DNA of 64,000 nucleotides from contig CP107851.1 of assembly GCA_036013505.1 (NCBI GenBank), positions 372,001 through 436,000 of the forward strand. Direction: 5' to 3'. The translations under genes and the position numbers were made by a program. The stretch comes from Streptomyces sp. NBC_00510 (GTDB lineage: Bacteria > Actinomycetota > Actinomycetes > Streptomycetales > Streptomycetaceae). The notes under the pieces are model-generated. The model saw nothing but the letters and a program-made list of their open reading frames with translations, searched no databases and was not told where the DNA came from. Positions 1-64,000 of this stretch are shown here, one piece after another. Numbering within the stretch: the stretch's first letter is position 1; the number at the start of each line of letters is the position of its first letter.

Positions 1-419
1 TCCCGCCCGGCCGGGTGGCGGCGTACGCCAGACTGGCGCCACGATGCCGACTGGACGCAGGGCATCCGCGAGGCGGCCCTGACCCGGGAGGCGGATGGCG
101 GCGGGTTCGGAATTGGAGCGGAGGTAACCCGCACCGCGTATTTCCTCGGCAGGCGGATCGACTACGTGCTGCGCGTCGCCGCCTACGAGCCCCCGAGGCT
201 GCTGGACATGGTCTCGGTCGCCGGCCCGATGCCGATGCACGTGACCTACAGCTTCGCCCCGCTCCCCGACGGCGGCACGCAGGCCCGGATCCGCGTGCGC
301 GGTGACGCCTCCGGCCTCTACCGGCTGGCCGGACCGATGATGGGGCGCAAGGGCGCTCGTCGCTGGTGGAGGACCTCCAGGACCTGGTGCAGCAGGTGAG
401 CAGCCGCACGCGAGGATGA
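1..419 (+). pseudogene. SRPBCC-family protein, cut by window start and frameshifted
   Basis: Reading from base 1 gives a protein in the polyketide cyclase/START-like (SRPBCC) style: alternating strands such as RIDYVLRVAAYEPPRLLDMV and HVTYSFAPLPDGGTQARIRV. Around base 345-352 this frame runs into a meaningless arginine/tryptophan-rich tail. A different frame then gives SSLVEDLQDLVQQVSSRTRG and stops near 419, which is the usual amphipathic C-terminal helix of the family. The gene is therefore truncated by the window edge and carries an indel near its 3' end. The ligand is unknown. Confidence 0.6.
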
Positions 420-422
420 GGA

Positions 423-830
423 CGGTCATGGCACGACGAAGGACCGGCGGAACGCTTCCGGGCCAGGCTCGGTACGGATCCGGGCATCACGGAGAAGCGG
501 ATGTTCGGCGGGCTGGCGTTCTTGTACGAGGGCAACGTGGCGGTCGGGGTGGCCGGGGACCAACCGATGGTCAGGGTCGGCCCGGACGCCACCGAGGCCG
601 CCCTGGCACGGCCCGGGACGCGGCCCTTCGAATCCACCGGGCGCCCGATGCGCGGCTGGGTCGTCGTGACCGCGTCCGCCGTGTCCGAGGACGAAGCCCC
701 GGCTACCTGGACCGGCGCCTGCGCCACTTGCCACCGCGACATACCCACCTCAATACCGACCTGCCCAAGCACTACGAGACAGCGGGCAGCAAAAAGGAAG
801 GCCAAACACCGGCCGCGGGCTGGTCGTTAA
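423..830 (+). pseudogene. TfoX N-terminal-domain-like protein, degraded
   Basis: The frame contains AERFRARLGTDPGITEKR followed by MFGGLAFLYEGNVAVGVAGD and RVGPDATEAALARPGTRPF. These are hallmarks of the small TfoX N-terminal-domain family of about 110 residues. No in-frame start fits: the only sensible ATG (429) is one frame off. The C-terminal end, normally a short WV..A..FA..LPPK segment, is replaced by residues from shifted frames. At least two indels are implied, so this is called a pseudogene. It lies just downstream of the broken SRPBCC gene on the same strand. Confidence 0.6.
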
Positions 831-1124
831 GCCTCGCTGACGCGCCGAAACACAATCCCGCCCCGTCGCTGGCACAAGGCGGCGCGGCACACAGCCGTGC
901 GGCGCCAGGCCACCCCAGCCCGGCAGCGCCGCTCCCTGCCATTCCACCCAGCGCGGATCGTCCACCGCCAGGTCCAGGTCCGCATCCGCGCAGCCGGCTG
1001 TGACCGCAGAATATGCATCGCCCGCGCCCAGGCGTCTACTGCGGCGTGCGCCGATGCCTGCCTGCGCAAGCCGGCGCGATACCGAGGCGACAGTGACGAC
1101 TGGAAGTTCAGGGCACGCGCAGTA

Positions 1125-1709
1125 CTACGGGGGGCTGTTTTTTGCCCCGCGAAGCCGTTGCGCAGCCTGACACGGGCCTGACCAAGCCCGTGCTCCCAAA
1201 CGATCAAGCGCGCCCTCCACCCGATGCCACGCGCTGGACCGCCGCTGGTGATATTCCAGCGCCGCCGCATATTCCGATTCATCGAGCATGGGTAGGGGCT
1301 GCCGCCACGGTGTTGATGTGTCGATGTTCGGCGCGGCCTGGGCAATGTGCCCGGCTGTTGCTTCGGCTTCCTTGTCGTCCCGTGCGGAGGAGGCGAGAAG
1401 GCGAAATGGGGCGGAGGGCCGGAGTTCGACGTACACCGCGGGCCTGCCCCATCGCACGGCAGCGAAGTCCTTCCCGGCCTGATGGCAGCGCGTGCCAATA
1501 CACAGGGTGCCGGAAATGCAGAGGCCGCGCTCGTGAACACCGCGCACGGCTCGCCACCAGTCAGGCTCGACCGTCACTCGACACACGGCCTCCAGAGGCA
1601 CACGCACGTCGCGGTGATGGGCGGCCGCCTTTTCCCACCACGCCAAATGCACGACCACTTGATCTTCTGTGGCGAGTATCCCTGCCACGGTTGAGCGCCT
1701 CCCCTCCAT
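1125..1709 (-). CDS. PH-like domain protein with aberrant C-terminal extension
   Basis: The ATG at 1709 is preceded by GGAGCGAGG, a good ribosome site. The first 115 residues follow a small Streptomyces family with a PH-like fold: QVVVHLAWWEKAAAHHRDVR, VPLEAVCRVTVEPDWWRAVRG, then GKDFAAVRWGRPAVYVEL and SAPFRLLASSARD. Family members usually end soon after this point. Here about 75 more residues follow without similarity to anything I recognise, so the natural stop may have been lost. The hemerythrin gene lies 57 bp upstream on the same strand. Function is unknown. Confidence 0.6.
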   Translation of the reverse strand: MEGRRSTVAGILATEDQVVVHLAWWEKAAAHHRDVRVPLEAVCRVTVEPDWWRAVRGVHERGLCISGTLCIGTRCHQAGKDFAAVRWGRPAVYVELRPSAPFRLLASSARDDKEAEATAGHIAQAAPNIDTSTPWRQPLPMLDESEYAAALEYHQRRSSAWHRVEGALDRLGARAWSGPCQAAQRLRGAKNSPP

Positions 1710-1765
1710 CCTCGCTCCAGGAATCCACTGACTCCCAGTACACACCCCATCGTGGCCACTTCGCC

Positions 1766-2353
1766 TCAGTGACGGCTGCGGGAGGCTTCGACCGCGTCCT
1801 TGACCCGGTCCAAAAGTGAGGCGAACGGGCCCAGCACCCATTGCGCTGTCGTTGATCCGGCGACCTTGGGATGCGGGTGTGTGGGCGCCACGGAAAGGAC
1901 CGACTGCAGGTGGTAGCCCATGGTCCTCAATTGATCTCGGTCACAACCGGCCAGCACGGCGGGGAACTCCTGCTGTTCCTCCCGTTCGGCATGCGTGATG
2001 ACGGCTCGTTCGAAGTAGGCGAACTTCTTGTCGAACTCGTCGCTGTCGACATCCATCGTCTCGAGTTCGGCCAGTGTCTCGCTGGCGAATTTTTCCTCGA
2101 GGTTGCGTGCCTCGACCTCTGCCTCGCCGGCGGCGCGTTTGGCAACCGGCCGCAGGATCATCTCCTCGGCGGTCTCGTGGACGGCGAGTGTGGCACGGAG
2201 CTTGTCGAACCACTGCTGCCTCTCATCGCCCCGCGTTTTCTTCACGTTCGAGAACAGGTCCCGGATGTGAGCGTGCTGCTGCAATAGGATGCGTACGACA
2301 TTGCCACCCGGCAGGTCGTCTGCTTGTTGACGTTCGGTTTTCGCGTCGCCCAT
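1766..2353 (-). CDS. Hemerythrin HHE domain protein
   Basis: The 195-residue product has the hemerythrin-like four-helix pattern. QQHAHIRDLFSNVKKTRGDE supplies a first His, LAVHETAEEMILRPVAKRAA the HExxE-type helix, and ITHAEREEQQEFPAVL the last His/Glu helix. Such proteins carry a di-iron centre and sense or handle O2, NO or peroxide; several act in actinobacterial stress responses. The start at 2353 is chosen because GTGGAGAGCC precedes it and family similarity begins about 20 residues later. Longer in-frame starts exist but have no ribosome site. Confidence 0.9.
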   Translation of the reverse strand: MGDAKTERQQADDLPGGNVVRILLQQHAHIRDLFSNVKKTRGDERQQWFDKLRATLAVHETAEEMILRPVAKRAAGEAEVEARNLEEKFASETLAELETMDVDSDEFDKKFAYFERAVITHAEREEQQEFPAVLAGCDRDQLRTMGYHLQSVLSVAPTHPHPKVAGSTTAQWVLGPFASLLDRVKDAVEASRSRH

Positions 2354-2459
2354 GGCTCTCCACCCGCTCACGTAGCGTCGGTGCATTTCTCGAGCCTCCC
2401 AACGGAGCACCTGACCGCAACGAGCTGCCCCAAACGAAACGCCTACTCGTCGGGCCTCC

Positions 2460-2627
2460 TCTGCCGAGATCAGGCTGAATAGGCAGGAGCACGTTCAGCC
2501 TGCTGATCAGTCCTGCGATCAGTGCCCCCGGCCGCAGTCGCAGGCGGCGGTTGACGAACGGGCCCATGACACGGCTCCGACTGGTCAGCGTCACCAGCGG
2601 AATCAGCGCGAACGGTATCCCGAATTC
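2460..2627 (-). pseudogene. C-terminal remnant of an Nramp-family metal transporter
   Basis: On the minus strand, FGIPFALIPLVTLTSRSRVM, GPFVNRRLRLRPGALIAGLI and SRLNVLLPIQ match the last two membrane segments of Nramp (MntH-type) divalent metal transporters, where IPFALIPL and VMG..VNRRL are conserved. Nothing upstream (2630-2985) continues the protein, and downstream the frame reads into unrelated sequence. This is a fragment of roughly 55 residues from a gene normally above 400 codons. Confidence 0.55.
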
Positions 2628-2989
2628 GCGGCGATGGCGGAGTCGATCGACTGGTTCAGCACGGAATGGCGGCCGGGCGACCAGTGACCTAAGGCGAGGC
2701 CCACCACCACAAGGTCAATGATCAAGGCGGTCGTAGCCAGGATCACACGCGGGGTCCGGCACGAACAGACTCATCCGGTAGGTGGTCGGGTGCGCCCGGC
2801 CCCCGCAAAACCTGTCGATCCGGATCATGGCATCGCTGTCGAACCGCTCGTCTAATGAAGCGCCGGCCCAATAAGCCGCTCTGCATCCGGGGATGAGTGC
2901 CGACGCGTCAGACGGGTCCATGTTCGGCGGGGCCGCGCAGGGCGCCCGCCCGGCCCTCACCACGTAACCGGGCGGGCTGCTTGGGGGAC

Positions 2990-3184
2990 CTAGGGGCTTC
3001 GCTCCGCGTGGGCGGGGATTAGCAGATTCCAGCCGATGCCGGAGCAGTCCTTCGGGACCGGTGGGAAGGTGTGGCCCTCCACATCCGTGCTGACGAAGCG
3101 GTGGCCTTGGCCGCAGGTGCATTCATAGATGCCGCTGACCGGGACCTTCTTTCCGGGGAGATGCACGCGGGTGTTCTCGTCCAT
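2990..3184 (-). CDS. Small cysteine-containing protein, function unknown
   Basis: A 64-residue protein with VPVSGIYECTCGQGHRFVST and FPPVPKDCSGIGWNL. The Cys-x-Cys and later Cys suggest a small metal-binding fold, but the fourth ligand is not obvious. The ATG at 3184 follows a near-perfect ribosome site (GAGGAGG, six bases before the start), which supports real expression. I cannot name the family with certainty. It resembles small zinc-ribbon-like proteins beginning with 'G..VP.SGIY.C'. Confidence 0.65.
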   Translation of the reverse strand: MDENTRVHLPGKKVPVSGIYECTCGQGHRFVSTDVEGHTFPPVPKDCSGIGWNLLIPAHAERSP

Positions 3185-3950
3185 CACGTCCTCCTCACCG
3201 ACCGGGGCCCGAGTGGAGCAGACCCCGGCCTGCAAGGCGCTGACCGCCGAGAGAGGGGAGCCTCTCGGGGAACCGCCCGGTCGGGGGGCGAAACGGGCGG
3301 CTCCGGCAGGTCGCCTTACCTCGCATCGCCCGGCTGAAACCCTCGAAGTAGGGGTTTCCGAGGGCAGAGCGAAGATCCATGAAGTCGGCTGGGCTCGTAG
3401 GAGGTGGGTGGGCGGTCCGGAGGCTGGAGGTTCTATCGAGTGCTGAGCCCGCCCGGCTGGGGCCCGGGCCTCGTGGATGGTTCACACGACCAGTCGGGCG
3501 GACACTTGCGGGCGGCCCCGCCTCTAGTCAGGGAAGGACAGCGACGAGCCCGCACTTAAATGGTGCGCCCGCTCCCGGGAATTTGCGAGGCCCTCACCGC
3601 GCAGCCCGCGGCGGTGGGGGCCCCTTCTTCCCGGGCGGTCTTGCGGGCGTGTGGAGGCACGTCGGGCAGGCTCGCCTTTCCAGAATGCCCGCAAAGGCTC
3701 GTTGCCGCGCGCTAAAGATGTAGGCCAGGCCCCGCCTCTCGCACGGCAGGGGCCTGGCCCTCGACCGAAGGACGTCTTGGGTGAGGTGGACAACCCCTCG
3801 GCGCTGCACCTAGCCTCCGCGGGCCTGCAGGGGGCCGCAAGCTAGTCGCCGCAGCCGAGTGAGGGGCGGCCCCTCCCCGGGACGTCTCCCTCGTGGACGG
3901 AGCTGCGCTACCAGCATGCGACTGCTCGTGGCTGGGGTCACGCTTGCCTC
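3185..3950. other. Stretch without a convincing gene
   Basis: About 770 bp with no reading frame I can assign. A strong hairpin at 3723-3759 is listed separately. On the minus strand (3594-3809) one frame contains RRACPTCLHTPARPPGKKG, which could be a residue of a Cys-x2-Cys zinc-ribbon protein, but nothing around it supports a gene. Confidence 0.4.
3723..3759. terminator. Strong GC hairpin, possible terminator
   Basis: GGCCAGGCCCC (3723-3733) is repeated as a perfect inverted copy GGGGCCTGGCC (3749-3759) around a 15-base loop. No T-run follows on either strand, so termination activity is an inference. No intact gene ends directly at it. Confidence 0.4.
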
Positions 3951-4157
3951 ATGAACTGCCGTGTGATCGTGTACCCGCCGACGGGTAGCGGGGGACGCCG
4001 TGTGCGTTACGACGGGAAAATCCTTGGCCTCGCATACGCTCCGCGAGACCTGGTCGCGCTCGTGCGCCACGCTGGGCTCCCACTGCGGATAGCTGACTTG
4101 TACAGCGGCGAGGTTGTCGAATGGCGTGGGGTCGGCCCGACGATGTGGACGCCGTAG
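3951..4157 (+). CDS. Small orphan protein, copy 1 of 4 in this window
   Basis: A 68-residue protein: NCRVIVYPPTGSGGRRVRYD, ILGLAYAPRDLVALVRHAGL, VVEWRGVGPTMW. The same framework (RVIVYPP, GGRRV, LGLA, RDL, AGL, a hydrophobic/acidic strand, EWRG.GP.W at the very C-terminus) recurs at 10098-10298, 20412-20615 and, frameshifted, 5246-5448. It has no signal peptide or membrane segment and no Cys. The predicted shape is small alpha/beta. I cannot name the family; function is unknown. No clear ribosome site precedes the ATG. Confidence 0.75.
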   Translation: MNCRVIVYPPTGSGGRRVRYDGKILGLAYAPRDLVALVRHAGLPLRIADLYSGEVVEWRGVGPTMWTP

Positions 4158-4458
4158 CCTCCTCTGTTGGACCGCTCGCGGACCGGGGAAGGCCATTCTG
4201 GGGGCTGAGTTGGGTCAGAGCGCGACCCCGCCCGGTGTGCGCGACGGAGTCAGAGGGCGGGCCGCAGCCCAGGATGCGCAGCATGCCCGGTAGGAGCACG
4301 CTGGACAGCGCGAGTCGGGTGTCGTCCTACCCCCGCCGACGAGCGATGGACGGCGCGCGCGAAGGGGCTTTGGGAGTGGCCCTCCGCTGTCCCTACGGCG
4401 CGTCGGCCTAACGCCTTACCTTGCACGCATCACCGAAACCTCAGGGGCCGGGAAGCTC

Positions 4459-4662
4459 CTATAGCTCCTGCGGGGCGGTGATCCGCATGCGACAGCGGAC
4501 CAAGCCGTCCTCGGGCAGGTCGAGCAGCATGCTGCTTCCGTCGGTGGCGCGAGCCTGAATCCATGCGCGGACGTAGGCGACCTGGTCGACGGGGCCGGTG
4601 AGGACGATGTCGACGGCGTCGTGGTCGGGTGGCGGGAAGAGGTCGTTCTCGACTGTCCTCAT
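4459..4662 (-). CDS. Small protein of unknown function (67 aa)
   Basis: The product has an acidic start (NDLFPPPDHDAVDIVLTGPV), a short helix-like part (VAYVRAWIQARATD) and LVRCRMRITAPQEL at the end. The composition and low rare-codon content look like a real protein. No recognisable domain and no clear ribosome site upstream; leaderless translation is possible. It is convergent with orphan copy 1. Confidence 0.45.
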   Translation of the reverse strand: MRTVENDLFPPPDHDAVDIVLTGPVDQVAYVRAWIQARATDGSSMLLDLPEDGLVRCRMRITAPQEL

Positions 4663-5245
4663 AGCGTGTCAACGGTTCGGCCTGGGCTGGTGCGGCGGCC
4701 CGGAGCGGTGGCCACTCGAAGGAGTGGCGCCGTCTTGGCTGTGCCGCTCCCCCGCCACTCGCCGCGCTCCCACCAGCCCGCGGCGAATCCGCGCAGGCCT
4801 GCACCACTGCAGTGCCGGCATACGTCCTCGGTCGGCGGACCGACGTCCTGGCCTCCAACCGACCGGCCCGGGCCTTTCCTCACCGACTGGGACCGCCTCG
4901 CTGCCGAGACCGCAAAGATCCTTAGCCTGAAGGCCGGGTGCCCCCCGACCGGCAACTCGCAGACCTGTGGGCCAACTCACGCTGCAGGCATCGCATTTCT
5001 TGATCACCGCAGTATGGCGCGCGCTGCGCCGACAGTCGTTGTCTGCGTCATGCCGGGCACGTCACCGCGGGCACAGGGCACGGACCATGTGCCCGCGACG
5101 CCACATGATGCCTGCGGTTGTGCGCGAACGGTGCAGAGAGCAGGGGGCTGGCGCTTGTGGCAGGCGCCGGCTGCCGTCGTAGTCTGAACTTGTCCGTCCG
5201 GCCGGATCAGGCCCTACGGGGGCCGATTAAGGCCGGGCGGGCCCG
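4663..5245. other. Stretch without a convincing gene
   Basis: About 580 bp. Several open frames overlap on both strands, but none has family similarity, a ribosome site and normal composition together. One minus-strand frame contains VCRHCSGAGLRGFAAGWWER, a possible scrap of a Cys-x2-Cys protein. I see nothing else. Confidence 0.4.
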
Positions 5246-5448
5246 TCACCACACGTCGGGGCCGCCGCCGCGCCACTCGATCACGTCGGGGTCGGCGATG
5301 TCGAACCATGCGGGATCGAAGCCAGCAAGCCAAAGGAACGCTCCAGTTCTGTCATGTCACGGGCAGTCCCGAAGTACACCCCGTTGATCGTTACTCCGCG
5401 GCCGTCCACGGGCGGAAGGACGATGACGGACGGCTCCTTGGCGGGCAT
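5246..5448 (-). pseudogene. Small orphan family, copy 4, frameshifted
   Basis: From the ATG at 5448 the protein reads SVIVLPPVDGRGVTINGVYF then GTARDMTELERS. A one-base shift near 5335 is needed to continue as LAGFDPAWFDIADPD and VIEWRGGGPDVW, ending at 5246. The rejoined protein of about 67 residues aligns end to end with copies 1-3, including the C-terminal EWRGGGP.W signature. Without the shift the frame loses this conserved end, so the copy is broken or contains a sequencing error. Confidence 0.65.
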
Positions 5449-5738
5449 ATATCCAGCGTGTCTCGCGCGGAACGCGGGTGCATCCTGGAAGTGTGGCCCT
5501 GCCCATGCGGAGGGGGCGCAGCCCTCGGGGCGGGGTCGCCCAAACGTCTGCCTGGCCATGCGAGTGGTCCACGCGGCTGGCCGGGTGGGCAGGAAGGCGC
5601 GGTCCCGTCGCTTCCTCCGGGGCCTTCGGCGGGGCCGCTCCGTCACGCGGCATGGTTCGTTCGTCGACGAGACGGCCACCGAGAGCTGACCCCGCTGGCT
5701 CGACACGCGCGAGCCGTACAGTCGAACATGCGAGCGAC

Positions 5739-6077
5739 TTGCCGCCTGATGCTGAGCGGCTGCGGGTAATCCGGTTGTACCTGCAGCTGCAGATCGACAC
5801 GGTCGATGCGAAGATCCGCGAGGCAGAGGAGAGGGAGCCTCGACCCGCTGCCGCTGCTACGCCGCCGAAGCAGGAGAAGTCGCACGCCAAGGGCGGGATC
5901 GGCTGGCGCCTCCAGCACCCACCCAAGGGCGGGGCCCTCCACGGTGTGATCCACCGCGGCGACTGCCCGGACGCGGTCGGCGGCTGGCTCAGCCCCCGCG
6001 AGCTGGAGATCGCCCTCGGCATGCCGGACATCGAGGCCTGCCCCCGCTGCCACCCCGAGCGCGCAGCCGGGGCCTGA
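5739..6077 (+). CDS. DUF6233-like protein
   Basis: DLPPDAERLRVIRLYLQLQI and DTVDAKIREAEEREPRP form the N-terminal helical part typical of the Streptomyces DUF6233 family. It is followed by GWRLQHPPKGGALHGVIHRG, DCPDAVGGWLSPRELEIAL and IEACPRCHPE, where two Cys and His residues may bind metal. Function is unknown; the family is abundant and multi-copy in Streptomyces. The start is uncertain: TTG at 5739 is the nearest in-frame start, while an ATG at 5728 is one frame off and would need an indel. The open frame runs upstream to 5478. Confidence 0.6.
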   Translation: MPPDAERLRVIRLYLQLQIDTVDAKIREAEEREPRPAAAATPPKQEKSHAKGGIGWRLQHPPKGGALHGVIHRGDCPDAVGGWLSPRELEIALGMPDIEACPRCHPERAAGA

Positions 6078-6524
6078 ACTCACGAAAGCGGTCATGCGTG
6101 GGTGCGCTGGACGCACGCGGCGACGACGTCTTTGAGGCTGCCGGTGCGCTCCAGCCCCCCTTTGTTCGAGGTGCCAGGGCACCTGCCGCCGGTGCCGCCC
6201 CCTCGCCTTACCCCTGGCGGGGCGTCCATGTGCACGCGTGTATCGAATGCACCCGAAGGGGCGCGCTTACTCGCTCGACCGTCGACGTGGCCCTCAGGTC
6301 TTGCTGCGCCCCCCTGCTGTGCGACGCATCGAATCGACGTGGCCCTTCCCGCCCCGAGAGCAATGCGGTCCCTCCGGTGTGCCGGCAGGCTGGCGCGACG
6401 ATCCGTCCGTTCAGGGCACCCGGCTCGCCTGATCGGACGACTTGTGTCGCGCTCTCGCTGCTACCACCCGGGAGGGCGGTAGAGAGCAAGGTAATGCCGC
6501 CGAGCCACCCGTGAGAGAGACGCC
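6078..6524. other. Stretch without a convincing gene
   Basis: About 450 bp between the DUF6233-like gene and the DUF6328 gene. I see no coding frame with supporting features and no strong repeat or hairpin. Confidence 0.4.
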
Positions 6525-7019
6525 ATGGCCGCTGACGCCCATGCCTCCGGACGCCATGAGACCGAGGAAGAGCGCGCGGATCGCAAATGGGGCGAACTCA
6601 TCCAGGAGGTGCGCGTCGCCCAGACCGGCGTGCAGATCCTCTTCGGTTTCCTGCTGACGGTGGTGTTCACTCCCCGCTACACGCAGCTGCAGCACGCGGA
6701 CAAGGTCATTTACATCGTCACCGTCGCCCTGGGGGCCTCGGCCACCGGCGCCCTGGTCGGGCCGGTGGCCTTCCACCGCCTGGTGTCGGGGCTGCACATC
6801 AAGCCGCAGACAGTGCAATGGGCCTCCCGCGTGACCTTCGTGGGTCTGATCCTGCTCCTCGCCACGATGACAGCGGCGCTATTGCTGGTGCTGCGCGTAG
6901 CCACGGACGACCCCTTCGTCCCATACCTGGTCGGCGCGGTCCTGGCTTGGTACCTCATGTGCTGGTTTGTCCTGCCCTGCTGGGCACGGGTTCGCTTCGC
7001 AGGTCACCGGCACAAGTGA
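6525..7019 (+). CDS. DUF6328 family four-helix membrane protein
   Basis: The 164-residue product starts with a charged segment (ETEEERADRKWGELIQEVRV), then has four membrane helices: VQILFGFLLTVVF, VIYIVTVALGASATGALVG, FVGLILLLATMTAALLLVL and YLVGAVLAWYLMCWFVL. The QTGVQILFGFLLT signature and the H-R pair after helix 2 (AFHRLVSG) fit the DUF6328 family. Role unknown; such genes often sit in stress-related neighbourhoods like this one. A GAGAGAG ribosome site precedes the ATG. Confidence 0.85.
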   Translation: MAADAHASGRHETEEERADRKWGELIQEVRVAQTGVQILFGFLLTVVFTPRYTQLQHADKVIYIVTVALGASATGALVGPVAFHRLVSGLHIKPQTVQWASRVTFVGLILLLATMTAALLLVLRVATDDPFVPYLVGAVLAWYLMCWFVLPCWARVRFAGHRHK

Positions 7020-7689
7020 GCGAACGGCTCCAATAGCGGGTGGGCGACTGACGAGCCGCAACCTCCCTACGCAAGCGGCGCCTTGACGGGTGTGAGGGCG
7101 GTGAAGGGATGGCACGCCTTGGCCCCTCCCCAGCGCCTTGGTGGCAGGGAAGGCCATGGTGAGGACGTCGGCGACGGCGGGAGCGGGTGGCTTTGCCGAC
7201 GTCGGCTTCTCGGGGCGACGGAAGCCATTTCCATTGAGACGCCTAGTCCTCGCAAGCACGGCCTCCGCCGCTTCGCCACGAGGGAGGCCGCAATCAGGCC
7301 TACGGGGCTCACAAGGGGGCTACCCGGGCGCTACGCCAAGGCTCGGCCTGCTCAGCCGGGGCCACAAGTTGCACGACGCACAAGAGTGGTGCGCCCACCG
7401 GCACGCCTTCGGAAGGCCTTCGCCACTGACGGCCACTGCACCGTCCTCCCGCAATCACCACACCACCGATTACGAGACAACGCCGTCGATTGAGCGACCA
7501 AGGCGGCGGCTAGGCGGTTATCCATCCTCCTGTGCGTATCGGCTCGACGGGTGACCCACCGGACTTCATCGGTACGGCTGGGTGCCGGGGTGGCAGCCAT
7601 CTGTGCGGGGGCGCTGTGCCATGCGCCCCGTTCTGACCACCGGTGTGGTGCCGCCTTGCAGCCCCGCCGGCTCGACGGGAGCGGTACCG
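7020..7689. other. Stretch without a convincing gene
   Basis: About 670 bp between two plus-strand genes. Open frames here are arginine-, glycine- and proline-rich with no family pattern. Regulatory DNA for the DUF4142 gene may lie at the right end but no clear promoter is visible. Confidence 0.4.
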
Positions 7690-8370
7690 ATGCGTACACG
7701 ACTGCTTGCTGCCGCCGTGGCAGCGGCGGCGCTGTCCGGCATAGCAACGCCCCAGGCGTTCGCCGCAGGACTGACCGACCAGGACACGACGTTCATGGCG
7801 CAGGCCCACCAAGGGAACCTCGCCGAGATCGCGGCTGGGAACGACGCACAGCTTCACGCGACAACCGAGTGCGTGAAGCAGGTCGGCGACCTGCTCGTCC
7901 GCGACCACAGCAAGCTCGACGCGGATGTGAAAATGCTCGCGGGCAAGCTGAAGGTGACGCTGCCGCCGTCGCCATCCGCCGAGCAGAACAAGGAGCTGGC
8001 CGCGGTGCAGGCGAAGGCGGGCAGCCCGGCGTACAACGCGGGATGGCTCAGCACCCAGGACGCCGCGCACCGCAAGACCCTCGCCTTGATCGATCAAGAA
8101 ATCAAGGCAGGGAGCAACGCCGAAGTGGTGGCAGCCGCCCGCAGCGCCCGTCCGGTGGTGGCAATGCACCTGGACATGGTCCGCGGCGGTACCTGCCACG
8201 CCGGCTCGGACACCGGCATGATCCACGCTGGATCCGGCGGACAGCTCGCCGCTGCGCGGGACTCCGCGGATACTGCGGGCGTGGTCGGCATGGCCGGAGG
8301 CGCGTTGCTCACTGCCGGCGGAGTGGCCTGGCTCCTGCGCATCCGCCGACGGACGGCCGGGAAGAGCTAG
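7690..8370 (+). CDS. Secreted DUF4142 protein with C-terminal membrane anchor
   Basis: The 226-residue product begins with a signal peptide (RTRLLAAAVAAAALSGIA, predicted cut after AFA). A DUF4142 helical domain follows: TDQDTTFMAQAHQGNLAEIA, ATTECVKQVGDLLVRDHSKL, AAHRKTLALIDQEI. The C-terminus has a single hydrophobic helix (GMAGGALLTAGGVAWLL) and basic tail, so the protein is likely anchored at the outer membrane face. The start at 7690 is chosen for its signal peptide and an upstream GGGAG. A sortase gene, also broken, follows directly. Confidence 0.85.
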   Translation: MRTRLLAAAVAAAALSGIATPQAFAAGLTDQDTTFMAQAHQGNLAEIAAGNDAQLHATTECVKQVGDLLVRDHSKLDADVKMLAGKLKVTLPPSPSAEQNKELAAVQAKAGSPAYNAGWLSTQDAAHRKTLALIDQEIKAGSNAEVVAAARSARPVVAMHLDMVRGGTCHAGSDTGMIHAGSGGQLAAARDSADTAGVVGMAGGALLTAGGVAWLLRIRRRTAGKS

Positions 8371-8376
8371 AGCCCG

Positions 8377-9132
8377 TGGAACGCCACCGGTCGGCCGCCG
8401 CTGTGATGACACTTTGCGGTCTGGGCGCGGCGACCGCCGGCTGGCTGGCTGGCCTGGACCTCGCCACAACTGGGCGTTGCCGACTCGGGCACCCTGCCCG
8501 TCGGTGTGCACCGCCCCGCCTTTGACGACCGAGAGGCGTCGCCGCCCTCCCGCATCCATGGCCCAGCCGGTCTCGATGCTGCCGTCGTGCCTGTCGCCGC
8601 CTGGGCCGACGGTGCTCTCGACCTGCCGGAAAACCTTCACACCGGCGGGTGGTGGGCGCTGGGGGCCCCGCTGGGCGCGGCGACCGGCACGGTCTTGATC
8701 GCGGGCCATGTCGACAGCCCCAAAGACGGGCTGGGAACCTTTGCCGCCCTCTTCGACATACCCGTGGGAGGCCCCATCACAGTGACAGGAGCCGACACCA
8801 AGGTGAGAACCTATCGGGTCACTGTTCGGCGCACGTACCAGCAGGAGCATCTGCCACGTGACCTCTTCACACGCGCCGGCCCCCACCGGCTGGCTTTGAT
8901 CACATGCGCCGGTCCCTACGACCGCGCGGCACGCCGCTACGAACGCAACCTTGTTCTCTACGCAACGCCGACCGAAGAACGCGCCCCCAACCCACTTCGC
9001 CCAAGCCCGCACGACCGGCTGGGCAAAGCGGCCCCGCCTGCTGTGCGCGACGGGGACAGAAGATGGAGCCCCAGTATCAGGATGCGCCGCGGCGGTGTCC
9101 GGGTCTTCCTGCTCGAGCGAGGGGCCGGATAG
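8377..9132 (+). pseudogene. Class F sortase, frameshifted near the N-terminus
   Basis: The downstream frame (from 8506) holds the sortase core: GTVLIAGHVDSP with catalytic His, LALITCAGPYD with catalytic Cys, and RRYERNLVLYA with the Arg. The expected N-terminal membrane anchor (MTLCGLGAATAGWLAGLDLA, from GTG 8377) is in another frame that stops at 8525. Joining them near 8466 restores the usual QLGVADSGTLPVGVHRPAF linker. A single indel therefore splits an otherwise recognisable class F sortase. The start codon lies 7 bp after the DUF4142 gene, suggesting one transcript. Confidence 0.7.
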
Positions 9133-9147
9133 TGGTGTTGCCGCTCT

Positions 9148-9261
9148 CACAAGGGGCAGGCCAACGATCTGGCCGCGGTGCTGTCGGACAATTTCACTGC
9201 GTTCGGCTGCCAGCATCACAAGGCCTACCTGCGGGACACCCAGTGGGAGCCACCACAATGA
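9148..9261 (+). pseudogene. Short C-terminal fragment of an unidentified protein
   Basis: The frame reads KGQANDLAAVLSDNFTAFGC then QHHKAYLRDTQWEPPQ and stops at 9261, with a stop codon directly upstream (9130). The composition is protein-like, unlike the neighbouring frames, so this looks like the surviving end of a gene. I do not recognise the family. Confidence 0.3.
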
Positions 9262-9375
9262 GCGGCTTACCAGCCATGGCGGCCTCTGCGAGTAGGCAGT
9301 TTCCTGCTGAGCGTCTGATCGCTGGAGGGCCCCGCGTTCGTGAAAGCACGTGGCCGTGTTGGCGGACCGTACCAG

Positions 9376-9954
9376 TCATGGTGGCGGGCGCGGTGTTCCG
9401 GCCTCGACGCCCAGCGGGACTTCGTCCGCTGAGCAAATGTGGGTGCCCATGTTGCGCTCCATCATGCGCAGTGCCGCGTCGGCCAGATCGCGATGGATGT
9501 GGGCGACAGCGTCACTCGCGACGGTCGTCGGCAGGTGCCGGACGTGCGCGTCGAGTGCCGAGTACAGCACGCACTGCTCGGTGACCTGCCCGCACAGCAC
9601 GAGATGGCCGACGTTCCGCCGGTCCAGGAGGTACTCCAGCGGGGTCTGGAAGAAGATCGAATGCCGGGCCTTGACGACGAACAACGAGTCGGCGTCGGGC
9701 TTGACCGGTTCGACCAGGTCGGCATGCGGGCCGGCGAGTGCCATGTCGAGGATCTCGTCGTGATGGGAGCGCCAGCGTCCGTAATTGTCGTTGACGTAAA
9801 TGACGTCCACACCGATCTCGCGAGCGCGTGAGATCAGCCTCCGAACGCCGGGGAGCGCCTCTCGCACAGACGGCAGCAGCAGTTCAGCGTCCTCGTGCTC
9901 ATACGTATTGATCATGTCGATCACGACGAGCGCGGTCGTTTCCTTGTCGTACAT
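9376..9954 (-). CDS. Isochorismatase-like cysteine hydrolase
   Basis: The 192-residue product has the complete isochorismatase-like triad: Asp13 in TALVVIDMINTYEH, Lys95 in LFVVKARHSIFF and Cys128 in LVLCGQVTEQCVLYSALDA, with the cis-peptide VTEQ before the Cys. The family hydrolyses amides, enol ethers or imides such as nicotinamide or N-carbamoyl compounds; the substrate cannot be told from sequence. The start at 9954 has GAGG upstream. It stands alone, transcribed away from orphan copy 2. Confidence 0.9.
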   Translation of the reverse strand: MYDKETTALVVIDMINTYEHEDAELLLPSVREALPGVRRLISRAREIGVDVIYVNDNYGRWRSHHDEILDMALAGPHADLVEPVKPDADSLFVVKARHSIFFQTPLEYLLDRRNVGHLVLCGQVTEQCVLYSALDAHVRHLPTTVASDAVAHIHRDLADAALRMMERNMGTHICSADEVPLGVEAGTPRPPP

Positions 9955-10097
9955 TCGTTGCGGACCTCGCTGGTTGCCGTGTCAGGCGGTCATTCCCGGC
10001 GGCGTGCTGGGGCCGTACGCGGGGGAAGTGCAGAAAGCTCCGGACAGGGTCGTTGTTCCAGCATGCGGCCATCAAGACTGCGTCGCAGGCTGGAGAA

Positions 10098-10298
10098 GTG
10101 GAATGCCGAGTGATCGTGTATCCGCCTTCGGAATGCGGCGGGCGCCGGGTCCGGCTGGATGAGCGCATCCTCGGCCTGGCCCACGGGCCCAGGGACATTC
10201 TCGTCTTGCTGCGGCAGGCTGGCCTCAGGCCCCGAGTCAGAGACCTCTGGGAAGGGGAGCTGGTCGAATGGCGGGGCGGCGGCCCTGATCTTTGGTGA
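10098..10298 (+). CDS. Small orphan protein, copy 2 of 4
   Basis: From GTG 10098 the 66-residue product reads ECRVIVYPPSECGGRRVRLD, RILGLAHGPRDILVLLRQAG and ELVEWRGGGPDLW. It aligns without gaps to copy 1 (3951) apart from the last residues. The upstream TGGAGAA supports the GTG start, and family similarity begins exactly there. Function unknown. A GC-rich imperfect hairpin follows the stop. Confidence 0.75.
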   Translation: MECRVIVYPPSECGGRRVRLDERILGLAHGPRDILVLLRQAGLRPRVRDLWEGELVEWRGGGPDLW

Positions 10299-10477
10299 CG
10301 GGCGGCGCGCCGCGCCCCCCGGCACGGAAGGGCCTTGGGCGGCGGACTCCTCTCTGGATGGCAGGGGCCTGGCAAACGGCACCCAGCGGCGGATCCGCAC
10401 CATAGTTTGTATCGACCACCGATCCGCCGGTCGGGCCTGCCCGGGGGACGCTGGGCCGCGGCGATCCCTCCGCTGGG

Positions 10478-11176
10478 TCAAGCGTCGCGTCGCTGGTCGT
10501 GGCTGTCCTGGCGCAGCTGGTCGGCGTGCCGAGTGAGAGCGTCCACGCGCGCAGCTATCTCCGGATGCCCCGGCTGCAGATGGATGCGGACAGCGGCAAG
10601 GGGGGCCATCAATCGAGCCGCGTCGTTGTGGGCGAGGGCCCCGTCGATGGCGGAGCGGGCCGCGGGGGGAAGGTCGGACAGCCCGGTGACGAGAGCGGCC
10701 AGGCGGCGCAGGTCGGCGGCGTTGTCGCGTGCCCAGGCTGTGACAGTGCGGTCGGCGGCGCGGCGGTCGCGTGTGGCCTTCACCCGCTCCTCCCCGGTAC
10801 TGCCCGCTGCTCCCGGCTGCAGGCGCAGGTAGCGGCGCTCGGCAGCCTGGCGACTGGCGACCCCGAGAGGGCCTGCCAGGTCGGCCCAGCTGGCGCCGGC
10901 GGCGCGGGCGGTCTCAATCAGACCCCTCTCCCAGCCGGCGAGCCGCTCGCGCACCTCCCGCAGCAGCATCAGCGAGGCCAGCGCCTGTTCTGAGTCGTCA
11001 CCTGACATGGCCGCCGGCGCCGTATCCGCGGCGCGGGCCACACGCAGAGCCTCATCGATGGCTGCCAGAGCGGTCGCGGTGGCCAGGAGCGGCACGGCTC
11101 GACCGTCGTCGGCGGCCGCCGACGGAGAGGGGTCGGTGGCATTCAAGAAACAATCGCTTCCTTCCATGTCATCCAC
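10478..11176 (-). CDS. rheA: RheA-type repressor of hsp18
   Basis: The product has the pattern of Streptomyces 'HSP18 transcriptional regulator' proteins: ALASLMLLREVRERLAGWER, LIETARAAGASWADLAGPLG, VASRQAAERRYLRLQPG (a helix-turn-helix-like segment), then RDRRAADRTVTAWARDNAAD. In Streptomyces albus RheA represses hsp18 and acts as a thermosensor (established knowledge). The gene is divergent from hsp18, and two RheA-like operators lie between them, one overlapping this gene's own start (GTG 11176, or ATG 11167). Autoregulation is therefore likely. Confidence 0.85.
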   Translation of the reverse strand: MDDMEGSDCFLNATDPSPSAAADDGRAVPLLATATALAAIDEALRVARAADTAPAAMSGDDSEQALASLMLLREVRERLAGWERGLIETARAAGASWADLAGPLGVASRQAAERRYLRLQPGAAGSTGEERVKATRDRRAADRTVTAWARDNAADLRRLAALVTGLSDLPPAARSAIDGALAHNDAARLMAPLAAVRIHLQPGHPEIAARVDALTRHADQLRQDSHDQRRDA

Positions 11177-11185
11177 TCGACGACT
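11167..11185. promoter_or_regulatory. RheA-type operator 1
   Basis: TGTCATC-N5-GACGACT, an imperfect inverted repeat. From memory the published RheA operator is TGTCATC-N5-GATGACA. It overlaps the rheA start codon region, which fits autorepression. Confidence 0.6.
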
Positions 11186-11191
11186 CGAAGT

Positions 11192-11220
11192 TTGTCATCG
11201 CTTGGACGACATGGTACAAG
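11192..11220 (+). promoter_or_regulatory. Predicted hsp18 promoter
   Basis: TTGTCA (11192-11197) and TACAAG (11215-11220) are separated by 17 bp, the vegetative sigma-70 spacing. Operator 2 lies on top of it, so repressor binding would block RNA polymerase. Confidence 0.5.
11193..11211. promoter_or_regulatory. RheA-type operator 2
   Basis: TGTCATC-N5-GACGACA, one mismatch from a perfect dyad and 26 bp from operator 1. It covers the space between the predicted -35 and -10 of hsp18. Confidence 0.7.
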
Positions 11221-11277
11221 AGAAGACAGGTGAAGCGCATTGGCAGCCACTGCCCGAACACTTGGAGGTGTTTCACG

Positions 11278-11712
11278 ATGTTGATGCGCACCGACCCCTT
11301 CCGTGAGCTGGACCGTCTGACCCAGCAGCTCCTGGGGACGTCCGGCACATGGTCGAGGCCCTCGACCATGCCGATGGACGCCTACCGCGAAGGCGACCAC
11401 TACGTGATCGCCCTCGACCTTCCCGGCGTGACCCCGGAAGCGATCGACATCGACGTCGAACGCAACATGCTGACGGTCAAGGCAGAACGCCGTCCCGTCG
11501 CCAAGGCCGACGACGTGCAGTTGGAACTGTCGGAACGGCCCCTCGGCGTCTTCTCACGGCAGCTCATGCTCGCCGACACCCTGGACGCCGAGCACATCCA
11601 GGCCGAGTACGACGCCGGCGTCCTGACCCTGCGCATCCCGATCGCGGAGCGGGCCAAGCCACGCAAGATCGCGATCACGTCCACCGGCGACCGCAAGCAG
11701 ATCAGCGGCTGA
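11278..11712 (+). CDS. hsp18: Hsp20/alpha-crystallin small heat-shock protein
   Basis: The 144-residue product starts MLMRTDPFRELDRLTQQLLG and contains the alpha-crystallin domain: PMDAYREGDHYVIALDLPGV, IDIDVERNMLTVKAERRPV and the closing AEYDAGVLTLRIPIAERAKP. It should be an ATP-independent holdase forming oligomers in the cytoplasm. The ATG at 11278 follows GGAGGTG at ideal distance. Divergence from rheA plus paired operators predicts heat induction by loss of RheA binding. Two DUF2267 genes follow on the same strand. Confidence 0.95.
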   Translation: MLMRTDPFRELDRLTQQLLGTSGTWSRPSTMPMDAYREGDHYVIALDLPGVTPEAIDIDVERNMLTVKAERRPVAKADDVQLELSERPLGVFSRQLMLADTLDAEHIQAEYDAGVLTLRIPIAERAKPRKIAITSTGDRKQISG

Positions 11713-11816
11713 GCCCTGAGCCGGGTACCACCCGGCACACGCAGTAGGCGGCGGAGGACGGAAAACCGTTCCCTCCCTCCTCGGTTCCGTCCTCCGCGTA
11801 ACACAAGGGGATTACC

Positions 11817-12212
11817 GTGGCCATGCGATCGGAGGCGTTCCTGGCACGCGTGCAGGAACGCGGCGAATACTCCACTCCACGGGAGGCGGACCAGGCGGCG
11901 CGCGTCGTGCTGGCCCTGCTGGGTGCACACGTGGTCGGCGAGGAGCGTGCGGAACTCGCCGCTCGACTGCCGGAGACCTACGCACTCATCCTGCTCAATC
12001 CGCTGCAGGCCACCGAGCCGCTGGACGCCGAGCGGTTTGTGCGGGCCACCGCCGCCTGGATCGAAGGCGCCACCGAACAGACCGCACGCTGGGACGTCGG
12101 CGCCGTCCTCAGCGTGGCCGCCGAGGAGGCCGGACCGGACCTCCTGCGCCGGCTCTTGCTTCAGCTGCCCCCGGGCTACGACCTGCTGTTCGGTCACCTC
12201 GAACCGGCCTGA
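11817..12212 (+). CDS. DUF2267 protein
   Basis: The 131-residue product carries the DUF2267 pattern: FLARVQERGEYSTPREADQA, ARVVLALLGAHVVGEERAEL, AARLPETYALILL and a C-terminal LLRRLLLQLPPGYDLLF. GTG 11817 is chosen because AAGGGG lies six bases upstream. DUF2267 genes often occur in pairs beside small heat-shock genes in actinomycetes; the biochemical role is unknown. It lies 104 bp after hsp18 and 70 bp before a paralogue. Confidence 0.9.
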   Translation: MAMRSEAFLARVQERGEYSTPREADQAARVVLALLGAHVVGEERAELAARLPETYALILLNPLQATEPLDAERFVRATAAWIEGATEQTARWDVGAVLSVAAEEAGPDLLRRLLLQLPPGYDLLFGHLEPA

Positions 12213-12282
12213 CCCTCACGACCGTGGGGCGGGACACGCTGCCCCCGCCCCACACCACAACAAGAAGATGAAAGGCACACCG

Positions 12283-12717
12283 ATGTCCCCGCAGCCCCCA
12301 GCGGACCTCCGTACAACGGCGATGACGTTCGACGCGATGGTCGAGCACGTACGCTACGAGGGCGCCTACCCAACCCGCGAACGGGCCGAGCAGGCCGTCC
12401 GTGATGTGCTCGCCGGACTCGGTCGGCAGCTGATCGGCGAAGAACGCGTCGCCCTGGCCGCCCGGCTTCCTGTCGAGGCCGCGCTCGAGCTCACCGCCCA
12501 ACTCCCCCGCACCGAACCGCTCACCGGCTTCGACTTCGTCTGCGACCTGGCCACCCGCACCGGCGGCACGCCCGCCACCGCACGCTGGGACGCCGGGACC
12601 GTTTTCGCGGTTCTCAGTCGCCTGGCCGGGGACGACCTCATCAACCGCGTTCTCGCACAACTGCCAACCGGGTACGCCCTGCTTTTCGGCCGGGCCGAAT
12701 TGGCGCCGACCGCATAA
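12283..12717 (+). CDS. DUF2267 protein, second copy
   Basis: The 144-residue product parallels the preceding gene: MVEHVRYEGAYPTRERAEQA, VRDVLAGLGRQLIGEERVAL, AARLPVEAALELTAQLP and a C-terminal NRVLAQLPTGYALLFG. ATG 12283 follows GAAAGG; an upstream in-frame ATG (12268) has no ribosome site. It probably forms an operon with the first copy. Confidence 0.9.
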   Translation: MSPQPPADLRTTAMTFDAMVEHVRYEGAYPTRERAEQAVRDVLAGLGRQLIGEERVALAARLPVEAALELTAQLPRTEPLTGFDFVCDLATRTGGTPATARWDAGTVFAVLSRLAGDDLINRVLAQLPTGYALLFGRAELAPTA

Positions 12718-12794
12718 CGTCGGCCGCGGTCGGCCCTGCCGGCAATTCACCCCTCCCACGCGCAACCCCTTCGGTCTGAGCTCGTTGCGCACTG

Positions 12795-13031
12795 GTGAAA
12801 GACCGCCAGGAACCGCTTGGGGACAAGCGGCATCGCATTGCGACAGACCCAGTACCTACACCGAGTCGGGCATTCCGCGCTGAAGACTTGCGACACCGCC
12901 TGCGACAGCGAGCCGAGCAAGAACTCGCCCAGCGCCTCAGTACGTCGGTACTGCTGCCAGCACAGATGGATACCTCAGGGCGCGGAGAGCCGGTACCGCC
13001 CAGGGAGGTAGGAGGCGCGCACCCGGTCTAA
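12795..13031 (+). CDS. Small 'AFRA..LRH' protein, copy A
   Basis: The core AFRAEDLRHRLRQRAEQELA-QRL is matched at 45808-45993 by AFRAKMLRHALRERAEQEIV-QRL. Sequence outside this 25-residue amphipathic, charged helix is not conserved. The start (GTG 12795) is uncertain. Function unknown; a small helical protein or the N-terminal part of a decayed one. Confidence 0.45.
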   Translation: MKDRQEPLGDKRHRIATDPVPTPSRAFRAEDLRHRLRQRAEQELAQRLSTSVLLPAQMDTSGRGEPVPPREVGGAHPV

Positions 13032-13805
13032 CACCAAGGGAGGACGCGCCGCCGCGAGCCCGAGCTTGCCCGGCGATCATCCCGAGGAACACCCCCGGGA
13101 AGGGTTGGCCCCACCCTGCTCTTCGAAGGGCGGCCCCGCCGGCGAAAGCCCTGGAAGAAGCGGCGGAGCCGCACTTCCAGGATGCACCCAGCCCGGGCCG
13201 ACGGCACATCCGATGCTTCGAAGTGGAGCGGCAGATTCCTTCGAAACCCGCACATCCGGCGGTGCCCGGAGACAGCAATGGGCGAGCGCCGCGAGGGTTT
13301 TCCGCCGCGCAACCAGGTGCCCCAGGGCGTCTCGGCGGGCCCGACACGTGCGCAGTATCGGCGGGCGTGCAGCCAGACAACGATGGCGTCCGGCGAGACC
13401 AATGAGGCCGCAATACTGAAGGGATCAGCCGCCCCGCGTCTCCGCCCAGCTAGCTGTGAGGTGGCCACCCAAGTGGGCCTGCATGCATTGCGAGTAGCCA
13501 CGGCCGGGCCCAGCTGCACGTAATCACCACCAGTGAAACCGGCTCGATCTTTGACCGACGCTTGGATGCGGCGGCGCACCCGGCTGAGCCGGCTGCGCCG
13601 CCGGCGCCGGCCACCACCGGACAAGGCCGCCCACATGAGATATCAGAAACCAGACCGGCGGATGAGTGACCGCCACACCCACTTACGGCCCAATTCGGAG
13701 CGTCCAGAAGCCAGGGCCGCTATCAAAGTGGATTGCACAGCCGCGACTTTCGCGCGAACGCGCATAGGGCTTCGAGCGAGCGCCGACAGCGAGGGCGGAG
13801 AATCC
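13032..13805. other. Gap upstream of ctaD
   Basis: About 770 bp with no assignable gene. It contains a perfect nested hairpin (13151-13180) and must hold the ctaD promoter, which I cannot pinpoint. A minus-strand stretch next to the hairpin shares GGGTGCATCCTGGAAGTG with plus-strand DNA near 5476. Confidence 0.4.
13151..13180. repeat. Perfect nested hairpin
   Basis: CTGGAAG at 13151-13157 pairs with CTTCCAG at 13174-13180, and inside it GCGGC (13160-13164) pairs with GCCGC (13168-13172) across a GGA loop. There is no adjacent gene end and no T-run. Confidence 0.5.
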
Positions 13806-15536
13806 ATGTCGTTGCAGGTGACATCGATCGAGGAGCAGGCGGCGCTGGTGCGGCGCCGCCCCGGGGCGGTGATCGTCGACTGGCTCACCACGACGGACCA
13901 CAAGAAGATCGGGTCGCTCTATCTGGCCAGCGGCTTTGGGTTCTTCCTCATCGCCGGCGTGCTGGCGTTGCTGATGCGGGCGGAGCTGGCCCGGCCAGGT
14001 ATCCAGATCATGTCGAACGAGCAGTACAACCAGGCGTTCACCATGCACGGCACGATGATGCTGCTGATGTTCGCAACGCCGCTGTTCGCCGGGTTCGCCA
14101 ACGCCATCATGCCGCTGCAGATCGGCTCCCCCGATGTGGCCTTCCCCCGACTGAACATGTTGTCTTACTGGCTGTTCCTGTTCGGGTCGTTGATCGCCGT
14201 GTCCGGCTTCTTCACCACTCAGGGTGCCGCGGACTTCGGCTGGACGGCCTACACCCCGCTGTCTGGCGGCGAACACACCCCGTATGCGGGGGGCAACATG
14301 TGGGTGCTGGGTCTGGCGATGTCCGGATTCGGCACCATCCTCGGCGCGGTCAACTTCATCACCACGATCATCTGCATGCGCTGCCCCGGCATGACGATGT
14401 TCCGGATGCCGATCTTCACCTGGAACATCCTGCTGACCTCAGTGCTGGTGCTGTTCGCGTTCCCAGTGCTGGCCGCCGCCCTGCTCGTTCTCTACGCGGA
14501 CCGCAAGTTCGGCGCGCACGTCTACGACCCGGAAAACGGTGGGCCGCTGCTGTGGCAGCACCTGTTCTGGTTCTTCGGCCACCCGGAGGTGTACATCATC
14601 GCGCTGCCGTTCTTCGGCATCGTCACCGAGGTCATCCCGGTCTTCTCCCGCAAGCCCGTATTCGGTTACGTGAGCCTGATTGCGGCGACCATCTCCATCG
14701 CCGGCCTGTCGGCAACCGTCTGGGCGCACCACATGTTCGCCACCGGCGCCGTCCTGCTGCCGTTCTTCGCGTTCATGACCTACCTGATCGCCGTGCCGAC
14801 CGGGGTGAAGTTCTTCAACTGGATCGGCACCATGTGGAAGGGCAGCCTCAGCTTCGAAACTCCCATGCTGTGGTCGATCGGCTTCTTGGTCACGTTCCTG
14901 TTCGGCGGCCTGACCGGCGTCATCCTCGCTTCCCCGCCGCTGGACTTCCACGTCACGGACTCCTACTTCGTGGTCGCTCACTTCCACTACGTGGTCTTCG
15001 GCACCGTGGTCTTCGCCATGTTCGCCGGCTTCCACTTCTGGTGGCCCAAGTTCACCGGGAAAATGCTCGACGAACGCCTCGGCAAGATCCACTTCTGGAC
15101 ACTGTTCATCGGCTTCCACGGCACCTTCCTTGTGCAGCACTGGCTCGGCGCAGAGGGCATGCCCCGCCGGTACGCCGACTACCTGGCCGCCGACGGCTTC
15201 ACCACCCTGAACACCATCTCCTCCATCGCCGCCTTCTTGCTGGGCCTGTCGACCCTGCCGTTCCTGTACAACGTGTGGAAGTCCGCCCGCTACGGCCGCC
15301 CGGTCGAGGTGGACGACCCGTGGGGCTTCGGCAGGTCCCTGGAATGGGCCACCTCGTGCCCGCCACCACGCCACAACTTCCTCACTCTGCCGAAGATCCG
15401 CTCCGAATCCCCCGCCTTCGACCTGCATCACCCCGACGTCGCCGCTCTCGACCAGGAACAGAACGCCGGCCGCCGCGACGTCATCGAACCCGGCATGGGG
15501 GTGGCCAAGCCGCTCGGCGAGAGCGATCAGACATGA
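13806..15536 (+). CDS. ctaD: Cytochrome c oxidase subunit I (aa3 type)
   Basis: The 576-residue product is a full-length haem-copper oxidase subunit I. It has [20 protein letters not shown] at the start, [20 protein letters not shown], the CuB/cross-link site [27 protein letters not shown], and [18 protein letters not shown] with the paired haem ligands. About twelve membrane helices are visible. ATG 13806 is supported by GCGGAG upstream and matching family length. No subunit II, III or haem-synthesis genes are nearby, so this is an accessory copy that would have to assemble with subunits encoded elsewhere. Confidence 0.95.
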
Positions 15537-15910
15537 AGTGGCGCGGCCTCTCTAGTGCGGACGGCGGTCCGACGGTCGTTGCGGGCATCGCCCAATGTGA
15601 GAATTTTCTGTCGTGGCACGCCGCGATCAGCGACGCCAAAGCCGCGGCCGAGACTTTTGCCGACCGCATGCCCTGGCTGACTACCGCGCAACGTAGAGAA
15701 GTGCTCCGGTTGTACGTCGCCGACCGCCTCGACCAGACCTGTGCGGCGGTGACACTCATCTCGGAGCGCGAGCGCGAGCTAAGCAGCGAGTACAACCGAC
15801 GCTACAGTGCGTTGCGGAGGCGGCTCCTACGGAGGGTTGTGGCGGTCGCCTTGGTCGCTGCGGCAGTCTGCGTCCCGGTACCGCTCCTGCTGATCTTCGC
15901 CGGCCACTGA
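15533..15910 (+). CDS. Small ctaD-coupled protein with C-terminal membrane helix
   Basis: The ATG overlaps the ctaD stop (ATGA), indicating translational coupling. The 125-residue product has a soluble helical part, including [20 protein letters not shown] and [17 protein letters not shown], then [20 protein letters not shown], and one terminal membrane helix ([21 protein letters not shown]). It is probably a tail-anchored accessory protein of the oxidase, inferred only from coupling. A decayed relative lies at 16920-17030. Confidence 0.75.
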
Positions 15911-16187
15911 CCCGCGCTCACCGAACCCCGTGGTACCTCTCGACACCAGCCCCGGGCGCCTGCGCCGCTACGCCCTCGCGCTCGCTCACGATCAACGAGC
16001 CCCGCATGCCCGCCGGGGCATCAGCGACATCGGCGCGACCGGTGACTCCGCAGCCGGTGAGACGCGCTAGGCGCAGTGAGCAGCGCAGCCGGTGGGTTGG
16101 CAGGCCCCGCCAGAGGAGCAGGTGCTGTTCGAGGCCGATCAGCCTGGCCGTGTTGACCGACCAACGGACGCGCGCTGGCCGTTCAGT

Positions 16188-16679
16188 TCATCCATGCCTC
16201 ATAGGTCCAGGAGCGTGTGACATGTCGTGCCCTTGGGTGCGAGCACGCCCGGGACGCGTTGCTGCGGCAGCGAGCGCGAGCGCCAGGCCGATCACCCCGA
16301 CGATCACGTTGTTTGTGATGGTGCGCCAAGTGCTGACATCTCCCGCGACGCACCAGGGCGAAATGATCGTCCACAGGGCAATGATTGCCGCAGCCCAGGC
16401 CTTGGAGTGAGTGCGCTCGAAACCTCGCCCCACCCCGCCCATGAGCAGGGCATACGCGATACCGGCGATGAGGTTGTTGACGGCGATCGTCGATAGCGCG
16501 TTGAAGCCCAACAGCGCGTTGAAGCCCGCGATCCACGGTGAAGCGGCCAGATAGACGCCCGTGAGCAGAGCCATGGCCTCGATGGCCTGACCGCGGTTGG
16601 TCGCGGTCGCACGCTCGTAATCGGCGCGAAGTTCCAGCAGATCGGGGTGCTGCTCGATGCCGGGTTGTGTGCGCGACAT
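16188..16679 (-). CDS. SPW repeat membrane protein
   Basis: The 163-residue product has two copies of the SPW half-repeat: VYLAASPWIAGF and WTIISPWCVAG, each followed by a helix pair (LSTIAVNNLIAGIAYALLMG; ITNNVIVGVIGLALALAAAA). A hydrophilic N-terminus (DLLELRADYERATATNRGQA) precedes four membrane helices. Function unknown. GGGAG lies nine bases before the ATG at 16679. Confidence 0.9.
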   Translation of the reverse strand: MSRTQPGIEQHPDLLELRADYERATATNRGQAIEAMALLTGVYLAASPWIAGFNALLGFNALSTIAVNNLIAGIAYALLMGGVGRGFERTHSKAWAAAIIALWTIISPWCVAGDVSTWRTITNNVIVGVIGLALALAAAATRPGRARTQGHDMSHAPGPMRHG

Positions 16680-16919
16680 ACGGACTATCTCCCATGATTT
16701 CGGTCATTCCGTGTATCCGCCTACCCGGACTCAGGCCTCCGAGTCCGGTCTCTTGAGCGGACACGATGCGTGACGATCTCGCCACCGACCGCATCGTCAG
16801 TACGCACGGACGCAAGCTTCGCGCAAGACGTGCACACGGGGAGCTCCGGGCATTGCCTGACCTGCGACGGCGAGAGCGCCGGGGCTCCCGCCTCGACGAT
16901 CCCCGGCACTGTTGTTCAT

Positions 16920-17030
16920 GGCCGGCTGATGACGGGGAGGCCGCTGAGTGCTTCGTCAACCGCTTTGCCCTGGCTGACAACCGCCCAGCGCCACGAGGTA
17001 ATTCGGCTGGGTGTTGCCGCAGAGTGCTGA
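16920..17030 (+). pseudogene. Remnant of the ctaD-coupled small protein family
   Basis: One frame reads DDGEAAECFVNR and, after a shift, another reads [21 protein letters not shown] and stops at 17030. Together they parallel [30 protein letters not shown] of the gene at 15533. The rest of the protein is missing. The two homologous segments flank the SPW gene. Confidence 0.5.
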
Positions 17031-17163
17031 CGCGCATCTCCCTATGCAACTCGGCAGAGTGGGGTTGCGGCCGCAGGCAGACGGCGTGCGTCTATCCGCA
17101 GCGGTGACGGGTAGCCGCCCTGGCGTGGACCACTCCGGTAGCCGAGCGGAAGGAACGGTCATC

Positions 17164-17835
17164 ATGGGGGACGAGGCAGAGCGCGCCGCGCTCTTCGACA
17201 TGGACGGCACCCTCGTCGACACCAACTACCTCCACGCGGTCTCGTGGTGGGAGGCGTTCCGATAGGCCGGACACACAGTGTCGATGGCGGACATCCACCG
17301 CTGCATCGGCATGGGATCCGACCATCTCCTGGAACGACTGTTGGGCAAGGAGCGCGACCGCAGCGAGGATGACCCGATCAGCGACGCCCACAAGGCCCTG
17401 TACGGCGCCTACGGCCCCGCGCTCGCCCCTCTGGACGGTGCCGCGGACCTGCTTCGCGCGGTGGCGGCCCGGGGCTTCCGGGTCGTCCTGGCCACCTCGG
17501 CCGACGGCAAGGAGCTCGCCGTGATGCGGGCCGCCCTCGACGCCGACGACGTCATCGCGGACGCCACCAGCAAAGACGACGTCTCCGCGAGCAAACCGGC
17601 CCCCGACCTGGTCGCCCAGGCCCTGGGACGGGCGGGCGTACCTGCGGACCGGGCGGTCTTCGTGGGCGACACCGTGTGGGACATCAAGGCCGCCGGGAAG
17701 GCGGTTGTGCCCTGCGTGGCGCTTCTGTCCGGTGGCATCGGCCGCGCCGAACTGGAGGAGGCGGGCGCCGCCGCCGTGCACCGCGACCCACGCGACGTGC
17801 TGGCCTCCCTCGACAGCAGTCCAATGTGGCAATGA
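17164..17835 (+). pseudogene. HAD-family phosphatase interrupted by an in-frame amber codon
   Basis: All HAD motifs are present in a single frame: ALFDMDGTLVDTNYLHAVSW (motif I), LATSADGKELAV (motif II), SASKPAPDLVAQAL (Lys) and AVFVGDTVWDIKAAGKAV (motif IV). Codon 34 (17263-17265) is TAG where an ordinary residue, probably Gln, is expected; the reading continues in frame as AGHTVSMADIHRCIG. A restart at GTG 17278 would lack the catalytic Asp pair. It would otherwise be a phosphoglycolate-phosphatase-like enzyme of about 223 residues. Confidence 0.8.
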
Positions 17836-17888
17836 CCTCGCTCGTGGACCCGCCCGTTTGACCGCGGACATGCGGGTAGTCGTGGCGT

Positions 17889-18501
17889 ATGTGGCTTTTG
17901 TGTCCACCGGGGGTGTACCACCCCCAGGACGACACGCTGCTCCTCGAAGACGCGCTGAAACGACGTCTCGACGACGATGCCGACGTCCTCGATCTGGGGA
18001 CGGGCAGCGGCGCGCTGGCCCTGGCCGCCGCCGAGCGCGGCGCCGCACAGGTGACCGCCGTGGACGCAATCCGTGAGCGCGGTGTGCACCACGTGGCTCA
18101 ACGCCCGCCTCAACGGGCTGCGCGTGAAAGTCGTGCGCGGCGACCTCCACTCACCCGTGACGGGCCGCCGCTTCGACCTGATCACGGCCAATCCGCCGTA
18201 CGTTCCGTCGCCGCAGGCGGGCCCACCGACCCGCGGTCGCGCCCTGGCGTGGGATGCGGGGTCCGACGGCCGGGCGCTGCTGGACCGGATCTGCTCCGAC
18301 GTGCCGCCGTTGCTCGCTCCGGGAGGAGTCCTGCTCCTGGACCACGGCCGCGTCGTGCGTTCCGACCGCTTCGTTGTGGCCGTGTGCGCCTGCCGCCGCA
18401 GCCGCACGTACCCGTGGTGCGACACCAGCCATCGCCGGCACACTCGGACGTCACCGGCACAGATCCTTCCGGTACTCGGGCTGCCCGGACGGCGCGCCTA
18501 G
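17889..18501 (+). pseudogene. HemK2/MTQ2-like protein methyltransferase, frameshifted
   Basis: The N-terminal frame (ATG 17889) gives MWLLCPPGVYHPQDDTLLLE and the SAM motif VLDLGTGSGALALAAAERG. A second frame (from about 18073) gives LNGLRVKVVRGDLHSPVTGR and the NPPY motif DLITANPPYVPSPQAG, then WDAGSDGRALLDRI. The shift lies near 18075-18090. The C-terminal third after GVLLLDHG is also scrambled and shorter than usual. Intact relatives methylate Gln in release factors or similar proteins. Confidence 0.7.
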
Positions 18502-18507
18502 CCTCTT

Positions 18508-19368
18508 TCATTCATCCGCGTTGTCGAGCCGGCTACGTACGCGAGCCAGGACCCGGGCCAGCAGGCGGGACACGTGCATCTGGCTAACCCCGAGAGCGGC
18601 ACCTATCTGGGCCTGCGTCAGCTCCTGGCCGAACCTCATCTGCAGCAGCCGCCGGTCCCGGTCACTGAGCCTGGCGATGAGCGGCCGGAGAGCGACGAGG
18701 TTCACCACCCCGTCCAACGCGGGGTACACGGCACCGAAACAGTCCGCGTAGCTCCCGTTCTCCTCGTCGTCGGAGTCGAGGGCGATGTCCAGGGAACCCG
18801 CCGTGTAGCCGTTGGCTGCGATGATGCCCTGGCGTATTTCGCCCTCCCCCACGCCCATGTGCGCCGCGAGTTCGGCGGCCGTGGGGTCCCGGCCGAGTGT
18901 CTGGGTCAACGTGTCGACTGCTTTCGCCAGCTCGATCCGCAGTTCCTGCAGACGGCGTGGCACGTGGACGGCCCAGCTGGTGTCGCGGAAGTAGCGCCTG
19001 ATCTCGCCGAGAATGCAGGGTATGGCGAAGGCGGTGAACTCGACGCCGCGCGTCAGGTCGAAGCGGTCGATGGCTTTGATCAGCCCGATCGTCCCGACCT
19101 GGACGATGTCCTCCATCTCCTCCCCGCGGCTGCTGAACCTCGAGGCGACGAAGCGCACCAGCGAGAGGTTGAGCTCGATGAGCGTGTTCCTCACGTACTG
19201 GTACTCGGCGGTCCCCTCCTCGAACACATCCATCCGGCTGAGGAACGCCTTCGATAACTGCCGGGCGTCACCCGGCGCGACTTTCGTCGCGTCTTCCAGC
19301 GCACGACTGCGTGCGTGGTCCGCCGTGACTCGCGGAGCTGTTCGGTCCGCCCGGTTTAACGTCGTCAT
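18508..19368 (-). CDS. RNA polymerase sigma factor, SigB/SigF/SigG type
   Basis: The 286-residue product has region 2 (LVRFVASRFSSRGEEMEDIV, GTIGLIKAIDRFDLTRGVEF, then TAFAIPCILGEIRRYFRDTS), region 3 (LTQTLGRDPTAAELAAHMGV) and region 4 with its helix-turn-helix (LTQAQIGAALGVSQMHVSRL). It belongs to the stress/sporulation group controlled by anti-sigma kinases and STAS antagonists; candidate partners are at 23315 and 25609. The start at 19368 has an upstream GGGAGG; no anti-sigma gene is directly adjacent. Confidence 0.95.
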   Translation of the reverse strand: MTTLNRADRTAPRVTADHARSRALEDATKVAPGDARQLSKAFLSRMDVFEEGTAEYQYVRNTLIELNLSLVRFVASRFSSRGEEMEDIVQVGTIGLIKAIDRFDLTRGVEFTAFAIPCILGEIRRYFRDTSWAVHVPRRLQELRIELAKAVDTLTQTLGRDPTAAELAAHMGVGEGEIRQGIIAANGYTAGSLDIALDSDDEENGSYADCFGAVYPALDGVVNLVALRPLIARLSDRDRRLLQMRFGQELTQAQIGAALGVSQMHVSRLLARVLARVRSRLDNADE

Positions 19369-19583
19369 GTGCCCCGCCCTCCCTGGTGTCCTGCCCCACA
19401 GACGCCCTTCGGCTACCCCGGGACGGCTGCCCCAAGCCGACACTCAGAGGCGATGCCGCCGCGGTTCGCGGTTCGGGGGCCGGTTCCATGGTCGGCCCGT
19501 CGGCCCGTTGCCGGCGCTGACCGGGAGGGTGACTCCGCCGCTTTTCCGGGACGCAGCTTTTAACCGGAGGTAGGTAGAGCCGC

Positions 19584-20008
19584 ATGAAAGCACTCGTGAT
19601 CAACTGCACTCTCAAACGGTCGCCGCAGCCGTCCAATACCTACGCCCTGGCGAAGGTGGTGGCGGACCAGCTCGCTGCCTACGGCGTGGACATCGACTGC
19701 GTTCGCGCCGTGGACCTCGATATCAAGCCGGGCGTGACCAGCGACGAAGGCGCCGGAGACGCGTGGCCCGAGATCCACGAGAAGCTGCTGTCCTCGGAGA
19801 TCCTCATCGTGGCCTCCCCCACGTGGCTGGGCAGGCCCTCGTCGATCGCCCAGCGCGTGCTGGAGCGCATGGACGCCATGATGTCCGAGACGGACGATCG
19901 TGGCCGCCCGGTCGCCTACAACCGGGTGGCCGGTGTGGTGGTGACCGGTAACGAGGACGGCGCACACCACGTCATCAGCGAGATCTCCGGGGCGCTGGCC
20001 CGACCTGG
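19584..20008 (+). pseudogene. Flavodoxin/NAD(P)H-dependent reductase-like protein, C-terminus lost
   Basis: The first 140 residues are well conserved for a flavodoxin-fold family: MKALVINCTLKRSPQPSNTY, ILIVASPTWLGRPSSIAQRV and LERMDAMMSETDDRGRPVAY then RVAGVVVTGNEDGAHHVISE. After ISGALA (about 20008) the protein turns into an Arg/Pro-rich tail. The expected continuation, with a 'PGQAWTYW..GPGPGP' motif, lies just downstream on the opposite strand. A ribosome site (GGAGGTAGG) precedes the ATG. Confidence 0.7.
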
Positions 20009-20115
20009 GGTACACCATAGTCGGGGCCGGCCCCGGGGCCGAGGTGCCAGTACGTCCAGGCCTGGCCCGGGATCCGGCTGCGCTCCCCGATTCCCACCGC
20101 GACTGCACAGTACGG
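20009..20115 (-). pseudogene. Inverted C-terminal piece of the flavodoxin-like gene
   Basis: Read on the minus strand this interval gives VGIGERSRIPGQAWTYWHLG then PGAGPDYG, the segment that should follow ISGAL in the plus-strand gene ending at 20008. The simplest reading is a local inversion inside the gene; an independent partial copy in opposite orientation is an alternative. Confidence 0.5.
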
Positions 20116-20361
20116 ATCACGGTGGTGGTGTCTGAGCCAGCGGCACACCGGTGGCACTCCTGGGGCGGGAGGATGCTGCCGAGTGCTGCCGCCGGCGTGC
20201 TGACGGCAACCGTCTTCGGCGGCGGTCGGCCCGACGAATGATTCGCTTTCGAGCGGGCGGTCCCCGCAACCGAATGTGTGTCGATCATCGACCTGGCGGT
20301 GCGGCTTCCCCGCTGGCCGGAGGCGGTGTAGCCGCCAGAACGGGGGTAGCCGCCCTTTAGG

Positions 20362-20411
20362 GTCCCCTGCCCGGCCCCAAGTGATCCCATCAACCGGGTC
20401 AGGCAGGGGAC
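20362..20411. terminator. Inverted repeat directly after orphan copy 3
   Basis: GTCCCCTGCC (20362-20371) pairs perfectly with GGCAGGGGAC (20402-20411), with a further CCCGG/CCGGG pairing inside. It abuts the stop codon of the minus-strand orphan gene, so a terminator role is likely although no T-run is present. Confidence 0.5.
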
Positions 20412-20615
20412 TCACCATATTGTCGGGCCTGCGCTGTGCCAGTCGAACAGCTCGTCGTCCAGATAGATCGAGTCGGGATCGAGGCCCGCACGCCGCAGGA
20501 ACTCCATCAGGTCCCGAAGGTCGTAGGCGATGCCGAGGTCCTGGCAGTCCAGGCACACGCGCCGACCGCCACCCTCAGAAGGCGGCGGATACACGACCAC
20601 CCGATGCCGCTCCAT
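20412..20615 (-). CDS. Small orphan protein, copy 3 of 4
   Basis: The 67-residue product reads HRVVVYPPPSEGGGRRVCLD, DLGIAYDLRDLMEFLRRAGL, DDELFDWHSAGPTIW. It keeps the VVYPP, GGGRRV, RDL, RRAGL and GP.W positions of copies 1 and 2 but has DWHSAGP in place of EWRG.GP, so it is the most divergent intact member. It has Cys at two positions the others lack. Function unknown. Confidence 0.75.
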   Translation of the reverse strand: MERHRVVVYPPPSEGGGRRVCLDCQDLGIAYDLRDLMEFLRRAGLDPDSIYLDDELFDWHSAGPTIW

Positions 20616-20716
20616 ACGCTCAGGATGCCTCCGCCGGAGGAGACGGCGCATCTTGCATGTGCATCCATGTCCTCCCCGACGCGTGCACCGGGCAGGCGTT
20701 GCAGCCCGCCACCGGA

Positions 20717-21157
20717 TCAGGCGTTGACGTACACCCGGGTCACGAATTCCGCGATCTGGGTGTCCGTCAGATTGCGCGCGAGGTCGGCTTCGCTGATCAT
20801 GCCGACCAGTTGGTGACCCTGCCCCGTGTCGATGACTGGCAGGCGCTTGATCTGATGCTGTTCCATCATCCGCAATGCCTCGTCGGCGCCGGCGCTCGCG
20901 TCGATCCATTGCAGGTCACCGGCAAGGGTTCCCGCCTGGACCGTTGCGGGGTCGATGCCCTCTGCGTCGCACTGGATGACGATGTCGCGGTCGGTGATCA
21001 GGCCCGTGAGTTTGTTGTCGTCCCCGCAGATGGGCAGGCATCCGACGTTCAGGTCGCGCATCATCCTTGCCGCTTCCTGAAGCGACTGATGCGCGCCGAC
21101 ACACTGGACTCCACCGGACATGATGTCCCTCGCCGTGAGCTGGTCGTTGCCCGTCAT
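20717..21157 (-). CDS. Tandem CBS-domain protein
   Basis: The 146-residue product consists of two CBS domains: residues about 8-65 (DIMSGGVQCVGAHQSLQEAA to LTGLITDRDIVIQCDAEG) and about 80-138 (WIDASAGADEALRMMEQHQI, KRLPVIDTGQGHQLVGMISE). Such stand-alone pairs bind adenine nucleotides and act as energy or stress sensors. ATG 21157 follows AAGGAG at good spacing. Confidence 0.95.
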   Translation of the reverse strand: MTGNDQLTARDIMSGGVQCVGAHQSLQEAARMMRDLNVGCLPICGDDNKLTGLITDRDIVIQCDAEGIDPATVQAGTLAGDLQWIDASAGADEALRMMEQHQIKRLPVIDTGQGHQLVGMISEADLARNLTDTQIAEFVTRVYVNA

Positions 21158-21519
21158 GCTTTTCTCCTTCGCCCGCGCAGGCGGCCTGTGCTCCAGGGCT
21201 GCACGTGCTGCGATTCTGGCTGTCGGGTGCGGTTGACAGCGGACGCTCGTGAGGCTGGTCAGAGCCATCTCGTCGATCGTTTCGTGCGCCCTGCCGTGGC
21301 TCCAAGCCCCTGCTGCAACCTGCCGTTCAACGGGAGGCGCGCTGTACGAAGGCACCCCTCTCTCCAGGATCGGCTTCGTCCCTACGGCTCGCATCTGCAG
21401 GGAGATGCCGGGGATGAGACCGTCAGCGGCACCGGATGCACCAACCTTCTGGGCGACAGCTGATCGATGGCAACGGTTCCGGGCCCGTACCGGCATCCCC
21501 TTGCGAGACGTGCGCAGGC
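21158..21519. other. Stretch without a gene
   Basis: About 360 bp between two minus-strand genes. I find no coding frame or strong repeat; it probably carries the CBS gene promoter at its left end. Confidence 0.4.
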
Positions 21520-22128
21520 CTACCTCGACGAGTGCATCAGGTGGTGCCAGTCCGGGGTAGCGGGCAAGTGAGGAGCGATCGATAGGGCCCTTTGCCACAT
21601 GCCCTGGACCTGCTGGGAGGGGCGCTGCTGTTCGTTGTGGACTGCGTTGAGGATGAGCAGCCCTCCCGTCAGAGCCGGTACCGCCCACTGCATGACGGCC
21701 AGATGTCGCTGTGCCTTGTCGGTTTCGATCGGGTGCTTGGCCGCCTTCTCCGCATCTTCGGAACGAGTGGAGGAGGCGAGCTCCAATTTCTTGCCCAAGA
21801 CGCGGCTGTAGGCCGTGGCAGCCAGTGCCGCTCCGGTCAGAACGGTTTTGGCCAAGGTGGAGGCGGCGACGCCCTGCTGGGCTACGACCCGGGCGGCATT
21901 GACCGCAAGCAAACCACTGCTGCCTACGAGGTGGGCGCCGATCGCCGAGGCATTCACCGGGGTCCACTTTGACCAGCCGGAGGCAGCGATCCGGGTGGTG
22001 GACTCCCATGTCCCACCCTCGGTCCTAGCTGCGCCGTTCAGCCCGACCGCGCCCATCAGCGAACCGCCGAACCATGCGGCCAGTCCTATGTCGTGCAAGC
22101 TGCGCAGCACGGTATTGCGTTCGGACAT
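21520..22128 (-). CDS. Multi-pass membrane protein of unknown function
   Basis: The 202-residue product (ATG 22128, GGGAG six bases before) has about four hydrophobic segments: LAAWFGGSLMGAVGLNGAA, IGAHLVGSSGLLAVNAARVV, TLAKTVLTGAALAATAYSRV and MQWAVPALTGGLLILNAVH. A charged loop with SSTRSEDAEKAAKHPIETDK lies between helices 3 and 4. This matches a Streptomyces family seen in stress-gene regions that I cannot name. Confidence 0.75.
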   Translation of the reverse strand: MSERNTVLRSLHDIGLAAWFGGSLMGAVGLNGAARTEGGTWESTTRIAASGWSKWTPVNASAIGAHLVGSSGLLAVNAARVVAQQGVAASTLAKTVLTGAALAATAYSRVLGKKLELASSTRSEDAEKAAKHPIETDKAQRHLAVMQWAVPALTGGLLILNAVHNEQQRPSQQVQGMWQRALSIAPHLPATPDWHHLMHSSR

Positions 22129-22631
22129 CGCTCGCTCCCAGGTATTGACGCAGGGCATCGACAGGTCGACAGGCCTGCCGATGCCTCCCACCGTGGCCCC
22201 CAGCGATGTCGCTTGCCATTCCGGGTGGTACAAACGGGCCATCCAAGCGCGCTCGCCCCATCTGGTGGCGTGTTGGTAGCCGCCTGCGAAACAGGACACC
22301 TTCCGTGTATGGCCACCGATGCGCTTAGCACGACCCAGCAAGGTGCGGACCTGGGCTGATCGGCGGAGCAACGGTGGCGGAGCCCCCGACCAGCAGTTTC
22401 ATTGGGCTGCGTGGTTCGGCTGCAACTCCAGCCAGTCGGCCCCCCGCCCACCGGAGCCGACGTCACAGTTGGAGTATCCCTGCCCGTGGCTAGGCAAAAC
22501 CCGAGATCTTACAACGAACATGGGCGCACGGGCGCCCGTTCGTAAAGGCGGAAACTGAGGCAGGCGGCTATGAGCGGGTACCGGCGTGGCGCTCGGTGCC
22601 GCCGCGGGCAATTAGGGAAAGGACGGTTTAC
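22129..22631. other. Divergent intergenic stretch
   Basis: About 500 bp between the divergent membrane-protein and TspO genes. No gene is supported. A minus-strand frame with VSCFAGGYQHATRWGERAWM upstream of 22128 looks mildly protein-like but has no start or family match. Confidence 0.35.
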
Positions 22632-23153
22632 ATGAGACTGATCAGCGAACGTGGCCGAGAAGGCAGGATCCGGTGGCGGCCCTATGTCGGCGCCGCTGCG
22701 GCGGTAGCCGCCGCTGCCACCATTGGCATTGCGGCAACCGACACCCGCAGCACGTGGTATCAGCGGCTGTCCAAGCCTTCCTGGCAACCACCGCCGTGGG
22801 CCTTCGGCGCCACGTGGATACCTCTGTATGCGGGCATCGCCTGGTCTGGAGGTCGAGCCTGGAGCCAGGCAGACGACGGGGAACGGATGGGGCTGGCGAC
22901 CGCGCTGGCAGTGAACCTTTCACTGAACGCCGCTTGGAGCTGGGTGTTCTTCGTCGCCCGCAGCCCACGTGCCGGATTGGCTGGGGCCCTACTACTGAAC
23001 GCCAGCAACCTTCACCGCATTCCGCGTGCAGCCCGCAGCGACCTGCACGCGGCCGCCGCGCTCATGCCCTACGCGGCATGGTCGGCTGGTACTTCACGCG
23101 GCCCGTCGGTCTTGGCCATCGGCGATCCCCCTCGCCTCAATCGCGCAGAGTGA
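22632..23153 (+). CDS. TspO/MBR family protein, C-terminus possibly altered
   Basis: The 173-residue product shows the TspO signature: WYQRLSKPSWQPPPWAFGAT, WIPLYAGIAWSGGRAW and AVNLSLNAAWSWVFFVARSP, then AGLAGALLLNASNLHRI. TspO proteins are five-helix membrane proteins binding tetrapyrroles. The last helix begins normally (AAALMPYAAWSAG) but then becomes polar (TSRGPSVLAIGDPPRLNRAE), so an indel near 23090 may have replaced the end. An AAAGGA-type site precedes the ATG. Confidence 0.8.
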   Translation: MRLISERGREGRIRWRPYVGAAAAVAAAATIGIAATDTRSTWYQRLSKPSWQPPPWAFGATWIPLYAGIAWSGGRAWSQADDGERMGLATALAVNLSLNAAWSWVFFVARSPRAGLAGALLLNASNLHRIPRAARSDLHAAAALMPYAAWSAGTSRGPSVLAIGDPPRLNRAE

Positions 23154-23237
23154 GCGAATCTGACGCACCGGAATCTTACCGCGTTGGGTAATCACGTGGG
23201 CCTACACGTGGGTTATGGGTCGGAGGGACGCTTCCCA

Positions 23238-23257
23238 CACACCACTTGAGTGGTGTG
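23238..23257. promoter_or_regulatory. Perfect inverted repeat upstream of the ATPase gene
   Basis: CACACCACT and AGTGGTGTG are separated by two bases, 55 bp before the ATPase gene start. It may be an operator or a hairpin in the leader RNA. Confidence 0.4.
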
Positions 23258-23314
23258 ACCTCTTGGAACCCGAACGGGGCGTGCTGCCCCTCGAAGGGGG
23301 AGCTGTTTCTCGTG

Positions 23315-23728
23315 ATGACGCAACCCAATGCGACCACGCAGGCGTGGGAGATGTGGTTCACGCCGTTTCCCATGACCGTCTACATCGCCCGTAGACAGGT
23401 GAGCCGGGTTCTGGCCGGCTGGGGCGTTCCCGGCGATGCGGTGGACACCGCGGTCTTGATCACCAGCGAGCTGGTCACCAACGCAATCCGGCACTGCGAC
23501 ACCGAGCACCTGGTGCGCGTCCATGTCACCGACGACGGTGCGACGTTGCTGCTGGAGGTGTCCGACCCCAGTCGCCAGCGTCCCCGTCTGGGGATCGCGC
23601 CCGCCGAGGCCGAGAGTGGCCGCGGGTTGGCGCTCGTGCGAGGGTCGGCCGCCGACTTCGGCGCCAGGGACCGTGATCCGGTCGGCAAGACCGTGTGGGC
23701 GACCGTTCCCCGGTGCCCGGCCATATGA
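23315..23728 (+). CDS. RsbW-like HATPase (anti-sigma kinase type)
   Basis: The 137-residue product is a compact GHKL ATPase: MTVYIARRQVSRVLAGWGVP, LITSELVTNAIRHCDTEHLV (N box), LLLEVSDPSRQRPRLG (G1) and AEAESGRGLALVRGSAADFG (G2), ending GKTVWATVP. Such Streptomyces ATPases act as anti-sigma or anti-antagonist kinases. Start could be GTG 23312 or ATG 23315; GGGGGAG lies upstream. The sigma factor (18508) and STAS protein (25609) are within 7 kb, so a partner-switching link is plausible but unproven. Confidence 0.85.
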   Translation: MTQPNATTQAWEMWFTPFPMTVYIARRQVSRVLAGWGVPGDAVDTAVLITSELVTNAIRHCDTEHLVRVHVTDDGATLLLEVSDPSRQRPRLGIAPAEAESGRGLALVRGSAADFGARDRDPVGKTVWATVPRCPAI

Positions 23729-23913
23729 AGCCCCGGCCCGGCAGCGTGTCTTCCCGTGCGCGCTGCCGGGCCTGTTCCATCCCTTGCCTCCTCGATTGTG
23801 AGTAGTCCGGTCACGGCAGGGGCTGCAAGGCTCTGACCTGCAGTTTTTCCGGAGAATTGCCGGAATTCGACCCTCAACGCAGGTACAATAAGGGGGAAAA
23901 CGGGAGGGGGAAC

Positions 23914-23979
23914 GCTCCCTCCCGTCCGCTCCCTCCCGTCCGCTCCCTCCCGTCCGCTCCCTCCCGTCCGCTCCCGTCC
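23914..23979. repeat. 14-bp tandem repeat, four perfect copies plus a partial
   Basis: GCTCCCTCCCGTCC is repeated exactly at 23914, 23928, 23942 and 23956, followed by a ten-base shortened unit at 23970. It sits between a TACAAT (23884-23889) and the ribosome site of the radical SAM gene, and its first copy can pair with CGGGAGGG at 23901-23908. Confidence 0.9.
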
Positions 23980-24035
23980 GGCCGCCTCGCCTCCCCGCCA
24001 GCAGCCGGACGGGAACCACCTGGAGAGGAGGAGAC

Positions 24036-24452
24036 ATGCACGACCTGATCGCCAGCGCGTTCTTGGACGGCCACCTGTTACTGCGTCCCGGCCACCCCGG
24101 CGGGGTCCGCGTGGGCGGTGCCCGCTTCAAGGAGCTGGCCAACGCGAGCCGGGGCAGCGCCATCCCGGCGTGGGCCGCCGACGCGGCCCGGCAGGCATGG
24201 GGCGTGAACCTGGCCGGCCGCACGGTGGGCCAGTCGATCCTGGTCCGCACGCCGTCCGTGTACGGGTACGTCCGGGCGTCGTACGAGATCAACCTGGGCT
24301 GCAACTTCGACTGCGAGTTCTGCTACCTCGGCGAGAAGCGGTTCGAGGGCCTGGGCTGGGAGCAGCAGAAGCGGCTGCTCGACATCATGGCCGACGCCGG
24401 CGTGCTGGCAGACTGCCAGGCTCGGACCGGCGTTCGGGGACAGCGACGCTGA
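24036..24452 (+). pseudogene. Radical SAM protein, N-terminal part only
   Basis: From ATG 24036 (GGAGAGGAGG upstream) the product reads HDLIASAFLDGHLLLRPGHP, VYGYVRASYEINLGCNFDCE and FCYLGEKRFEGLGWEQQKRL. CNFDCEFC is the Cx3Cx2C cluster motif that binds the 4Fe-4S of radical SAM enzymes. After DIMADAGVLADCQ (about 24420) the family sequence ends and the frame stops at 24452. Intact relatives are about 350-400 residues. Downstream DNA in another frame encodes a phage-like segment. Confidence 0.75.
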
Positions 24453-24702
24453 CGCCCGGGTGCTGCTGCAGGTGACATCGGTGGGTACCACTGCCGAGCA
24501 GGCGAGCCTGCAGGCCGACAAGGCCCGCCAGGCGTTCCTGGCGCGGGTGCCGGGCAGCGGTCAGTACCTCAACCCGATCACCGTGACCGGAGCGACTGTG
24601 ATCGGCCGGGAGCTGGACCGGGAGGAAGGAGCCAGTGTCGTGAGCTCCACCTACACCTACGTGCAGCGATTCGTCCTGACGGTGTCGACGCCGAACAGCT
24701 GA
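24415..24702 (+). pseudogene. C-terminal fragment of a phage-like structural protein
   Basis: The frame LGPAFGDSDADARVLLQVTS, EQASLQADKARQAFLARVPG, GATVIGRELDREEGASVVSS then TYTYVQRFVLTVSTPNS resembles the end of phage head-tail connector or tail-completion proteins. It has no start of its own and begins exactly where the radical SAM protein stops making sense, in a different frame. The last 90 bases and about 30 bases beyond the stop are repeated at 26167. Confidence 0.5.
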
Positions 24703-24738
24703 CGTCTAATCGCACCTCACGGCAGAGAGCCCTGCGCG
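24610..24738 (+). repeat. Direct repeat, copy A
   Basis: About 125 bp starting GAGCTGGACCG, covering the end of the phage-like frame and the DNA after its stop, is repeated at 26167-26294 in the same orientation with roughly 90% identity by eye. Confidence 0.85.
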
Positions 24739-24941
24739 GCGGAGGGTCTCCCGCCGCCGTGCCACACGCATGCCACGACCGGCGGGGTGCCTCGGGAACT
24801 GTGGGAATGGCGGCGCAGTATCGCGTGCGTCTGCCCAGGTGGGCGTGGTCCGGATGCTCAGCCTTCCAAACTGGGGACACAAGAATCGTCCGACCGACGC
24901 GTGAAGTAGCCTTCCCGTTTGTTCGACCATTGGAGGGTCCA

Positions 24942-25103
24942 GTGCATACCGCCGTCTTCCTGCTGCGGAGTGCGTTGGGCCTAGGTGGGGGACTGGTGGT
25001 CGCCTGGGAAGTGGACCGCCAGGCTTCGGGACCGGGCTGGAGAAAGCTGCGGCTCTTCTCCGCAATCGCGGCTTCGGTGCTCGCCGGCCTACTGGCTATC
25101 TAG
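24942..25103 (+). CDS. Small two-helix membrane protein (53 aa)
   Basis: GTG 24942 is preceded by TTGGAGGG five bases away. The product has a first hydrophobic stretch (TAVFLLRSALGLGGGLVVAW), a charged loop (EVDRQASGPGWRKLR) and a second hydrophobic stretch (LFSAIAASVLAGLLAI). It is probably a membrane hairpin. I do not recognise it. It lies between the direct repeats. Confidence 0.6.
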   Translation: MHTAVFLLRSALGLGGGLVVAWEVDRQASGPGWRKLRLFSAIAASVLAGLLAI

Positions 25104-25160
25104 AAAAGCAGCACGGCCCGCACCGCCTGAGTGTCGCTGCGTGATGTCGTCAGCTGGCCG

Positions 25161-25484
25161 TCATGGCGTCGGGGGTTCGGTGATCAGCGCCAGGAGGCCG
25201 GCGATCTCGTGGTCGGACTCGGCCGGATGGCGGAACATGGCGCCGGGGACAATCTCGTACCGGTTGCGCCGTCCCTCGCGGGACCGGACCAGGTATCCGC
25301 CGTCCTCGAGGTCGGAGACGATGCCCTGCACCGTGCGCTCCGTGAGGCCGCTGGCGAAGGCCACATCGCGGAGCCTGATGCCGGGGTCGCGGGCGATCAT
25401 GATGAGGACCCGCGCATGACTGGTGAGGAAGGTCCACTTCGGCTGGTCCCGGTCCTGTGTGCCTCCGTCCATGCCTCCCATCAT
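25161..25484 (-). CDS. Winged-helix transcriptional regulator (MarR/ArsR-like)
   Basis: The 107-residue product contains a winged helix: TSHARVLIMIARDPGIRLRD, VAFASGLTERTVQGIVSDLE (recognition helix), GGYLVRSREGRRNRYEI (wing). Start at 25484 has AAGGAG six bases upstream. An AT-rich perfect palindrome lies 28 bp upstream, a likely autoregulatory operator that could also control the divergent STAS gene. Confidence 0.85.
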   Translation of the reverse strand: MMGGMDGGTQDRDQPKWTFLTSHARVLIMIARDPGIRLRDVAFASGLTERTVQGIVSDLEDGGYLVRSREGRRNRYEIVPGAMFRHPAESDHEIAGLLALITEPPTP

Positions 25485-25511
25485 GCGCTTCTCCTTTCCG
25501 GTTTATCAACC

Positions 25512-25529
25512 CACGAAAAATATTTCGTG
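25512..25529. promoter_or_regulatory. AT-rich palindrome, candidate operator
   Basis: CACGAAA-AATA-TTTCGTG is a perfect dyad in otherwise very GC-rich DNA, between the divergent winged-helix and STAS genes. A TTGACG nearby (25536) could be a -35 element for the STAS gene. Confidence 0.6.
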
Positions 25530-25608
25530 ATTCAATTGACGTGCATCGCTGGCCTGTGCATCATCACAGGTGGCAGGAAGTCCCCTGGTGGAGCAGCGGG
25601 AGTCCACG

Positions 25609-26022
25609 ATGTCGCGGCCGGACCACACCCACGAAGACGGCGGCTCTGCCCCGGACCCCTGGGCGCTGCCCGCCTATCTGCCTCCCGGAGGCACGCGGAG
25701 CTTCGCCGACCGGGCCACGCTGCGCCTTGCCGCGCGCGGAACGGACGGAGCGGTGGCGGTGATCACCGGGGAAGTGGACGCGACTTGCGCCGCAGACCTG
25801 GAACGCTGCCTCATCGCGGCCGTGCGGGCACATCCCGAAGGCCTTGAGCTGGACCTGTCTGGCGTCACCTTCTTCGACTGCTCAGGCCTCAACGCACTGC
25901 TGGAGGCCAGGACATTCGACGGCCACGGCGGCCGCAACCTGACGATCAAAGTCATGAGCCCGCGCGTCGCGCGCGTCCTCGACCTGACCGAGACCCGGGC
26001 ATTGCTTACCCGTTGCCGCTGA
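25609..26022 (+). CDS. STAS-domain anti-sigma antagonist
   Basis: The 137-residue product has a disordered N-terminal 45 residues, then a STAS domain: DGAVAVITGEVDATCAADLE, LELDLSGVTFFDCSGLNALL with the phosphorylatable Ser in DCSGLN, and LTIKVMSPRVARVLDLTETR. ATG 25609 has GGGAG upstream. It could pair with the RsbW-like ATPase at 23315 or the SpoIIE phosphatase at 42900. Confidence 0.9.
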   Translation: MSRPDHTHEDGGSAPDPWALPAYLPPGGTRSFADRATLRLAARGTDGAVAVITGEVDATCAADLERCLIAAVRAHPEGLELDLSGVTFFDCSGLNALLEARTFDGHGGRNLTIKVMSPRVARVLDLTETRALLTRCR

Positions 26023-26166
26023 CCCCCGCCTAGCGACGCCGGCGGAAGCTGGCGCCTCGGGGCGCCGGTTGCCAAACTCGAAGGTGACCAGCCTGGCTGG
26101 TGGATACCCTGTGTCGACCACTTGTCACCATGTGTCGTCGACAGAAAGTTTGGGTGGTCTCGCGCG

Positions 26167-26294
26167 GAGCTGGACCGTAGGAAGGAGTCAGTGTCGTGAG
26201 CTCCACCTACACTTACGTACAGCGATTTGTCCTGACGGTGTCGACACCGAACAGCTGACGCCTGATCGCACCTCACCGCGGAGGCCCCTGCGCG
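26167..26294 (+). repeat. Direct repeat, copy B
   Basis: Second copy of the 24610-24738 segment, including GTGTCGTGAGCTCCACCTAC. A one-base difference near the start shifts the frame so the phage-like peptide is not encoded here. Its right end abuts the MFS remnant region. Confidence 0.85.
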
Positions 26295-26367
26295 GACGTC
26301 CGGCCAAACGGTACGGGCTGACCCTCTGGTTCGCAGTCTTGCGACCTGTTGGGGACGGGCCTCTGTA

Positions 26368-26700
26368 TTGCCGCTGGCTGCAGTCGTCCTCGTCGGATTC
26401 GGAACCGCAGTTACAGCGTTCAGCAGCATGGTGACCGCCAGCACCGGCATCGCCAACCGCGAACAGGGTCTGGTCGGCGGCGTCATCAACATGAGCCGCC
26501 AGCTGGGCGCCGCCGTGGGAGCAGCGCTGCTTCCCGCCATCGCCGAGGCGGTGGACCGAACGGACCACACCACCACGGCAGTCGGCAACCGCGCCGCAAT
26601 GCTCGCCGGAGCGGCGGCGGCCGGGCTCGCCACGCTGGCGGCGCTGCATGCCCACACAATGCCTATCGCACTCCAGCCACCTCCGATGCGCCAAAGCCAG
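26368..26700 (+). pseudogene. C-terminal remnant of an MFS (DHA2-type) drug transporter
   Basis: LVGFGTAVTAFSSMVTASTG, IANREQGLVGGVINMSRQLG and AAVGAALLPAIAEAVDRTDH, followed by a last helix (AAMLAGAAAAGLATLAALHA), correspond to the final three or four helices of EmrB/QacA-type exporters. The first ten helices are absent and the upstream DNA is repeat copy B. It faces a TetR gene, the usual partner of such pumps. Confidence 0.65.
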
Positions 26701-26831
26701 CCTAGGATCCGTCATCAGAGATCATCACAGATGGTGGCGATCGCGAACGCGCAGAACACCTGGTCAAGGCGAGATCGGAGATGGTGGCGCTGTGGACGAA
26801 GAACCGACACTCGGGCTGCCACAGGCCCCCC

Positions 26832-27443
26832 TCACACAGCCGGGGCCCGGCGGCGTTTGAGCGCCGCCAGCACCACCGCGTCGATGTAGCGGTGCATAAA
26901 GGCGGCATCGACCTCCACGTCCTGCAACAGACGTCGAGTCACCACGGCACCGAGCATCATGTGCGGCATGAAGTTGGCTGCAGGCACGCCGGCGTCGATC
27001 TCCTCGCGGTTGGCGGCTCGCCTCAGCATTTGCCGTATTCCGGTGAGCTTCGGCTCGATCAGGTACTGGCGCATCGCCTCAGCGAGGTCGGGATTAGTGG
27101 CGAAGGCGTGGGCCAAGCCCCGGATCAGCGGGATATCCACGGCTGAGCCGTCGCCGATGCGATCGGCGAGTTCGTGCAGGTCGCCGGGGAGCGAACCGGT
27201 GTCGAGGTTCTCGACGTGGACGGCCTTCGCGCGCTTGAGCGCGGTCGCGACCAGCTCCGGCTTGCTCCTCCAGTGGCGGTAGAGGGTCGCTTTGCTGGAG
27301 TGGGTGCGGACGGCGATAGCGTCCATCGTGAGGTCCTCGTACCCCACCTCGCGCAGCAAGTCGATCACTGCGCCGTACAGCTCCTGCTCCCGTTCGGGCG
27401 TCAACCGAGTACGACGCGTCCGTGCGTTCGTGTCCGTGGTCAT
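26832..27443 (-). CDS. TetR-family regulator
   Basis: The 203-residue product has a TetR helix-turn-helix (LYGAVIDLLREVGYEDLTMD, AIAVRTHSSKATLYRHWRSK) and a helical ligand domain ending FMHRYIDAVVLAALKRRRA. ATG 27443 follows GACGGAG at nine bases. It probably once controlled the adjacent MFS pump, which is now truncated. Confidence 0.9.
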   Translation of the reverse strand: MTTDTNARTRRTRLTPEREQELYGAVIDLLREVGYEDLTMDAIAVRTHSSKATLYRHWRSKPELVATALKRAKAVHVENLDTGSLPGDLHELADRIGDGSAVDIPLIRGLAHAFATNPDLAEAMRQYLIEPKLTGIRQMLRRAANREEIDAGVPAANFMPHMMLGAVVTRRLLQDVEVDAAFMHRYIDAVVLAALKRRRAPAV

Positions 27444-27510
27444 CTTCAGTGCTCCGTCTCTGGTCCCCTGCGAAGCGGCTTCGTCTCCACCACGGCAGTT
27501 ACGTGTAAAT

Positions 27511-28032
27511 TCAACGAGGCAGCGGGACCGCCACGGGTTCCGCCTGACCGTCCCATTTCACCCAGACCTCTCCCGGGAGTGGGTGTCCGAAGGTGGGAAC
27601 CATCAGGAACTGCAGTGACTCGCCGGGCCGCACGGTCGCATTCTCGGGCAGGTTGCGCACGATGGCTGTCGTTCGTTTGCGCTCAAGATGTACCCCTGTA
27701 GCGGTCGACGCGCCCCAGTTTCGCAGCAGGTAGGCGTGTGTTCCGCGGCGCTGCAGGTCCCACCCCACCGCGGGACGGCCCGACGGGTCAGGTGTAGCGA
27801 GCGATTGCAGGGGCGTGGTGGCGGTCTGCGACTGCGCGAGCAGCTTCAGGGCCTGGGCCAGGTTGTCTTCGACAGCGATGGCTCTGCGCTCGGCGGCCTC
27901 AACCTGTGCCTGACTGGCGATGTTGGCTTCTTCGGCGATTTGCGCCTGGCGATTTGCGTCACGGCGTGTCGCCAGAGAGATCAACAAGGTGATTACGATG
28001 CCGACCCAGGTGGCGATGTTTCCAGTTTGCAT
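27511..28032 (-). CDS. Membrane-anchored coiled-coil protein of unknown function
   Basis: The 173-residue product has an N-terminal membrane helix (IATWVGIVITLLISLATRRD), a predicted coiled coil (AEEANIASQAQVEAAERRAI, EDNLAQALKLL) and a C-terminal beta-rich domain (AYLLRNWGASTATGVHLERK, TVRPGESLQFLMVPTFG, EVWVKWDGQAEPVAVPLP). The last part resembles an immunoglobulin-like fold. No clear ribosome site. Family unknown. Confidence 0.7.
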   Translation of the reverse strand: MQTGNIATWVGIVITLLISLATRRDANRQAQIAEEANIASQAQVEAAERRAIAVEDNLAQALKLLAQSQTATTPLQSLATPDPSGRPAVGWDLQRRGTHAYLLRNWGASTATGVHLERKRTTAIVRNLPENATVRPGESLQFLMVPTFGHPLPGEVWVKWDGQAEPVAVPLPR

Positions 28033-28043
28033 GTCGGTACACC

Positions 28044-28068
28044 AAGGCGGTTGTGTTCCGCCTTTTTT
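28044..28068 (+). terminator. Canonical intrinsic terminator with no obvious gene
   Basis: AAGGCGG, a seven-base loop and CCGCCTT run into TTTT on the plus strand. All nearby genes are on the minus strand, so it would stop an antisense or read-through transcript. On the minus strand the T-run is absent. Confidence 0.65.
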
Positions 28069-28159
28069 CTTACGGTTACTGATCGTCAGAGCGTGGTGTC
28101 GTCAGTGACTGAGGGGAGTCCTGGACCACGGAGTGCGTGAGGCAGGCGCCCGGGCCGGT

Positions 28160-28513
28160 TCACGAGGTAGTCCCGGCGAGGAGCGCGAGGTACCAGGCAA
28201 TCAGTGCCGCGCCAAGTACTGCAGGGATGAGGCTGGGCAGCCTGTCGCCATTGCGGACGTGGGTTGCCACAGCGCCGGCGAGAAGCAGCAGCAAACCGGT
28301 GGCGGCCAGGGCTCCGAACAGCGGCACGACGGGGCCGAGGGTCACGCCGACGGCGCCTGCCAGTTCCAGGGATCCGATGACGCGGTAGCCGGTGGTGCTG
28401 AAGCCGGCGTGGGCGGCCATCTTGGGCATGGGGCCCAGGGCCAGCATCTTGGCCATGCCCACGAGGGCGAAGATCAAAGCGATGAAGCAGAGCAGGACGG
28501 TGGGGAGGTTCAC
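28160..28513 (-). CDS. DoxX-like four-helix membrane protein
   Basis: The 117-residue product has four membrane helices: TVLLCFIALIFALVGMAKML, VIGSLELAGAVGVTLGP, LFGALAATGLLLLLAGAVAT and LIPAVLGAALIAWYLALLAG. This is the DoxX/DoxD-like family, some members of which act as quinone-linked membrane subunits. It follows the aromatic operon with a gap of 119 bp and may be its last gene. A related gene (47631) accompanies the second hydrolase locus. Start is GTG 28513. Confidence 0.85.
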   Translation of the reverse strand: MNLPTVLLCFIALIFALVGMAKMLALGPMPKMAAHAGFSTTGYRVIGSLELAGAVGVTLGPVVPLFGALAATGLLLLLAGAVATHVRNGDRLPSLIPAVLGAALIAWYLALLAGTTS

Positions 28514-28632
28514 GCGAAGGCCTTAGCGGTGTGGGGGGCCGGTGGGTGCGGGCGCGTGCGCACTGGTGGAAGCGCGCTGCTGCGGTCTTGGGGGTCGGCC
28601 CTGCTGGTCGCCGGCGCGACATGTTGAGGACG

Positions 28633-30669
28633 TCATCGGCTGCTCCCGGTGTCGTGATCCGTGGGTGCGATGAGGCCGCGTTGCTGGCGGCGTTCGGCGC
28701 CCAGGCGGGCGAAGCAGGCAACCAGGTCGGGGTTGTCGACGGCGGCGGGGTTGAGCACCTGCTCGGCTGGGGCGCCTTGGAGGATGCGTTTGACGGGGAC
28801 CTCGAGTTTCTTGCCGGTCTTGGTGTGCGGGATGGCCGGTACGGCGAGGATTTCGTCGGGGACGTGGCGTGGTGAGGCGCCGGCGCGGATGGCGTCGCGG
28901 ATCTTGTCGCGCAGGGTGTCGTCCAGGGTGACGCCGGGCGCGGGGACGACGAACAAGGGCATCCAGTAACCGCCGTCGCCTTCCTCGGCGCCGATGACGA
29001 GGGCCTCGGTGATCTCGGGGAGGCGTTCGACGATGTCGTGGATGTCAGCGCTGCCCAGGCGTACGCCGTTGCGGTTGAGGGTGGCGTCGGAGCGTCCGTG
29101 GACGATCACCGAGCCGTGGGAGGTGAGGGTGATCCAGTCGCCGTGCCGCCACACGCCCGGGTAGGTGGCGAAGTAGGCGTCGCGGTAGCGGCTGCCGTCG
29201 GGGTCGTTCCAGAAGTACAGCGGCATCGACGGCATGGGCCGGGTGACGACCAGCTCGCCGACCTGGTCGCGGACCGGGATGCCTTCGGCGTCGTAGGCGG
29301 CCAAGGCCACGCCCAGGTTGGGGGCGGACAGCTCGCCCGCCCACACGGGGCTGGTGGGGGCACTGCCAGCGAAGCCGGCGACGACGTCGGTGCCGCCGCT
29401 GGTGGAGGCCAGCTGGACGCCTGCGCCCACGTTGTCGCGGACCCAGGGGTAGGCGGAGGCGGGCAGGGCGGAGCCGGTGCAGCCGACGACTCGGATGGCG
29501 GCCAGGTCGTGCTTGGAGGGTTCGATGCCGAGCTTGGCCATGGCCAGCAGGTACTGGGGGCTGGTGCCGAAGACGGTGACCTGGTGGCGGGCCGCCAGCT
29601 CCCACAGAATGTCCGGGCGCGCTTGCGGGGCGGGGCTGCCGTCGTAGGTGCAGGTGGCGGCACCGGTCAGCAGGGTGGAGACGACCAAGTTCCACATCAT
29701 CCAGTGGGTGGTGGTGTACCACAACAGGCGGTCGCCGCGGTCGAGGTCGGTGTGGAGGGCGAGGGTCTTGAGGTGCTCAAGCAGGACCCCGCCGTGTCCG
29801 TGGACGATGCCTTTGGGCAGGCCGGTGGTGCCGGAGGAAAAGACGACCCACAGGGGGTGGTCGAAGGGCAGTGGGGTACACGCGAGTTCCTCGGTGCGGC
29901 TGGCGGCGTCCTGCCAGGGAACCGTCTGTCCTGGGTGCCTGTCCTCGGGCCATGCCAGGCCCACGTGGGTCACGAGCACCGTGCCCTTCAAGGAGGGCAG
30001 GACGCGGGCCAGTTCGCGGGAGGCGTCGCGGCGGTCGTGCGTGGTGCCGTTGAAGACGTAGCCGTCCGCGGTGATGAGCACCGTCGGTTCGAGCTGGGCG
30101 AAGCGGTCGGCGGCGGCCTTGGAAGCGTAGTCCTGGCCGCACACTGACCACACCGCGCCCAGGCTGGCGCTGGCGAGGAAGGCGATGACGGCGTGGGGGG
30201 TGTTGGGCAGGTAGCCCACCACTCGGTCGCCCTGTGCGACGCCCAGGTCGCGCAACGTGGCGGCGACAGAGGCGACCTGGGCGCGCAGCTGCCGGCCGCT
30301 GATCTCATGACAGGCTCCGGTCTCGTCCAGCGCGGTGATCGCGGGAGCGTCCGGCTGCAGGTTGCGCAATGCGTGGTGGGTGTAGTTGAGGGTGGCGCCG
30401 GGGAACCAGCGGGCTCCGGGCATGGTCTCTGTGGTCAGCACCTGCTCGTACGGTGTCGTCGCGTCGATGGCAAAGTACTGCCACACCGCGGCCCAGAAGC
30501 CCTCCAGGTCGGTGACGGACCACTGGTACAGGGTCTGATAGTCGGTGGGGTCCTGGATACTTTCGGCGCCCTGGTGCCAGGCGACTTGCCGGGCGAAGTC
30601 CGCGATACGGCTGCGGGCGGCCGCCTGCGGGTCGGGGGTGAAGAAGGGCTCTGGGTGCGGGGTGGTCAT
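28633..30669 (-). CDS. Acetoacetyl-CoA synthetase
   Basis: The 678-residue product has the ANL adenylating-enzyme motifs: WVVFSSGTTGLPKGIVHGHG (P-loop-like), YTTTHWMMWNLVVSTLLTGA, LASTSGGTDVVAGFAGSAPT and WRHGDWITLTSHGSVIVHGR then IPHTKTGKKLEVPVKRIL with the catalytic Lys. Length, N-terminal WSVTDLEGFWAAVWQYF and NRNGVRLGSADIHDIVE fit acetoacetate-CoA ligase rather than acetyl-CoA synthetase. ATG 30669 overlaps the upstream stop by 4 nt. It would activate acetoacetate released by the pathway. Confidence 0.9.
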   Translation of the reverse strand: MTTPHPEPFFTPDPQAAARSRIADFARQVAWHQGAESIQDPTDYQTLYQWSVTDLEGFWAAVWQYFAIDATTPYEQVLTTETMPGARWFPGATLNYTHHALRNLQPDAPAITALDETGACHEISGRQLRAQVASVAATLRDLGVAQGDRVVGYLPNTPHAVIAFLASASLGAVWSVCGQDYASKAAADRFAQLEPTVLITADGYVFNGTTHDRRDASRELARVLPSLKGTVLVTHVGLAWPEDRHPGQTVPWQDAASRTEELACTPLPFDHPLWVVFSSGTTGLPKGIVHGHGGVLLEHLKTLALHTDLDRGDRLLWYTTTHWMMWNLVVSTLLTGAATCTYDGSPAPQARPDILWELAARHQVTVFGTSPQYLLAMAKLGIEPSKHDLAAIRVVGCTGSALPASAYPWVRDNVGAGVQLASTSGGTDVVAGFAGSAPTSPVWAGELSAPNLGVALAAYDAEGIPVRDQVGELVVTRPMPSMPLYFWNDPDGSRYRDAYFATYPGVWRHGDWITLTSHGSVIVHGRSDATLNRNGVRLGSADIHDIVERLPEITEALVIGAEEGDGGYWMPLFVVPAPGVTLDDTLRDKIRDAIRAGASPRHVPDEILAVPAIPHTKTGKKLEVPVKRILQGAPAEQVLNPAAVDNPDLVACFARLGAERRQQRGLIAPTDHDTGSSR

Positions 30670-32303
30670 GGGGTGGCGCTCCTTGGCTGGGGGACGGCCG
30701 GGCCGTCGGCTGAAGGCGGGGCGGTGCGCAGCAGCGGTGCCCAGGCGGCGGTGCCGGTGAAGTTCCCGGTGCCGGCGGGGACGGTGTCCATCACGATGCG
30801 GTCCGGGCGCAGCAGGACGGCGTCTGCCCGGCCGCTTGCCAGCCAGGAGGCCAGGGTGCCGTCGTCGCCCAGGGCGTCGGCGTGGAGGGTGTGTGCGCCC
30901 AGTGCGGTGGTCACGGCTGTCACCCGGGGAGTGGGGGGCACGGTGGTCAGGAGGGCGAAGGAGAGGCCGAGGAGGTCGTCGAGGCGCATTCGCTTGCCGT
31001 CGTGCAGCACCCAGGGTTGCGGGCTGAAGGTTCCGGCCAGTGCGCGGCCGGTCAGCCGGCGGCGGCGCCGTACCAGGGGGCCGGCTTTCAGGGCGGGGCT
31101 CAGGTCGCGGCTTATCGTCCGGGTCACGCCGGGAATGCGGGTGGCGGCGCCCACCAGGGCCCGACGGATCGCCGCGGCATGGTCCTGGCCGCCGGTCATG
31201 GCCCAGCCGACGGCGACGGCGAGGCGGATCATGTGGCGGGCGTGCGGTTTGCGTTCCTGCTCGTAGGTGTCCAGCAATGCTTCGGAGGCGCCGTCCTGGA
31301 GGACGCGGGCGAGTTTCCAGGTGAGGTTGTGGGCGTCGCGCAGGCCCGCGCACAGACCCTGCCCGATGAAGGGCGGGGTGAGGTGGGCGGCGTCGCCCAG
31401 CAGGAAGATGCGTCCTTGGCGCCACCGGTCCGCCAGGCGGGCCCGGAAGGTGTACTGCGCCTGGCGTATCACCTCGAAGTCGTCGGCCGGCGCGGCATCG
31501 CGCGACAGGTCGACCCAGGGGGCGACCAGCGCGCGCAGGCGCTGGTTTCCGTCCGGGCCGTCCAGGTGCTCGTCTTCGGGCAGCCGGAACTCCCAGCGGT
31601 AACGGTCCTCGCCGACACGCATGAAGGTGGCCGGCTGGGTGGGGCAGCAGATCTGCTCGGCGCCCTCCCAGGTGCGCACCTGGCGGCTGGTGCGCACGTC
31701 GACGACGTTCCAGCGTTCCTGGAAGTGCAGGTCGTCCCAGGCGGCGTCGATGGCGTCGCGGGTGAGACTGCCCGCGCCGTCGCAGCCGAGGACGGCATCG
31801 GCCCACAGGTGCTCCTCCTCGTCGCTGCCGTCGCGGCGGAAGGTGACCCGCACCGGGCCTCTGGGGCCGTGGGGTCCGCTGGGGTCCTGGGTGAGGGAGG
31901 TGACCTCCGCCCCGGTCCACAGCTCGCACTCGGGCTGGCGGGCCAGGGCGTCGCGCAGCAGGCGTTCCAGCTCGGGCTGGTCGAACATGCTGGTCTGCGG
32001 GAAGCCGTGGTGCCCGTGCGGGGACCGCGGGAGTTCGGCGATCAGGCGGTGCCGGGCATCCAGCAGCCGCAGCCCCCGCCCGGGGCGGGAGATGGTGGCG
32101 AACTCCTCGTGGATGCCGACAGTCTGCAGGATCCTGCGGACCTCGTCGTCCACGACGACGGCGCGTGGCAGCGGGTAGATGTCCTGGTGGCGTTCCAGGA
32201 CGAGGCTGCGCACGCCGCGCTTGGCGAGGAGGAGGGCGGCCGTGACGCCCACGGGCCCGGCACCGATGATCACCACTGGTCTCCGGGATGCGGTGGCGCT
32301 CAC
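30666..32303 (-). CDS. FAD-dependent aromatic hydroxylase (MhpA/PheA-like)
   Basis: The 545-residue product is a group A flavoprotein monooxygenase: PVVIIGAGPVGVTAALLLAK (Rossmann), ADAVLGCDGAGSLTRDAIDA (DG motif) and GRIFLLGDAAHLTPPFIGQG then LCAGLRDAHNLTWKLARVL (GD motif), with a thioredoxin-like C-terminal region. It resembles 3-(3-hydroxyphenyl)propionate hydroxylases. The likely reaction is ortho-hydroxylation of a phenol using NAD(P)H and O2; the true substrate is unknown. GTG 32303 overlaps the upstream stop by 4 nt (GTGA). Confidence 0.9.
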   Translation of the reverse strand: MSATASRRPVVIIGAGPVGVTAALLLAKRGVRSLVLERHQDIYPLPRAVVVDDEVRRILQTVGIHEEFATISRPGRGLRLLDARHRLIAELPRSPHGHHGFPQTSMFDQPELERLLRDALARQPECELWTGAEVTSLTQDPSGPHGPRGPVRVTFRRDGSDEEEHLWADAVLGCDGAGSLTRDAIDAAWDDLHFQERWNVVDVRTSRQVRTWEGAEQICCPTQPATFMRVGEDRYRWEFRLPEDEHLDGPDGNQRLRALVAPWVDLSRDAAPADDFEVIRQAQYTFRARLADRWRQGRIFLLGDAAHLTPPFIGQGLCAGLRDAHNLTWKLARVLQDGASEALLDTYEQERKPHARHMIRLAVAVGWAMTGGQDHAAAIRRALVGAATRIPGVTRTISRDLSPALKAGPLVRRRRRLTGRALAGTFSPQPWVLHDGKRMRLDDLLGLSFALLTTVPPTPRVTAVTTALGAHTLHADALGDDGTLASWLASGRADAVLLRPDRIVMDTVPAGTGNFTGTAAWAPLLRTAPPSADGPAVPQPRSATP

Positions 32304-33238
32304 TCGGCGTCCGCCACGGGGGTGTGCTGCTCGCCGAGGTCGATCCGCCCGTCGGGGGTGGCGATCGTGGCGGTGATCAGGTCGCCGTGCCGCAGGTAGC
32401 GGGGGTTCTTGGCCTGGCTGTTGAAGAATGCCTTCCATTTCCGTGCGGGCGGCAGCAGCGCGCCGATCTTCTCGACCGCCTTGGGCGGGGCCTTCAAGGC
32501 GGTGCCCCCGGGGGTGCCGGTCAGCAGCAGGTCGCCCGGATCGAGGGTCTGGAAACGGGCAAGGAGAGTGAGCGCCTGCGCGGGCCGCACGATCATGTCG
32601 GCCAGCGTGTGGTCCTGGCGCGGTTCGCTGTTGACGGACAGTCGCAGTCGCAGGTCGAGCAGGTGGGCGAAGTCTTCGCCTTCCAGCAGGGCCAGGTGCG
32701 GTCCGGTGGGTGTGAAGGTGGGGTAGGACTTGCTCTCGTAGAACTGGGTCTTGGTCAGTTGGACGTCTCGGGCGCTGACGTCGTTGGTCAGGACGAGGCC
32801 GGCGACGTAGCGCGGCAGGTCCCGCTCCTGGACGACGGCGCCCACGGGCAGGGGGGCGCCCAGGACGAGGCCGACTTCCACCTCGTAGTCGAGGAACTTC
32901 ACGTGCGCGGGGCGGACGATCGTGTCGTGCGGGCCGCTGACCGAGCCGGATGCCTTGCGGAAGAAGGTGGGCGGGATGTCGCCGGTGAGGCCCGAATCGC
33001 GGGCGTGGCTGCGGTAGTTGACCATCTGGGCGACCACCCGGCAGGGGGTGGTGACCGGGGACAGTGGCACCAGGTCGGCGACAGGCGTGCCGCTTTCGGT
33101 GGAGGAGGCGGCCTCGCGGACTGCGGCGCGGTCGGCGAGCAGCTCGGCGGTGGTGGCCGCCTTGGTGTCAATCCGGACGGCGCGCTCATCGCGCACCGCC
33201 CACCAGCCGTCGGCGGTGCGCATGACGTTGGTGCTCAA
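32300..33238 (-). CDS. Fumarylacetoacetate hydrolase-family enzyme, intact copy
   Basis: The 312-residue product has the FAH fold: CRVVAQMVNYRSHARDSG, FFRKASGSVSGPHDTIV, FLDYEVEVGLVLGAPLPVG with the metal-binding E-x-E, LTNDVSARDVQLTKTQFYES with the Asp ligand, and PGDLLLTGTPGGTALKAP. TTG 33238 is preferred over ATG 33223: it overlaps the upstream stop (TTGA) like the other junctions and gives the same N-terminus as the paralogue at 46422. It probably hydrolyses or isomerises the ring-fission product. Confidence 0.85.
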   Translation of the reverse strand: MSTNVMRTADGWWAVRDERAVRIDTKAATTAELLADRAAVREAASSTESGTPVADLVPLSPVTTPCRVVAQMVNYRSHARDSGLTGDIPPTFFRKASGSVSGPHDTIVRPAHVKFLDYEVEVGLVLGAPLPVGAVVQERDLPRYVAGLVLTNDVSARDVQLTKTQFYESKSYPTFTPTGPHLALLEGEDFAHLLDLRLRLSVNSEPRQDHTLADMIVRPAQALTLLARFQTLDPGDLLLTGTPGGTALKAPPKAVEKIGALLPPARKWKAFFNSQAKNPRYLRHGDLITATIATPDGRIDLGEQHTPVADAE

Positions 33239-34380
33239 GAGCTCATCGCTTTCATCAGGCCCAGCAGGCGCGCGGGGTCGAGTTCGTTGTCGCCGCGCAG
33301 GGCCTTGAGGACCTCGCGGAGCTTGGCGGGGGACGGGCTCGTGCCCAGGAAGTCGCGGGTGGCCGATGGGCCCCACTGGGCCAGGCCGCCGGCGGACATC
33401 GGCGCCCACCCGGGCTCGACGTCACAGGAGAACAGGTCGCCGTCGGCGAAGTGCTCCAGCATGAAGCGGTCGGGGTCGCGCCAGTAGTCGAACAGCTGGC
33501 TGCCTTGGATGTGCCGGCCGATCCCCCAGCTGCGTCGGTAGCCGCGCTCGGCCAGGTACTCCCCGCCGGCGGCGATCGCGTCGAGGTCGGTGACCTGGTA
33601 GGCGGAGTGGACGTAGCCGGCTCCGGGCCCCAGGTGCATGGCCAGGGTGTGGTGGTCCACGGCGGTGCTGCCCTGGTCGCAGCGGATGAAGGCCATGGTC
33701 GGCCCACGGTCGCGCTGCCCGTCCAGGAACAGGAAGTCGGACACGATCAGCCCGAGGGTGTCCAGGTACCAGTCCAGGGTTCGGGCGAACACCGGTGTCT
33801 CCACGACCACATGGCCCAGACGCTGGATACGGGACGGCTCGCGGGGCGGACGTTGGGTGGCGTTCGTACGGCGGTGGTCGGTGCCGAAATTCAAAGTCAG
33901 CGGGCGCTGCTCGGGCAGCGCGGGCAAGGGTTCGGCGCAATGGACGACGCGGACCGGCATGCCCGAGGGGTCGAGCAAGGAGAGTGACTGTCCGCCGCCG
34001 GGTACGTCGGCGTCCGTGACGGTGCTGCCGGTGGCACGGGCCAGCCGGCCCACATCGGCTTGCTCGGCCGCGCGGAAGGCCGGCCCGATAAAGCGGGAGG
34101 CGCGTCCACGGCGGATGACCATGCACGGTGGACCGGCGAAGGTGCCGCGCAGCCACAGTTCCCGCTCGGTGCGGGCGGCGATCGCGAACCCGAAGTCACG
34201 TGCGAACACCTCGGCCCGGTCCAGGTCCGGCTTCTCGAACTCCAGCCACGCCAGGTCCGCCACCTTGATCACCGGATTGAGGGAGCGCCCGAGGTGCTCG
34301 CCGCGCAGGGCGCCCTGCTCGCTGTGGAGGTCCTGGTGGGCCGTCGGGGGGCCGGCCTTGTTAACGGGAGTTTCGGTCAT
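33235..34380 (-). CDS. VOC-family extradiol-type dioxygenase
   Basis: The 381-residue product contains two VOC (glyoxalase/dioxygenase) modules. The second carries candidate iron ligands: IQRLGHVVVETPVFARTLDW (His), GAGYVHSAYQVTDLDAIAAG (His) and DPDRFMLEHFADGDLFSCD (Glu). It is likely to open a catechol- or hydroquinone-type ring. The first module (ADLAWLEFEKPDLDRAEVFA) lacks these residues, as in type I extradiol enzymes. ATG 34380 follows GGAGGG. First gene of the operon, divergent from TetR 34517. Confidence 0.85.
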   Translation of the reverse strand: MTETPVNKAGPPTAHQDLHSEQGALRGEHLGRSLNPVIKVADLAWLEFEKPDLDRAEVFARDFGFAIAARTERELWLRGTFAGPPCMVIRRGRASRFIGPAFRAAEQADVGRLARATGSTVTDADVPGGGQSLSLLDPSGMPVRVVHCAEPLPALPEQRPLTLNFGTDHRRTNATQRPPREPSRIQRLGHVVVETPVFARTLDWYLDTLGLIVSDFLFLDGQRDRGPTMAFIRCDQGSTAVDHHTLAMHLGPGAGYVHSAYQVTDLDAIAAGGEYLAERGYRRSWGIGRHIQGSQLFDYWRDPDRFMLEHFADGDLFSCDVEPGWAPMSAGGLAQWGPSATRDFLGTSPSPAKLREVLKALRGDNELDPARLLGLMKAMSS

Positions 34381-34461
34381 GGTGCCCTCCAAGCAACACT
34401 GCTGTAATGAGGAAATCATCAACTCTGAAAAGTTCATCGTCAATAGGAGGGCGTCAAGTAA

Positions 34462-34477
34462 CTGATGAAAACATCAG
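34462..34477. promoter_or_regulatory. TetR operator candidate in divergent promoter
   Basis: CTGATG-AAAA-CATCAG, a perfect palindrome between the dioxygenase operon and the TetR gene. The same arms occur at 46348. It lies about 40 bp upstream of the TetR start, over the -35 region. Confidence 0.75.
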
Positions 34478-34504
34478 ACATGTAAGACTCATCGCCACGG
34501 TTGT

Positions 34505-34510
34505 TACACT
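34505..34510 (+). promoter_or_regulatory. -10 element for a leaderless TetR transcript
   Basis: TACACT ends six bases before the ATG at 34517 and no ribosome site is visible, so transcription probably begins at the start codon. Confidence 0.55.
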
Positions 34511-34516
34511 CTCCGT

Positions 34517-35152
34517 ATGCCGACGTCAGCCCCGCCCGGGAACCGCTTCGAGCGGCGCCGCGCCGAGACCCGCCACGCCCTGGTCCGCGCGGCCCGCCAG
34601 CTCCTCGCGGAGACCGGCGACACCAGCGCCAGCATCCAGACGATCGCCGATCGCGCGGACGTCGGTTTCGGCTCCTTCTACAACCACTTCGAGTCCAAGA
34701 CGGATCTGTTCAACGCCGCCGTCTCAGACGCTCTGGAGGAGTTCGGGCAGGTCATCGACGAGCGCGTCCAGGGAATCGACGACCCGGCCGAACTCGTCGC
34801 AGCCGGCTTCCGGCTCACCGGACGGATGGTGGACTCCCACCCGGAACTCATGCGGATCCTGCGCGATCACGGGCTCGCCCACATCCACTCCGAGCGCGGC
34901 CTCGCCCCGCGGGCCCTGCGCGACATCCGGCACGGCTTGGACTCGGGCCGTTTCACCTGCACCGACCCGACCATGGCACTGTCGGCAATGGGCGGGACCC
35001 TGCTGTCCCTGGTGGCGCTGAGGCTCGCCCGGCCCGACAGCGACGGTGACGAGGCCGCCTCGGACCTGGCCGAGATGGTCCTGCGCATGCTCGGCGTCGC
35101 CCCCGACAACGCCCATGAGGTCACCCGGCGGCCCCTGCCCGGCCTCAGCTGA
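34517..35152 (+). CDS. TetR-family regulator of the aromatic operon
   Basis: The 211-residue product has the TetR DNA-binding domain at its N-terminus (ALVRAARQLLAETGDTSASI, QTIADRADVGFGSFYNHFES) and a helical effector domain. It is divergent from the dioxygenase operon, with the CTGATG-N4-CATCAG palindrome between them. It is therefore the best candidate for binding that site, and through the copies near 46.3 kb it may also control the second hydrolase locus. The effector is probably an aromatic substrate or ring-cleavage product (inference). Confidence 0.9.
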   Translation: MPTSAPPGNRFERRRAETRHALVRAARQLLAETGDTSASIQTIADRADVGFGSFYNHFESKTDLFNAAVSDALEEFGQVIDERVQGIDDPAELVAAGFRLTGRMVDSHPELMRILRDHGLAHIHSERGLAPRALRDIRHGLDSGRFTCTDPTMALSAMGGTLLSLVALRLARPDSDGDEAASDLAEMVLRMLGVAPDNAHEVTRRPLPGLS

Positions 35153-35350
35153 CTCCGGGTCGCTCCGGCAGGCCGACCACCCAGCTACGGCATGTAACGG
35201 GGGCCTAGATGTCCAGGCTGGCCGCACCGACTCGGAGGCGGAACAGTTCCTCGGGATCTGCCCACGTGTAGACGGTCCATCGGGGTGGCTCCGAACCAAG
35301 CGCGCAGGACGCTGATCAAGCGCGCCCCGGTTACCGACAGACCGTGGCGG

Positions 35351-35372
35351 GTTCGCCGCTGCAGCGGCGAAC
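35351..35372. repeat. Perfect 22-bp palindrome
   Basis: GTTCGCCGCTG followed directly by its reverse complement. It lies between the convergent TetR and alcohol dehydrogenase genes and may help terminate the TetR transcript. Confidence 0.55.
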
Positions 35373-35418
35373 GCGTCCGTGCCCCTTGGAAGCGGTTCGA
35401 GGGCCGAAGCGACAGACC

Positions 35419-35454
35419 GTGGGCGCCGGTGCTCCCTCTAACACCGGCGCCCAC
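35419..35454 (-). terminator. Terminator of the alcohol dehydrogenase gene
   Basis: GTGGGCGCCGGTG and CACCGGCGCCCAC form a perfect 13-bp stem with a 10-base loop, seven bases beyond the stop codon. Confidence 0.75.
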
Positions 35455-35460
35455 GAGGCG

Positions 35461-36507
35461 TCAGGGGACGAGGATGAGGCGGATCGGGTCCCCGATCTTG
35501 TTCTCCAGGCGGTGGACTGCGTCGGCGGCCTCAGCCAGCGGAATGTGGTCAGTGATGGAGGGGGCCAGGTCGAGACGGCCGTTGGACGCCAACTGCACCA
35601 GCTCGGAGACGGACTCGGGAGAGCCGCCGTAGTGACCGCGCACCTGCTTGGACATGTAGTTGAAGGTCAGGCCCTCGGTGATGATGAGCGGCTTGGGCGT
35701 GATGCCCACCAGGATCAGGGAGCCGTCCAGGCCGAGCACGGAGGCGGCCTGCTCACGGACGGCGGGCACGCCGGCGCAGTCGAAGGCGAAGTCCAGGCCG
35801 CGTCCGCCGGTGGCGGCGCGTACCTGGTCGGCGAAGTCGGGGGCGGCCGGATCCAGAGCGAAGTCCGCGCCGAAGGCCAGAGCTCGTTCCCGGGCGCTGG
35901 GCAGCGGGTCAACAGCGATGATCGGCGCGGCGCCGACCAGGCGGGCGAGGCGCACGTTGTGCGCGCCCACTCCACCTACGCCCCACACGCCGACGGACTG
36001 GGCGGGACGAACGCCTGCGGTGGTGACGACGGCGGCGTAGGGGGTGGAGACCGCGTCGGGGATGATCGCGGCCTGGTCGAAGGGGAGGCTGTTGGGGATG
36101 GGGATGAGGGTGTCCTCGCGGGCGAGGGTGTACTGAGCCCAGCCGCCGTCGTAGTCGATGCCGGCGGTGCGCATCTGGGTGCAGGGGCGGCGGCGCACGC
36201 AGCCGGCGCACCAGCCGCAGGTCTTGCCGGCCTCCAGGGTGACGCGGGTGCCGACGGTCAGGCCGCGCTTGAGGTCGGGGCCCAGCGTGTGGATCACACC
36301 GGAGACCTCGTGTCCGACGGTGACCGTGTCGGAGGCGGCGAACAGCGGGACGAGAGAGCCGTCAATCAGGTGGACGTCCGACAGGCAGACACCTGCGGCC
36401 TTCACCTCGATGAGGACTTCGCCCGGGCCGGGCACGGGGACGGGCACCTCCTCCACGGCGAACTTCTTGCTGTCCAGGTGGAAGCGTCCAGCGAGCATGG
36501 TGTCCAT
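35461..36507 (-). CDS. Zinc-dependent alcohol dehydrogenase (MDR family)
   Basis: The 348-residue product has catalytic-zinc residues in AAGVCLSDVHLIDGSL and TVGHEVSGVIHTLG, and a structural-zinc cluster CGWCAGCVRRRPC (four Cys). The NAD(P) site is SVGVWGVGGVGAHNVRLA. It is a medium-chain alcohol/polyol dehydrogenase; the substrate is not predictable. It follows the P450 gene, but a 16-bp-stem hairpin lies between, so co-transcription may be partial. A natural partner would oxidise the alcohol made by the P450 (inference). Confidence 0.9.
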   Translation of the reverse strand: MDTMLAGRFHLDSKKFAVEEVPVPVPGPGEVLIEVKAAGVCLSDVHLIDGSLVPLFAASDTVTVGHEVSGVIHTLGPDLKRGLTVGTRVTLEAGKTCGWCAGCVRRRPCTQMRTAGIDYDGGWAQYTLAREDTLIPIPNSLPFDQAAIIPDAVSTPYAAVVTTAGVRPAQSVGVWGVGGVGAHNVRLARLVGAAPIIAVDPLPSARERALAFGADFALDPAAPDFADQVRAATGGRGLDFAFDCAGVPAVREQAASVLGLDGSLILVGITPKPLIITEGLTFNYMSKQVRGHYGGSPESVSELVQLASNGRLDLAPSITDHIPLAEAADAVHRLENKIGDPIRLILVP

Positions 36508-36563
36508 GGGGATCTGCTTTCTGTGAGCGGCACTCCCGGCAGTTCGGGCCGATGGGTGCCGTG

Positions 36564-36584
36564 TGGCGTCTGGCGTCTGGCGTC
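36564..36584. repeat. Heptamer tandem repeat TGGCGTC x3
   Basis: Three perfect copies plus a partial fourth, in the leader between the P450 and alcohol dehydrogenase genes. Confidence 0.8.
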
Positions 36585-36600
36585 TGGCGGGCTTGTGGTG

Positions 36601-36646
36601 GCCGGGAGGCGTGCGGGTAGCACGACTGCGCCGCACGCCTCCCGGC
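36601..36646 (-). terminator. Strong hairpin after the P450 gene
   Basis: GCCGGGAGGCGTGCGG pairs perfectly with CCGCACGCCTCCCGGC (16 bp stem, 14-base loop), starting nine bases past the P450 stop. Confidence 0.7.
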
Positions 36647-36654
36647 GTCTGGGG

Positions 36655-39600
36655 TCAGGCGAAGACGTCCTGCTGGTAGCGCTCGTCGGCTTCGAGCTGG
36701 GCAAGCCACTGCTGGGCGCCCTCGTCGTCACTGCCGGTCTGCTGGCGGTGGATGGCAGCGAGGGCTTCGCGCACGGCAGGCGCCATGCGGCGGCCGTCCC
36801 CGCAGACGTAGATGTACGCGCCGTCTTCGATGGCCTGCCACACCGTGTCGGCAATGTTGGCGATGGCGTTCTGCACGAACCGGGCGGGGTGGCCGGTCAC
36901 CGCGGAGAAGGCGGTGTGGACCTGGGCGATCCCGGACTGCTCCCAGTCCTGCATCTCCTGGCGGTAGAAGTAGTCGTGCTCAGGGTGCCGACAGCCGACG
37001 AACACCTGCGAAAGGCCCACCTTCGCGCCGTTCTCGTGCTGCTGGGCACGCTCCTCCAGGAAGCCGCGCAGCGGCGCGATGCCGGTGCCGGGGCCGATGA
37101 GGATCAGCGGCGTGGCGGGGTCGGTCGGCGGGGCGAACGTCGGAGAGGGCACGCGCACGTAACCGTAGAAGACGTCACCGGGCTCGAGGCCTGCGATGTA
37201 GGAGGAGCAGGTGCCGCGGTACTGGCCGTCGCCGGACAGGGCCGGGCCCTCCAGCAGGCCCACGGTCAGACGCACCTGGCGCGGACTGGCCAGTGGGGCG
37301 GAGGAGATGGAGTAGAAGCGGGGACGGATCGGGCCCGTCATCTCCAGGAAGACCGCCAGCGGCAGCTTGACTGCGGGGAAGCGCTCCAGCAGGTTCAGCA
37401 CTGAGACGCGCTTGCCTAGGATCTCGCTCTGGTAGCGCTCCTCGGCTTCGGTGGTGTCGGCGATGTAGGCCTGCAGCTGCGGCCGGGTCCAGGGGCACTG
37501 GGTGTGCTCGGCGAGGGTCTGGATCTGGGAGCGGGTGGCCACGTCCTGCAGTTCCAGGAACTCGGTGAGCAGGACGCCGGCGGTCACCGGGGTGCCCACG
37601 GGCAGGTGGGTGCGGCCGCCTGCGGGCTGGTCCAGGCGGAGCACCTGGTCGCGGTCGACGCCGAGGCGGGCGAGTGCGCGGGCCACCAGCGCCGGTTCGT
37701 TCTTGGCGAAGACGGCCAGATGGTTGCCGGTGTCGTAGGTGACACCCTCAGGCAGCTCAACGGTGATGGACTTGGCGGACGGGCGCGGCGGCTCGATGCT
37801 GAAGTCCCACAGGCCGGTCGCGTCGGCCACGAGTTCCTCGTTGGCCACCACCGTGAGCGGGTAGGCCTGCTCGGAGACGATCGCCGGGCGCACATCCGCC
37901 TCGGTGAGCAGTTGCACATGGTAGCGCGGGCCGCTCGCGGCGGAGGTGTCGGCGGCGTACTCCTCGGCCAGGGTGGACCACAAAGTGGTCATCCAGCGAC
38001 TCGCCATGCCGTCGAAGTCCCCTGCGGCGTCCGCGATGCCGCGCTCGATGACGGGGGTGGCGCCGGCGGCCAGCAGGCCTCCCTCGATCCGCTTGGGGAA
38101 AGCCTGGTAGGTGGCCACCCACTGGGTGTTGCCGGCGCCCAGCAGCGCGTACCGCACGTGGGTCAGCGAGCCCTCGGGCAGTCCGGCGGCGAGCAGGTCG
38201 TCGAAGCGCTGGGCGTTGTCGGGGGCCTTGCCGTTGTAGCTGGCGGCGACGACGACGAGCAGGCCCTCGGTGGGCAGGTTGTCGCCCAGCTCGTCCAGGC
38301 TGACCAGGGTGGTGCCGAACCCGGAGCGCTCGCCGCGGTCGGCGATGGTGCGCGCCAGGTCCTCGCACGAGCCCAGGCTGGAGCCGTAGGCGACGGTGAG
38401 GTTCACCCCGACACCGCTGACCGCGGCCTGCGCCTGCGTGTCATCCGTCTGCAGGTCGGCGGCGCCGAAGACGGCCCGCTCGCGCTCCTTGCGGGTGCGT
38501 ACGACGAGGTTGAAGTCGCCGGGCTTACGCGTCAGCGCCTCCCGGGGATCCATCTTGTAGTCGGCGGTGTCGGAGAACTTGATCTTCTGCAGCACCAGAG
38601 CGAGGGCCAGGCGGGCCTCGGTGAGCGCGAATTGGCGGCCGATGCAGGCCCGTACGCCGTTGCCGAACGGCTTGTAGGCGTGGGGGTGCTGCTGGACCCG
38701 GTTGTCCGGCAGCCAGCGGTCGATGTCGAACTCCTCCGGCCGCTCCCACGCCTTGGGATGGGTGTGCAGCGGGCCCTCCAGGATGAGGACCTTCGTGCCC
38801 TTCTTCAGCTCGTAGCGGCCGCCGATGACGGTGTCCTCCCGCGCCGTCTTGCCGAATAGCGGGATGGGCGCCCACAGGCGCAGGGTTTCCTCCAGGATGC
38901 GCGGGATCACATCCAGCTTCATGATCGTGTCGTAGTCCGGCACCGTGTCGCCCGGCAGCAGGCGGTCCACCTCTGCGTAGGCCTGGGCCAGCACGTGCGG
39001 GTTGCGCATCAGCGAGTACGTGGCGAACGACAGCAGGCCGCTGGTGGTCTCGTGACCGGCGATCAGGAACGTCAGCACCTGGTCGCGGACGTTGTCGTCG
39101 GCCAGCAGCTTGCCGGTCTCCGGGTCGGTTGCCTCCAGCATCAGGCCCAGCAGGTCCTCCTCACCGGTGCCTTTCCCCTCGCGGCGCTCCTTGATCACGC
39201 GCTCGACCAGGTCCTGCATCAGCAGGATGTTCTCGCGGTACTTCTTGTCGTCCGACTTGCGGAGCATGGTCATCATCGGCAGCTCCTGCGAGCGCCGCAG
39301 CGACTCCACCAGCGCGCCCAGCAGCGCGTTGAGGAAGGGGTGCAGCTCCTCCTTGTCGAAGGAGTCGAATCGGTAGCCGAACCCCGACAGGGCGATGGTG
39401 TCCAGCGTCAGCCGGGTGTAGTCGTCGGTGATGTTGACCGGCTGACCCTCCCTGCGCTCCCACTTGCCCACCAGGTTCTGGGCGATCTCCAGCATCTGCC
39501 CGTAGTAGGCCTTCATGGCCCGCTGGCTGAAGGCCGGCAGGAGGATCCGGTGCGCCATGCCCCATTCCTCTTCGTGCTGGTGGGCCGTGAACAGGCCCGC

Positions 39601-39876
39601 ACCCGCGAAGTCCCGGACATGGTTCAGCGGCGTCTTCTCGATCTGCTTGAAGAACCGGGTCTCGTCGCAGACCTCAGCCACCAGGTCCGGGTCGTAGACG
39701 AAGACCTGCTCGATCCCGGCGATGTCCATGCCGTAGATGCCCTCAGGGAACTGCTTGGACAGCTCGGCGAAGTAGGCGAACGGATTGGTGCCGGGGATCT
39801 GCGTCGTGTGGCCGAGGAGCGGGATCCCGCGCGGAGACCGTATGGGGCGAAGGTCGTTCGCGGAGTGCGTGGTCAT
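36655..39876 (-). CDS. Self-sufficient cytochrome P450-reductase fusion (CYP102/BM3 type)
   Basis: The 1073-residue product joins a P450 domain (residues about 1-460) to a diflavin reductase. P450 motifs: LTFLIAGHETTSGLLSFATY (I helix), ExxR at 330-333, and YKPFGNGVRACIGRQFALTE with haem Cys411. The reductase has an FMN domain (VAYGSSLGSCEDLARTIAD), FAD site (RPRFYSISSAPLASPRQVRL) and NADPH site (ILIGPGTGIAPLRGFLEERA). Such enzymes hydroxylate fatty acids or related compounds with NADPH and O2. ATG 39876 follows AAGGAG. Paired operators upstream predict control by the divergent TetR. Confidence 0.95.
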   Translation of the reverse strand: MTTHSANDLRPIRSPRGIPLLGHTTQIPGTNPFAYFAELSKQFPEGIYGMDIAGIEQVFVYDPDLVAEVCDETRFFKQIEKTPLNHVRDFAGAGLFTAHQHEEEWGMAHRILLPAFSQRAMKAYYGQMLEIAQNLVGKWERREGQPVNITDDYTRLTLDTIALSGFGYRFDSFDKEELHPFLNALLGALVESLRRSQELPMMTMLRKSDDKKYRENILLMQDLVERVIKERREGKGTGEEDLLGLMLEATDPETGKLLADDNVRDQVLTFLIAGHETTSGLLSFATYSLMRNPHVLAQAYAEVDRLLPGDTVPDYDTIMKLDVIPRILEETLRLWAPIPLFGKTAREDTVIGGRYELKKGTKVLILEGPLHTHPKAWERPEEFDIDRWLPDNRVQQHPHAYKPFGNGVRACIGRQFALTEARLALALVLQKIKFSDTADYKMDPREALTRKPGDFNLVVRTRKERERAVFGAADLQTDDTQAQAAVSGVGVNLTVAYGSSLGSCEDLARTIADRGERSGFGTTLVSLDELGDNLPTEGLLVVVAASYNGKAPDNAQRFDDLLAAGLPEGSLTHVRYALLGAGNTQWVATYQAFPKRIEGGLLAAGATPVIERGIADAAGDFDGMASRWMTTLWSTLAEEYAADTSAASGPRYHVQLLTEADVRPAIVSEQAYPLTVVANEELVADATGLWDFSIEPPRPSAKSITVELPEGVTYDTGNHLAVFAKNEPALVARALARLGVDRDQVLRLDQPAGGRTHLPVGTPVTAGVLLTEFLELQDVATRSQIQTLAEHTQCPWTRPQLQAYIADTTEAEERYQSEILGKRVSVLNLLERFPAVKLPLAVFLEMTGPIRPRFYSISSAPLASPRQVRLTVGLLEGPALSGDGQYRGTCSSYIAGLEPGDVFYGYVRVPSPTFAPPTDPATPLILIGPGTGIAPLRGFLEERAQQHENGAKVGLSQVFVGCRHPEHDYFYRQEMQDWEQSGIAQVHTAFSAVTGHPARFVQNAIANIADTVWQAIEDGAYIYVCGDGRRMAPAVREALAAIHRQQTGSDDEGAQQWLAQLEADERYQQDVFA

Positions 39877-39942
39877 GGCTTGCTCCTTCGTGTGGAGGTG
39901 ATGGGCAAGGGCGCTGGTCGATGCCGCGGTGCACCACAGAAA

Positions 39943-39978
39943 CATACGCCGTATGGAAGTGATAACATACAGCGTATG
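39943..39978. promoter_or_regulatory. Operator pair 1 (P450 side)
   Basis: CATACGCCGTATG (39943) and CATACAGCGTATG (39966), start-to-start spacing 23 bp. They lie 67-102 bp upstream of the P450 gene. Confidence 0.8.
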
Positions 39979-40042
39979 GAAAGTCGAACACAGCCTGATC
40001 GCACCAGCCTTTGCGCCATCACCCTGCGGCCGGAGCTGTTTC

Positions 40043-40078
40043 CGTACGCCGTACGAGGCTGATACCATACGCAGTATG
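40043..40078. promoter_or_regulatory. Operator pair 2 (TetR side)
   Basis: CGTACGCCGTACG (40043) and CATACGCAGTATG (40066), again 23 bp apart. The last ATG of the second site is the TetR start codon, implying direct autorepression. Confidence 0.8.
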
Positions 40079-40735
40079 GAAAAGGCGAAGCGCCCCCCGC
40101 GGGGAACCAGGAAGAGAGACGTGCCCCTGACCGAGGCCGGGATCCACACCGCCGCCCTGCAGCTCATCGACACGGATGGTGTCGAGGCGCTCACCATGCG
40201 CAAACTTGCGACCGTGCTGGATGCCAACCCGATGTCGCTGTACCACCACGTACCGAACAAGGACGCCCTGCTGAGCGGCGTGGCAAGAATGGTCGGCGCC
40301 CAGTTCCGCACCGTGACGCTGGAGGACGCTCCCTGGCAGGACCGCATCCGCCTGCTCGCCACGGATTTCCGGACGCTGGCGCACCGCCACCCCAAGCTCA
40401 TGGCCTACTCGTTCAGCCAGCCGGACTTCATCCAGTCCGAAGACCCCTTCTGGGCTGGGCTCATCGCGATACTGGACACCGCAGGGGTGCCGCGCTCAGA
40501 AGTCCCGCAGATCGCCGCTCTCATGTGCGCCGTTGTCATCGGTGTCCTCACCGCCGAACTCAACGGCGCGCTCCGGCAGTGGTCGAACCTCACGCCCACC
40601 GCCCCCGCTGTCGGCGAAGACGGGCCCACGGATGCAGGCCCTGATGAGGACCGCATGTTCCGCCTGGTGCTGGACACGCTCATCACGGGCCTGGAAAGCC
40701 GGCTCACCGCCGACGGCCAGGGCGCCGGCCTTTGA
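40076..40735 (+). CDS. TetR-family regulator of the P450 gene
   Basis: The 219-residue product has a basic N-terminus (EKAKRPPRGTRKRD), the helix-turn-helix (LTMRKLATVLDANPMSLYHH) and VPNKDALLSGVARMVGAQFR. A C-terminal ligand domain follows, with LMAYSFSQPDFIQSEDPFWA and AALMCAVVIGVLTAELNGAL. The start codon lies inside operator 4, and no ribosome site fits. It should repress both itself and the P450. A decayed copy of this gene is at 42157. Confidence 0.9.
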   Translation: MEKAKRPPRGTRKRDVPLTEAGIHTAALQLIDTDGVEALTMRKLATVLDANPMSLYHHVPNKDALLSGVARMVGAQFRTVTLEDAPWQDRIRLLATDFRTLAHRHPKLMAYSFSQPDFIQSEDPFWAGLIAILDTAGVPRSEVPQIAALMCAVVIGVLTAELNGALRQWSNLTPTAPAVGEDGPTDAGPDEDRMFRLVLDTLITGLESRLTADGQGAGL

Positions 40736-40992
40736 GTCCGTGGTCCTGAGGTGTTGCGGCCTGAGGCAGGCCCGTGGGCGGGCGATCTCTGGCTGCGGTG
40801 CGTGGGGGGCACCCACATCCGGAAAGGCCATCGATGCGGCCGCTGCGGGTGCACGGTGTGCTGCGACTGGGCCGGGCGACCGATCTGTGGCCGAAGACAG
40901 CGCTCAGCACCCTGTCCGCGATGGCCGTGCCAAGTCTGATACTGCCGGCCGTGGGGCGAGTCGACCTGATGGTGTAGACAGTCGGCGGATCC

Positions 40993-42040
40993 ATGTGCGC
41001 GCTCTACGGGCACAGCCTGCCCTACGCTGCCCGCGCCCTGGCCTGCGTGGTGCTCGGCATGGCCGTGAGCAACGGGGTGGGGCTGGCGACCGCGGCCGCC
41101 ACAAGCAGCACCGCGGTCCGGGTTGCTGTGGCAGCTCGCTTTGCTGCTGCTCACAAGCTTGTGAGGCCACCCCGATCGACCCCGGGCGACGTCGTGTGCA
41201 CGTTGGTCGCGACCAACTGCGCCTTTTCCACAGCGCTTCGCCGACATCCTTACCACCTCGCGCTCCCCCTTGCCGCTGGTCTGCTGGCCTTGATGGTGCG
41301 CATGGCCCCCGGCCTCGTGCCGCCTCAGGAACGCATCGTCTGGCGGTGGCAAGGGCCTTGGACGCCGCCGTGCAGCTCGCTCACACCCCGGATGACGACC
41401 CCTCCCTGCCGAGCTGCGGGCGCGACAGCAGCCGAAGCCTGGCGCACGGTGTCGTCGGTAGGCGTCCGCTCCCTGGAGCGACAGACCCTGGCGCTGCTGC
41501 TGGCCCGCACCGAATCCAGCAGCGCCGGCCCCCAGGAGCTCACCCACTGGGCGACACTCCTGCGCGGAACCGCTCCGCTGCCCGCTCTCCTTCTGCCCTG
41601 CCCGAGAAACGATCAGGTCACCGGCGCTACCACCGCATCGAGCGCGGCGTGCAATAGACCGTGCAACGTCGGGCTGTTGCGTCGGTGTCACGTCCGCCAG
41701 CCGAGCGTCTTACGACCCGGTTCGATGCTGGCTGCCTCCTGGCCGGCTGGGCCTTCATGGCATTGGGCGTCGGCCGCCCGTACTGGGCCGTGGCCACCGC
41801 CGCCTCGATCTTCCAGTCCAACCTGGCCCTCACCTGGTAACGCGCCCTCAACCGGGTTTTCGGCAAATTTCGTCGGCCTCGCATTGTTCGCCGCCCTGCT
41901 GCCGATCACCCGCGCCGGTTCCCTCACCCTCGTGCTGGCTGTCCTGTTCTTCCAGGCCGCCACCAAGGCGACGATCAGCCGCGGCTACCGGCTCGGTCAG
42001 GTGTGCGGGCGGCAACGCGTCGGCGACCTCGGTGCCCCCA
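40993..42040 (+). pseudogene. FUSC-family (aromatic acid exporter-like) membrane protein, multiply broken
   Basis: Fragments in several frames fit a FUSC transporter: ALYGHSLPYAARALACVVLG and MAVSNGVGLATA, HLALPLAAGLLALMVRMAPG, AGWAFMALGVGRPYWAVATA then ASIFQSNLALTW followed by a stop, and GLALFAALLPITRAGSLTLV with LAVLFFQAATKATISRGYRL. GRPYW and ATKATISRGYRLGQ positions are typical. Several indels and at least one stop separate the pieces. It may once have exported aromatic acids for the neighbouring catabolic genes. Confidence 0.6.
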
Positions 42041-42146
42041 TGCCGGCCGCCGGTGGGAAGCGACCCGCACCAGGGCGGGAGAACTCGCTGGGCGCATGTC
42101 CCACGGTGCCGGCAAAGCCATTGCACGGAACTCCGTCCAGCGTTAC

Positions 42147-42159
42147 CATACACCGTATG
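42147..42159. promoter_or_regulatory. P450-type operator in front of the decayed TetR copy
   Basis: CATACACCGTATG, same motif as at 39943-40078, and again its last ATG is the start codon of the following (broken) TetR gene. Confidence 0.75.
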
Positions 42160-42590
42160 GAAACTCCCGGGAGGGTCCCGGGAGGCGAGGAGAAGAGATC
42201 CATGCGCCGAACAAGGACGCCCTGCTGCGCGGCGTGACACGACGTGTCGGCTCACAGTCCCGCCTGCCGGAGCGGGAAGACGCTGGCGGCAGCGCCAGCG
42301 CCAAGCGGCCCTGGTTTCCGCACACCGGAAGCCCAAGCTGACGGGCTGCTCCTTCCCACGGCCCGACTTCCTCCAGCCAGAAGACCCCTACCGGGGAGGC
42401 CTCACCGATGCACTGCCCGCCGCGGAATTGCCGGACCCGGAGATTCCACGGGCCGCGGGTGAGCGCCGTCCCGTGCGCGGCGTTCGCGGGACTGCTGGTC
42501 AGCGGAGCGAGCGGAGCCCTGCAGCGGTGGGCAACCCTGCCGCCTGCACCCGTCGCCGCCGGCGGGATAGAGACGTCCGCGACACCGCAG
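42157..42590 (+). pseudogene. Decayed second copy of the P450 TetR regulator
   Basis: From ATG 42157 the frame reads METPGRVPGGEEKRS, like the basic start of the gene at 40076. About 45 residues of the helix-turn-helix are then missing, and another frame gives HAPNKDALLRGVTRRVGSQS. A third gives AHRKPKLTGCSFPRPDFLQP and EDPYRGGLTDALPAAELPD, matching the ligand domain of the intact protein. A large deletion plus at least two frameshifts make it non-functional. Confidence 0.7.
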
Positions 42591-42899
42591 ACCCCTGGTG
42601 GACACGACGTTCAACTGTGCGCAGGACGCCGCGATCGCCTGCGTGAAAGCCGTACCGCAAGGGCGAGTGGTGACCGTCCCACCGACGCCCGCCCCGCACC
42701 CAGACGAAGGCCACTGCGGCACCGCCAGGTCTCCCTCAGGAGCAGCAGGGATTAAACAGCGCCTACGGCGGCCCCGCTTGCCGTCCAGCCCTCCCCCGAG
42801 CCCTCACCTCAGATACGCGACGTAGATGATCTCGATCATCTGGGCAAGTGGCAGCGGCGGCCACAGATCTCCTCGCCAGTTCTGACAGTAAGGTGAAAA

Positions 42900-45332
42900 A
42901 TGGGCATGAAACGAACAAATTATCCGGTTTGTGATTGCCAGAGGACAAAGAGCATGCCAAGTCCCAATCCTGGCGACTGGCCGTACGCCTTCGACGGCCT
43001 GGCAACCGCCGTACTCGACAGCCGGGGCACAGTGTTGTGGTGGACCGAGACGGCGGCGGACCTGACAGGGCTTACGGCCAGAGAGGTCTGCGGCCGTCCT
43101 GTACAGGAACTGCTGGCCGACCTCCCCAGCGACCCCGGCACAGCCGAGGAGATACCTATATTCGGCCAGGTACGGCTGCGCCACCGTTCTGGAGACATCA
43201 TCCCTGTCACCTTCCGGGCGACGCGGGACACAAGGTCCGGCAATTCCCTTGTCATGGCGGAGCCTGCACAGTCCGTGTCCGATCAGCAGCAGGGTGCAGC
43301 ACTCCTGCGCACACTGTCCTCTCAGGACCGAATCGGGATCGCCCTGCATGATCTGAACCTGATCATCGTGCACAGCAACAACCTGTCGCGCGTGTTTGGC
43401 TGCCCCCCTGTGCCGCCCGGAGGCCGCCTGCACGACGTGCTGGCGGACGGGGATGCTGAGGACGCCGAGGCGTTCCTGCGTCAGGTCCTCGACACGGGCG
43501 CACCGTTGATCCGCGAGAACCAGCCAGTGAGCTGGCAGCACGATCCGGCGCGGCGGCGGGCCATGTCACTGTCCGCCTCCCGTCTCGAGGACGAGCGGGG
43601 GCGCCCGACCGGAGTTGTGGCGTTGTACAGCGATGCCACTGATCAGTGGCAGGCTCGCCAGCACCTGGATCTCGCCCGCAAGACGGCCGAACGCGTCGGG
43701 AGGTTACTCGACGTCGTGCGCACAGCCCATGAACTGGCGGACGTACTAGTGCCGGACCTCGGAGACTTCGCCGCAGTCGATCTCGCGCAGGCCGTATTCG
43801 ACGGTGATGAACCCGTGAAGCGACTGGGCGGCGGAGATCTTCATCTGCGCAACGCCGCGATGGCACCGACCGCCGAGGGGTGGCCGGCCGGAATCAAGCG
43901 CGGCAACCTTGTACCACCGCTCCCCGATCACCCCCTCCTGCGCAGCTTTCAGCACGGTGAAACCGTCATCCTCAGCCGCGACGAGTACATCGCTGTGATC
44001 GGCGATCCCCAGCTGGTCGAGTTCCTGATGCCGAAGAACTGTCACTCGGTGATGGTGGCACCGCTGCACGCTCGCGGCCTCACGCTCGGCGACATATCCG
44101 TTTGGCGCGTCGGCTCATCCGCGCCGTTCACCGAGGACGAGGCGGATCTCATGGCTCAGATCGCCTCGAGGAGCGCGCTCGCCATCGACAACGCCCGCCG
44201 TTACACACGCGAGCACAGGGCGGCCGTGGCGTTGCAGCAACGTCTTCTTCCTCCGGCCACGACCGACACTCCGGCAGCCGAGACCGCTGGTGTCTACCTG
44301 CCCGCAGGCGGCGGAGCGGAGATCGGCGGCGACTGGTTCGACGCTATTGCTCTGCCTTCTCTCCGGCTGGCCCTTGTCGCCGGGGATGTGGTCGGCCATG
44401 GCATGGCCGCAAGCGCCGCTATGGGCCGTCTGCGCGCCGCCATCCAGACCCTCGCCGACCTCGAACTCGAGCCCGACGAGTTGCTCACCCGGATCGCGGA
44501 CTTGGTTCAGCGCCTTGCGGCCGAAGCCCCACCGGACGACCAGGACACCGTCGGCGCCACGTGCCTGTACGCGCTCTACGACCCGGTAACTCAACGCTGC
44601 ACCCTGGCCAGTGCGGGGCATCCGTCGCCCATCCTGGTCCGGCCCGACGGGACGGCCGCAGTAATCGAGGTCTCCCCGGGACCGCCACTCGCCATCGGCG
44701 GCATGCCGTACGAAACCACCACGATCGACCTTGAGCCGGGCAGCGTCCTCGGCCTCTACACGGACGGCCTGATCGAACGGGACGGCGACGACATCGGCCA
44801 AGGGCTGCGGCGTCTGACGGACACCCTCGCCGCCTCCTGCCGTCCGGAACGCCCTCTGGGCGACACCGGCGGGGCTCTCCTCGCCGACCTGGCCGGCCAA
44901 CCGCTGCGCGATGACGCGGCCCTGCTTCTGGCCCGCACTCGCGCCGTCCCATCGGAGGACACCGCTCACTGGGAGATCCCGCCCGACCCGGCCGCCGTCT
45001 ACGAGGCTCGGAAGTCGACGGCCCGCCAGCTCGCCGAGTGGGGGCTACAGGACCTCATGTTCACCACCGAACTTATCGTCAGTGAACTGGTGACCAACGC
45101 CATCCGCTACGGACGTCCGCCGATGGAACTGCGGCTGATCCGCCACGGCGTTCTGGTCTGCGAAGTCAGCGACTCCAGTCCCACCCAGCCCCGCCTGCGG
45201 CGTGCCCGCACCACCGACGAGGGAGGACGCGGCCTGTTCCTCGTCGCTCAACTCGCCACGCGCTGGGGCTGCAGGTACAGCCGAGACGGCAAGACGATCT
45301 GGGCCGAGCAGCTCATCGAGCAGCCACGTTGA
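42900..45332 (+). CDS. SpoIIE-type PP2C phosphatase with PAS, GAF and HATPase domains
   Basis: The 810-residue product has, in order, a PAS domain (about 28-110, LDSRGTVLWWTETAADLTGL), a second PAS-like region (about 140-250), a GAF domain (about 260-430) and a PP2C/SpoIIE phosphatase (about 450-655, GAEIGGDWFDAIALPSLRLA, LVAGDVVGHGMAASAAMG). A C-terminal GHKL ATPase follows (about 690-805, FTTELIVSELVTNAIRYGRP, DEGGRGLFLVAQLATRWGCR). It should both phosphorylate and dephosphorylate STAS-type antagonists. ATG 42900 has AAGGTG; ATG 42954 is an alternative. Confidence 0.9.
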   Translation: MGMKRTNYPVCDCQRTKSMPSPNPGDWPYAFDGLATAVLDSRGTVLWWTETAADLTGLTAREVCGRPVQELLADLPSDPGTAEEIPIFGQVRLRHRSGDIIPVTFRATRDTRSGNSLVMAEPAQSVSDQQQGAALLRTLSSQDRIGIALHDLNLIIVHSNNLSRVFGCPPVPPGGRLHDVLADGDAEDAEAFLRQVLDTGAPLIRENQPVSWQHDPARRRAMSLSASRLEDERGRPTGVVALYSDATDQWQARQHLDLARKTAERVGRLLDVVRTAHELADVLVPDLGDFAAVDLAQAVFDGDEPVKRLGGGDLHLRNAAMAPTAEGWPAGIKRGNLVPPLPDHPLLRSFQHGETVILSRDEYIAVIGDPQLVEFLMPKNCHSVMVAPLHARGLTLGDISVWRVGSSAPFTEDEADLMAQIASRSALAIDNARRYTREHRAAVALQQRLLPPATTDTPAAETAGVYLPAGGGAEIGGDWFDAIALPSLRLALVAGDVVGHGMAASAAMGRLRAAIQTLADLELEPDELLTRIADLVQRLAAEAPPDDQDTVGATCLYALYDPVTQRCTLASAGHPSPILVRPDGTAAVIEVSPGPPLAIGGMPYETTTIDLEPGSVLGLYTDGLIERDGDDIGQGLRRLTDTLAASCRPERPLGDTGGALLADLAGQPLRDDAALLLARTRAVPSEDTAHWEIPPDPAAVYEARKSTARQLAEWGLQDLMFTTELIVSELVTNAIRYGRPPMELRLIRHGVLVCEVSDSSPTQPRLRRARTTDEGGRGLFLVAQLATRWGCRYSRDGKTIWAEQLIEQPR

Positions 45333-45344
45333 ACGACCATCCAC

Positions 45345-45717
45345 ACTGAACGGCGGCCGCCACGTTGGACATACCGCCAACTGCACACCCGGGGCCTGGA
45401 CGGCCTCCTCCTGCCGACCGAACTCATCGTCAGCGAACTGGTGACCAACCATCCGCTACGCGCACCCGCCGGTGCACCTGCGGCTGATCCGCCATGCCGT
45501 CCTGGTGTGCGAGGTCACCGACTCCAGCAGCACCCAACCCCGACTGCGGTATGCCCGTGCCACCGACGAGGGAGGACACGGCCTGTTCCTCATCGCCCAG
45601 CTCACCACCCGCTGGGGCTGCCGCTGCGCTGACAACGGCAAGACGATCTGGACCGAACAACCCATCCCCCGGGCCCCTGACGATCAGCCGGCACCCTCAC
45701 GATCGGGGACTCGGTGA
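45345..45717 (+). pseudogene. Broken tandem copy of the HATPase domain
   Basis: Directly after the SpoIIE gene the DNA encodes RQLHTRGLDGLLLPTELIVS-ELVTN and, in another frame, HLRLIRHAVLVCEVTDSSST, QPRLRYARATDEGGHGLFLI and AQLTTRWGCRCADNGKTIWT. This repeats the last 110 residues of the upstream protein. Two bases are missing at about 45453, where the upstream copy has NAIRY. The copies are roughly three-quarters identical by eye, so the duplication is not recent. Confidence 0.75.
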
Positions 45718-45807
45718 TGATGTCCGCGTCGGCTGCCTGGAGTTGCCGTCGCCCGGTTCACCCCTTCAGCACACACCCCTTCCGCCGGCCCCTCGTTGAG
45801 AGGGAAT

Positions 45808-45993
45808 GTGAACACCCCTCAGGAAGATCACGCGGACCGATGTGGCGCCACCCCGGCCCCACAGGCCGCGACCACCACGGCCTTCCGCGCTAAGATGCTG
45901 CGCCACGCTCTGAGGGAGCGGGCCGAACAGGAGATCGTGCAGCGGCTGGGTGCGACGGTGAAGTCCATGCTGTCGGCCCGGGTGACCCGGTGA
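45808..45993 (+). CDS. Small 'AFRA..LRH' protein, copy B
   Basis: The 61-residue product contains TTTAFRAKMLRHALRERAEQ then EIVQRLGATV, matching the helix in copy A at 12795. GTG 45808 follows GAGAGGG closely; TTG 45796 is an alternative start. Function unknown. Confidence 0.5.
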   Translation: MNTPQEDHADRCGATPAPQAATTTAFRAKMLRHALRERAEQEIVQRLGATVKSMLSARVTR

Positions 45994-46298
45994 CCACTCC
46001 CCCGGACAGGGCACACATGCCGACCCAAGGATGAGGCCGTGAAGGCGCTCGCCTCAGGTGGGGCAAAACTCCGGGCACGGCTGCCCGGCCGGTCGGCAAC
46101 GACTACGCCCGGGACAAGCGCATCATCCTGGCCCCAAGGGGCCCGTACTGCCGGCATCGCCGCCCGACGCCGGCCCGCTCGCCCCGGCTTCACCCCGGCG
46201 CATCGCCGAGGCGCTCGGTCGCGCCGGTTCGTTCGGGGGGTCCGACTGCCCCGCCTGTTGCGCCAGCCATCGGCTACTGGACCCCCACCACGAGGTTA

Positions 46299-46314
46299 CT
46301 GATCGTTTCATCGG
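46299..46314. promoter_or_regulatory. Degenerate CTGATG-type operator
   Basis: CTGATC-GTTT-CATCGG, an imperfect version of the palindrome at 46348 and 34462, with 33 bp between this site and the perfect site. Confidence 0.45.
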
Positions 46315-46347
46315 TCCTGATGAGACTTGACGAATGAGCCATTGACG

Positions 46348-46363
46348 CTGATGATTTCATCAG
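46348..46363. promoter_or_regulatory. TetR operator upstream of the second hydrolase gene
   Basis: CTGATGA-TT-TCATCAG, a perfect palindrome with the same CTGATG/CATCAG arms and spacing as at 34462, 59 bp before the hydrolase start. Confidence 0.75.
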
Positions 46364-46421
46364 AACTGACCGGAAGTGCTCCAGGGGCGGTTCGGTCGAC
46401 GCCCAGGACTCAGGAGAGCCG

Positions 46422-47264
46422 ATGAACATTCCGGTCGTCCGCACCGGCGAGGGCTGGTGGGTGGAGAGCGGCACAGGACGGCTGCACCGCGTCACCACCA
46501 GCGCCGGGACCACTGCGGACCTGCTCGCTGACCGCGCTGCGGTGACCGAGGCCGCGGCCCGGGCCGCGGCCGACCCGGACGCCGGGCAACTGGCGCAAGG
46601 AGAACTGCTCTCACCGCTCACCACGCCGTGTCGGGTGGTGGCGCGAATGGTCAACTACCCCTCCCATGCGGTGGACTCCGGGTTCGACCCGGACACCGTC
46701 CCGCCGGCGTTCTTCCGCAAGGCCTCGGGGTCCGTGAGCGGCCCTTACCAGGACATCGTGCGTCCCTCGCACGTGCGGTTCCTGGACTACGAGGTTGAGC
46801 TCGGGCTGGTGATGGGCGCGGACCTGCCGGTCGGCACACAGGTCACCGACTCCACCCTGTCCGACTATGTCGCCGCTCTGGTCGTCGCCGACGACCTGGC
46901 CCGCCTTTCCGACCTGCGGCTCACCTTGCAGGTCAACGGGGCCACCCGCCAGGACCGCACCGTCACCGACATGATCGTCAAGCCGGCGCGCGCCCTGACC
47001 CTCCTGTCCCGCTTCCAGACCCTCCAGCCCGGAGACGTGCTGCTCACCGGAACCCCCGGCGGGACCGCCCTGAATTCCCCGGGCAAGCTGGCGACCACGC
47101 TCGCCGCCTTGCTGCCGCCGCACAAGCGCTGGCAGAAGTTCTTCGCCCGCCAGCAGCACAACCCGCACTACCTGCAGGACGGCGACGTCGTCACCGCCCG
47201 CATCGCGACCGACGACGGCGTACTCGACCTCGGCGAGCAGAGCACGATGGTGCACACCCACTGA
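46422..47264 (+). CDS. Fumarylacetoacetate hydrolase-family protein with internal deletion
   Basis: The 280-residue product is a clear paralogue of 32300-33238: CRVVARMVNYPSHAVDSG, FFRKASGSVSGPYQDIVRPS, FLDYEVELGLVMGADLPVG, PGDVLLTGTPGGTALNSP. After YVAALVVADD it jumps straight to LARLSDLRLTLQVN. It lacks about 36 residues present in the paralogue, including NDVSARDVQ and the K-S-Y-P-T-F-T-P-T-G-P segment that supplies a metal ligand and active-site loop in this family. The frame is open. It is probably catalytically impaired. AGGAGAG precedes the ATG. Confidence 0.85.
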   Translation: MNIPVVRTGEGWWVESGTGRLHRVTTSAGTTADLLADRAAVTEAAARAAADPDAGQLAQGELLSPLTTPCRVVARMVNYPSHAVDSGFDPDTVPPAFFRKASGSVSGPYQDIVRPSHVRFLDYEVELGLVMGADLPVGTQVTDSTLSDYVAALVVADDLARLSDLRLTLQVNGATRQDRTVTDMIVKPARALTLLSRFQTLQPGDVLLTGTPGGTALNSPGKLATTLAALLPPHKRWQKFFARQQHNPHYLQDGDVVTARIATDDGVLDLGEQSTMVHTH

Positions 47265-47293
47265 GACTCCCGGGCTCCCCCCGCCCGGGACCA

Positions 47294-47330
47294 GCCGGCC
47301 CGGCCTCCCACCGAGGGAGACCGGGCCGGC
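47294..47330 (+). terminator. Terminator-like hairpin after the second hydrolase gene
   Basis: GCCGGCCCGG pairs with CCGGGCCGGC, extended inside by CTCCC/GGGAG with one mismatch; five-base loop. It begins 30 bases past the stop codon. No T-run. Confidence 0.6.
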
Positions 47331-47630
47331 CACGAGCCCCCTTACGCGCGCCCCCGAACAGCATCCCGCCGCCAAAGCGCCCGGTGCGGCCCTCCGCAAG
47401 CCCTGCAGAGCCGGCCGGTGCCGGCGGGGCACCGCCCCATACGCAGCCGGCCACGCTGAGCGCCGCACAACGTCCCAGCAGATCGTCCGGCACCCGCACG
47501 AGCGGTCATCCGCGAGGTGCCCACCCAGCAAGGCGAGCCGGGACAGCACCACGGCGCCGCGCTCCTCAACCCGCAGGCCGCCCACCAGACGTACACCACC
47601 CAGCCCCTCCCCTTGACCCAAGGAACGTTC

Positions 47631-47978
47631 ATGATCGCCACCGTCCTCCTGGCCGCCGTCCTGGCCGCGCTGTTCCTCCTGGTGGGAGCGGCCAAGCTCG
47701 CAGCGGTTCCCGCGATGCGTCAGGCCGCAGCCCACGTGGGCGCGACCCTCCCCCAGTACCGGCTGCTGGGCGCCTTGGAGGTGGCGGCAGCGGCCGGGCT
47801 GCTGGTCGGCCTGCGATGGCACACGCTCGGCGCCGCTGTCTCCACAGGCCTGGTCCTGCTCATGGCCGGAGCCGTGATCGTGCACCTGCGCAGCGGTGAC
47901 CGGGCCGTCCGCTGCCTGCCGGCCGCCGTCACCGGCGCCCTGGCCGCAGCCGAACTGGTCCTCCTGACGGTCTCCTAG
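47631..47978 (+). CDS. DoxX-like membrane protein, second copy
   Basis: The 115-residue product has four membrane helices (ATVLLAAVLAALFLLVGAAK, YRLLGALEVAAAAGLLVGLR, TLGAAVSTGLVLLMAGAVIV, AVTGALAAAELVLLTV) and conserved spacing of H-L-R-S-G-D before the last helix, as in HVRNGD of the copy at 28160. Together with the second hydrolase this reproduces part of the aromatic module. CAAGGAA precedes the ATG. Confidence 0.85.
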   Translation: MIATVLLAAVLAALFLLVGAAKLAAVPAMRQAAAHVGATLPQYRLLGALEVAAAAGLLVGLRWHTLGAAVSTGLVLLMAGAVIVHLRSGDRAVRCLPAAVTGALAAAELVLLTVS

Positions 47979-48095
47979 ACCCGGTCCGCCAGCCCCGGCC
48001 TGCACTCATGCACGGCCAAGCACCCAACAACTACCCAACCGACAGAGCACACCATCCCGGGCAAGCCCCCGGGCATCCGCTGAAGAGAGAAAGTC

Positions 48096-48677
48096 ATGGC
48101 AAAGCTGGAGATCATCGTCGCGAGCACGCGCCCCAACCGGATCGGCCCCTCGATCGGCCAGTGGATGCTGACCCAGGCGACGGAGCATGGAGCCTTCACC
48201 GAGGTCGAGCTGGTGGATCTCGCGGAGGTGAACCTTCCGTTCATGAACGAGCCGCACCACCCCCGGCTGGGACGCTACGTGCACCAGCACACGCGCGAGT
48301 GGAGCGCGAAGGTAACCGAGGCGGACGCGTTCGTGTTCGTGATGCCGGAATACAACTTCGGGTATAACGCCGAACTCAAGAACGCCATCGACTACCTGCA
48401 CGCCGAATGGCAGTACAAGCCGGTCGGACTGGTCAGCTACGGCGGAGTCTCCGCAGGCACCCGCGCCGCGCAGATGATCAAGCAAGTGGTAACCACGCTG
48501 AAGATGACGCCGGTCCCTGAAGCGGTGTCCATTCCCTTCGTGCACCAGCTCATCGATGAGGACGAGGGGCTCCAGCCCAACGAGATCATGATCGCTTCCG
48601 CCAAGGCGATGCTGGAGGAACTCGCCCGCCTCAGCGAGGCGCTGCTGCCCCTGCGCCGTCCCACGACCATGCCCTGA
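48096..48677 (+). CDS. NAD(P)H-dependent FMN reductase family protein
   Basis: The 193-residue product has a flavodoxin-like fold: MAKLEIIVASTRPNRIGPSI (phosphate-binding loop), EADAFVFVMPEYNFGYNAEL and KNAIDYLHAEWQYKPVGLVS (the PEYN...LKNAID signature). It may reduce quinones, FMN or azo compounds in the cytoplasm. Following the DoxX-like gene by 117 bp, it may belong to the same detoxification module. AGAGAGA lies upstream of the ATG. Confidence 0.9.
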   Translation: MAKLEIIVASTRPNRIGPSIGQWMLTQATEHGAFTEVELVDLAEVNLPFMNEPHHPRLGRYVHQHTREWSAKVTEADAFVFVMPEYNFGYNAELKNAIDYLHAEWQYKPVGLVSYGGVSAGTRAAQMIKQVVTTLKMTPVPEAVSIPFVHQLIDEDEGLQPNEIMIASAKAMLEELARLSEALLPLRRPTTMP

Positions 48678-48795
48678 GCCGGACCAGAATTACCCACCGC
48701 CGCCGGAACGCAGACTCACCCGAGGCGCGCACCTTTGCGCACCCCACTCATGCTGCCCCACCCCGGACAGGCCCCCCACAAGCGGCGCTCACAGG

Positions 48796-50263
48796 TCACC
48801 GCTGTACGGCCGGGGGTTTTCCGTCGGGGTGGTCGTTGATCCAGGCCAGGCCGCCGAGGTCGAGGCGTTGGCGGGCGCGGGTGACAGCAACGTAGGCTAG
48901 GCGGACGTCGGTGTCGTCGATCGGGCCGTTCAGCGGGTTGCCGTGCTCGTCGGTCTCGTCGCTGTCTTTGGGTGGGTGAAAGTCGTCGGCGATCTCGACC
49001 TGGGGCCATTCGCGGCCCTTGGCTTTGTGAGCGGTGGAGACGGTCACCTGCGCGTCCTGTTCGCGGTCGAGGCGGTTGACCGCGGCCAGGACGGCGTCGG
49101 TGCCGTGGTGGTCGACGAGGTCGACCAGGGGCTGCAGGTCACTGCCGGCGGGATCGTGTTCGGCGTACTCCGGCAGCTGGCCCCAGGTGGTGAACAGCAC
49201 CAGTTCGGGGTGGGAGGTACGGCGCCCGTCTTTCAGGTCACGTGACGCCAGCGCCACAGCGCGCAGGGCCTGGCCTCCCCCAGCCAGCGCGACCCTACGG
49301 CCATTGGCGGACTTGGGCCATGGCGCCGATGTTGCTCCGGCACAGCACCGCGTCCGGCTGGGTCACCTTTCCGACCTCGGTGGGGATCGTCTGGGTTCCA
49401 TCCAGGCGGATCGGGGCGTCGGCGATCGTCAGCCACCGGTTGGCCTCCAGCGCGAGGATGGGGCCGAAACGGAAAGACTGCGTCAAAGAGAGGGAGGTGC
49501 CGTCGAAGCAGGTCATGACGTCCTTGGCGCCGCGCCAGCCGTAGATGGCCTGCGCGGAATCCCCCACCATGACCAGTTGGGCGTGGCCGCGCTGGTTGAG
49601 CAGCACCTGCTCCAGGACGGGGTTGGTGTCCTGGGCATCGTCCAGGAGCACGAAATCGGTGTGGAGTTTCGGGTCGGACAGGGCCCAGATTTTCAGGTAG
49701 TGGTCGTCTTCGAAGCGGACCGCTCCGGTGTCGGGGTGCTGCAGGTCGGCCCAGGCGGCGCGGGCGTAGGGCAGGATGCGCCGGGCGAGTTCGGCGTGCA
49801 GGTCGACGCTGTCCAGGCCGCGGAGCGGTGGCACGTGATGGTGTCCGATGACGGGGTCGGCGGAGTGACAGAACCGGGTGACGGTGCGCTGGGCGGTGGA
49901 GGTCAATGTGGCCGGCCAGACGGTTCGGTTGCCGATGCGCATGGGCTTGGTGATGCCCAGCGCATCGGCGGTGTGCCTCCCGGGTAGCCGGGGGCCGTTC
50001 AAGCGGGCGCGGTAGCAGTGACCGATGGCAGCGTAGGCCAGAGAGTGCGCGGTCTTGCACAGCACCGTGGCCGGAAAGCGGCCGGCGGCGTCCTGAGCGA
50101 TGGACCGGTTGAACGCCACATACAAGCCCCGGCGTGAGGTGCTGGCCGCGAGCTGGGTGAGCGTGGTGGTCTTAGCCGTGCCAGCACCGGCCTGGATCAC
50201 CAGGTGGTCCCCGATGGCGAAGGCATCGGCGGCCGCGATCTGTTCGTCAGTGGGCTGCAGCAT
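48796..50263 (-). pseudogene. UvrD/Rep-like helicase with a single frameshift
   Basis: The N-terminal frame (ATG 50263) carries LVIQAGAGTAKTTTLTQLAA (Walker A, with AKT where GKT is usual), LHTDFVLLDDAQDTNPVLEQ (DDAQ box for DEAQ) and LVMVGDSAQAIYGWRGAKDV. A one-base shift near 49297 is needed to continue as RRVALAGGGQALRAVALASR, DAQVTVSTAHKAKGREWPQV and VRLAYVAVTRARQRLDL (motifs V-VI). Combined length is about 485 residues, a compact UvrD-like protein. The lesion may be real or a sequencing error. Confidence 0.75.
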
Positions 50264-50708
50264 CGTTGAGCTTCATCGATCCGTGAGGGCGCGACAAGCG
50301 CGCGTCGGTGGTCAGGTGTCGTCGTCGGTGAGGAGGCCGCGCATCGGCACAGACGGCAAACCCTCGGAGAGCGCAGCCGATGTTTCCCTTGCCTCGCAGC
50401 AAGTCCTCTGCGTTCGCCACCGCTGTCCGGAATACCGAATCGGCGCGGGCTTCCACGACTCCGACGACGTTCTCGATGGTGTCGACCCAGTTCCTGGTGA
50501 AGACCCCCTGCTCTCGCAGGGTCGCTTGCACCTGGTGGGGAAGGTCGCTCAGCGCATCAAGCCGGACGGAGTCCGCCTGAAGCGCGTCGAACGCGATGGT
50601 GGCCGGCGGCAGCTTCCCGCACACCGGGCAGAACCGGTGTGCCGAAGACGGCGTACCGCAGTTCGCATCCGTCGTGGCACCATCCCCGTTGTGGATGACC
50701 GTACGCAT
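50247..50708 (-). CDS. Cys-containing protein of unknown function, probably C-terminally truncated
   Basis: The product contains SSAHRFCPVCGKLPPATIAF then EQGVFTRNWVDTIENVVGVV and EARADSVFRTAVANAEDLLR, ending the conserved part at GKGNI. Longer Streptomyces relatives continue well past 'LL.GKGN', but here an unrelated tail follows to a stop at 50247. A single CPVC pair suggests half a zinc site. Its end overlaps the helicase start by 17 bases. The start (ATG 50708) is uncertain. Confidence 0.5.
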   Translation of the reverse strand: MRTVIHNGDGATTDANCGTPSSAHRFCPVCGKLPPATIAFDALQADSVRLDALSDLPHQVQATLREQGVFTRNWVDTIENVVGVVEARADSVFRTAVANAEDLLRGKGNIGCALRGFAVCADARPPHRRRHLTTDARLSRPHGSMKLNDAAAH

Positions 50709-51593
50709 GAAGTGGATTGGTCCGGCCTTTTCCATGCCTCGGGCCCCGCCGGCGACACGCCGCGGCATCTGGCTGCTCTCCTCGGCGACGATGCGGAGGC
50801 TTTCGTCGACGGGTACTCGCACCTGTGGTCGGCGACGCTTCGTCGCGAAGGCAAGGCCTGGCCTGCGACGGCGCCCACCGGGCTGCTTGTCGCCGAGCTC
50901 CTGGACGATCCGCTGCTGGGGCCGGATGATCCCTCGTTGCCCGATGCCATGCTCGCCTATCTGTACGAGGTCGGCGTCGCCGCCGACCTCGGAGACCGAG
51001 CTGCGGAAATCCGTGCTCGGGTCAAGGACCGCGCACCGGAGCTTCGGGCCTGGACCGCCGAGTACATGTCGACCGATGCGGATGGCAGGGCCCGGATGTG
51101 GCGGGACGGCACGGGTCTGGGTGAACTCGTCCTAGATCAGGCGGCGCTCGCCTGCTTCGACCTGGTTCCCGCGCTCCTGCGGCGAACACTGCCGCACCTC
51201 GCGTCGGAACGCGCCAGGCGCAGGACATGCGCCGCCGCAGCTGTCGGGTCACTGGCGCGGCATCCCGCAGCCTCCGCACAACGTCCGGAGCTGCTGGAAC
51301 AGTTGACGTCGATGGCCCGGGCCGCCGATTCCTCGCACGACCTGGCGACGATTGTGATCGCCATTGGCCACCTCGACGGCGACACGCGCCCCTGGCTGGC
51401 TGACCCGCATGCCGGCGTTCGGGCCTGCGCGGCCCTGGCGCCCAACCTTGCCGGTGACGACGCAGCGGACCAGGTGCTGATGGAACTGGAGCGGTCGCCG
51501 CAAGCCTTCGGCAAGTCCTTTGGCGACCTGGCTCCACCCCTGCAGTTCCAGTCCAAGTCGTACCAGGACCTGCTCACAGGGCGAGCGAGCTGA
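50691..51593 (+). CDS. HEAT-repeat-type helical protein
   Basis: From GTG 50691 the 300-residue product reads VDWSGLFHASGPAGDTPRHL, GYSHLWSATLRREGKAWPAT, ALACFDLVPALLRRTLPHLA then RRRTCAAAAVGSLARHPAAS, ATIVIAIGHLDGDTRPWLAD and VRACAALAPNLAGDDAADQV. This is an all-helical HEAT/ARM-like array common in Streptomyces. Relatives are usually longer at the C-terminus, so this one may be shortened. Role unknown; it overlaps the divergent Cys-containing gene at its 5' end. Confidence 0.7.
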   Translation: MDDRTHEVDWSGLFHASGPAGDTPRHLAALLGDDAEAFVDGYSHLWSATLRREGKAWPATAPTGLLVAELLDDPLLGPDDPSLPDAMLAYLYEVGVAADLGDRAAEIRARVKDRAPELRAWTAEYMSTDADGRARMWRDGTGLGELVLDQAALACFDLVPALLRRTLPHLASERARRRTCAAAAVGSLARHPAASAQRPELLEQLTSMARAADSSHDLATIVIAIGHLDGDTRPWLADPHAGVRACAALAPNLAGDDAADQVLMELERSPQAFGKSFGDLAPPLQFQSKSYQDLLTGRAS

Positions 51594-51615
51594 TTCCCGC
51601 TGTCCGGGACGGGGG

Positions 51616-52020
51616 TTACGGTCGCGGCAGGGTGAACAGCCCCTGCTCGGTCTCGGCCAGGATTCCCCGCTCGACGAGCCGCTTGAGCTTCAGGCGGGCG
51701 TTGTTGATGCTGCTGGGCGCGATCTCCACGTCCATCGCCTCTCACACCGCCCGCGCCCGCAGTGGGGCATTGGCCGTGGCGAAGACCGCCATGATCTGCT
51801 AGTAGGCCGGATGGTCCGGCAGTTTCGCGGCCGGCGCCTCGGACGGGGGTGGGGCAGGCGCAGCGGCGGTGGCTGCGGGTGGTGCGAGCTGCTGTGGGGG
51901 GCCGGGCTGGATGCTTCAGAACATGCTCCACCTCTCCCCCGCAGAACCCGACGAGTAGCCGCTGGCACGCCGTACACAGGCCGACAAGTGGGCGGTCAAC
52001 CTTCGCCCGGCAGTTCCACG
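51616..52020 (-). pseudogene. HTH-type regulatory protein remnant with two nonsense codons
   Basis: The C-terminal frame reads KLPDHPAY-stop-QIMAVFATANAPLRARAV-stop-EAMDVEIAPSSINNARLKLK then RLVERGILAETEQGLFTL. It is one continuous winged-helix-like domain interrupted in frame by TAG (51799-51801) and TGA (51742-51744). A second frame upstream contributes LVGLCTACQRLLVGFCGGEV-EHVL, probably the original Cys-bearing N-terminus. The gene is clearly dead; its intact relatives are small DNA-binding proteins. Confidence 0.6.
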
Positions 52021-52240
52021 CCCGGGAGGGGAGTCTCCAGGTGCCCAGGAAGCCCGTCGGAGTCGTGGACAGTGTCGAGCACAAGCTCGGCATGTTCGTG
52101 GACAACATCCGCCGCCGCGCGCTCACCCCGGAACGGCGCGCGGAACTCGACGCTCTCGGTATGCGCTGGTAGCAGCTCACCGTGGTGGGAGTGGTCAATC
52201 ATTCCGAGCGGCCGTGGGCGCAGCGGCGGGCGGCCTTGCG

Positions 52241-52990
52241 TCACGCCGTGCCGTCCGCGTCGTCGTCGGACTCGTCCCATGCGTCCCAGTCCTCTTCGGG
52301 AAGCCGCGCGTTCACCCACCCCGCGTTGAGCACCAGCCGGGAGGTCCGGTGCACCGTCAGAAAGCCGATGGGCCCGGTGAATTCGATGTCCACGCACTTG
52401 GTCGTGGACGGGGGTATGCCCGCCGCCAGACCGCTGAGTGCCGTCACCGAGGCGGAACGGTAGCCCAGCGCGCTGAAGGCGGCCGTCACCGTCTGCCCCG
52501 CGGCGCCCACCGCCAGCGGCTCGCCGCTGATGCCGGGGAAGTGTCCCCGGGAGTCGTCCGTCGCAGTGGTGAGCCCGAACAGCCCCGCATGGTCGAGCAG
52601 ATCGTGGTCTGCCGTCACCTCGAACGGCACGGTGGTCACCGACAGGTACGGCCGGCGGTCCCAACTGTGCACGCGGGACACCGTGACCCCCGGCCCAGGC
52701 TTCCCGTACGGAAGCCGGTCCCCGGGGACGGCCGGGTACGCACGCTGCAGCGCGCCCACGCCCGCCGCCAGCACCTCGCGGCCCGGTACGCCCGCCTCGC
52801 CGCGCAGCAGGTGGACGTCGATGCCACCGGTGCCCAGCACCTTCAGCACCGTCACCCGGCCGCACGGCGCCTCCAGCACCTCGGCGCGGTCCAGCAGCGC
52901 GGTGGTCCGGTACAGCACGCCGAAGTGCTCGTCGAACGGCCGGAGCCAGTCCGTCCTGACGGCCAGCGCACCTGCCAGACCGCCCCGCCT
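52241..52990 (-). pseudogene. Serpin-like protein, N-terminal part missing
   Basis: ALAVRTDWLRPFDEHFGVLY then VTVLKVLGTGGIDVHLLRGE, LLDHAGLFGLTTATDDSRGH, and the C-terminal GPIGFLTVHRTSRLVLNAGW match the Streptomyces serine-protease-inhibitor (serpin) family, including the closing strand near the reactive loop. About 150-170 N-terminal residues are absent, and upstream DNA encodes nothing related. An acidic tail (EEDWDAWDESDDDADGTA) ends the frame. Translation from GTG 52918 is possible but a functional serpin is unlikely. Confidence 0.55.
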
Positions 52991-53834
52991 ATCGCGATGG
53001 AGACGAACGAGCGCAGGAAGCCGGTACTGAAGAAGCGCTCATGGACGACCCGGTGCTGAAGCCTCCGCAATCGGAAGAAGACTGACCCGTGGTCCGAAGT
53101 CGCTGCCCGCGTCCAGGACGTTGTCCCTGCGGCCCTGCGGTGCGCGGCCTGACAATCGGAACACGCTCCCGAGGCTGGCTGATCGACGACTGACTGCGGA
53201 ACCGGTCAACGATCGCTGTTCCCTGAGGTGCGCGAGACCACGGGATCGGCTACGAATAGTGGGCTGCGTTCCGCGACTGCAACGAGCGCCCCACTCCTGT
53301 CCCACCCGATCTGCCCGTCGGGAAGTGATCCCAGCCGCGTGGCGGGTGGGTTCAGTAGCCGGTAGCGCCGGGGCGTCGAACAGTTCGGCAGCGTAGGCGG
53401 CCGATTGACTTCCCGCGCGCCCGAGCCCCGTGAGCACTGGGCAGCGGGGCTTCACCGTCGAAGGAGCACGGCCGAAGGAGCACTGCCAGTGGCGCATCAC
53501 GGCAGCCGAGTACGCCACTGAGGTCCGCAAGTACCGCGATGCGATCGGGCAACTGGTGTGGGCCGGCCTGCAGGACTTTATGCGTGAGCCGTGGGTGGTC
53601 CTCGGCTAGAACCTGCACTTGCCGCCCGGGCGAACCAAAAGACCCGGAGCAGGAGCTCGATGAGGCCGTCCGATCCCACCAGGAGCAGACCGTCGCGAAC
53701 TGCCAGGAGCTCGGCGGATCGCCCGGGACCTGCCGATCATGCAGATACTGCAGGGCTGGACGGTCGCCCCTGGCCGCCGAACCCGTCGTCGGCGTCGGAT
53801 CCGAGCGCACCAGCCCCGCCGCGCAGCAGCACCG
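52991..53834. other. Stretch with only scraps of coding sequence
   Basis: About 840 bp. On the plus strand 53484-53609 reads CQWRITAAEYATEVRKYRDA then IGQLVWAGLQDFMREPWVVL and stops, a protein-like fragment with no start and no family I recognise. Nothing else is supported. Confidence 0.3.
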
Positions 53835-55232
53835 TCATTCGCGGGCAAGGCTCGCTTTGAGCACGTACGAGCGGGAGGCCTGGACTTGGCTGCGCAGGGT
53901 GGGCAGATCGACGTCGAGGACGTGGCCGTTCCACTTGAGGGGCTCGCCGTTTACGAGGACGGCGCTGATGTTGCGGGCGTCGGAACCGAGGACGACGGTG
54001 CCGATCGGGTCGTTGAGCGGCATGTTGTTGAGGTCTTCAGCCTGGATGACCAGTACGTCGGCCTTCTTGCCCGCGGTGAGGGAACCAGTGAGGGTCGCCA
54101 GTCCGTTCGTGCGGGCGCCTTGGAGGGTGGCGAAGTCCAGGACGTCGTGAGTGGTGATGCGGGAGGCCGGCTGGCCAGTGCTGTAGGCGGCATTGCTGGC
54201 GCGCATCCGCTGGATGGCGTGGAGGGCTCGCATCTGGGTGAACATGTCGCTCGCCAAGGCGACTTCGACGTCGATACTCAGGCCGGGACGGATGCCCACG
54301 CCCAGACCTTCGTCAATGGCGGGAATCGCGCTCTCCAGGCCGATTTGTGCATCGGAGGTGGGGGCGAGCGCCACGGTGGTACCGGCTGTTGCCATGGTCT
54401 TCCATGCCTCGGAGGTCAGTCCGGTCGCATGGATGAGAGTGACGTCGGGGCCGAGGATGCCGTCTTTGGCCCAGCGCAGGACGGCCTGTGAGGAGGAGGC
54501 GCCGAAGACGGCATCCACGCTCACGCCGATGTCCAGGTGCTGGGCCACGCGGGCAAGCTCGGACCCGTAGGCGAGCGCAGGGCCGGCGATTTCGTCAGTG
54601 GCCAAGGCTGCCAGGCGCAGAGTCAGGAGCTGGTCGTTGCTGCTGAAGTACTGCTCCTTGATACGGGTCAGGTCGCCGGGCCACTGCTGGTCCCAGTCAC
54701 CGAAGTGCGGCGCCATGGAGGCGTGGACACCGCGGATGCGTGTGTCGCGGAGGGCCTCGATGGCGGCGTCGGAGTGTGCGGGGGTCCGGGAGTTGTGGGA
54801 GAAGTCGAGCATCGTGGTGATGCCGCTGTCGATCGCGGTCAAAGCGGCCAGCTTGGTGCCGATGTACATGTCCTCGGGCCGGTAGGCCGTCGCGTGGCCG
54901 GCCAGGGTGGTCATGAGGTAGCTACCGAGGTCGTTGACGTCCGGCATGATCCGACGCAGCTGCGTCTGCCAGGCGTGCCGGTGGGTGTCGACGAAGCCGG
55001 GGGTGAGGATTGCGCCGGTGGCGTCGACGACCAAGGCGTTGCCGGCATTGAGACGGGGACCGACAGCGGTGATGGTGTCGCCCTCGATGAGGAGGTCTCC
55101 GCGGTCGATGACGCCGAGGTCGGCGTCCATGGTGATGATGGTTGCGCCGCTGAACAGGATGCGACGTTCGCGGGCGGGACGCTGTCGGAGCTGTTCGAGC
55201 ACGGCGGTGCTCGTGGTGCCGTTGACGTTCAT
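53835..55232 (-). CDS. Amidohydrolase (cytosine deaminase/Atz-like superfamily)
   Basis: The 465-residue product has the composite beta domain (RILFSGATIITMDADLGVID) and the metal motif ILTPGFVDTHRHAWQTQLRR. A barrel His (VTLIHATGLTSEAWKTMATA) and Asp-like positions (ALASDMFTQMRALHAIQRMR) follow, then the closing segment LTGSLTAGKKADVLVIQAED. It should be a metal-dependent hydrolase or deaminase acting on C-N bonds. Start has GAGAAGGA upstream. It is the last gene of the Atu4866/MFS operon-like cluster, 137 bp after the fusion gene. Confidence 0.9.
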   Translation of the reverse strand: MNVNGTTSTAVLEQLRQRPARERRILFSGATIITMDADLGVIDRGDLLIEGDTITAVGPRLNAGNALVVDATGAILTPGFVDTHRHAWQTQLRRIMPDVNDLGSYLMTTLAGHATAYRPEDMYIGTKLAALTAIDSGITTMLDFSHNSRTPAHSDAAIEALRDTRIRGVHASMAPHFGDWDQQWPGDLTRIKEQYFSSNDQLLTLRLAALATDEIAGPALAYGSELARVAQHLDIGVSVDAVFGASSSQAVLRWAKDGILGPDVTLIHATGLTSEAWKTMATAGTTVALAPTSDAQIGLESAIPAIDEGLGVGIRPGLSIDVEVALASDMFTQMRALHAIQRMRASNAAYSTGQPASRITTHDVLDFATLQGARTNGLATLTGSLTAGKKADVLVIQAEDLNNMPLNDPIGTVVLGSDARNISAVLVNGEPLKWNGHVLDVDLPTLRSQVQASRSYVLKASLARE

Positions 55233-55369
55233 GAGGTCCTTCTCTCGGTTGGATCGGGGGTGGCGGACTGCCGGAGTTATGTGGTGTTCGGTTCGGTGCC
55301 GGTCCGGTCCATGCGGTCCATGCGCTGGCTGGCCGGGGAGTGCCCGTGTGACGCGGGAGGCTTTGGCTG

Positions 55370-56089
55370 TCAGCGTCGGGTGAAGCGGTATCCCGCGTGG
55401 TGCAAGACGCCGTCTTCGAATTCTCCGAAGGCCCAGAAGCCCAGGTCATCGAGGTAGTCGATGCGGTTGTCGCGGATCCAGTAGCGGCCCTGGTAGGCGC
55501 TTTGACGGTCGCCGCGGGCTTCGTCGTAGCGTCCGTCAGGGAGCAGTTCCTGGCGTACGAAGTCGTTCTCGTCGACCCACATCCCCAGGTAGGGATGGGC
55601 AGAGTCGTGGGTGGGCGCTGCGGCGGGGGCGGGCGTTTCGGTTCCGTCCAAGGGACGGCCGTCCAAGAGGTGGACCTGGCCGGCGGTGATGAGGATGTCC
55701 AGGTGTTCACCGCGTGCCGGGACGGCGCCCGGAGGAGTCTGCGGGGTGTCCGCGAGCCGGAGAACGGCGATGTCCGCGGGGTGGCCGGGGCTGAGGGAGG
55801 CGCCTTGTGCGCTGCCGGTGAAGTCGGCAGCGGCGGGCAGGACGAGACTTCCGGTGCAGTCGATGACGATCATGTTGTCGTCACCTGCGGCGGTGAGCAG
55901 GCCCGGGCCGACGCCGACGATCAGGGAGCCGCCGATCAGGACGTCGGCGTCCTGCCAGTCGCCCATCATCGCGTTGCCGGTGATGACGGTGCCGCCGGTA
56001 AGCAGCAGGGGACGGCCTTCGGGCTGGCGGAGTTCGGTCAGCAGGGAGTCGTCTCGGGTCGGGCTAGCGGGGGTGAGCTCGCTGGTCAT
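55370..56089 (-). CDS. Barrel-less amidohydrolase composite domain fused to Atu4866 domain
   Basis: In the 239-residue product, residues about 27-150 follow the outer beta domain of amidohydrolases: LLLTGGTVITGNAMMGDWQD, VLIGGSLIVGVGPGLLTAAG, VIDCTGSLVLPAAADFTGSA, then directly LSPGHPADIAVLRLADTPQT and ILITAGQVHLLDG. The TIM barrel between these parts, including the catalytic His-x-His, is absent. Residues about 165-239 form an Atu4866 domain (HPYLGMWVDENDFVRQELLP, YQGRYWIRDNRIDYLDDLGF). It cannot be a normal amidohydrolase; it may bind a ligand. Confidence 0.75.
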   Translation of the reverse strand: MTSELTPASPTRDDSLLTELRQPEGRPLLLTGGTVITGNAMMGDWQDADVLIGGSLIVGVGPGLLTAAGDDNMIVIDCTGSLVLPAAADFTGSAQGASLSPGHPADIAVLRLADTPQTPPGAVPARGEHLDILITAGQVHLLDGRPLDGTETPAPAAAPTHDSAHPYLGMWVDENDFVRQELLPDGRYDEARGDRQSAYQGRYWIRDNRIDYLDDLGFWAFGEFEDGVLHHAGYRFTRR

Positions 56090-56257
56090 GTGATTGTCCT
56101 TTTCGACAGGGGGTGTGGAGCGTGGTGAGTGCCGATGTGCAGGTCGCGTGCGCATGCGCCGTGTGTAGCTGGCTGTACTGCGGCGGGGCTGGCACGTCAG
56201 CCACCAGGGGTGCGCGGCGCGGTAGCAGGAGGGGTCTGCCAGGGAGGCAGGAGGGGG

Positions 56258-57496
56258 TTACCGACGGCGGGCGGAGGCTACGGCCAGGACTGTGCCCGCG
56301 CCGAGCAGGCCGGCGATGCAGAAGGTGATGCCGGAGAAGCCCATGTCGGTGAACGCGCCGACGAGTTGACCGCCGATACTGCCGCCCGCGAACATCGCGA
56401 AGGCGTAGAGCGCGGTGGCGCTGCCGCCGTTCGGGCCGGCCTCGCCGCTGATGACCTGCACCAGGGCGGGAGCGGCCAGGGCGACCGCCGCGACGAACAC
56501 CAGCAGGCCCAGCGCCAAGGCGATCGGAGAGCCGGCCATCAAGGCCACGGCCACGGCAGCAAGAGCGGCTGCGCCCAGTCCGATGATGACGCGGACGAGG
56601 GGGGCAAGGCGTGCCAGGACCGGCGCCAGGAGCGGGATCACCACCATGGCGGGCAGGGAGGACGCCCGCAGGGCGAGCAGACTCGCGGGGTCGTCAGCCA
56701 CGCTGGAGGGGCCGACCAGGGAGACGGCAGTGTAGATCGCGACGAAGCCGCCCAGCAGCGTGGACGTCGCCAGGTACAGGGTCGCAAGCCGCGGTCGGGA
56801 TACCAGCTTCGGCATGACCCCGAAGGCCGTCATGATGCTGGTGCGGTGCTCTGTGACGGTCGGCAGCAGTACGAAGCGGGCAGCCACTGCCAGCAGTGCG
56901 AACAGAGGGACGGACAGCAGGAACACGTCCTGCCAGGAGGCGGCTTCTGCGATGACCTGGGCCGCTACCTGCATGATGACCGCCGCGGCCAGCAGACTGC
57001 TGGAGACGAAGCTGAGCGTCATGGCCCGCCGATCGGGACGGATCCGCGTGGCCACGTACGCGTAAGCGCCAGGGGCAAACATCGCCGCCGTCAGGCCCTG
57101 CAGCACCCGCAGCACCACGGCGGTGGTCAGATCATGAGCGATGGGCACCAGCGCCGTGGTCAGCGCTGTGGCGGCCAGACAGCCCGTGATCATCGCACGG
57201 GAACCGAACCGGTCGGACAGCGGTCCGGCAACAAGGAACCCGACGGCGTAGGCGAACCCAAAGGCCGTAGAGGTCCAGGTCACCGCGGTCGGCGCGACGT
57301 GGAAGGTGAGCGCCATCGGCCCGTACAGCGCCACCACGGTGTACATCTGCCCGACCACGAGCACACCGGCGAGTACCAGCAGCACGGTGGTCCGCAGCGT
57401 CGGGGCCCAGCGTCCCGGGACGTCCCGGCCGGCTGCGGTCATGCCGTTCGTGGTGGTCGGCATGCCGCACACGAGGTTGGAGGTCGTGTCCGTCAT
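56258..57496 (-). CDS. MFS transporter
   Basis: The 412-residue product has twelve predicted helices, with the MFS motif VGFLVAGPLSDRFGSRAMIT between helices 2 and 3 and VLRVLQGLTAAMFAPGAYAY in helix 4. It resembles drug/metabolite:H+ antiporters. Its ATG overlaps the stop of the upstream Atu4866 gene (ATGA), so the two are co-translated. It probably moves the compound handled by the neighbouring enzymes. Confidence 0.9.
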   Translation of the reverse strand: MTDTTSNLVCGMPTTTNGMTAAGRDVPGRWAPTLRTTVLLVLAGVLVVGQMYTVVALYGPMALTFHVAPTAVTWTSTAFGFAYAVGFLVAGPLSDRFGSRAMITGCLAATALTTALVPIAHDLTTAVVLRVLQGLTAAMFAPGAYAYVATRIRPDRRAMTLSFVSSSLLAAAVIMQVAAQVIAEAASWQDVFLLSVPLFALLAVAARFVLLPTVTEHRTSIMTAFGVMPKLVSRPRLATLYLATSTLLGGFVAIYTAVSLVGPSSVADDPASLLALRASSLPAMVVIPLLAPVLARLAPLVRVIIGLGAAALAAVAVALMAGSPIALALGLLVFVAAVALAAPALVQVISGEAGPNGGSATALYAFAMFAGGSIGGQLVGAFTDMGFSGITFCIAGLLGAGTVLAVASARRR

Positions 57497-57759
57497 GCCT
57501 GCCGCTCCTCTCGGTACAGCACGAGGTGCTCGTGGTAGAGCACGCCGTCGCGTATATCGCCAGTCGCGGTGAAACCGGTGTCGTCGACGTAATCGATGTG
57601 GGCGCCGGTGACCGTGTAGCGGCCCGTGTACGCGCTGCTCCGTGTGCCGCGGGCCTCGTCGTAGCGGCCGTTCGCCAGCAGTTCCTGGCGGATGTGGCCA
57701 TCTGCGGTCACCCACATCCCGACCACGTCGACCGTGTTGTCCTCAGTGGTGCCGACCAT
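57493..57759 (-). CDS. Atu4866-domain protein
   Basis: The 88-residue product is a single Atu4866 domain: VVGMWVTADGHIRQELLANG, RYDEARGTRSSAYTGRYTVT, HIDYVDDTGFTATGDIRDGV then LYHEHLVLYRE. The same fold forms the C-terminus of the protein at 55370. The family is a small beta-barrel of unknown biochemical role. ATG 57759 follows AGGAGA. First gene of the minus-strand cluster. Confidence 0.85.
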   Translation of the reverse strand: MVGTTEDNTVDVVGMWVTADGHIRQELLANGRYDEARGTRSSAYTGRYTVTGAHIDYVDDTGFTATGDIRDGVLYHEHLVLYREERQA

Positions 57760-57843
57760 GGCAATCTCCTGTCCCTGGGTGGGGTGGTTGGGTTCTGTCC
57801 ACCGAGTTTGCGCAGGTCACAGGGTCTCTTCCAGGACGTGTGC

Positions 57844-57868
57844 TGCCTGGGTGTGGCACACCCAGGCA
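57844..57868. promoter_or_regulatory. Perfect palindrome between the XRE regulator and its operon
   Basis: TGCCTGGGTGTG, one base, then CACACCCAGGCA: 12-bp perfect arms. A CCTGGG half-site recurs at 57890, right before the regulator's ATG. Very likely the operator of the divergent XRE gene. Confidence 0.8.
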
Positions 57869-57898
57869 ACAGGGAGAGCGCCGTTTTAGCCTGGGCTC

Positions 57899-58750
57899 AT
57901 GTCCACGAAGAGCCAGCTGGGAGAGTTTTTGCGGGCCCGCCGCGGCAGCCTGCAGCCCGATGACGTCGGCATGGCGAGCTACGGGACCCGCAGGGTCGCC
58001 GGGCTGCGCCGCGAAGAGGTCGCGGTCCTGACGGGGATCAACGTCGACTACTACACCCGTCTCGAGCAGGGCCGCGAGCGCCACCCCTCGCCCCAGGTCC
58101 TCGGAGCGCTCAGCCGGGCACTGCGCCTCGACGCAGACGCCCGCGACCACCTGTACCGGCTGGCCGGCGCCGCACCCGGCGACCAGGCCATGCCGACCCC
58201 GGACCGGATCAGCCCCGACCTGCGGCAGCTGATCGACGGCTACGCGCTCAGTGTCGCCTTCGTCATCAATCGGGCCCTCGACATCCTCGCGGTCAATTCT
58301 CTGGCCGAAGCGCTGTACTCACCCTTCGAGCGCGCCGACAACCTGGCCCGCATGGCCTTCCTCGACCCTGCCGCCCGGCAGTTCTACCCGCGGTGGAATT
58401 GGACGGCAGAGGCCACCGTGGCCAACCTGCGCCAGGCCATCGGCCACGAAGCCAACAATCCCCGCCTGCAAGAACTTATCCGCGTTCTCAACGAGCAGAG
58501 CCCGGAGTTCACGCGCCTGTGGAACGCCCACAACGTGCGCGGCAAGACCCGCGAGGACAAGTATTTCCTCCACCCGGACGTCGGCCCACTGACCCTGTCC
58601 TTCCAGGCCCTCGACGTCCGCGACGCCCCCGGCCAGCAACTCGTCGTCTACCAAGCACAGCCCGACACCCCCAGCGCCCAGGCCCTCCACCTGCTGGGCA
58701 ACCTCCAAGCCACGCGCCGCCAGTCCGAACCAAGCCCCTACCGCCACTGA
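57899..58750 (+). CDS. XRE-type regulator with MmyB-like ligand domain
   Basis: The 283-residue product begins with a helix-turn-helix (LGEFLRARRGSLQPDDVG, RVAGLRREEVAVLTGINVDY, YTRLEQGRERHPSPQVLGAL) and continues with the MmyB-like PAS-type domain (ISPDLRQLIDGYALSVAFVI, NLRQAIGHEANNPRLQELIR, WNAHNVRGKTREDKYFLHPD). Regulators of this type commonly flank and control a divergent oxidoreductase or transporter operon. No ribosome site is evident; leaderless translation is possible. Confidence 0.95.
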   Translation: MSTKSQLGEFLRARRGSLQPDDVGMASYGTRRVAGLRREEVAVLTGINVDYYTRLEQGRERHPSPQVLGALSRALRLDADARDHLYRLAGAAPGDQAMPTPDRISPDLRQLIDGYALSVAFVINRALDILAVNSLAEALYSPFERADNLARMAFLDPAARQFYPRWNWTAEATVANLRQAIGHEANNPRLQELIRVLNEQSPEFTRLWNAHNVRGKTREDKYFLHPDVGPLTLSFQALDVRDAPGQQLVVYQAQPDTPSAQALHLLGNLQATRRQSEPSPYRH

Positions 58751-58810
58751 CCACCACAGCGCTGAGGAGGCCTTACGGCACGGCACTGGCCGGACGCAGG
58801 TGGCGCCCGG

Positions 58811-58878
58811 GCACCTGAGGGCGCCGCGATCGGCCTCTCCGGGACGTCGGGGAGGTGGTGCCGCCCCACCTCAGGTGC
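58811..58878. terminator. Inverted repeat between convergent genes
   Basis: GCACCTGAGG (58811-58820) pairs with CCTCAGGTGC (58869-58878); a second partial stem lies inside. It may serve both the XRE and UppP transcripts. Confidence 0.45.
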
Positions 58879-58975
58879 GCTGCGGCACGCCCTCGGACCG
58901 ACTCACACCCCGGCTGCCAGGGCCCCGCCCGACGAGGGACCCGTGCGTCCAAAGCCAGTGCCCGGTTGGTGTTCC

Positions 58976-59812
58976 TCACGCGGTCAGCACACCCGTGCCA
59001 AGCAAGCCGAACAGCAGCACACCGACGACGACGCGGTAGGCCACGAAGGCGTTGAAGGAGTGCTTGGCGACGAACTTCAGCAGCCACGCGATCGAGGCGT
59101 AGGCGACGACGAAGGAGACGGCGGTGCCGACGACGAGTGGAGCAGCGGCGGCCCCGGCCCCCGCGGCGTCCTTCAGTTCGTACAGTCCGGCGCCGGTCAG
59201 TGCGGGGATGCCGAGGAAAAAAGAGAGCCGGGTGGCCGCGACCCGGTCGAGGTCGAGGATGAGGGCGGTGGACATGGTGGCGCCGGAGCGGGAGAAGCCG
59301 GGGAAGAGGAGCGCCAGGATCTGCGAACTGCCGACCAGCATGGCGTCCTTGAGACTGGTGTCGTCCTCGCCGCGCTTGTGGCGGCCCATCTGGTCCGCCA
59401 CCCACATCACGCCGCTGCCCACGATCAGGGAGCCCGCCACCACCCACAGCGAGGCGAGCGGGCCTTCGATGAGTGGTTTGGCGGCCAGGCCGACGACGAC
59501 GACCGGGATGGTCGCGTAGATGATCCACCAGGCGAACATGTAGTCGTGATGGTGGCGCTCGTCGCGGTTACGGATGCCGCGGCCCCAGGCGGAGACGATG
59601 CGCACGATGTTCTTGAAGAAGTACACCAGCACGGCGGCGATCGCGCCGACCTGGATGACGGCGGTGAAGCCGACGACTGAGGTGTCGTCGACGGGGATGC
59701 CCATCAGCCCTTCGGTGATCTTCAGGTGTCCGGTGGAAGAGACGGGAAGGAATTCGGTGATTCCTTCGACCACTCCCAGGACTGCGGCCTGGCCGATGCT
59801 GATGGCGCTCAT
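58976..59812 (-). CDS. uppP: Undecaprenyl-diphosphate phosphatase
   Basis: The 278-residue membrane protein carries both BacA/UppP signatures: VVEGITEFLPVSSTGHLKIT and LLFPGFSRSGATMSTALILD, with about eight helices. It recycles the lipid carrier for cell-wall synthesis and can raise bacitracin tolerance. The GT4 gene ends 57 bp upstream on the same strand, so uppP may be the last gene of an envelope operon. Confidence 0.95.
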   Translation of the reverse strand: MSAISIGQAAVLGVVEGITEFLPVSSTGHLKITEGLMGIPVDDTSVVGFTAVIQVGAIAAVLVYFFKNIVRIVSAWGRGIRNRDERHHHDYMFAWWIIYATIPVVVVGLAAKPLIEGPLASLWVVAGSLIVGSGVMWVADQMGRHKRGEDDTSLKDAMLVGSSQILALLFPGFSRSGATMSTALILDLDRVAATRLSFFLGIPALTGAGLYELKDAAGAGAAAAPLVVGTAVSFVVAYASIAWLLKFVAKHSFNAFVAYRVVVGVLLFGLLGTGVLTA

Positions 59813-59869
59813 CTGGGTCCGTTTCTGTGACGCGGTGCGGGCGGTGGCTGTCGTGCGGCGCGGGCGGGG

Positions 59870-61088
59870 TCAGCGGCGCAGTCGGCGCAGGGCTCGGCTC
59901 GCCCGGCTGCGCCAATGGGCTTTGTGGCGTTGCCAGGTGCGGGAGCGCCGGGTGGCGGCGAGACTGGCGAACAGTTCCTCGTAGGTGCGGGCGACGTGGA
60001 CGGGGTCGAAGCGTTCGGCGGCGTGGCGGGCGGCCTGGCCCATGCGGCGGCGGCCGGGTTCATCGGCGATCAGGTCGCAGAGGGCAGAGGCCAGGGCCTG
60101 CGGGTCGCGCATGAGGACCAGGCGGCCGTCGACGCCGTCGTCGATGATCTCGGCGGGGCCGAGCGGGCAGTCGGTGGCGACGACCGGTACGCCGCAGCGC
60201 ATCGCCTCGACCAGCGTCATCCCGAAGGACTCGGCGGTCGGAGGCGGAGGCGACGATCGACGCTTTGGCGAACTCGGCCTCGATCGGTGAGACCGCGCCC
60301 ATCAGCTGCGCTTGTTGCCTCAGGTCGTGTTGGTCGATGAGCTGCTGGAGCCGCTGCTGGTCGGTTCCAGTGCCGTAGATGCACAACGTCCAGTCGGGGT
60401 ATTTGGCGGCGACCTGCGTGAACGCTTCGATGAGCAGGTCCAACCGCTTACCGCGGACCAGCCGGCCGGCTGTGGCAATCACCTTGGGTGTCTCGCGCGT
60501 GGGCGGCAGGCTGGGGTCGGGGACGCTGTTGGGTATGGCGAGGATGTGCACGCCGGGCAGGCGCATCTTCGCCCGGTAGACGGCGGCGTCCGCTTCGGTG
60601 GTGGTGACCACCGCGTCCAGGTCGCGGTACCAGCGGGCAAGCTGGGCGCGGAGCTTCTTGCCGTGGCCGTCGTGGGTGAGGTGTTCCTGGGCGATACGCA
60701 GGGCTCGGGCCGGGCCGAGACGGGCCAGGTAGATGTTGACGCCAGGACGGGTTCCGATGATGACGTCCGCATCGCAGGTGCTCAGGTACTGCTCGACGCG
60801 CTGGTCGGTGAGGCGGTTGTACTGCTTGTACCGCTTCTCCGCGGTGGGGAAGACGCGGGCCGGCTCGTGCATCAGCGGATCGGCCGCGTCGGCGGAGTCC
60901 GGGCGGATGTCGACCAGGTGTACGACGGTCACGCGGGGGTCGGCGGCGAAGCGAGGGCGGGCACGGTGGCACAGCATCGAGACCACCGTCACCTCGTGCT
61001 GGTCGGCCAGGGCTGTGGCGAGGTTGAGCGTGGTGCGGATGGTACCGCCGATCCCGTAGACGTTGTGGATCAGGAAGGTGATCTTCAC
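59870..61088 (-). pseudogene. GT4 glycosyltransferase with one frameshift
   Basis: From GTG 61088 (overlapping the DedA stop, GTGA) the frame gives KITFLIHNVYGIGGTIRTTL and IPNSVPDPSLPPTRETPKVI, ATAGRLVRGKRLDLLIEAFT. Near 60235 it shifts by one base. The other frame then gives ESFGMTLVEAMRCGVPVVAT, the ExxxxxxxE donor-binding motif of GT4 enzymes, and ends at 59870. The intact protein would have about 405 residues. The single lesion in a conserved motif could be a sequencing error. Confidence 0.75.
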
Positions 61089-61735
61089 GCGGCGGGCCCC
61101 CGGCTCGTCTCCGTGCCGGTGCGGCGGCGCGAGCGGAGCAACTCCAGGGCCAGCGGCAGCAGGGAGACGGCGACGATGACGCCGACGATGGGGAGCAGGT
61201 AGCGGTCGACGTTGGGGATGCTCGCGCCGAGCGCGTAGCCGCCGAGGACGAGGCCGACCGTCCACGCCAGGCCGCCGGTGATCTGCCACAGCGCGAAGGT
61301 CCGGGCGGGTACGCGGACGATCCCGGCGAGCGGGTTGAGCACGGTCCGCACGACGGGGATGAAGCGGGCGAAGACGATCGCCTTGCCGTGGCCGTACCGG
61401 GCGAGCAGGTCCTCGGCTCGGGTCATGCCGTCGATCAGGTGCCGGTTGCGGGCCCGGGCCAGCAAGGTCCGTCCCGCGCGGCGGCCGATCAGGTAGCCGA
61501 CCTGCGCACCGAGCAATGCCCCGGCCGCGGCCGCCACCAGCACCCGGGGCAGGGACAGGTGCAGGCCGTGGGTTCCGGTGGTGCACAGCAGCCCAGCGGT
61601 GAACAGCAGGGAGTCGCCGGGCAGGAAGAACCCGATCAGCAGCCCGGTCTCGGCGAACAGCACCAGGAAGACGCCTACCGTGCCGAATGTCGTCAGCAGC
61701 GACGTGGCGTCCAGCGGGTTGAGGGCGAGGGGCAC
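61085..61735 (-). CDS. DedA/VTT-family membrane protein
   Basis: The 216-residue product shows DedA hallmarks: FLVLFAETGLLIGFFLPGDS (E and F-x-PGD loop), GALLGAQVGYLIGRRAGRTL and VFARFIPVVRTVLNPLAGIV (the R-F-x-P-x-x-R reentrant motif). DedA proteins are linked to lipid-carrier recycling and membrane homeostasis, fitting the UppP neighbour. GTG 61735 is chosen because homology begins there. Coupled to the GT4 gene by a 4-nt overlap. Confidence 0.9.
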   Translation of the reverse strand: MPLALNPLDATSLLTTFGTVGVFLVLFAETGLLIGFFLPGDSLLFTAGLLCTTGTHGLHLSLPRVLVAAAAGALLGAQVGYLIGRRAGRTLLARARNRHLIDGMTRAEDLLARYGHGKAIVFARFIPVVRTVLNPLAGIVRVPARTFALWQITGGLAWTVGLVLGGYALGASIPNVDRYLLPIVGVIVAVSLLPLALELLRSRRRTGTETSRGPAA

Positions 61736-61814
61736 CGGTAAGCCTTTCCTGCCGTGCGCAGCCAGGGGCTGTGCTGTCTGGTGCGGGCGCATGGCACACT
61801 CGGGGGACAGCGAC

Positions 61815-61852
61815 TTTTACACCGCCGTAGAAGTTTTACACGACTGTAGAAG
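61815..61852. promoter_or_regulatory. Tandem BlaI-type operator
   Basis: TTTTACAC-N4-GTAGAAG occurs twice back to back (61815-61833, 61834-61852), each unit containing a TACA/TGTA-like dyad. It lies between divergent DedA and BlaI-like genes. Confidence 0.65.
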
Positions 61853-61876
61853 ATGAGAGGAGGACCGGCAAACTCC

Positions 61877-62260
61877 ATGAGCACTCCCATGCAAGGCCGC
61901 GGCCCGAAGCGGGCCAACGGGGAACGCGAAGCCGAGATCCTGGGCCTGCTCCAGCAGGCCGACGGCGCGCTGACCCCCGGCGAGGTCGCCGAACGTCTCG
62001 GCAGCGAGCTGACCTACAGCACCGTGGTGACGATCCTCACCCGCATGCACACCAAGCAGCTGCTGACCCGCACCCAGCGGGGCCGCGCCTACGCTTACGC
62101 CCCGGTGACCGACGAGCCCGGGTTCGCCGCCCGGCGGATGCGTTCGGTACTGGAGGAGCGGCCCGACCGCGAGGCCGTCCTCGCCCGCTTCGCCGACGGG
62201 CTGTCGGACGCCGATGCGGACCTGCTGCGCCAGTTGCTCGGCCCCGACCAGAATCCGTAG
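61877..62260 (+). CDS. BlaI/MecI/CopY-family repressor
   Basis: The 127-residue product has the winged helix of BlaI repressors: EREAEILGLLQQADGALTPG, EVAERLGSELTYSTVVTILT, RMHTKQLLTRTQRGRAYAYA, and a short dimerisation tail. ATG 61877 follows GGAGGA; ATG 61853 is an alternative start. It is followed by an M56 peptidase, its usual sensor partner, but no beta-lactamase or PBP gene is near. Tandem operator repeats upstream suggest control of itself and of DedA-GT4-uppP. Confidence 0.9.
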   Translation: MSTPMQGRGPKRANGEREAEILGLLQQADGALTPGEVAERLGSELTYSTVVTILTRMHTKQLLTRTQRGRAYAYAPVTDEPGFAARRMRSVLEERPDREAVLARFADGLSDADADLLRQLLGPDQNP

Positions 62261-62271
62261 AGGATGCCCGG

Positions 62272-63210
62272 ATGCGCATCGCCGTCTACCTTCCGCTGCT
62301 GCTGTCTCTGCTCGCCCCGCTCGGGGCGCGGCCTCTGTCGAATCGGTGCGATCCGCGCCTGGCGACCTGGCTGCTCACTGCCATCTGCGTGGTCCTGGGC
62401 GCGGCAAGCACGGTTTCGCTGGGCTTGCTGGCAGTCACCGGCCTGATCCGCATCCCGCAGCTGGCCGCTCTCGGGCACTGGTCAGCGCGGGCAGCACAGC
62501 GGAACGACCCCGCTGAGATGTCCGTGGCGTTGATCGCCGGCCTGCTCCTGGGCGCTGCGGTCGTCATGGCCGTTCGCATGCTCTGGTCTCGCGCTCACTC
62601 GCTGGCCACCGCCGCGCTTGAGGCGGCCTGCATGCCCACACAGGACGGTCTGGTCGTGGTTGACGACGAGATCCCCGACGCCTTCGCGGTCCCTGGCCTG
62701 CCCGGCCGCGTGGTGGTCTCCACCGGCATGCTGCGCACCCTGGACGCCTCCGAGCGCGACATCCTGCTCGCTCACGAACGCGCCCACCTGACCGGCCACC
62801 ATTACGCCTTCGTCGCCCTGGCCCAGCTCGGCGCCGCGGCCAATCCCTTCCTGCGGCCGCTGGCCACCGCCGTGACGTACACGATCGAACGCTGGGCCGA
62901 CGAGAACGCCGTCGCCACTGCCGGCGACCGCAGGCGAGTCGCCCATGCGGTCGGCCGGGCCGCCCTCGCCGCTCATCGAGCTCCCGCCCGGCCCGCATGG
63001 GCGTCCCTGGGCATTCTCGGTCGCCGGAGCTCCCCGCTCGCTGGCGCCGGTCCCGTGCCCCGTCGGGTCGCTGCTCTTCTCGCTCCGCCGCTTCGCCACC
63101 ACCCGGCCCTGGCCGTCGCTACTGCCGTAGTCCTGGCGGCAGCGGCCATGTCCACCGTTGACGCCGTGCACGACCTTCACCTTCTGCTGGAAGTCGTCGG
63201 CGCCGGGTAA
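62272..63210 (+). CDS. M56 (BlaR1-like) membrane metallopeptidase
   Basis: The 312-residue product has N-terminal membrane helices, the zinc motif HERAH (168-172) in DILLAHERAHLTGHHYAFVA, a downstream ERWADENAV Glu, and a last helix near the C-terminus. It lacks the extracellular penicillin-sensor domain of true BlaR1, as is usual for short actinobacterial members. It probably cleaves or triggers cleavage of the BlaI-like repressor. GAGGATG precedes the ATG, 11 bp after the repressor stop. Confidence 0.9.
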   Translation: MRIAVYLPLLLSLLAPLGARPLSNRCDPRLATWLLTAICVVLGAASTVSLGLLAVTGLIRIPQLAALGHWSARAAQRNDPAEMSVALIAGLLLGAAVVMAVRMLWSRAHSLATAALEAACMPTQDGLVVVDDEIPDAFAVPGLPGRVVVSTGMLRTLDASERDILLAHERAHLTGHHYAFVALAQLGAAANPFLRPLATAVTYTIERWADENAVATAGDRRRVAHAVGRAALAAHRAPARPAWASLGILGRRSSPLAGAGPVPRRVAALLAPPLRHHPALAVATAVVLAAAAMSTVDAVHDLHLLLEVVGAG

Positions 63211-63214
63211 GGGA

Positions 63215-63238
63215 GCCGCCGCCCGCGGGGGCGGCGGC
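63215..63238 (+). terminator. Terminator after the M56 gene
   Basis: GCCGCCGCCC and GGGCGGCGGC form a perfect 10-bp stem with a four-base loop, four bases past the stop codon; may also serve the convergent gene. Confidence 0.65.
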
Positions 63239-63349
63239 CCTCGGGTGGGAGCCGGCTCCGGTGACTGTCCGGCCGACGCCTCTCACCGGGGATCCGGTGG
63301 CTTCTGTGTTCCGGTTCGGCGGCGCGTATCCGGAGGACCCGGCAACTCG

Positions 63350-64000
63350 TCATGCCGTCCGTGCAGGCCGCCCGCCTCGTGTGCCGGTGCTTCGGCGCTC
63401 GCGAAGGTGGGCGTATCCCATGAATCCGAACAGGATCGCAAGGAGCACTGCCGAAGAACCTGCGGTGCCGAGGTCGAGGCCGCCCTTGGCAGTGGGCTTG
63501 GTCAGGAAGTCGCCCGCAGTGGCGCCCAAGGGGCGGGTGAGTACGAAGGCGATCCAGAACAGCAGCACGTTGGGTACGGCGGGGACGTACATCAGGGCGA
63601 GCAGCATGCGAGCAGTCCGGTGATGAGCAGTGCGCCGCCTGCGTAGCCGAGTCCGGAGCTGTCGGACAGGAAGTCGCCCATCGAGGTGCCCAGGGTGTTG
63701 GACACGAGGATGCCCGCGCCGGCGGGGTAGCCCAGCCCCAGCCCCTGAGGTCCCCAGCCCAGTGAGGTCGAGCCGTGGGCGAGGTACTTGGAGCTGGCGT
63801 CACGGTTCATGAAGTCGGACATCGTGGTGCCGGCTGTGCTGGTCGAAAGGATGACCGTCCAGTAGATGAAGGGGTTGTAGTGCCGTGACCGGAGTTGCAC
63901 GGCCAGGGTGCCCAGGAAGATCACGAACAGGGCGATGACTGCCGCCACCTTGCGGTCACGGCCGGCGACGGCCCAGCTCCCCCAGCGCCGCCCACCGGGC
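63350..64000 (-). pseudogene. Multi-pass membrane protein with internal repeats, frameshifted and cut by window end
   Basis: The frame entering from the right edge gives VIALFVIFLGTLAVQLRSRH and three related motifs: TSTAGTTMSDFMNR, SNTLGTSMGDFLSD and, after a one-base shift near 63603, TRPLGATAGDFLTK. Repeats of the form T-x-G-(T/A)-(T/S)-x-(S/G)-D-F-(M/L) after a membrane helix are characteristic of a family of uncharacterised membrane proteins (COG4705-like). The last part LLAILFGFMGYAHLRER ends at 63350. The gene's 5' end lies outside the window. Confidence 0.65.

Follow-up and report, generated by a model that had tools for sequence, protein, structure and literature searches.

A RolR-type TetR repressor in Streptomyces sp. 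NBC_00510 and a second operator pair, apparently left by a lost paralog, that it probably also reads

Two gene clusters of Streptomyces sp. NBC_00510 carry the palindrome CTGATGN4CATCAG as exact sites in their promoter regions, 12 kb apart. The preliminary description of this DNA had proposed that a single TetR protein controls both. Does one repressor serve two loci here, and did the second locus ever have a regulator of its own? We analysed the window, a stretch of 64,000 nucleotides (contig CP107851.1, positions 372,001 to 436,000), together with the whole genome and the genomes of relatives. The results point to TetR1, encoded at locus 1, as a RolR-type repressor, and to locus 2 as a paralogous remnant that has lost its own regulator (TetRB) and is now probably also under TetR1.

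The operon of locus 1 lies on the minus strand. Its first gene (33235..34380) encodes a VOC-family, extradiol dioxygenase-like protein, whose NCBIfam matches were all below cut-off. It is followed by genes for FAH1, an intact FAA_hydrolase-family protein (32300..33223), an MhpA-like FAD hydroxylase (30666..32303; NF004829 above cut-off), an acetoacetate-CoA ligase (28633..30669; TIGR01217 above cut-off, tested on 28633-30522) and DoxX-like protein 1 (28160..28513). The start codons of FAH1 and the ligase were chosen in this analysis. An FAD hydroxylase, an extradiol dioxygenase, an FAH-type acylpyruvate hydrolase and an acetoacetate-CoA ligase would presumably fit the degradation of orcinol-like dihydroxy-aromatics, which is our guess. 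The ring-cleavage product of an orcinol-like compound would give acetoacetate and pyruvate.

Palindromes, operator pairs and promoters

Exact matching confirmed two palindromes with the same arms and spacing, at 34462-34477 (CTGATGAAAACATCAG) and 46348-46363 (CTGATGATTTCATCAG). They had been described as perfect 16-bp palindromes, which is true of the 6-bp arms and not of the 4-bp centres (AAAA and ATTT). Among 34 other genomes of the genus, 6 exact matches were found in 5 genomes, none of them with an all-A/T centre, and the reversed-pattern control gave 0 exact matches in the 35 genomes. The whole genome (10,147,553 bases) holds only 2 exact copies, both in the window. Exact sites are thus not frequent at unrelated genes, an outcome that would have spoken against a shared regulon, and with only 2 exact copies a repeat element is ruled out as the source of the palindromes.

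By chance, about 0.6 exact matches per genome are expected (first-order model, the window's own composition). Looser matches are not rare: the genome has 4 sites with at most one mismatch versus 5 for the control and 115 with at most two mismatches versus 81, and the window has 5 of the latter versus 2.27 expected, a number reached in 6 of 100 shuffles. The case therefore rests on exactness, promoter position and conservation, not on counts of degenerate copies.

We found that each exact palindrome is one of a pair. At locus 1, operator A (34462..34477) lies upstream of the predicted -35 element of the VOC operon; the gap to the TetR1 start codon is 39 bp. Its partner, operator B (34407..34422; ATGAGGAAATCATCAA, on the minus strand TTGATGATTTCCTCAT), had escaped the preliminary description and lies over the predicted -10 element; it has 3 mismatches to CTGATGN4CATCAG. 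At locus 2 the exact palindrome is operator B (46348..46363), which overlaps the predicted -10 element, and operator A (46299..46314; CTGATCGTTTCATCGG) is the copy with 2 mismatches. The latter had been called degenerate; yet the site is conserved in relatives, whose versions include TTGATTGTTTCATCAG and CTGATTATTTCATCAG.

The two predicted promoters are alike, each reading TTGACG-N17-GATGAT with GATGAT inside operator B. The VOC operon promoter (34415..34443, minus strand) has TTGACG at 34443-34438 and GATGAT at 34420-34415, and the FAH2 promoter of locus 2 (46327..46355, plus strand) has them at 46327-46332 and 46350-46355. We infer that these hexamers are the -35 and -10 elements of both promoters. 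The start-to-start spacing of operators A and B is 55 bp at locus 1 and 49 bp at locus 2.

Conservation was examined in two sets. The first is an alignment of 53 promoters (the window and 52 relatives whose TetR is >=72% identical), which shows two conserved operators with a conserved TTGACGA in between; at the 34407 site, 12 of the 16 positions are the same in 50 or more promoters. One broken gene (L075:3963-4566, genome G364) was left out of this set; here the TetR1 ortholog is split in two reading frames, and an intact copy is present elsewhere in the same genome. The second set comprised the regions up to 260 bp upstream of 150 matching TetR genes of the clade, 132 of which were kept after duplicates and upstream regions shorter than 200 bp had been dropped. 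Of 75 TetR1-type genes, the window's own included, 66 carry in these 260 bp a site with two mismatches or fewer (none in 5, one in 37, two in 24), compared with 0/75 for the reversed pattern and 0.9% for mononucleotide shuffles. Two of the nine genes with no site at this threshold are the pieces of the broken L075 gene. Among the rows nearer to TetRB, far mycobacterial and nocardioform members included, the site is present in 35/57 (control 0/57). Taken together, these data indicate that the palindrome is probably the conserved operator of the TetR1 clade.

TetR1 and the RolR family

TetR1 (34517..35152, plus strand) matches PF00440 and PF21306, as expected of a TetR DNA-binding domain joined to a RolR-like C-terminal domain, and has the recognition helix DVGFGSFYNHF. 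Among PDB chains, 3aqs/3aqt comes closest (E 3.8e-33, aligned over residues 5-211), and the next has an E-value of 3.2e-9. These entries are RolR (NCgl1110), the resorcinol regulator of Corynebacterium glutamicum, according to PMC3086911. The two proteins are identical at 72 of 205 aligned residues. Both have the Gly-x-Gly recognition helix, in which RolR Gly63 and Gly65 are matched by G50 and G52 of TetR1, and the four residues of the resorcinol motif, Asp94-Arg145-Arg148-Asp149, which correspond to D81, R132, R135 and D136. Both helix glycines and the Asp149 position are invariant in 152/152 aligned clade proteins. At E<=1e-25 the genome yields no clade member besides TetR1, and the next best match there has an E-value of 1.1e-9.

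The likeness extends to the DNA. From the RolR-bound fragment printed in PMC3086911 we defined the operator form TGAxyN4y'x'TCA, which occurs twice in that fragment and exactly at 34462 and 46348 in the window. There are also differences: where helix residue 64 of RolR is Thr, TetR1 has Phe, the half-sites are TGAAC and TGAAT in the printed fragment and TGATG in the window, and the palindromes are 18 bp apart in that fragment versus 55 and 49 bp here. RolR was reportedly also placed behind a reporter in a mutational-scanning study (PMC9662819). The repressor is of a known kind; the orphaned operator pair of locus 2 is unusual. In the open library searched, the five exact operator strings appeared in no paper, and no paper was found there on orcinol or trihydroxytoluene genes or on a Streptomyces TetR and its operator together with resorcinol and orcinol.

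Judged from sequence, each promoter would be bound by TetR1 dimers at two palindromic operators, the first immediately upstream of the -35 element and the second over the -10 element, and we propose that their occupancy blocks RNA polymerase. Operator A of locus 1 would also lie within the promoter region of TetR1 itself. A resorcinol-like ring compound would release TetR1 and so induce catabolism of dihydroxy-aromatics by the FAD hydroxylase, extradiol dioxygenase, FAH-type hydrolase and acetoacetate-CoA ligase. What began as a guess from a motif can now be tested as a repressor-operator system, one that has a known structural relative and for which a class of inducer is predicted.

We further compared residue x of the Gly-x-Gly helix with base x of the half-site in the rows that have a palindrome. 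The set had 178 rows; L261 was left out, and short rows as well as rows with stops, with no helix pattern or with less than 120 bp upstream were dropped. An exact TGAxyN4y'x'TCA lies within 300 bp upstream of 112/178 clade TetRs (mononucleotide shuffles 0.37%). Among palindrome rows, Phe goes with T in 62/64, Met with C in 27/27 and Val with A in 8/8; counting rows with no palindrome as well, the set has 100 Phe, 41 Met and 17 Val rows. One of the 27 Met rows has a T site besides its C site. Of the rarer residues, Leu (8 rows) has C in 3 and T in 1, and Ile (8 rows) has A in 4 and C in 2; single rows with Gln, Asn and Ala have C, C and T, respectively. In RolR the residue is Thr, and the base is A in each palindrome of the printed fragment; two palindromes arose in 0/5000 shuffles. 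When one mismatch was allowed outside the tested base (152 rows, 26 with no site), the half-sites were less clean: Phe had T 111, G 21 and C 4, Met had C 49, G 12 and T 9, Val had A 16 and C 2, and Ile had A 5, C 6 and T 1.

In a phylogenetic sign test, the pairing of Phe with T gave 3 independent pairs on starred branches (mean 2.7 concordant, 0 discordant, 0.3 undecided; p 0.25) and that of Val with A gave 2 pairs, none discordant; both tests are underpowered. With exact palindromes only, there were 2 and 3 pairs, none discordant and about half undecided (p 1 and 0.5). The trees show 2-4 independent changes, none discordant, so the pattern is strong in counts and weak in phylogenetic independence. 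It offers a simple hypothesis for the DNA specificity of RolR-type regulators, and our search of the open library found no paper on helix covariation in TetR proteins.

Locus 2 and its counterparts in relatives

The first gene of locus 2 encodes FAH2 (46422..47264, plus strand), which has an in-frame loss of 36 codons with the junction near 46893. FAH2 does not contain the conserved DDVSARD...K stretch, which is present in 8/8 orthologs (L134-L141), in FAH1 as NDVSARD, and as an aligned segment in solved relatives. It thus falls outside the pattern (N/D)D(V/I/M)(S/T)ARD...K by which we recognized functional FAH-family hydrolases, a segment that we take to have metal-binding and catalytic roles. 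This suggests that FAH2 is probably inactive. Its dN/dS against the orthologs is 0.19-0.25, compared with 0.16-0.34 among the intact orthologs. Apart from the deletion there is thus no visible decay, and FAH2 may still be used. The next gene encodes DoxX-like protein 2 (47631..47978, plus strand; start codon chosen here). In three relatives (L114-L116, by Pfam for L115 and L116) an AMP-binding acyl-CoA synthetase gene stands between FAH2 and DoxX2; this gene is absent from the window.

A search of FAH2-region DNA against 394 family genomes gave the best matches in G065, G074, G100 and G117, in pieces of 73-86% identity (81-86% in the first three, 73-80% in G117). With ordinary scoring, the homology starts at operator A (46299-46300) in three of these four relatives; in G100 it starts at operator B. 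Named genomes were also scanned with FAH2. Among the best 80 of 162 loci, 8 (L134-L141) match at >=73%, and TetRB adjoins FAH2 in 8/8 of these. Together with L114-L117, two of which (L114 and L115) are the same places as L137 and L141, they make up 10 distinct clusters.

An adjacent RolR-type TetR is present in 10/10 intact locus-2-type clusters examined. Nine of these regulators are TetRB and divergent; the tenth (L117) is co-oriented and nearer to TetR1 in sequence. The clusters with TetRB, in Streptomyces bungoensis, S. filipinensis, Kitasatospora sp. DSM 101779, Peterkaempfera griseoplana and others, have the operator pair, the promoter and the FAH2-DoxX2 order of the window. Unlike the window, they have a RolR-type TetR beside FAH2, an intact FAH2 and an acyl-CoA synthetase (examined in L114-L116). 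Streptomyces bungoensis has both clusters on one contig, and a separate TetR accompanies each of them (L135, L153); in Streptomyces sp. BK340, TetRB was seen and the stretch examined ends inside cluster 1. The preliminary description had noted two gene families common to the loci 12 kb apart. The sharing reflects the paralogy of the two clusters, and the second hydrolase has lost a conserved active-site segment.

For a remnant of TetRB, we searched 45300-46298. Neither tblastn (best E 0.028) nor permissive blastn gave a convincing match, and this candidate was rejected; permissive blastn to L116 gave one intergenic alignment (61%) that extends leftward from operator A to about 46153. Nor does the genome contain another clade TetR at E<=1e-25. 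The region upstream of operator A holds a second stretch (45417-45669) resembling the C-terminal part of a SpoIIE-like phosphatase, after the full gene (42900-45332).

Probable control of both loci by TetR1

Locus 2 would thus be what remains of a paralogous cluster that shared the promoter layout of locus 1 and once had its own RolR-type repressor. TetRB, the acyl-CoA synthetase and the hydrolase segment would have been lost in this genome, the operator pair would have survived, and TetR1 would have taken over the promoter. The helix DVGFGSFYNHF is identical in 8/10 FAH2-adjacent TetRs (the other two differ at one or two positions), so the operators should be mutually readable. Since TetR1 has this same helix and no other clade member was found in the genome, it most likely represses the locus 2 promoter too, and control of both loci by TetR1 is likely by default. 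The proposal of a single TetR for both loci stands to this extent.

Relatives are consistent with action in trans. In G102, 212 kb lie between the sole clade TetR (E<=1e-25) and the aromatic operon; both carry the operator, and the 9 kb examined around the operon have no TetR-like match (E<=1e-3). In G373, with one clade TetR, the TetR (1-mismatch site) and the operon (two 2-mismatch sites) are on different contigs. In G271 a TetR and an operon, both with a site, are separated by 3.7 kb; this genome has two clade TetRs and is no single-TetR case. The lone, unlinked TetRs support action in trans.

The fit to locus 2 may be imperfect. Position 6 of the arm is usually T in operator A of locus-2-type clusters and the 46299 site has 2 mismatches, so TetR1 may bind it weakly. 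In the 11 TetRB-type or FAH2-adjacent rows, RolR Arg145 is replaced by Gln in 8 and Asp94 by Glu in 4; the inducer of TetRB may therefore differ.

These mismatches at 46299, together with the missing TetRB and synthetase and the lost hydrolase segment, would also fit unregulated debris, in which relic TetRB operators stay unbound by TetR1 in the cell and the promoter is constitutive or silent. We regard this as unlikely: the 46348 site is an exact consensus, closer than 61 of the 66 sites at TetR1-type genes, and TetR1 has the same recognition helix. Less probable by far is a purpose-built regulon whose second locus never had its own TetR. The single clade TetR found in the genome and the unlinked lone TetRs of relatives are what such a regulon would produce, but the regulators in all 10 locus-2-type clusters examined elsewhere argue strongly against it. 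By origin, the idea that locus 2 needs no TetR of its own is not supported.

Capture by TetR1 after the loss of TetRB would give a naturally occurring example of operators that have survived their repressor next to a paralog still expected to recognize them. Such capture would be possible because one residue of the Gly-x-Gly helix would set base 5 of the half-site throughout the RolR family (Phe T, Met/Leu C, Val/Ile/Thr A) and both paralogs carry Phe. We put this fuller account forward tentatively, at somewhat short of an even chance.

Ownership of the CTGATG palindromes by another regulator, such as TetR2, which sits between both loci, is highly improbable. TetR2 (40076..40735, plus strand), a TetR-family regulator divergent from CYP102, has its own palindrome: in the CYP102-TetR2 intergenic region (39877-40075), CATACG-N-CGTATG is exact in 7/8 aligned loci with one mismatch in the eighth, and is probably the TetR2 operator. 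The best CTGATG match there has 4-5 mismatches in all 8 loci, and TetR1 orthologs retain an adjacent CTGATG operator in stretches where TetR2 has no match (e.g. L078, L079, L081). TetR2 was therefore rejected as owner. Chance can practically be dismissed, since despite the exact matches expected from composition and degenerate matches roughly as common as controls, orthologous promoters keep the palindrome at a fixed distance and it covaries with the repressor's helix.

Two further arrangements were seen in relatives. Three or more CTGATG-type palindromes (<=2 mismatches) surround one RolR-type TetR in L126, L128, L129 and L130. In six genomes (L065, L067, L068, L073, L074, L083), a SpoIIE-like phosphatase gene has a further TetR1 paralog (55-61% identical) close by, and the stretch between the two holds a CTGATG-type palindrome (<=2 mismatches), which suggests a RolR-type regulator of a SpoIIE-like signalling phosphatase in these relatives.

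Follow-up and report, generated by a model that had tools for sequence, protein, structure and literature searches.

An XRE/MmyB-type regulator in the 64-kb window (the whole stretch of DNA analysed here) faces a set of minus-strand genes across a palindrome that, judging from its sequence and conservation, is very probably the regulator's operator. This predicted operator and the co-regulation of the cassette are well supported by comparative sequence evidence. The cassette likely serves the ligand-induced binding, modification and export of an amphiphilic or carbonyl metabolite, whose identity and chemistry we infer. The scheme as a whole, a ligand-switched cassette with an MmyB operator, a regulon, binding, modifying and export functions, and docking by a fusion protein (FUS), we regard as reasonably probable. 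In the literature searched, we found no description of the 25-bp operator or of the Atu4866/AmH/FUS regulon. The features of the locus are as follows.

53835 to 55232, minus strand: AmH, a 465-aa amidohydrolase of the NCBIfam PRK08204 subfamily (Pfam Amidohydro_1, 7e-23)
55370 to 56089, minus strand: FUS, 239 aa, in which an amidohydrolase shell lacking the barrel is fused to an Atu4866 domain
55640 to 56050, minus strand: shell part of FUS (residues 14–150), N- and C-terminal amidohydrolase beta-sandwich strands, HxH lost
55376 to 55597, minus strand: Atu4866 domain of FUS (Pfam E 1.6e-38)
56258 to 57496, minus strand: MFS transporter, 412 aa (MFS_1, 1.5e-35), drug-efflux-like
57493 to 57759, minus strand: stand-alone Atu4866 protein, 88 aa (Pfam Atu4866, 2e-39), a small calycin-like beta-barrel
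57831 to 57835, no strand: outer half-site CCAGG, invariant (100% in 20 non-redundant loci)
57844 to 57868, no strand: predicted MmyB operator TGCCTGGGT-N7-ACCCAGGCA, from an exact palindrome and phylogenetic footprint
57887 to 57892, plus strand: candidate −10 element TAGCCT for a leaderless mmyB transcript, kept in relatives; promoter role putative
57899 to 58750, plus strand: XRE/MmyB-type regulator, 283 aa, HTH_31 and MLTR_LBD

All five reading frames at the locus are open and complete, four on the minus strand facing the plus-strand regulator. Their Pfam matches are to the expected families, bearing out the sequence-only reading of an exporter and a hydrolase in a minus-strand set opposite an MmyB-type regulator, and the one 4-nt overlap it described lies at 57493–57496, between the MFS and Atu4866 genes. 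That reading had also called the members intact and the surroundings decayed. The members are complete and none of the three open reading frames tested to the left has a Pfam match, but the UppP/BacA and VTT/DedA-like genes to the right are both complete. Ribosome sites resembling AAGGA or GGAG precede the AmH, FUS and Atu4866 starts. Since FUS is flanked by gaps of 137 and 168 nt and the window holds one operator only, with no weak palindrome within 4 mismatches before FUS or AmH, a single transcript is an assumption. A search for sigma-70 consensus promoters and terminators gave nothing above chance, and the 64-kb window contains no tRNA beside the cluster as an island mark. An anti-phage defence role was rejected, with 0/5 cluster proteins matching in PADLOC.

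The start codons of the Atu4866 and regulator genes diverge across a short shared region of 139 nt. Here lies TGCCTGGGTGTG-G-CACACCCAGGCA at 57844–57868, an exact 25-bp palindrome with the 12-bp arms that had been read from the sequence; from base composition, a ~140-nt gap would contain about 2e-4 such palindromes by chance. It is the sole exact operator match in the organism's own 10.1-Mb genome, where no further site is better than 3 mismatches and the count at that level is near background (reversed-pattern control). Allowing ≤1 mismatch, 56 of 395 family genomes contain a match, whereas the reversed control gave 1. The palindrome is found upstream of 32/32 MmyB genes with ≥57% identity to that of the window and of 0/24 MmyB genes that are more distant; these loci were retrieved through Atu4866, not through the palindrome, and the counts ignore kinship. 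A Fisher test of palindrome against MmyB identity class, run with 33/33, gave 1e-16. Operator-bearing MmyBs form one clade in the tree (support 96/93), and at the level of sequence the suspected relation between regulator and palindrome holds almost perfectly. Fetched genomes without Atu4866 still have the operator adjoining an MmyB gene, mostly facing an SDR gene.

The arms of the palindrome are 97% conserved against 53–65% for the flanks. In several loci they are extended by perfect complements in other bases (for example GTGTGT/ACACAC and GCTCTC/GAGAGC), as would suit a palindrome that functions chiefly through RNA, as a hairpin or attenuator, and not as a protein operator. We consider this very improbable, since the arm sequence itself is near-invariant beyond complementarity, conservation extends to the outer CCAGG/CCTGG half-sites, copies stand in front of unrelated genes in either orientation, the palindrome follows one regulator clade, and no T-run terminator was found at it. 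Strongly supported by these comparisons is a protein operator: the MmyB-type regulator, probably as a dimer, would bind the 25-bp palindrome within the common promoter region and control itself and the divergent genes. TAGCCT overlaps a fourth half-site, CCTGG. Because the right arm and TAGCCT overlap the likely −35/−10 location of the regulator, the position of the palindrome suggests autorepression.

Degenerate copies of the palindrome elsewhere precede AmH, FUS and Atu4866 genes that are transcribed separately. Sites with ≤3 mismatches to CCTGGGT-N7-ACCCAGG precede 25/29 other actinobacterial Atu4866 genes, 13/24 AmH genes and 12/22 FUS genes (kinship ignored), compared with a background of ~7% of random 330-nt windows. 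Among Atu4866 genes in other phyla 0/5 had the palindrome, and most such cases seen sit with AraC or LysR regulators. Because the palindrome family stands upstream of Atu4866, FUS and AmH even when these are transcribed apart, the prediction that they belong to one regulon is supported.

The gene families of the cluster are co-conserved in relatives, as the sequence-only reading would require: they co-occur in many Streptomycetaceae, and all five are together again in two loci (L091 and L100) in different orders. The operator in relatives precedes Atu4866-SDR or SDR alone, and the MFS gene here fills the slot held by SDR in most of them; no SDR was found beside the window genes. Atu4866 was gained or lost at least six times inside the operator-bearing MmyB clade and plasmids of various phyla commonly carry it, mostly at 60–89% identity. 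Such mobility, together with a highly variable gene order and the rarity of MFS among the ~74 loci, fits an ordinary MmyB-SDR type unit joined on the chromosome arm by mobile single genes (Atu4866, MFS, AmH, FUS) that share a promoter and not a pathway. We find this loose assembly somewhat unlikely. The same families are reassembled in other orders in L091 and L100, the palindrome is present in the promoters of AmH, FUS and Atu4866 alike when these genes are separated, and Atu4866 is paired with SDRs in Bacillota and rhizobia too; in other phyla, the regulator of the pair is of the AraC or LysR type. Within a ligand-switched cassette, we propose, Atu4866 serves as an interchangeable unit, flanked by a regulator/operator that stays fixed and by enzymes that vary.

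Antibiotic-producing actinomycetes contain many MmyB-family regulators, for which, to our knowledge, little has been established about operators or ligands. The regulator of the window combines an N-terminal XRE HTH (PF13560, HTH_31, 9e-13) with a C-terminal ligand domain (PF17765, MLTR_LBD, 1.5e-49). No solved structure matched it by sequence as a template; malonyl-CoA decarboxylase, the lone weak match (E 0.01), was judged to be chance. MltR, a relative of its ligand domain, was reportedly crystallised with a fatty-acid-like ligand, and by analogy the PAS-like ligand domain here may sense an amphiphilic metabolite. A divergent SDR/MDR gene is a known pattern for MmyB-family regulators, and a fatty-acid-like or furan ligand is known for MltR and MmyB only (PMC3406030). 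The regulator resembles these MmyB/MltR XRE regulators (PMC3406030) in its HTH_31 and MLTR_LBD domains, its divergent putative target and the SDR target of its orthologues, but its own target begins with Atu4866, and an MFS gene takes the position expected for the SDR. An SDR/MDR or antibiotic gene beside the regulator, a common association of MmyB/MltR regulators and not a strict definition, is absent here, and SDR is present in most orthologous loci.

MmyB-family genes often lie beside antibiotic genes (PMC3406030), and the MFS, which matches positions 2–346 of 347 of the MFS_1 profile and reached no cut-off among NCBIfam subfamilies, resembles drug exporters. Both points would suit a cassette for self-resistance to, or export of, the natural product of a neighbouring biosynthetic cluster. 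This is unlikely, since no biosynthetic cluster travels with the locus, families other than MmyB, Atu4866, SDR, AmH and MFS occur in ≤3 of ~74 loci, and there was no defence-family match. In the preferred ligand-switched cassette, the MFS in the SDR slot may instead export the sensed compound.

Both proteins that the sequence-only reading called Atu4866 carry PF11512, their domains scoring 131 and 134 bits against a gathering cut-off of 25, but the 239-aa one is a barrel-less amidohydrolase shell joined to Atu4866. Over the aligned part they are 58–68% identical to Atu4866 (PDB 2jmb, PF11512), with the same fold; a difference is that here one copy stands alone and another is fused to an enzyme shell, with predicted MmyB control. 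The predicted Atu4866 structure (pLDDT 88) gave Z 11.8 with 2jmb, ~10 with lipocalin-like folds and ~8 with avidins. The modelled 8-strand antiparallel barrel resembles avidin/lipocalin (calycin) barrels (Z ~8–10), a likeness that by itself says nothing on function as calycin-like folds are common, and differs from them in its smaller size (~76 aa) and highly conserved polar GRYDEARG..R core. A study of rhizobial fitness in legume symbiosis names Atu4866 (PMC12904279). The barrel may bind the sensed compound or its product, which SDR would reduce or oxidise in relatives.

AmH matches NCBIfam PRK08204 over its full length (408.5 bits, cut-off 391). Like PRK08204-type amidohydrolases (relatives of TrzN, AtzA and 8-oxoguanine deaminase), it keeps the HxH motif (H84, H86), the beta-6 His (H268) and the beta-8 Asp (D321), invariant in 22/22 AmH. 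Unlike them, it has Asp at the beta-5 metal His position: D240 is shared by 22/22 AmH, whereas 16/16 paralogues examined have His there. Beta-5 was assigned by paralogue alignment; a phmmer alignment of AmH to 7ww2 misplaces it. With this modified metal site, AmH may hydrolyse or deaminate a related compound. AmH orthologues occur in 7/120 relatives. Six have Streptomycetaceae kinship, and 5/6 of these also carry PF11512; in the seventh relative, which belongs to a different family, AmH and Atu4866 are divergently oriented next to an MmyB gene. The sequence-only reading did not include the altered AmH metal site, the barrel deletion in FUS or SDR as the usual cargo in relatives.

FUS lacks the ~280-residue catalytic barrel, with the halves of its outer beta-sandwich directly connected and Atu4866 fused to them. 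A profile comparison by hhalign, which replaced an unreliable two-sequence alignment, matched its shell to AmH in two blocks, E 1.3e-14 (AmH 9–85) and 2.6e-8 (AmH 363–442). Residues matching about AmH 86–362 are missing, and with them the TIM barrel and its HxH metal site, so FUS, which unlike PRK08204-type amidohydrolases keeps the outer sandwich only, is not classed as an enzyme. Foldseek related the shell to triazine hydrolase (1.3e-4, from a model with pLDDT of only 64). These losses, and a shell evolving faster than the Atu4866 part, could mark a decaying amidohydrolase remnant fused by chance to the Atu4866 part that alone matters. That seems quite unlikely: the architecture recurs in at least 20 further loci and is common to two clades ~43% identical, shell dN/dS against close relatives is mostly 0.24–0.34, and G61-P62, T66-A67-A68, D70-D71, P101-G102 and D106 of the shell are invariant. 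By these measures the FUS architecture is under purifying selection. A homologue scan of genome contigs placed a FUS homologue in Streptomyces carminius.

Most FUS genes checked are near an AmH and several are not, a pattern that does not call for an obligate FUS-AmH complex. More speculatively, the FUS shell might dock on AmH as a non-catalytic partner and bring the Atu4866 barrel to it. We offer only tentatively, as possible and not probable, that FUS is a new module in which the barrel was deleted and the composite beta-sandwich became a docking domain, tying the Atu4866 ligand barrel to the neighbouring His-to-Asp amidohydrolase, all MmyB-switched through a single palindrome. The broader idea of a small-molecule sensing and processing system fits the MmyB-type sensor, calycin-like barrel, SDR/amidohydrolase and exporter, although its ligand and reaction are conjectural.

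This analysis names a precise predicted operator for one MmyB clade together with its putative regulon. It also links the Atu4866 family, which occurs on plasmids and in several phyla and has no assigned function, with SDR/amidohydrolase chemistry controlled by a probable ligand sensor. In FUS, an enzyme shell is conserved although the catalytic core is gone, which is a rare kind of domain reuse, and AmH belongs to an amidohydrolase clade in which a metal ligand has changed. Together, the cassette hints at an unstudied way of small-molecule handling.

We examined five genes that the sequence-only reading had grouped around a palindrome; each was found open and complete, and the proposed 4-nt overlap holds, between the Atu4866 and MFS genes.

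53835-55232, minus strand: amidohydrolase (AmH)
55370-56089, minus strand: 239-aa fusion (FUS) of a barrel-less amidohydrolase shell and an Atu4866 domain
56258-57496, minus strand: MFS gene
57493-57759, minus strand: stand-alone Atu4866 gene (PF11512)
57844-57868: palindrome
57899-58750, plus strand: divergent XRE/MmyB-type regulator (MmyB)

The palindrome is perfect as claimed (TGCCTGGGTGTG-G-CACACCCAGGCA, an exact match to 57844-57868), with a chance expectation from composition of ~2e-4 in the 140-nt gap. Loci for the operator test were fetched by PF11512 content, hence not chosen for the palindrome. In these loci, TGCCTGGGT-N7-ACCCAGGCA lay upstream of 32/32 MmyB genes at least 57% identical to the window's and of 0/24 more distant ones; the Fisher test on site versus MmyB identity took 33/33 as input, not 32/32. 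Regulators with the site form a single clade (support 96/93). Across 20 non-redundant loci, the arms were 97% conserved and the flanks 53-65%, with an invariant outer half-site, CCAGG, 9-13 nt left of the palindrome. The organism's own genome holds a single exact site, the others being only 3-mismatch background. Relatives such as Streptomyces carminius, together with Streptomyces plasmids, point to Streptomycetaceae as the host family. Among 395 family genomes, 56 carried the site with at most one mismatch and one the reversed pattern; 64 carried PF11512 and 35 both (Fisher 2e-18). The prediction that the palindrome is the MmyB operator is well supported by these sequence comparisons.

TAGCCT, kept directly ahead of the MmyB start codon in the relatives compared, looks like a candidate -10 box from which a leaderless MmyB transcript would start. 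Left of the operator, at about -41 to -28, lies another conserved block, C.AG.CTG.GC.G, probably the Atu4866-side promoter. Bases directly outside the palindrome differ among loci, but those on one side can often still pair with those on the other (T/A, G/C or C/G at -1/+1); half-sites that co-evolve, or a hairpin, may account for this.

Where relatives have separate promoters for Atu4866, AmH and FUS, degenerate palindromes (≤3 mismatches in 14) lay upstream of 25/29, 13/24 and 12/22 of these genes, respectively (locus counts, kinship ignored), compared with ~7% of windows drawn at random from these loci and 0/5 loci of other phyla. That the three form one regulon is well supported. A second FUS clade, about 43% identical (L090, L091, L094, L100, L123 and other loci), is divergent from Atu4866, with diverged palindromes close to each of the two promoters. 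Several of these loci also carry, close by, a different MmyB paralogue (about 53%). We read the set as a parallel system that uses an operator variant of its own.

Of the two Atu4866 proteins proposed, both carry the domain, and the one at 55370-56089 proved to be a fusion, its amidohydrolase N-terminus first shown by an NCBIfam match. In profile comparison, FUS residues 14-92 correspond to AmH 9-85 (E 1.3e-14, 37% identity) and 86-150 to AmH 363-442 (E 2.6e-8); the ~280 intervening residues, the TIM barrel including the metal site, are missing. The FUS model (moderate pLDDT, 64) matched 2jmb, the Atu4866 structure, at its C-terminus and triazine hydrolases at its N-terminus. The architecture recurred in two clades across 21 further loci, usually with AmH nearby. 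Purifying selection acts on the shell: dN/dS versus close relatives was mostly 0.24-0.34, with outliers of 0.7-0.8. Judged from sequence, FUS is a maintained protein and no fragment; speculatively, it might dock on AmH.

AmH belongs to the PRK08204 subfamily, with HxH, H268 and D321 invariant. The beta-5 metal His is replaced by Asp (D240) in 22/22 clade members and retained in 16/16 paralogues compared, a change that may alter metal binding. Orthologues were rare (7/120 relatives); PF11512 was also present in five of the six AmH-bearing relatives with Streptomycetaceae kinship, and the remaining AmH-bearing relative, which belongs to a different family in the order, has AmH and Atu4866 divergent with palindromes between them. 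All five families reunite in L091 and L100, in a different gene order. In single relatives, AmH or MmyB copies are broken, matching in two pieces (L123 3892-5272, L066 4386-5707, L148 1560-2370); these are consistent with cassette loss in some strains. Around the window's cluster, a group-1 glycosyltransferase (59870-61120, minus strand) is apparently split over two frames around 60200, its N-terminal part stopping near '...SIVASASDR' and its C-terminal part restarting at 'MTLVEAMRCG', suggesting a frameshift. To the left (50100-53810), the three long ORFs tested gave no Pfam match; this stretch may be decayed or non-coding.

Atu4866 is predicted to form an 8-strand barrel (pLDDT 88) matching 2jmb (Z 11.8), lipocalin-like proteins (Z about 10) and avidins (Z about 8); invariant residues include G31-R32-Y33, E35, R37-G38, R40, D59 and H76. 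A small ligand-binding barrel is a reasonable reading of the model, fold likeness alone not establishing function. The gene was found in 160 records of plasmids, from Sinorhizobium, Agrobacterium, Klebsiella, Leclercia, Paenibacillus, Hymenobacter and Rhodococcus, mostly at 60-89% identity, strong conservation for a mobile 80-aa protein. An Atu4866 gene of Sinorhizobium meliloti pSymA is one of the listed candidates for changes in strain fitness on a Medicago nad1 mutant (PMC12904279).

Pairing of MmyB with short-chain dehydrogenases (SDRs) is already known (PMC3406030). In loci lacking Atu4866, the orthologous MmyB still adjoins the site and the divergent gene is usually an SDR; where Atu4866 is present, the usual order is operator, Atu4866, SDR, often separated by a few nucleotides. 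The operator-bearing clade shows six or more gains or losses of Atu4866. The window's MmyB groups with L159 and L166, both with SDR and without Atu4866, and in the window the MFS gene takes the SDR slot. Atu4866 precedes SDR alongside an AraC gene in Paenibacillus and Priestia and follows it near LysR genes in Sinorhizobium, so the Atu4866-SDR link is independent of MmyB. In L160, L156 and L163, Atu4866 is truncated or diverged beside an intact operator and MmyB (with SDR in L156 and L160); the gene is apparently degrading at its original position, and the switch persists.

We propose that a ligand-responsive MmyB protein would control the cassette via the palindrome, whose position suggests autorepression. 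Atu4866 and FUS would bind an amphiphilic or carbonyl compound, a ligand class suggested by analogy to MltR and MmyB (PMC3406030), AmH, and in relatives the SDR, would modify it and MFS would export it. The MmyB-controlled divergent unit is a known kind; new, within the partial coverage of the literature searched, are its defined operator, the Atu4866/AmH regulon, the barrel-deleted amidohydrolase fusion and the His-to-Asp metal site.
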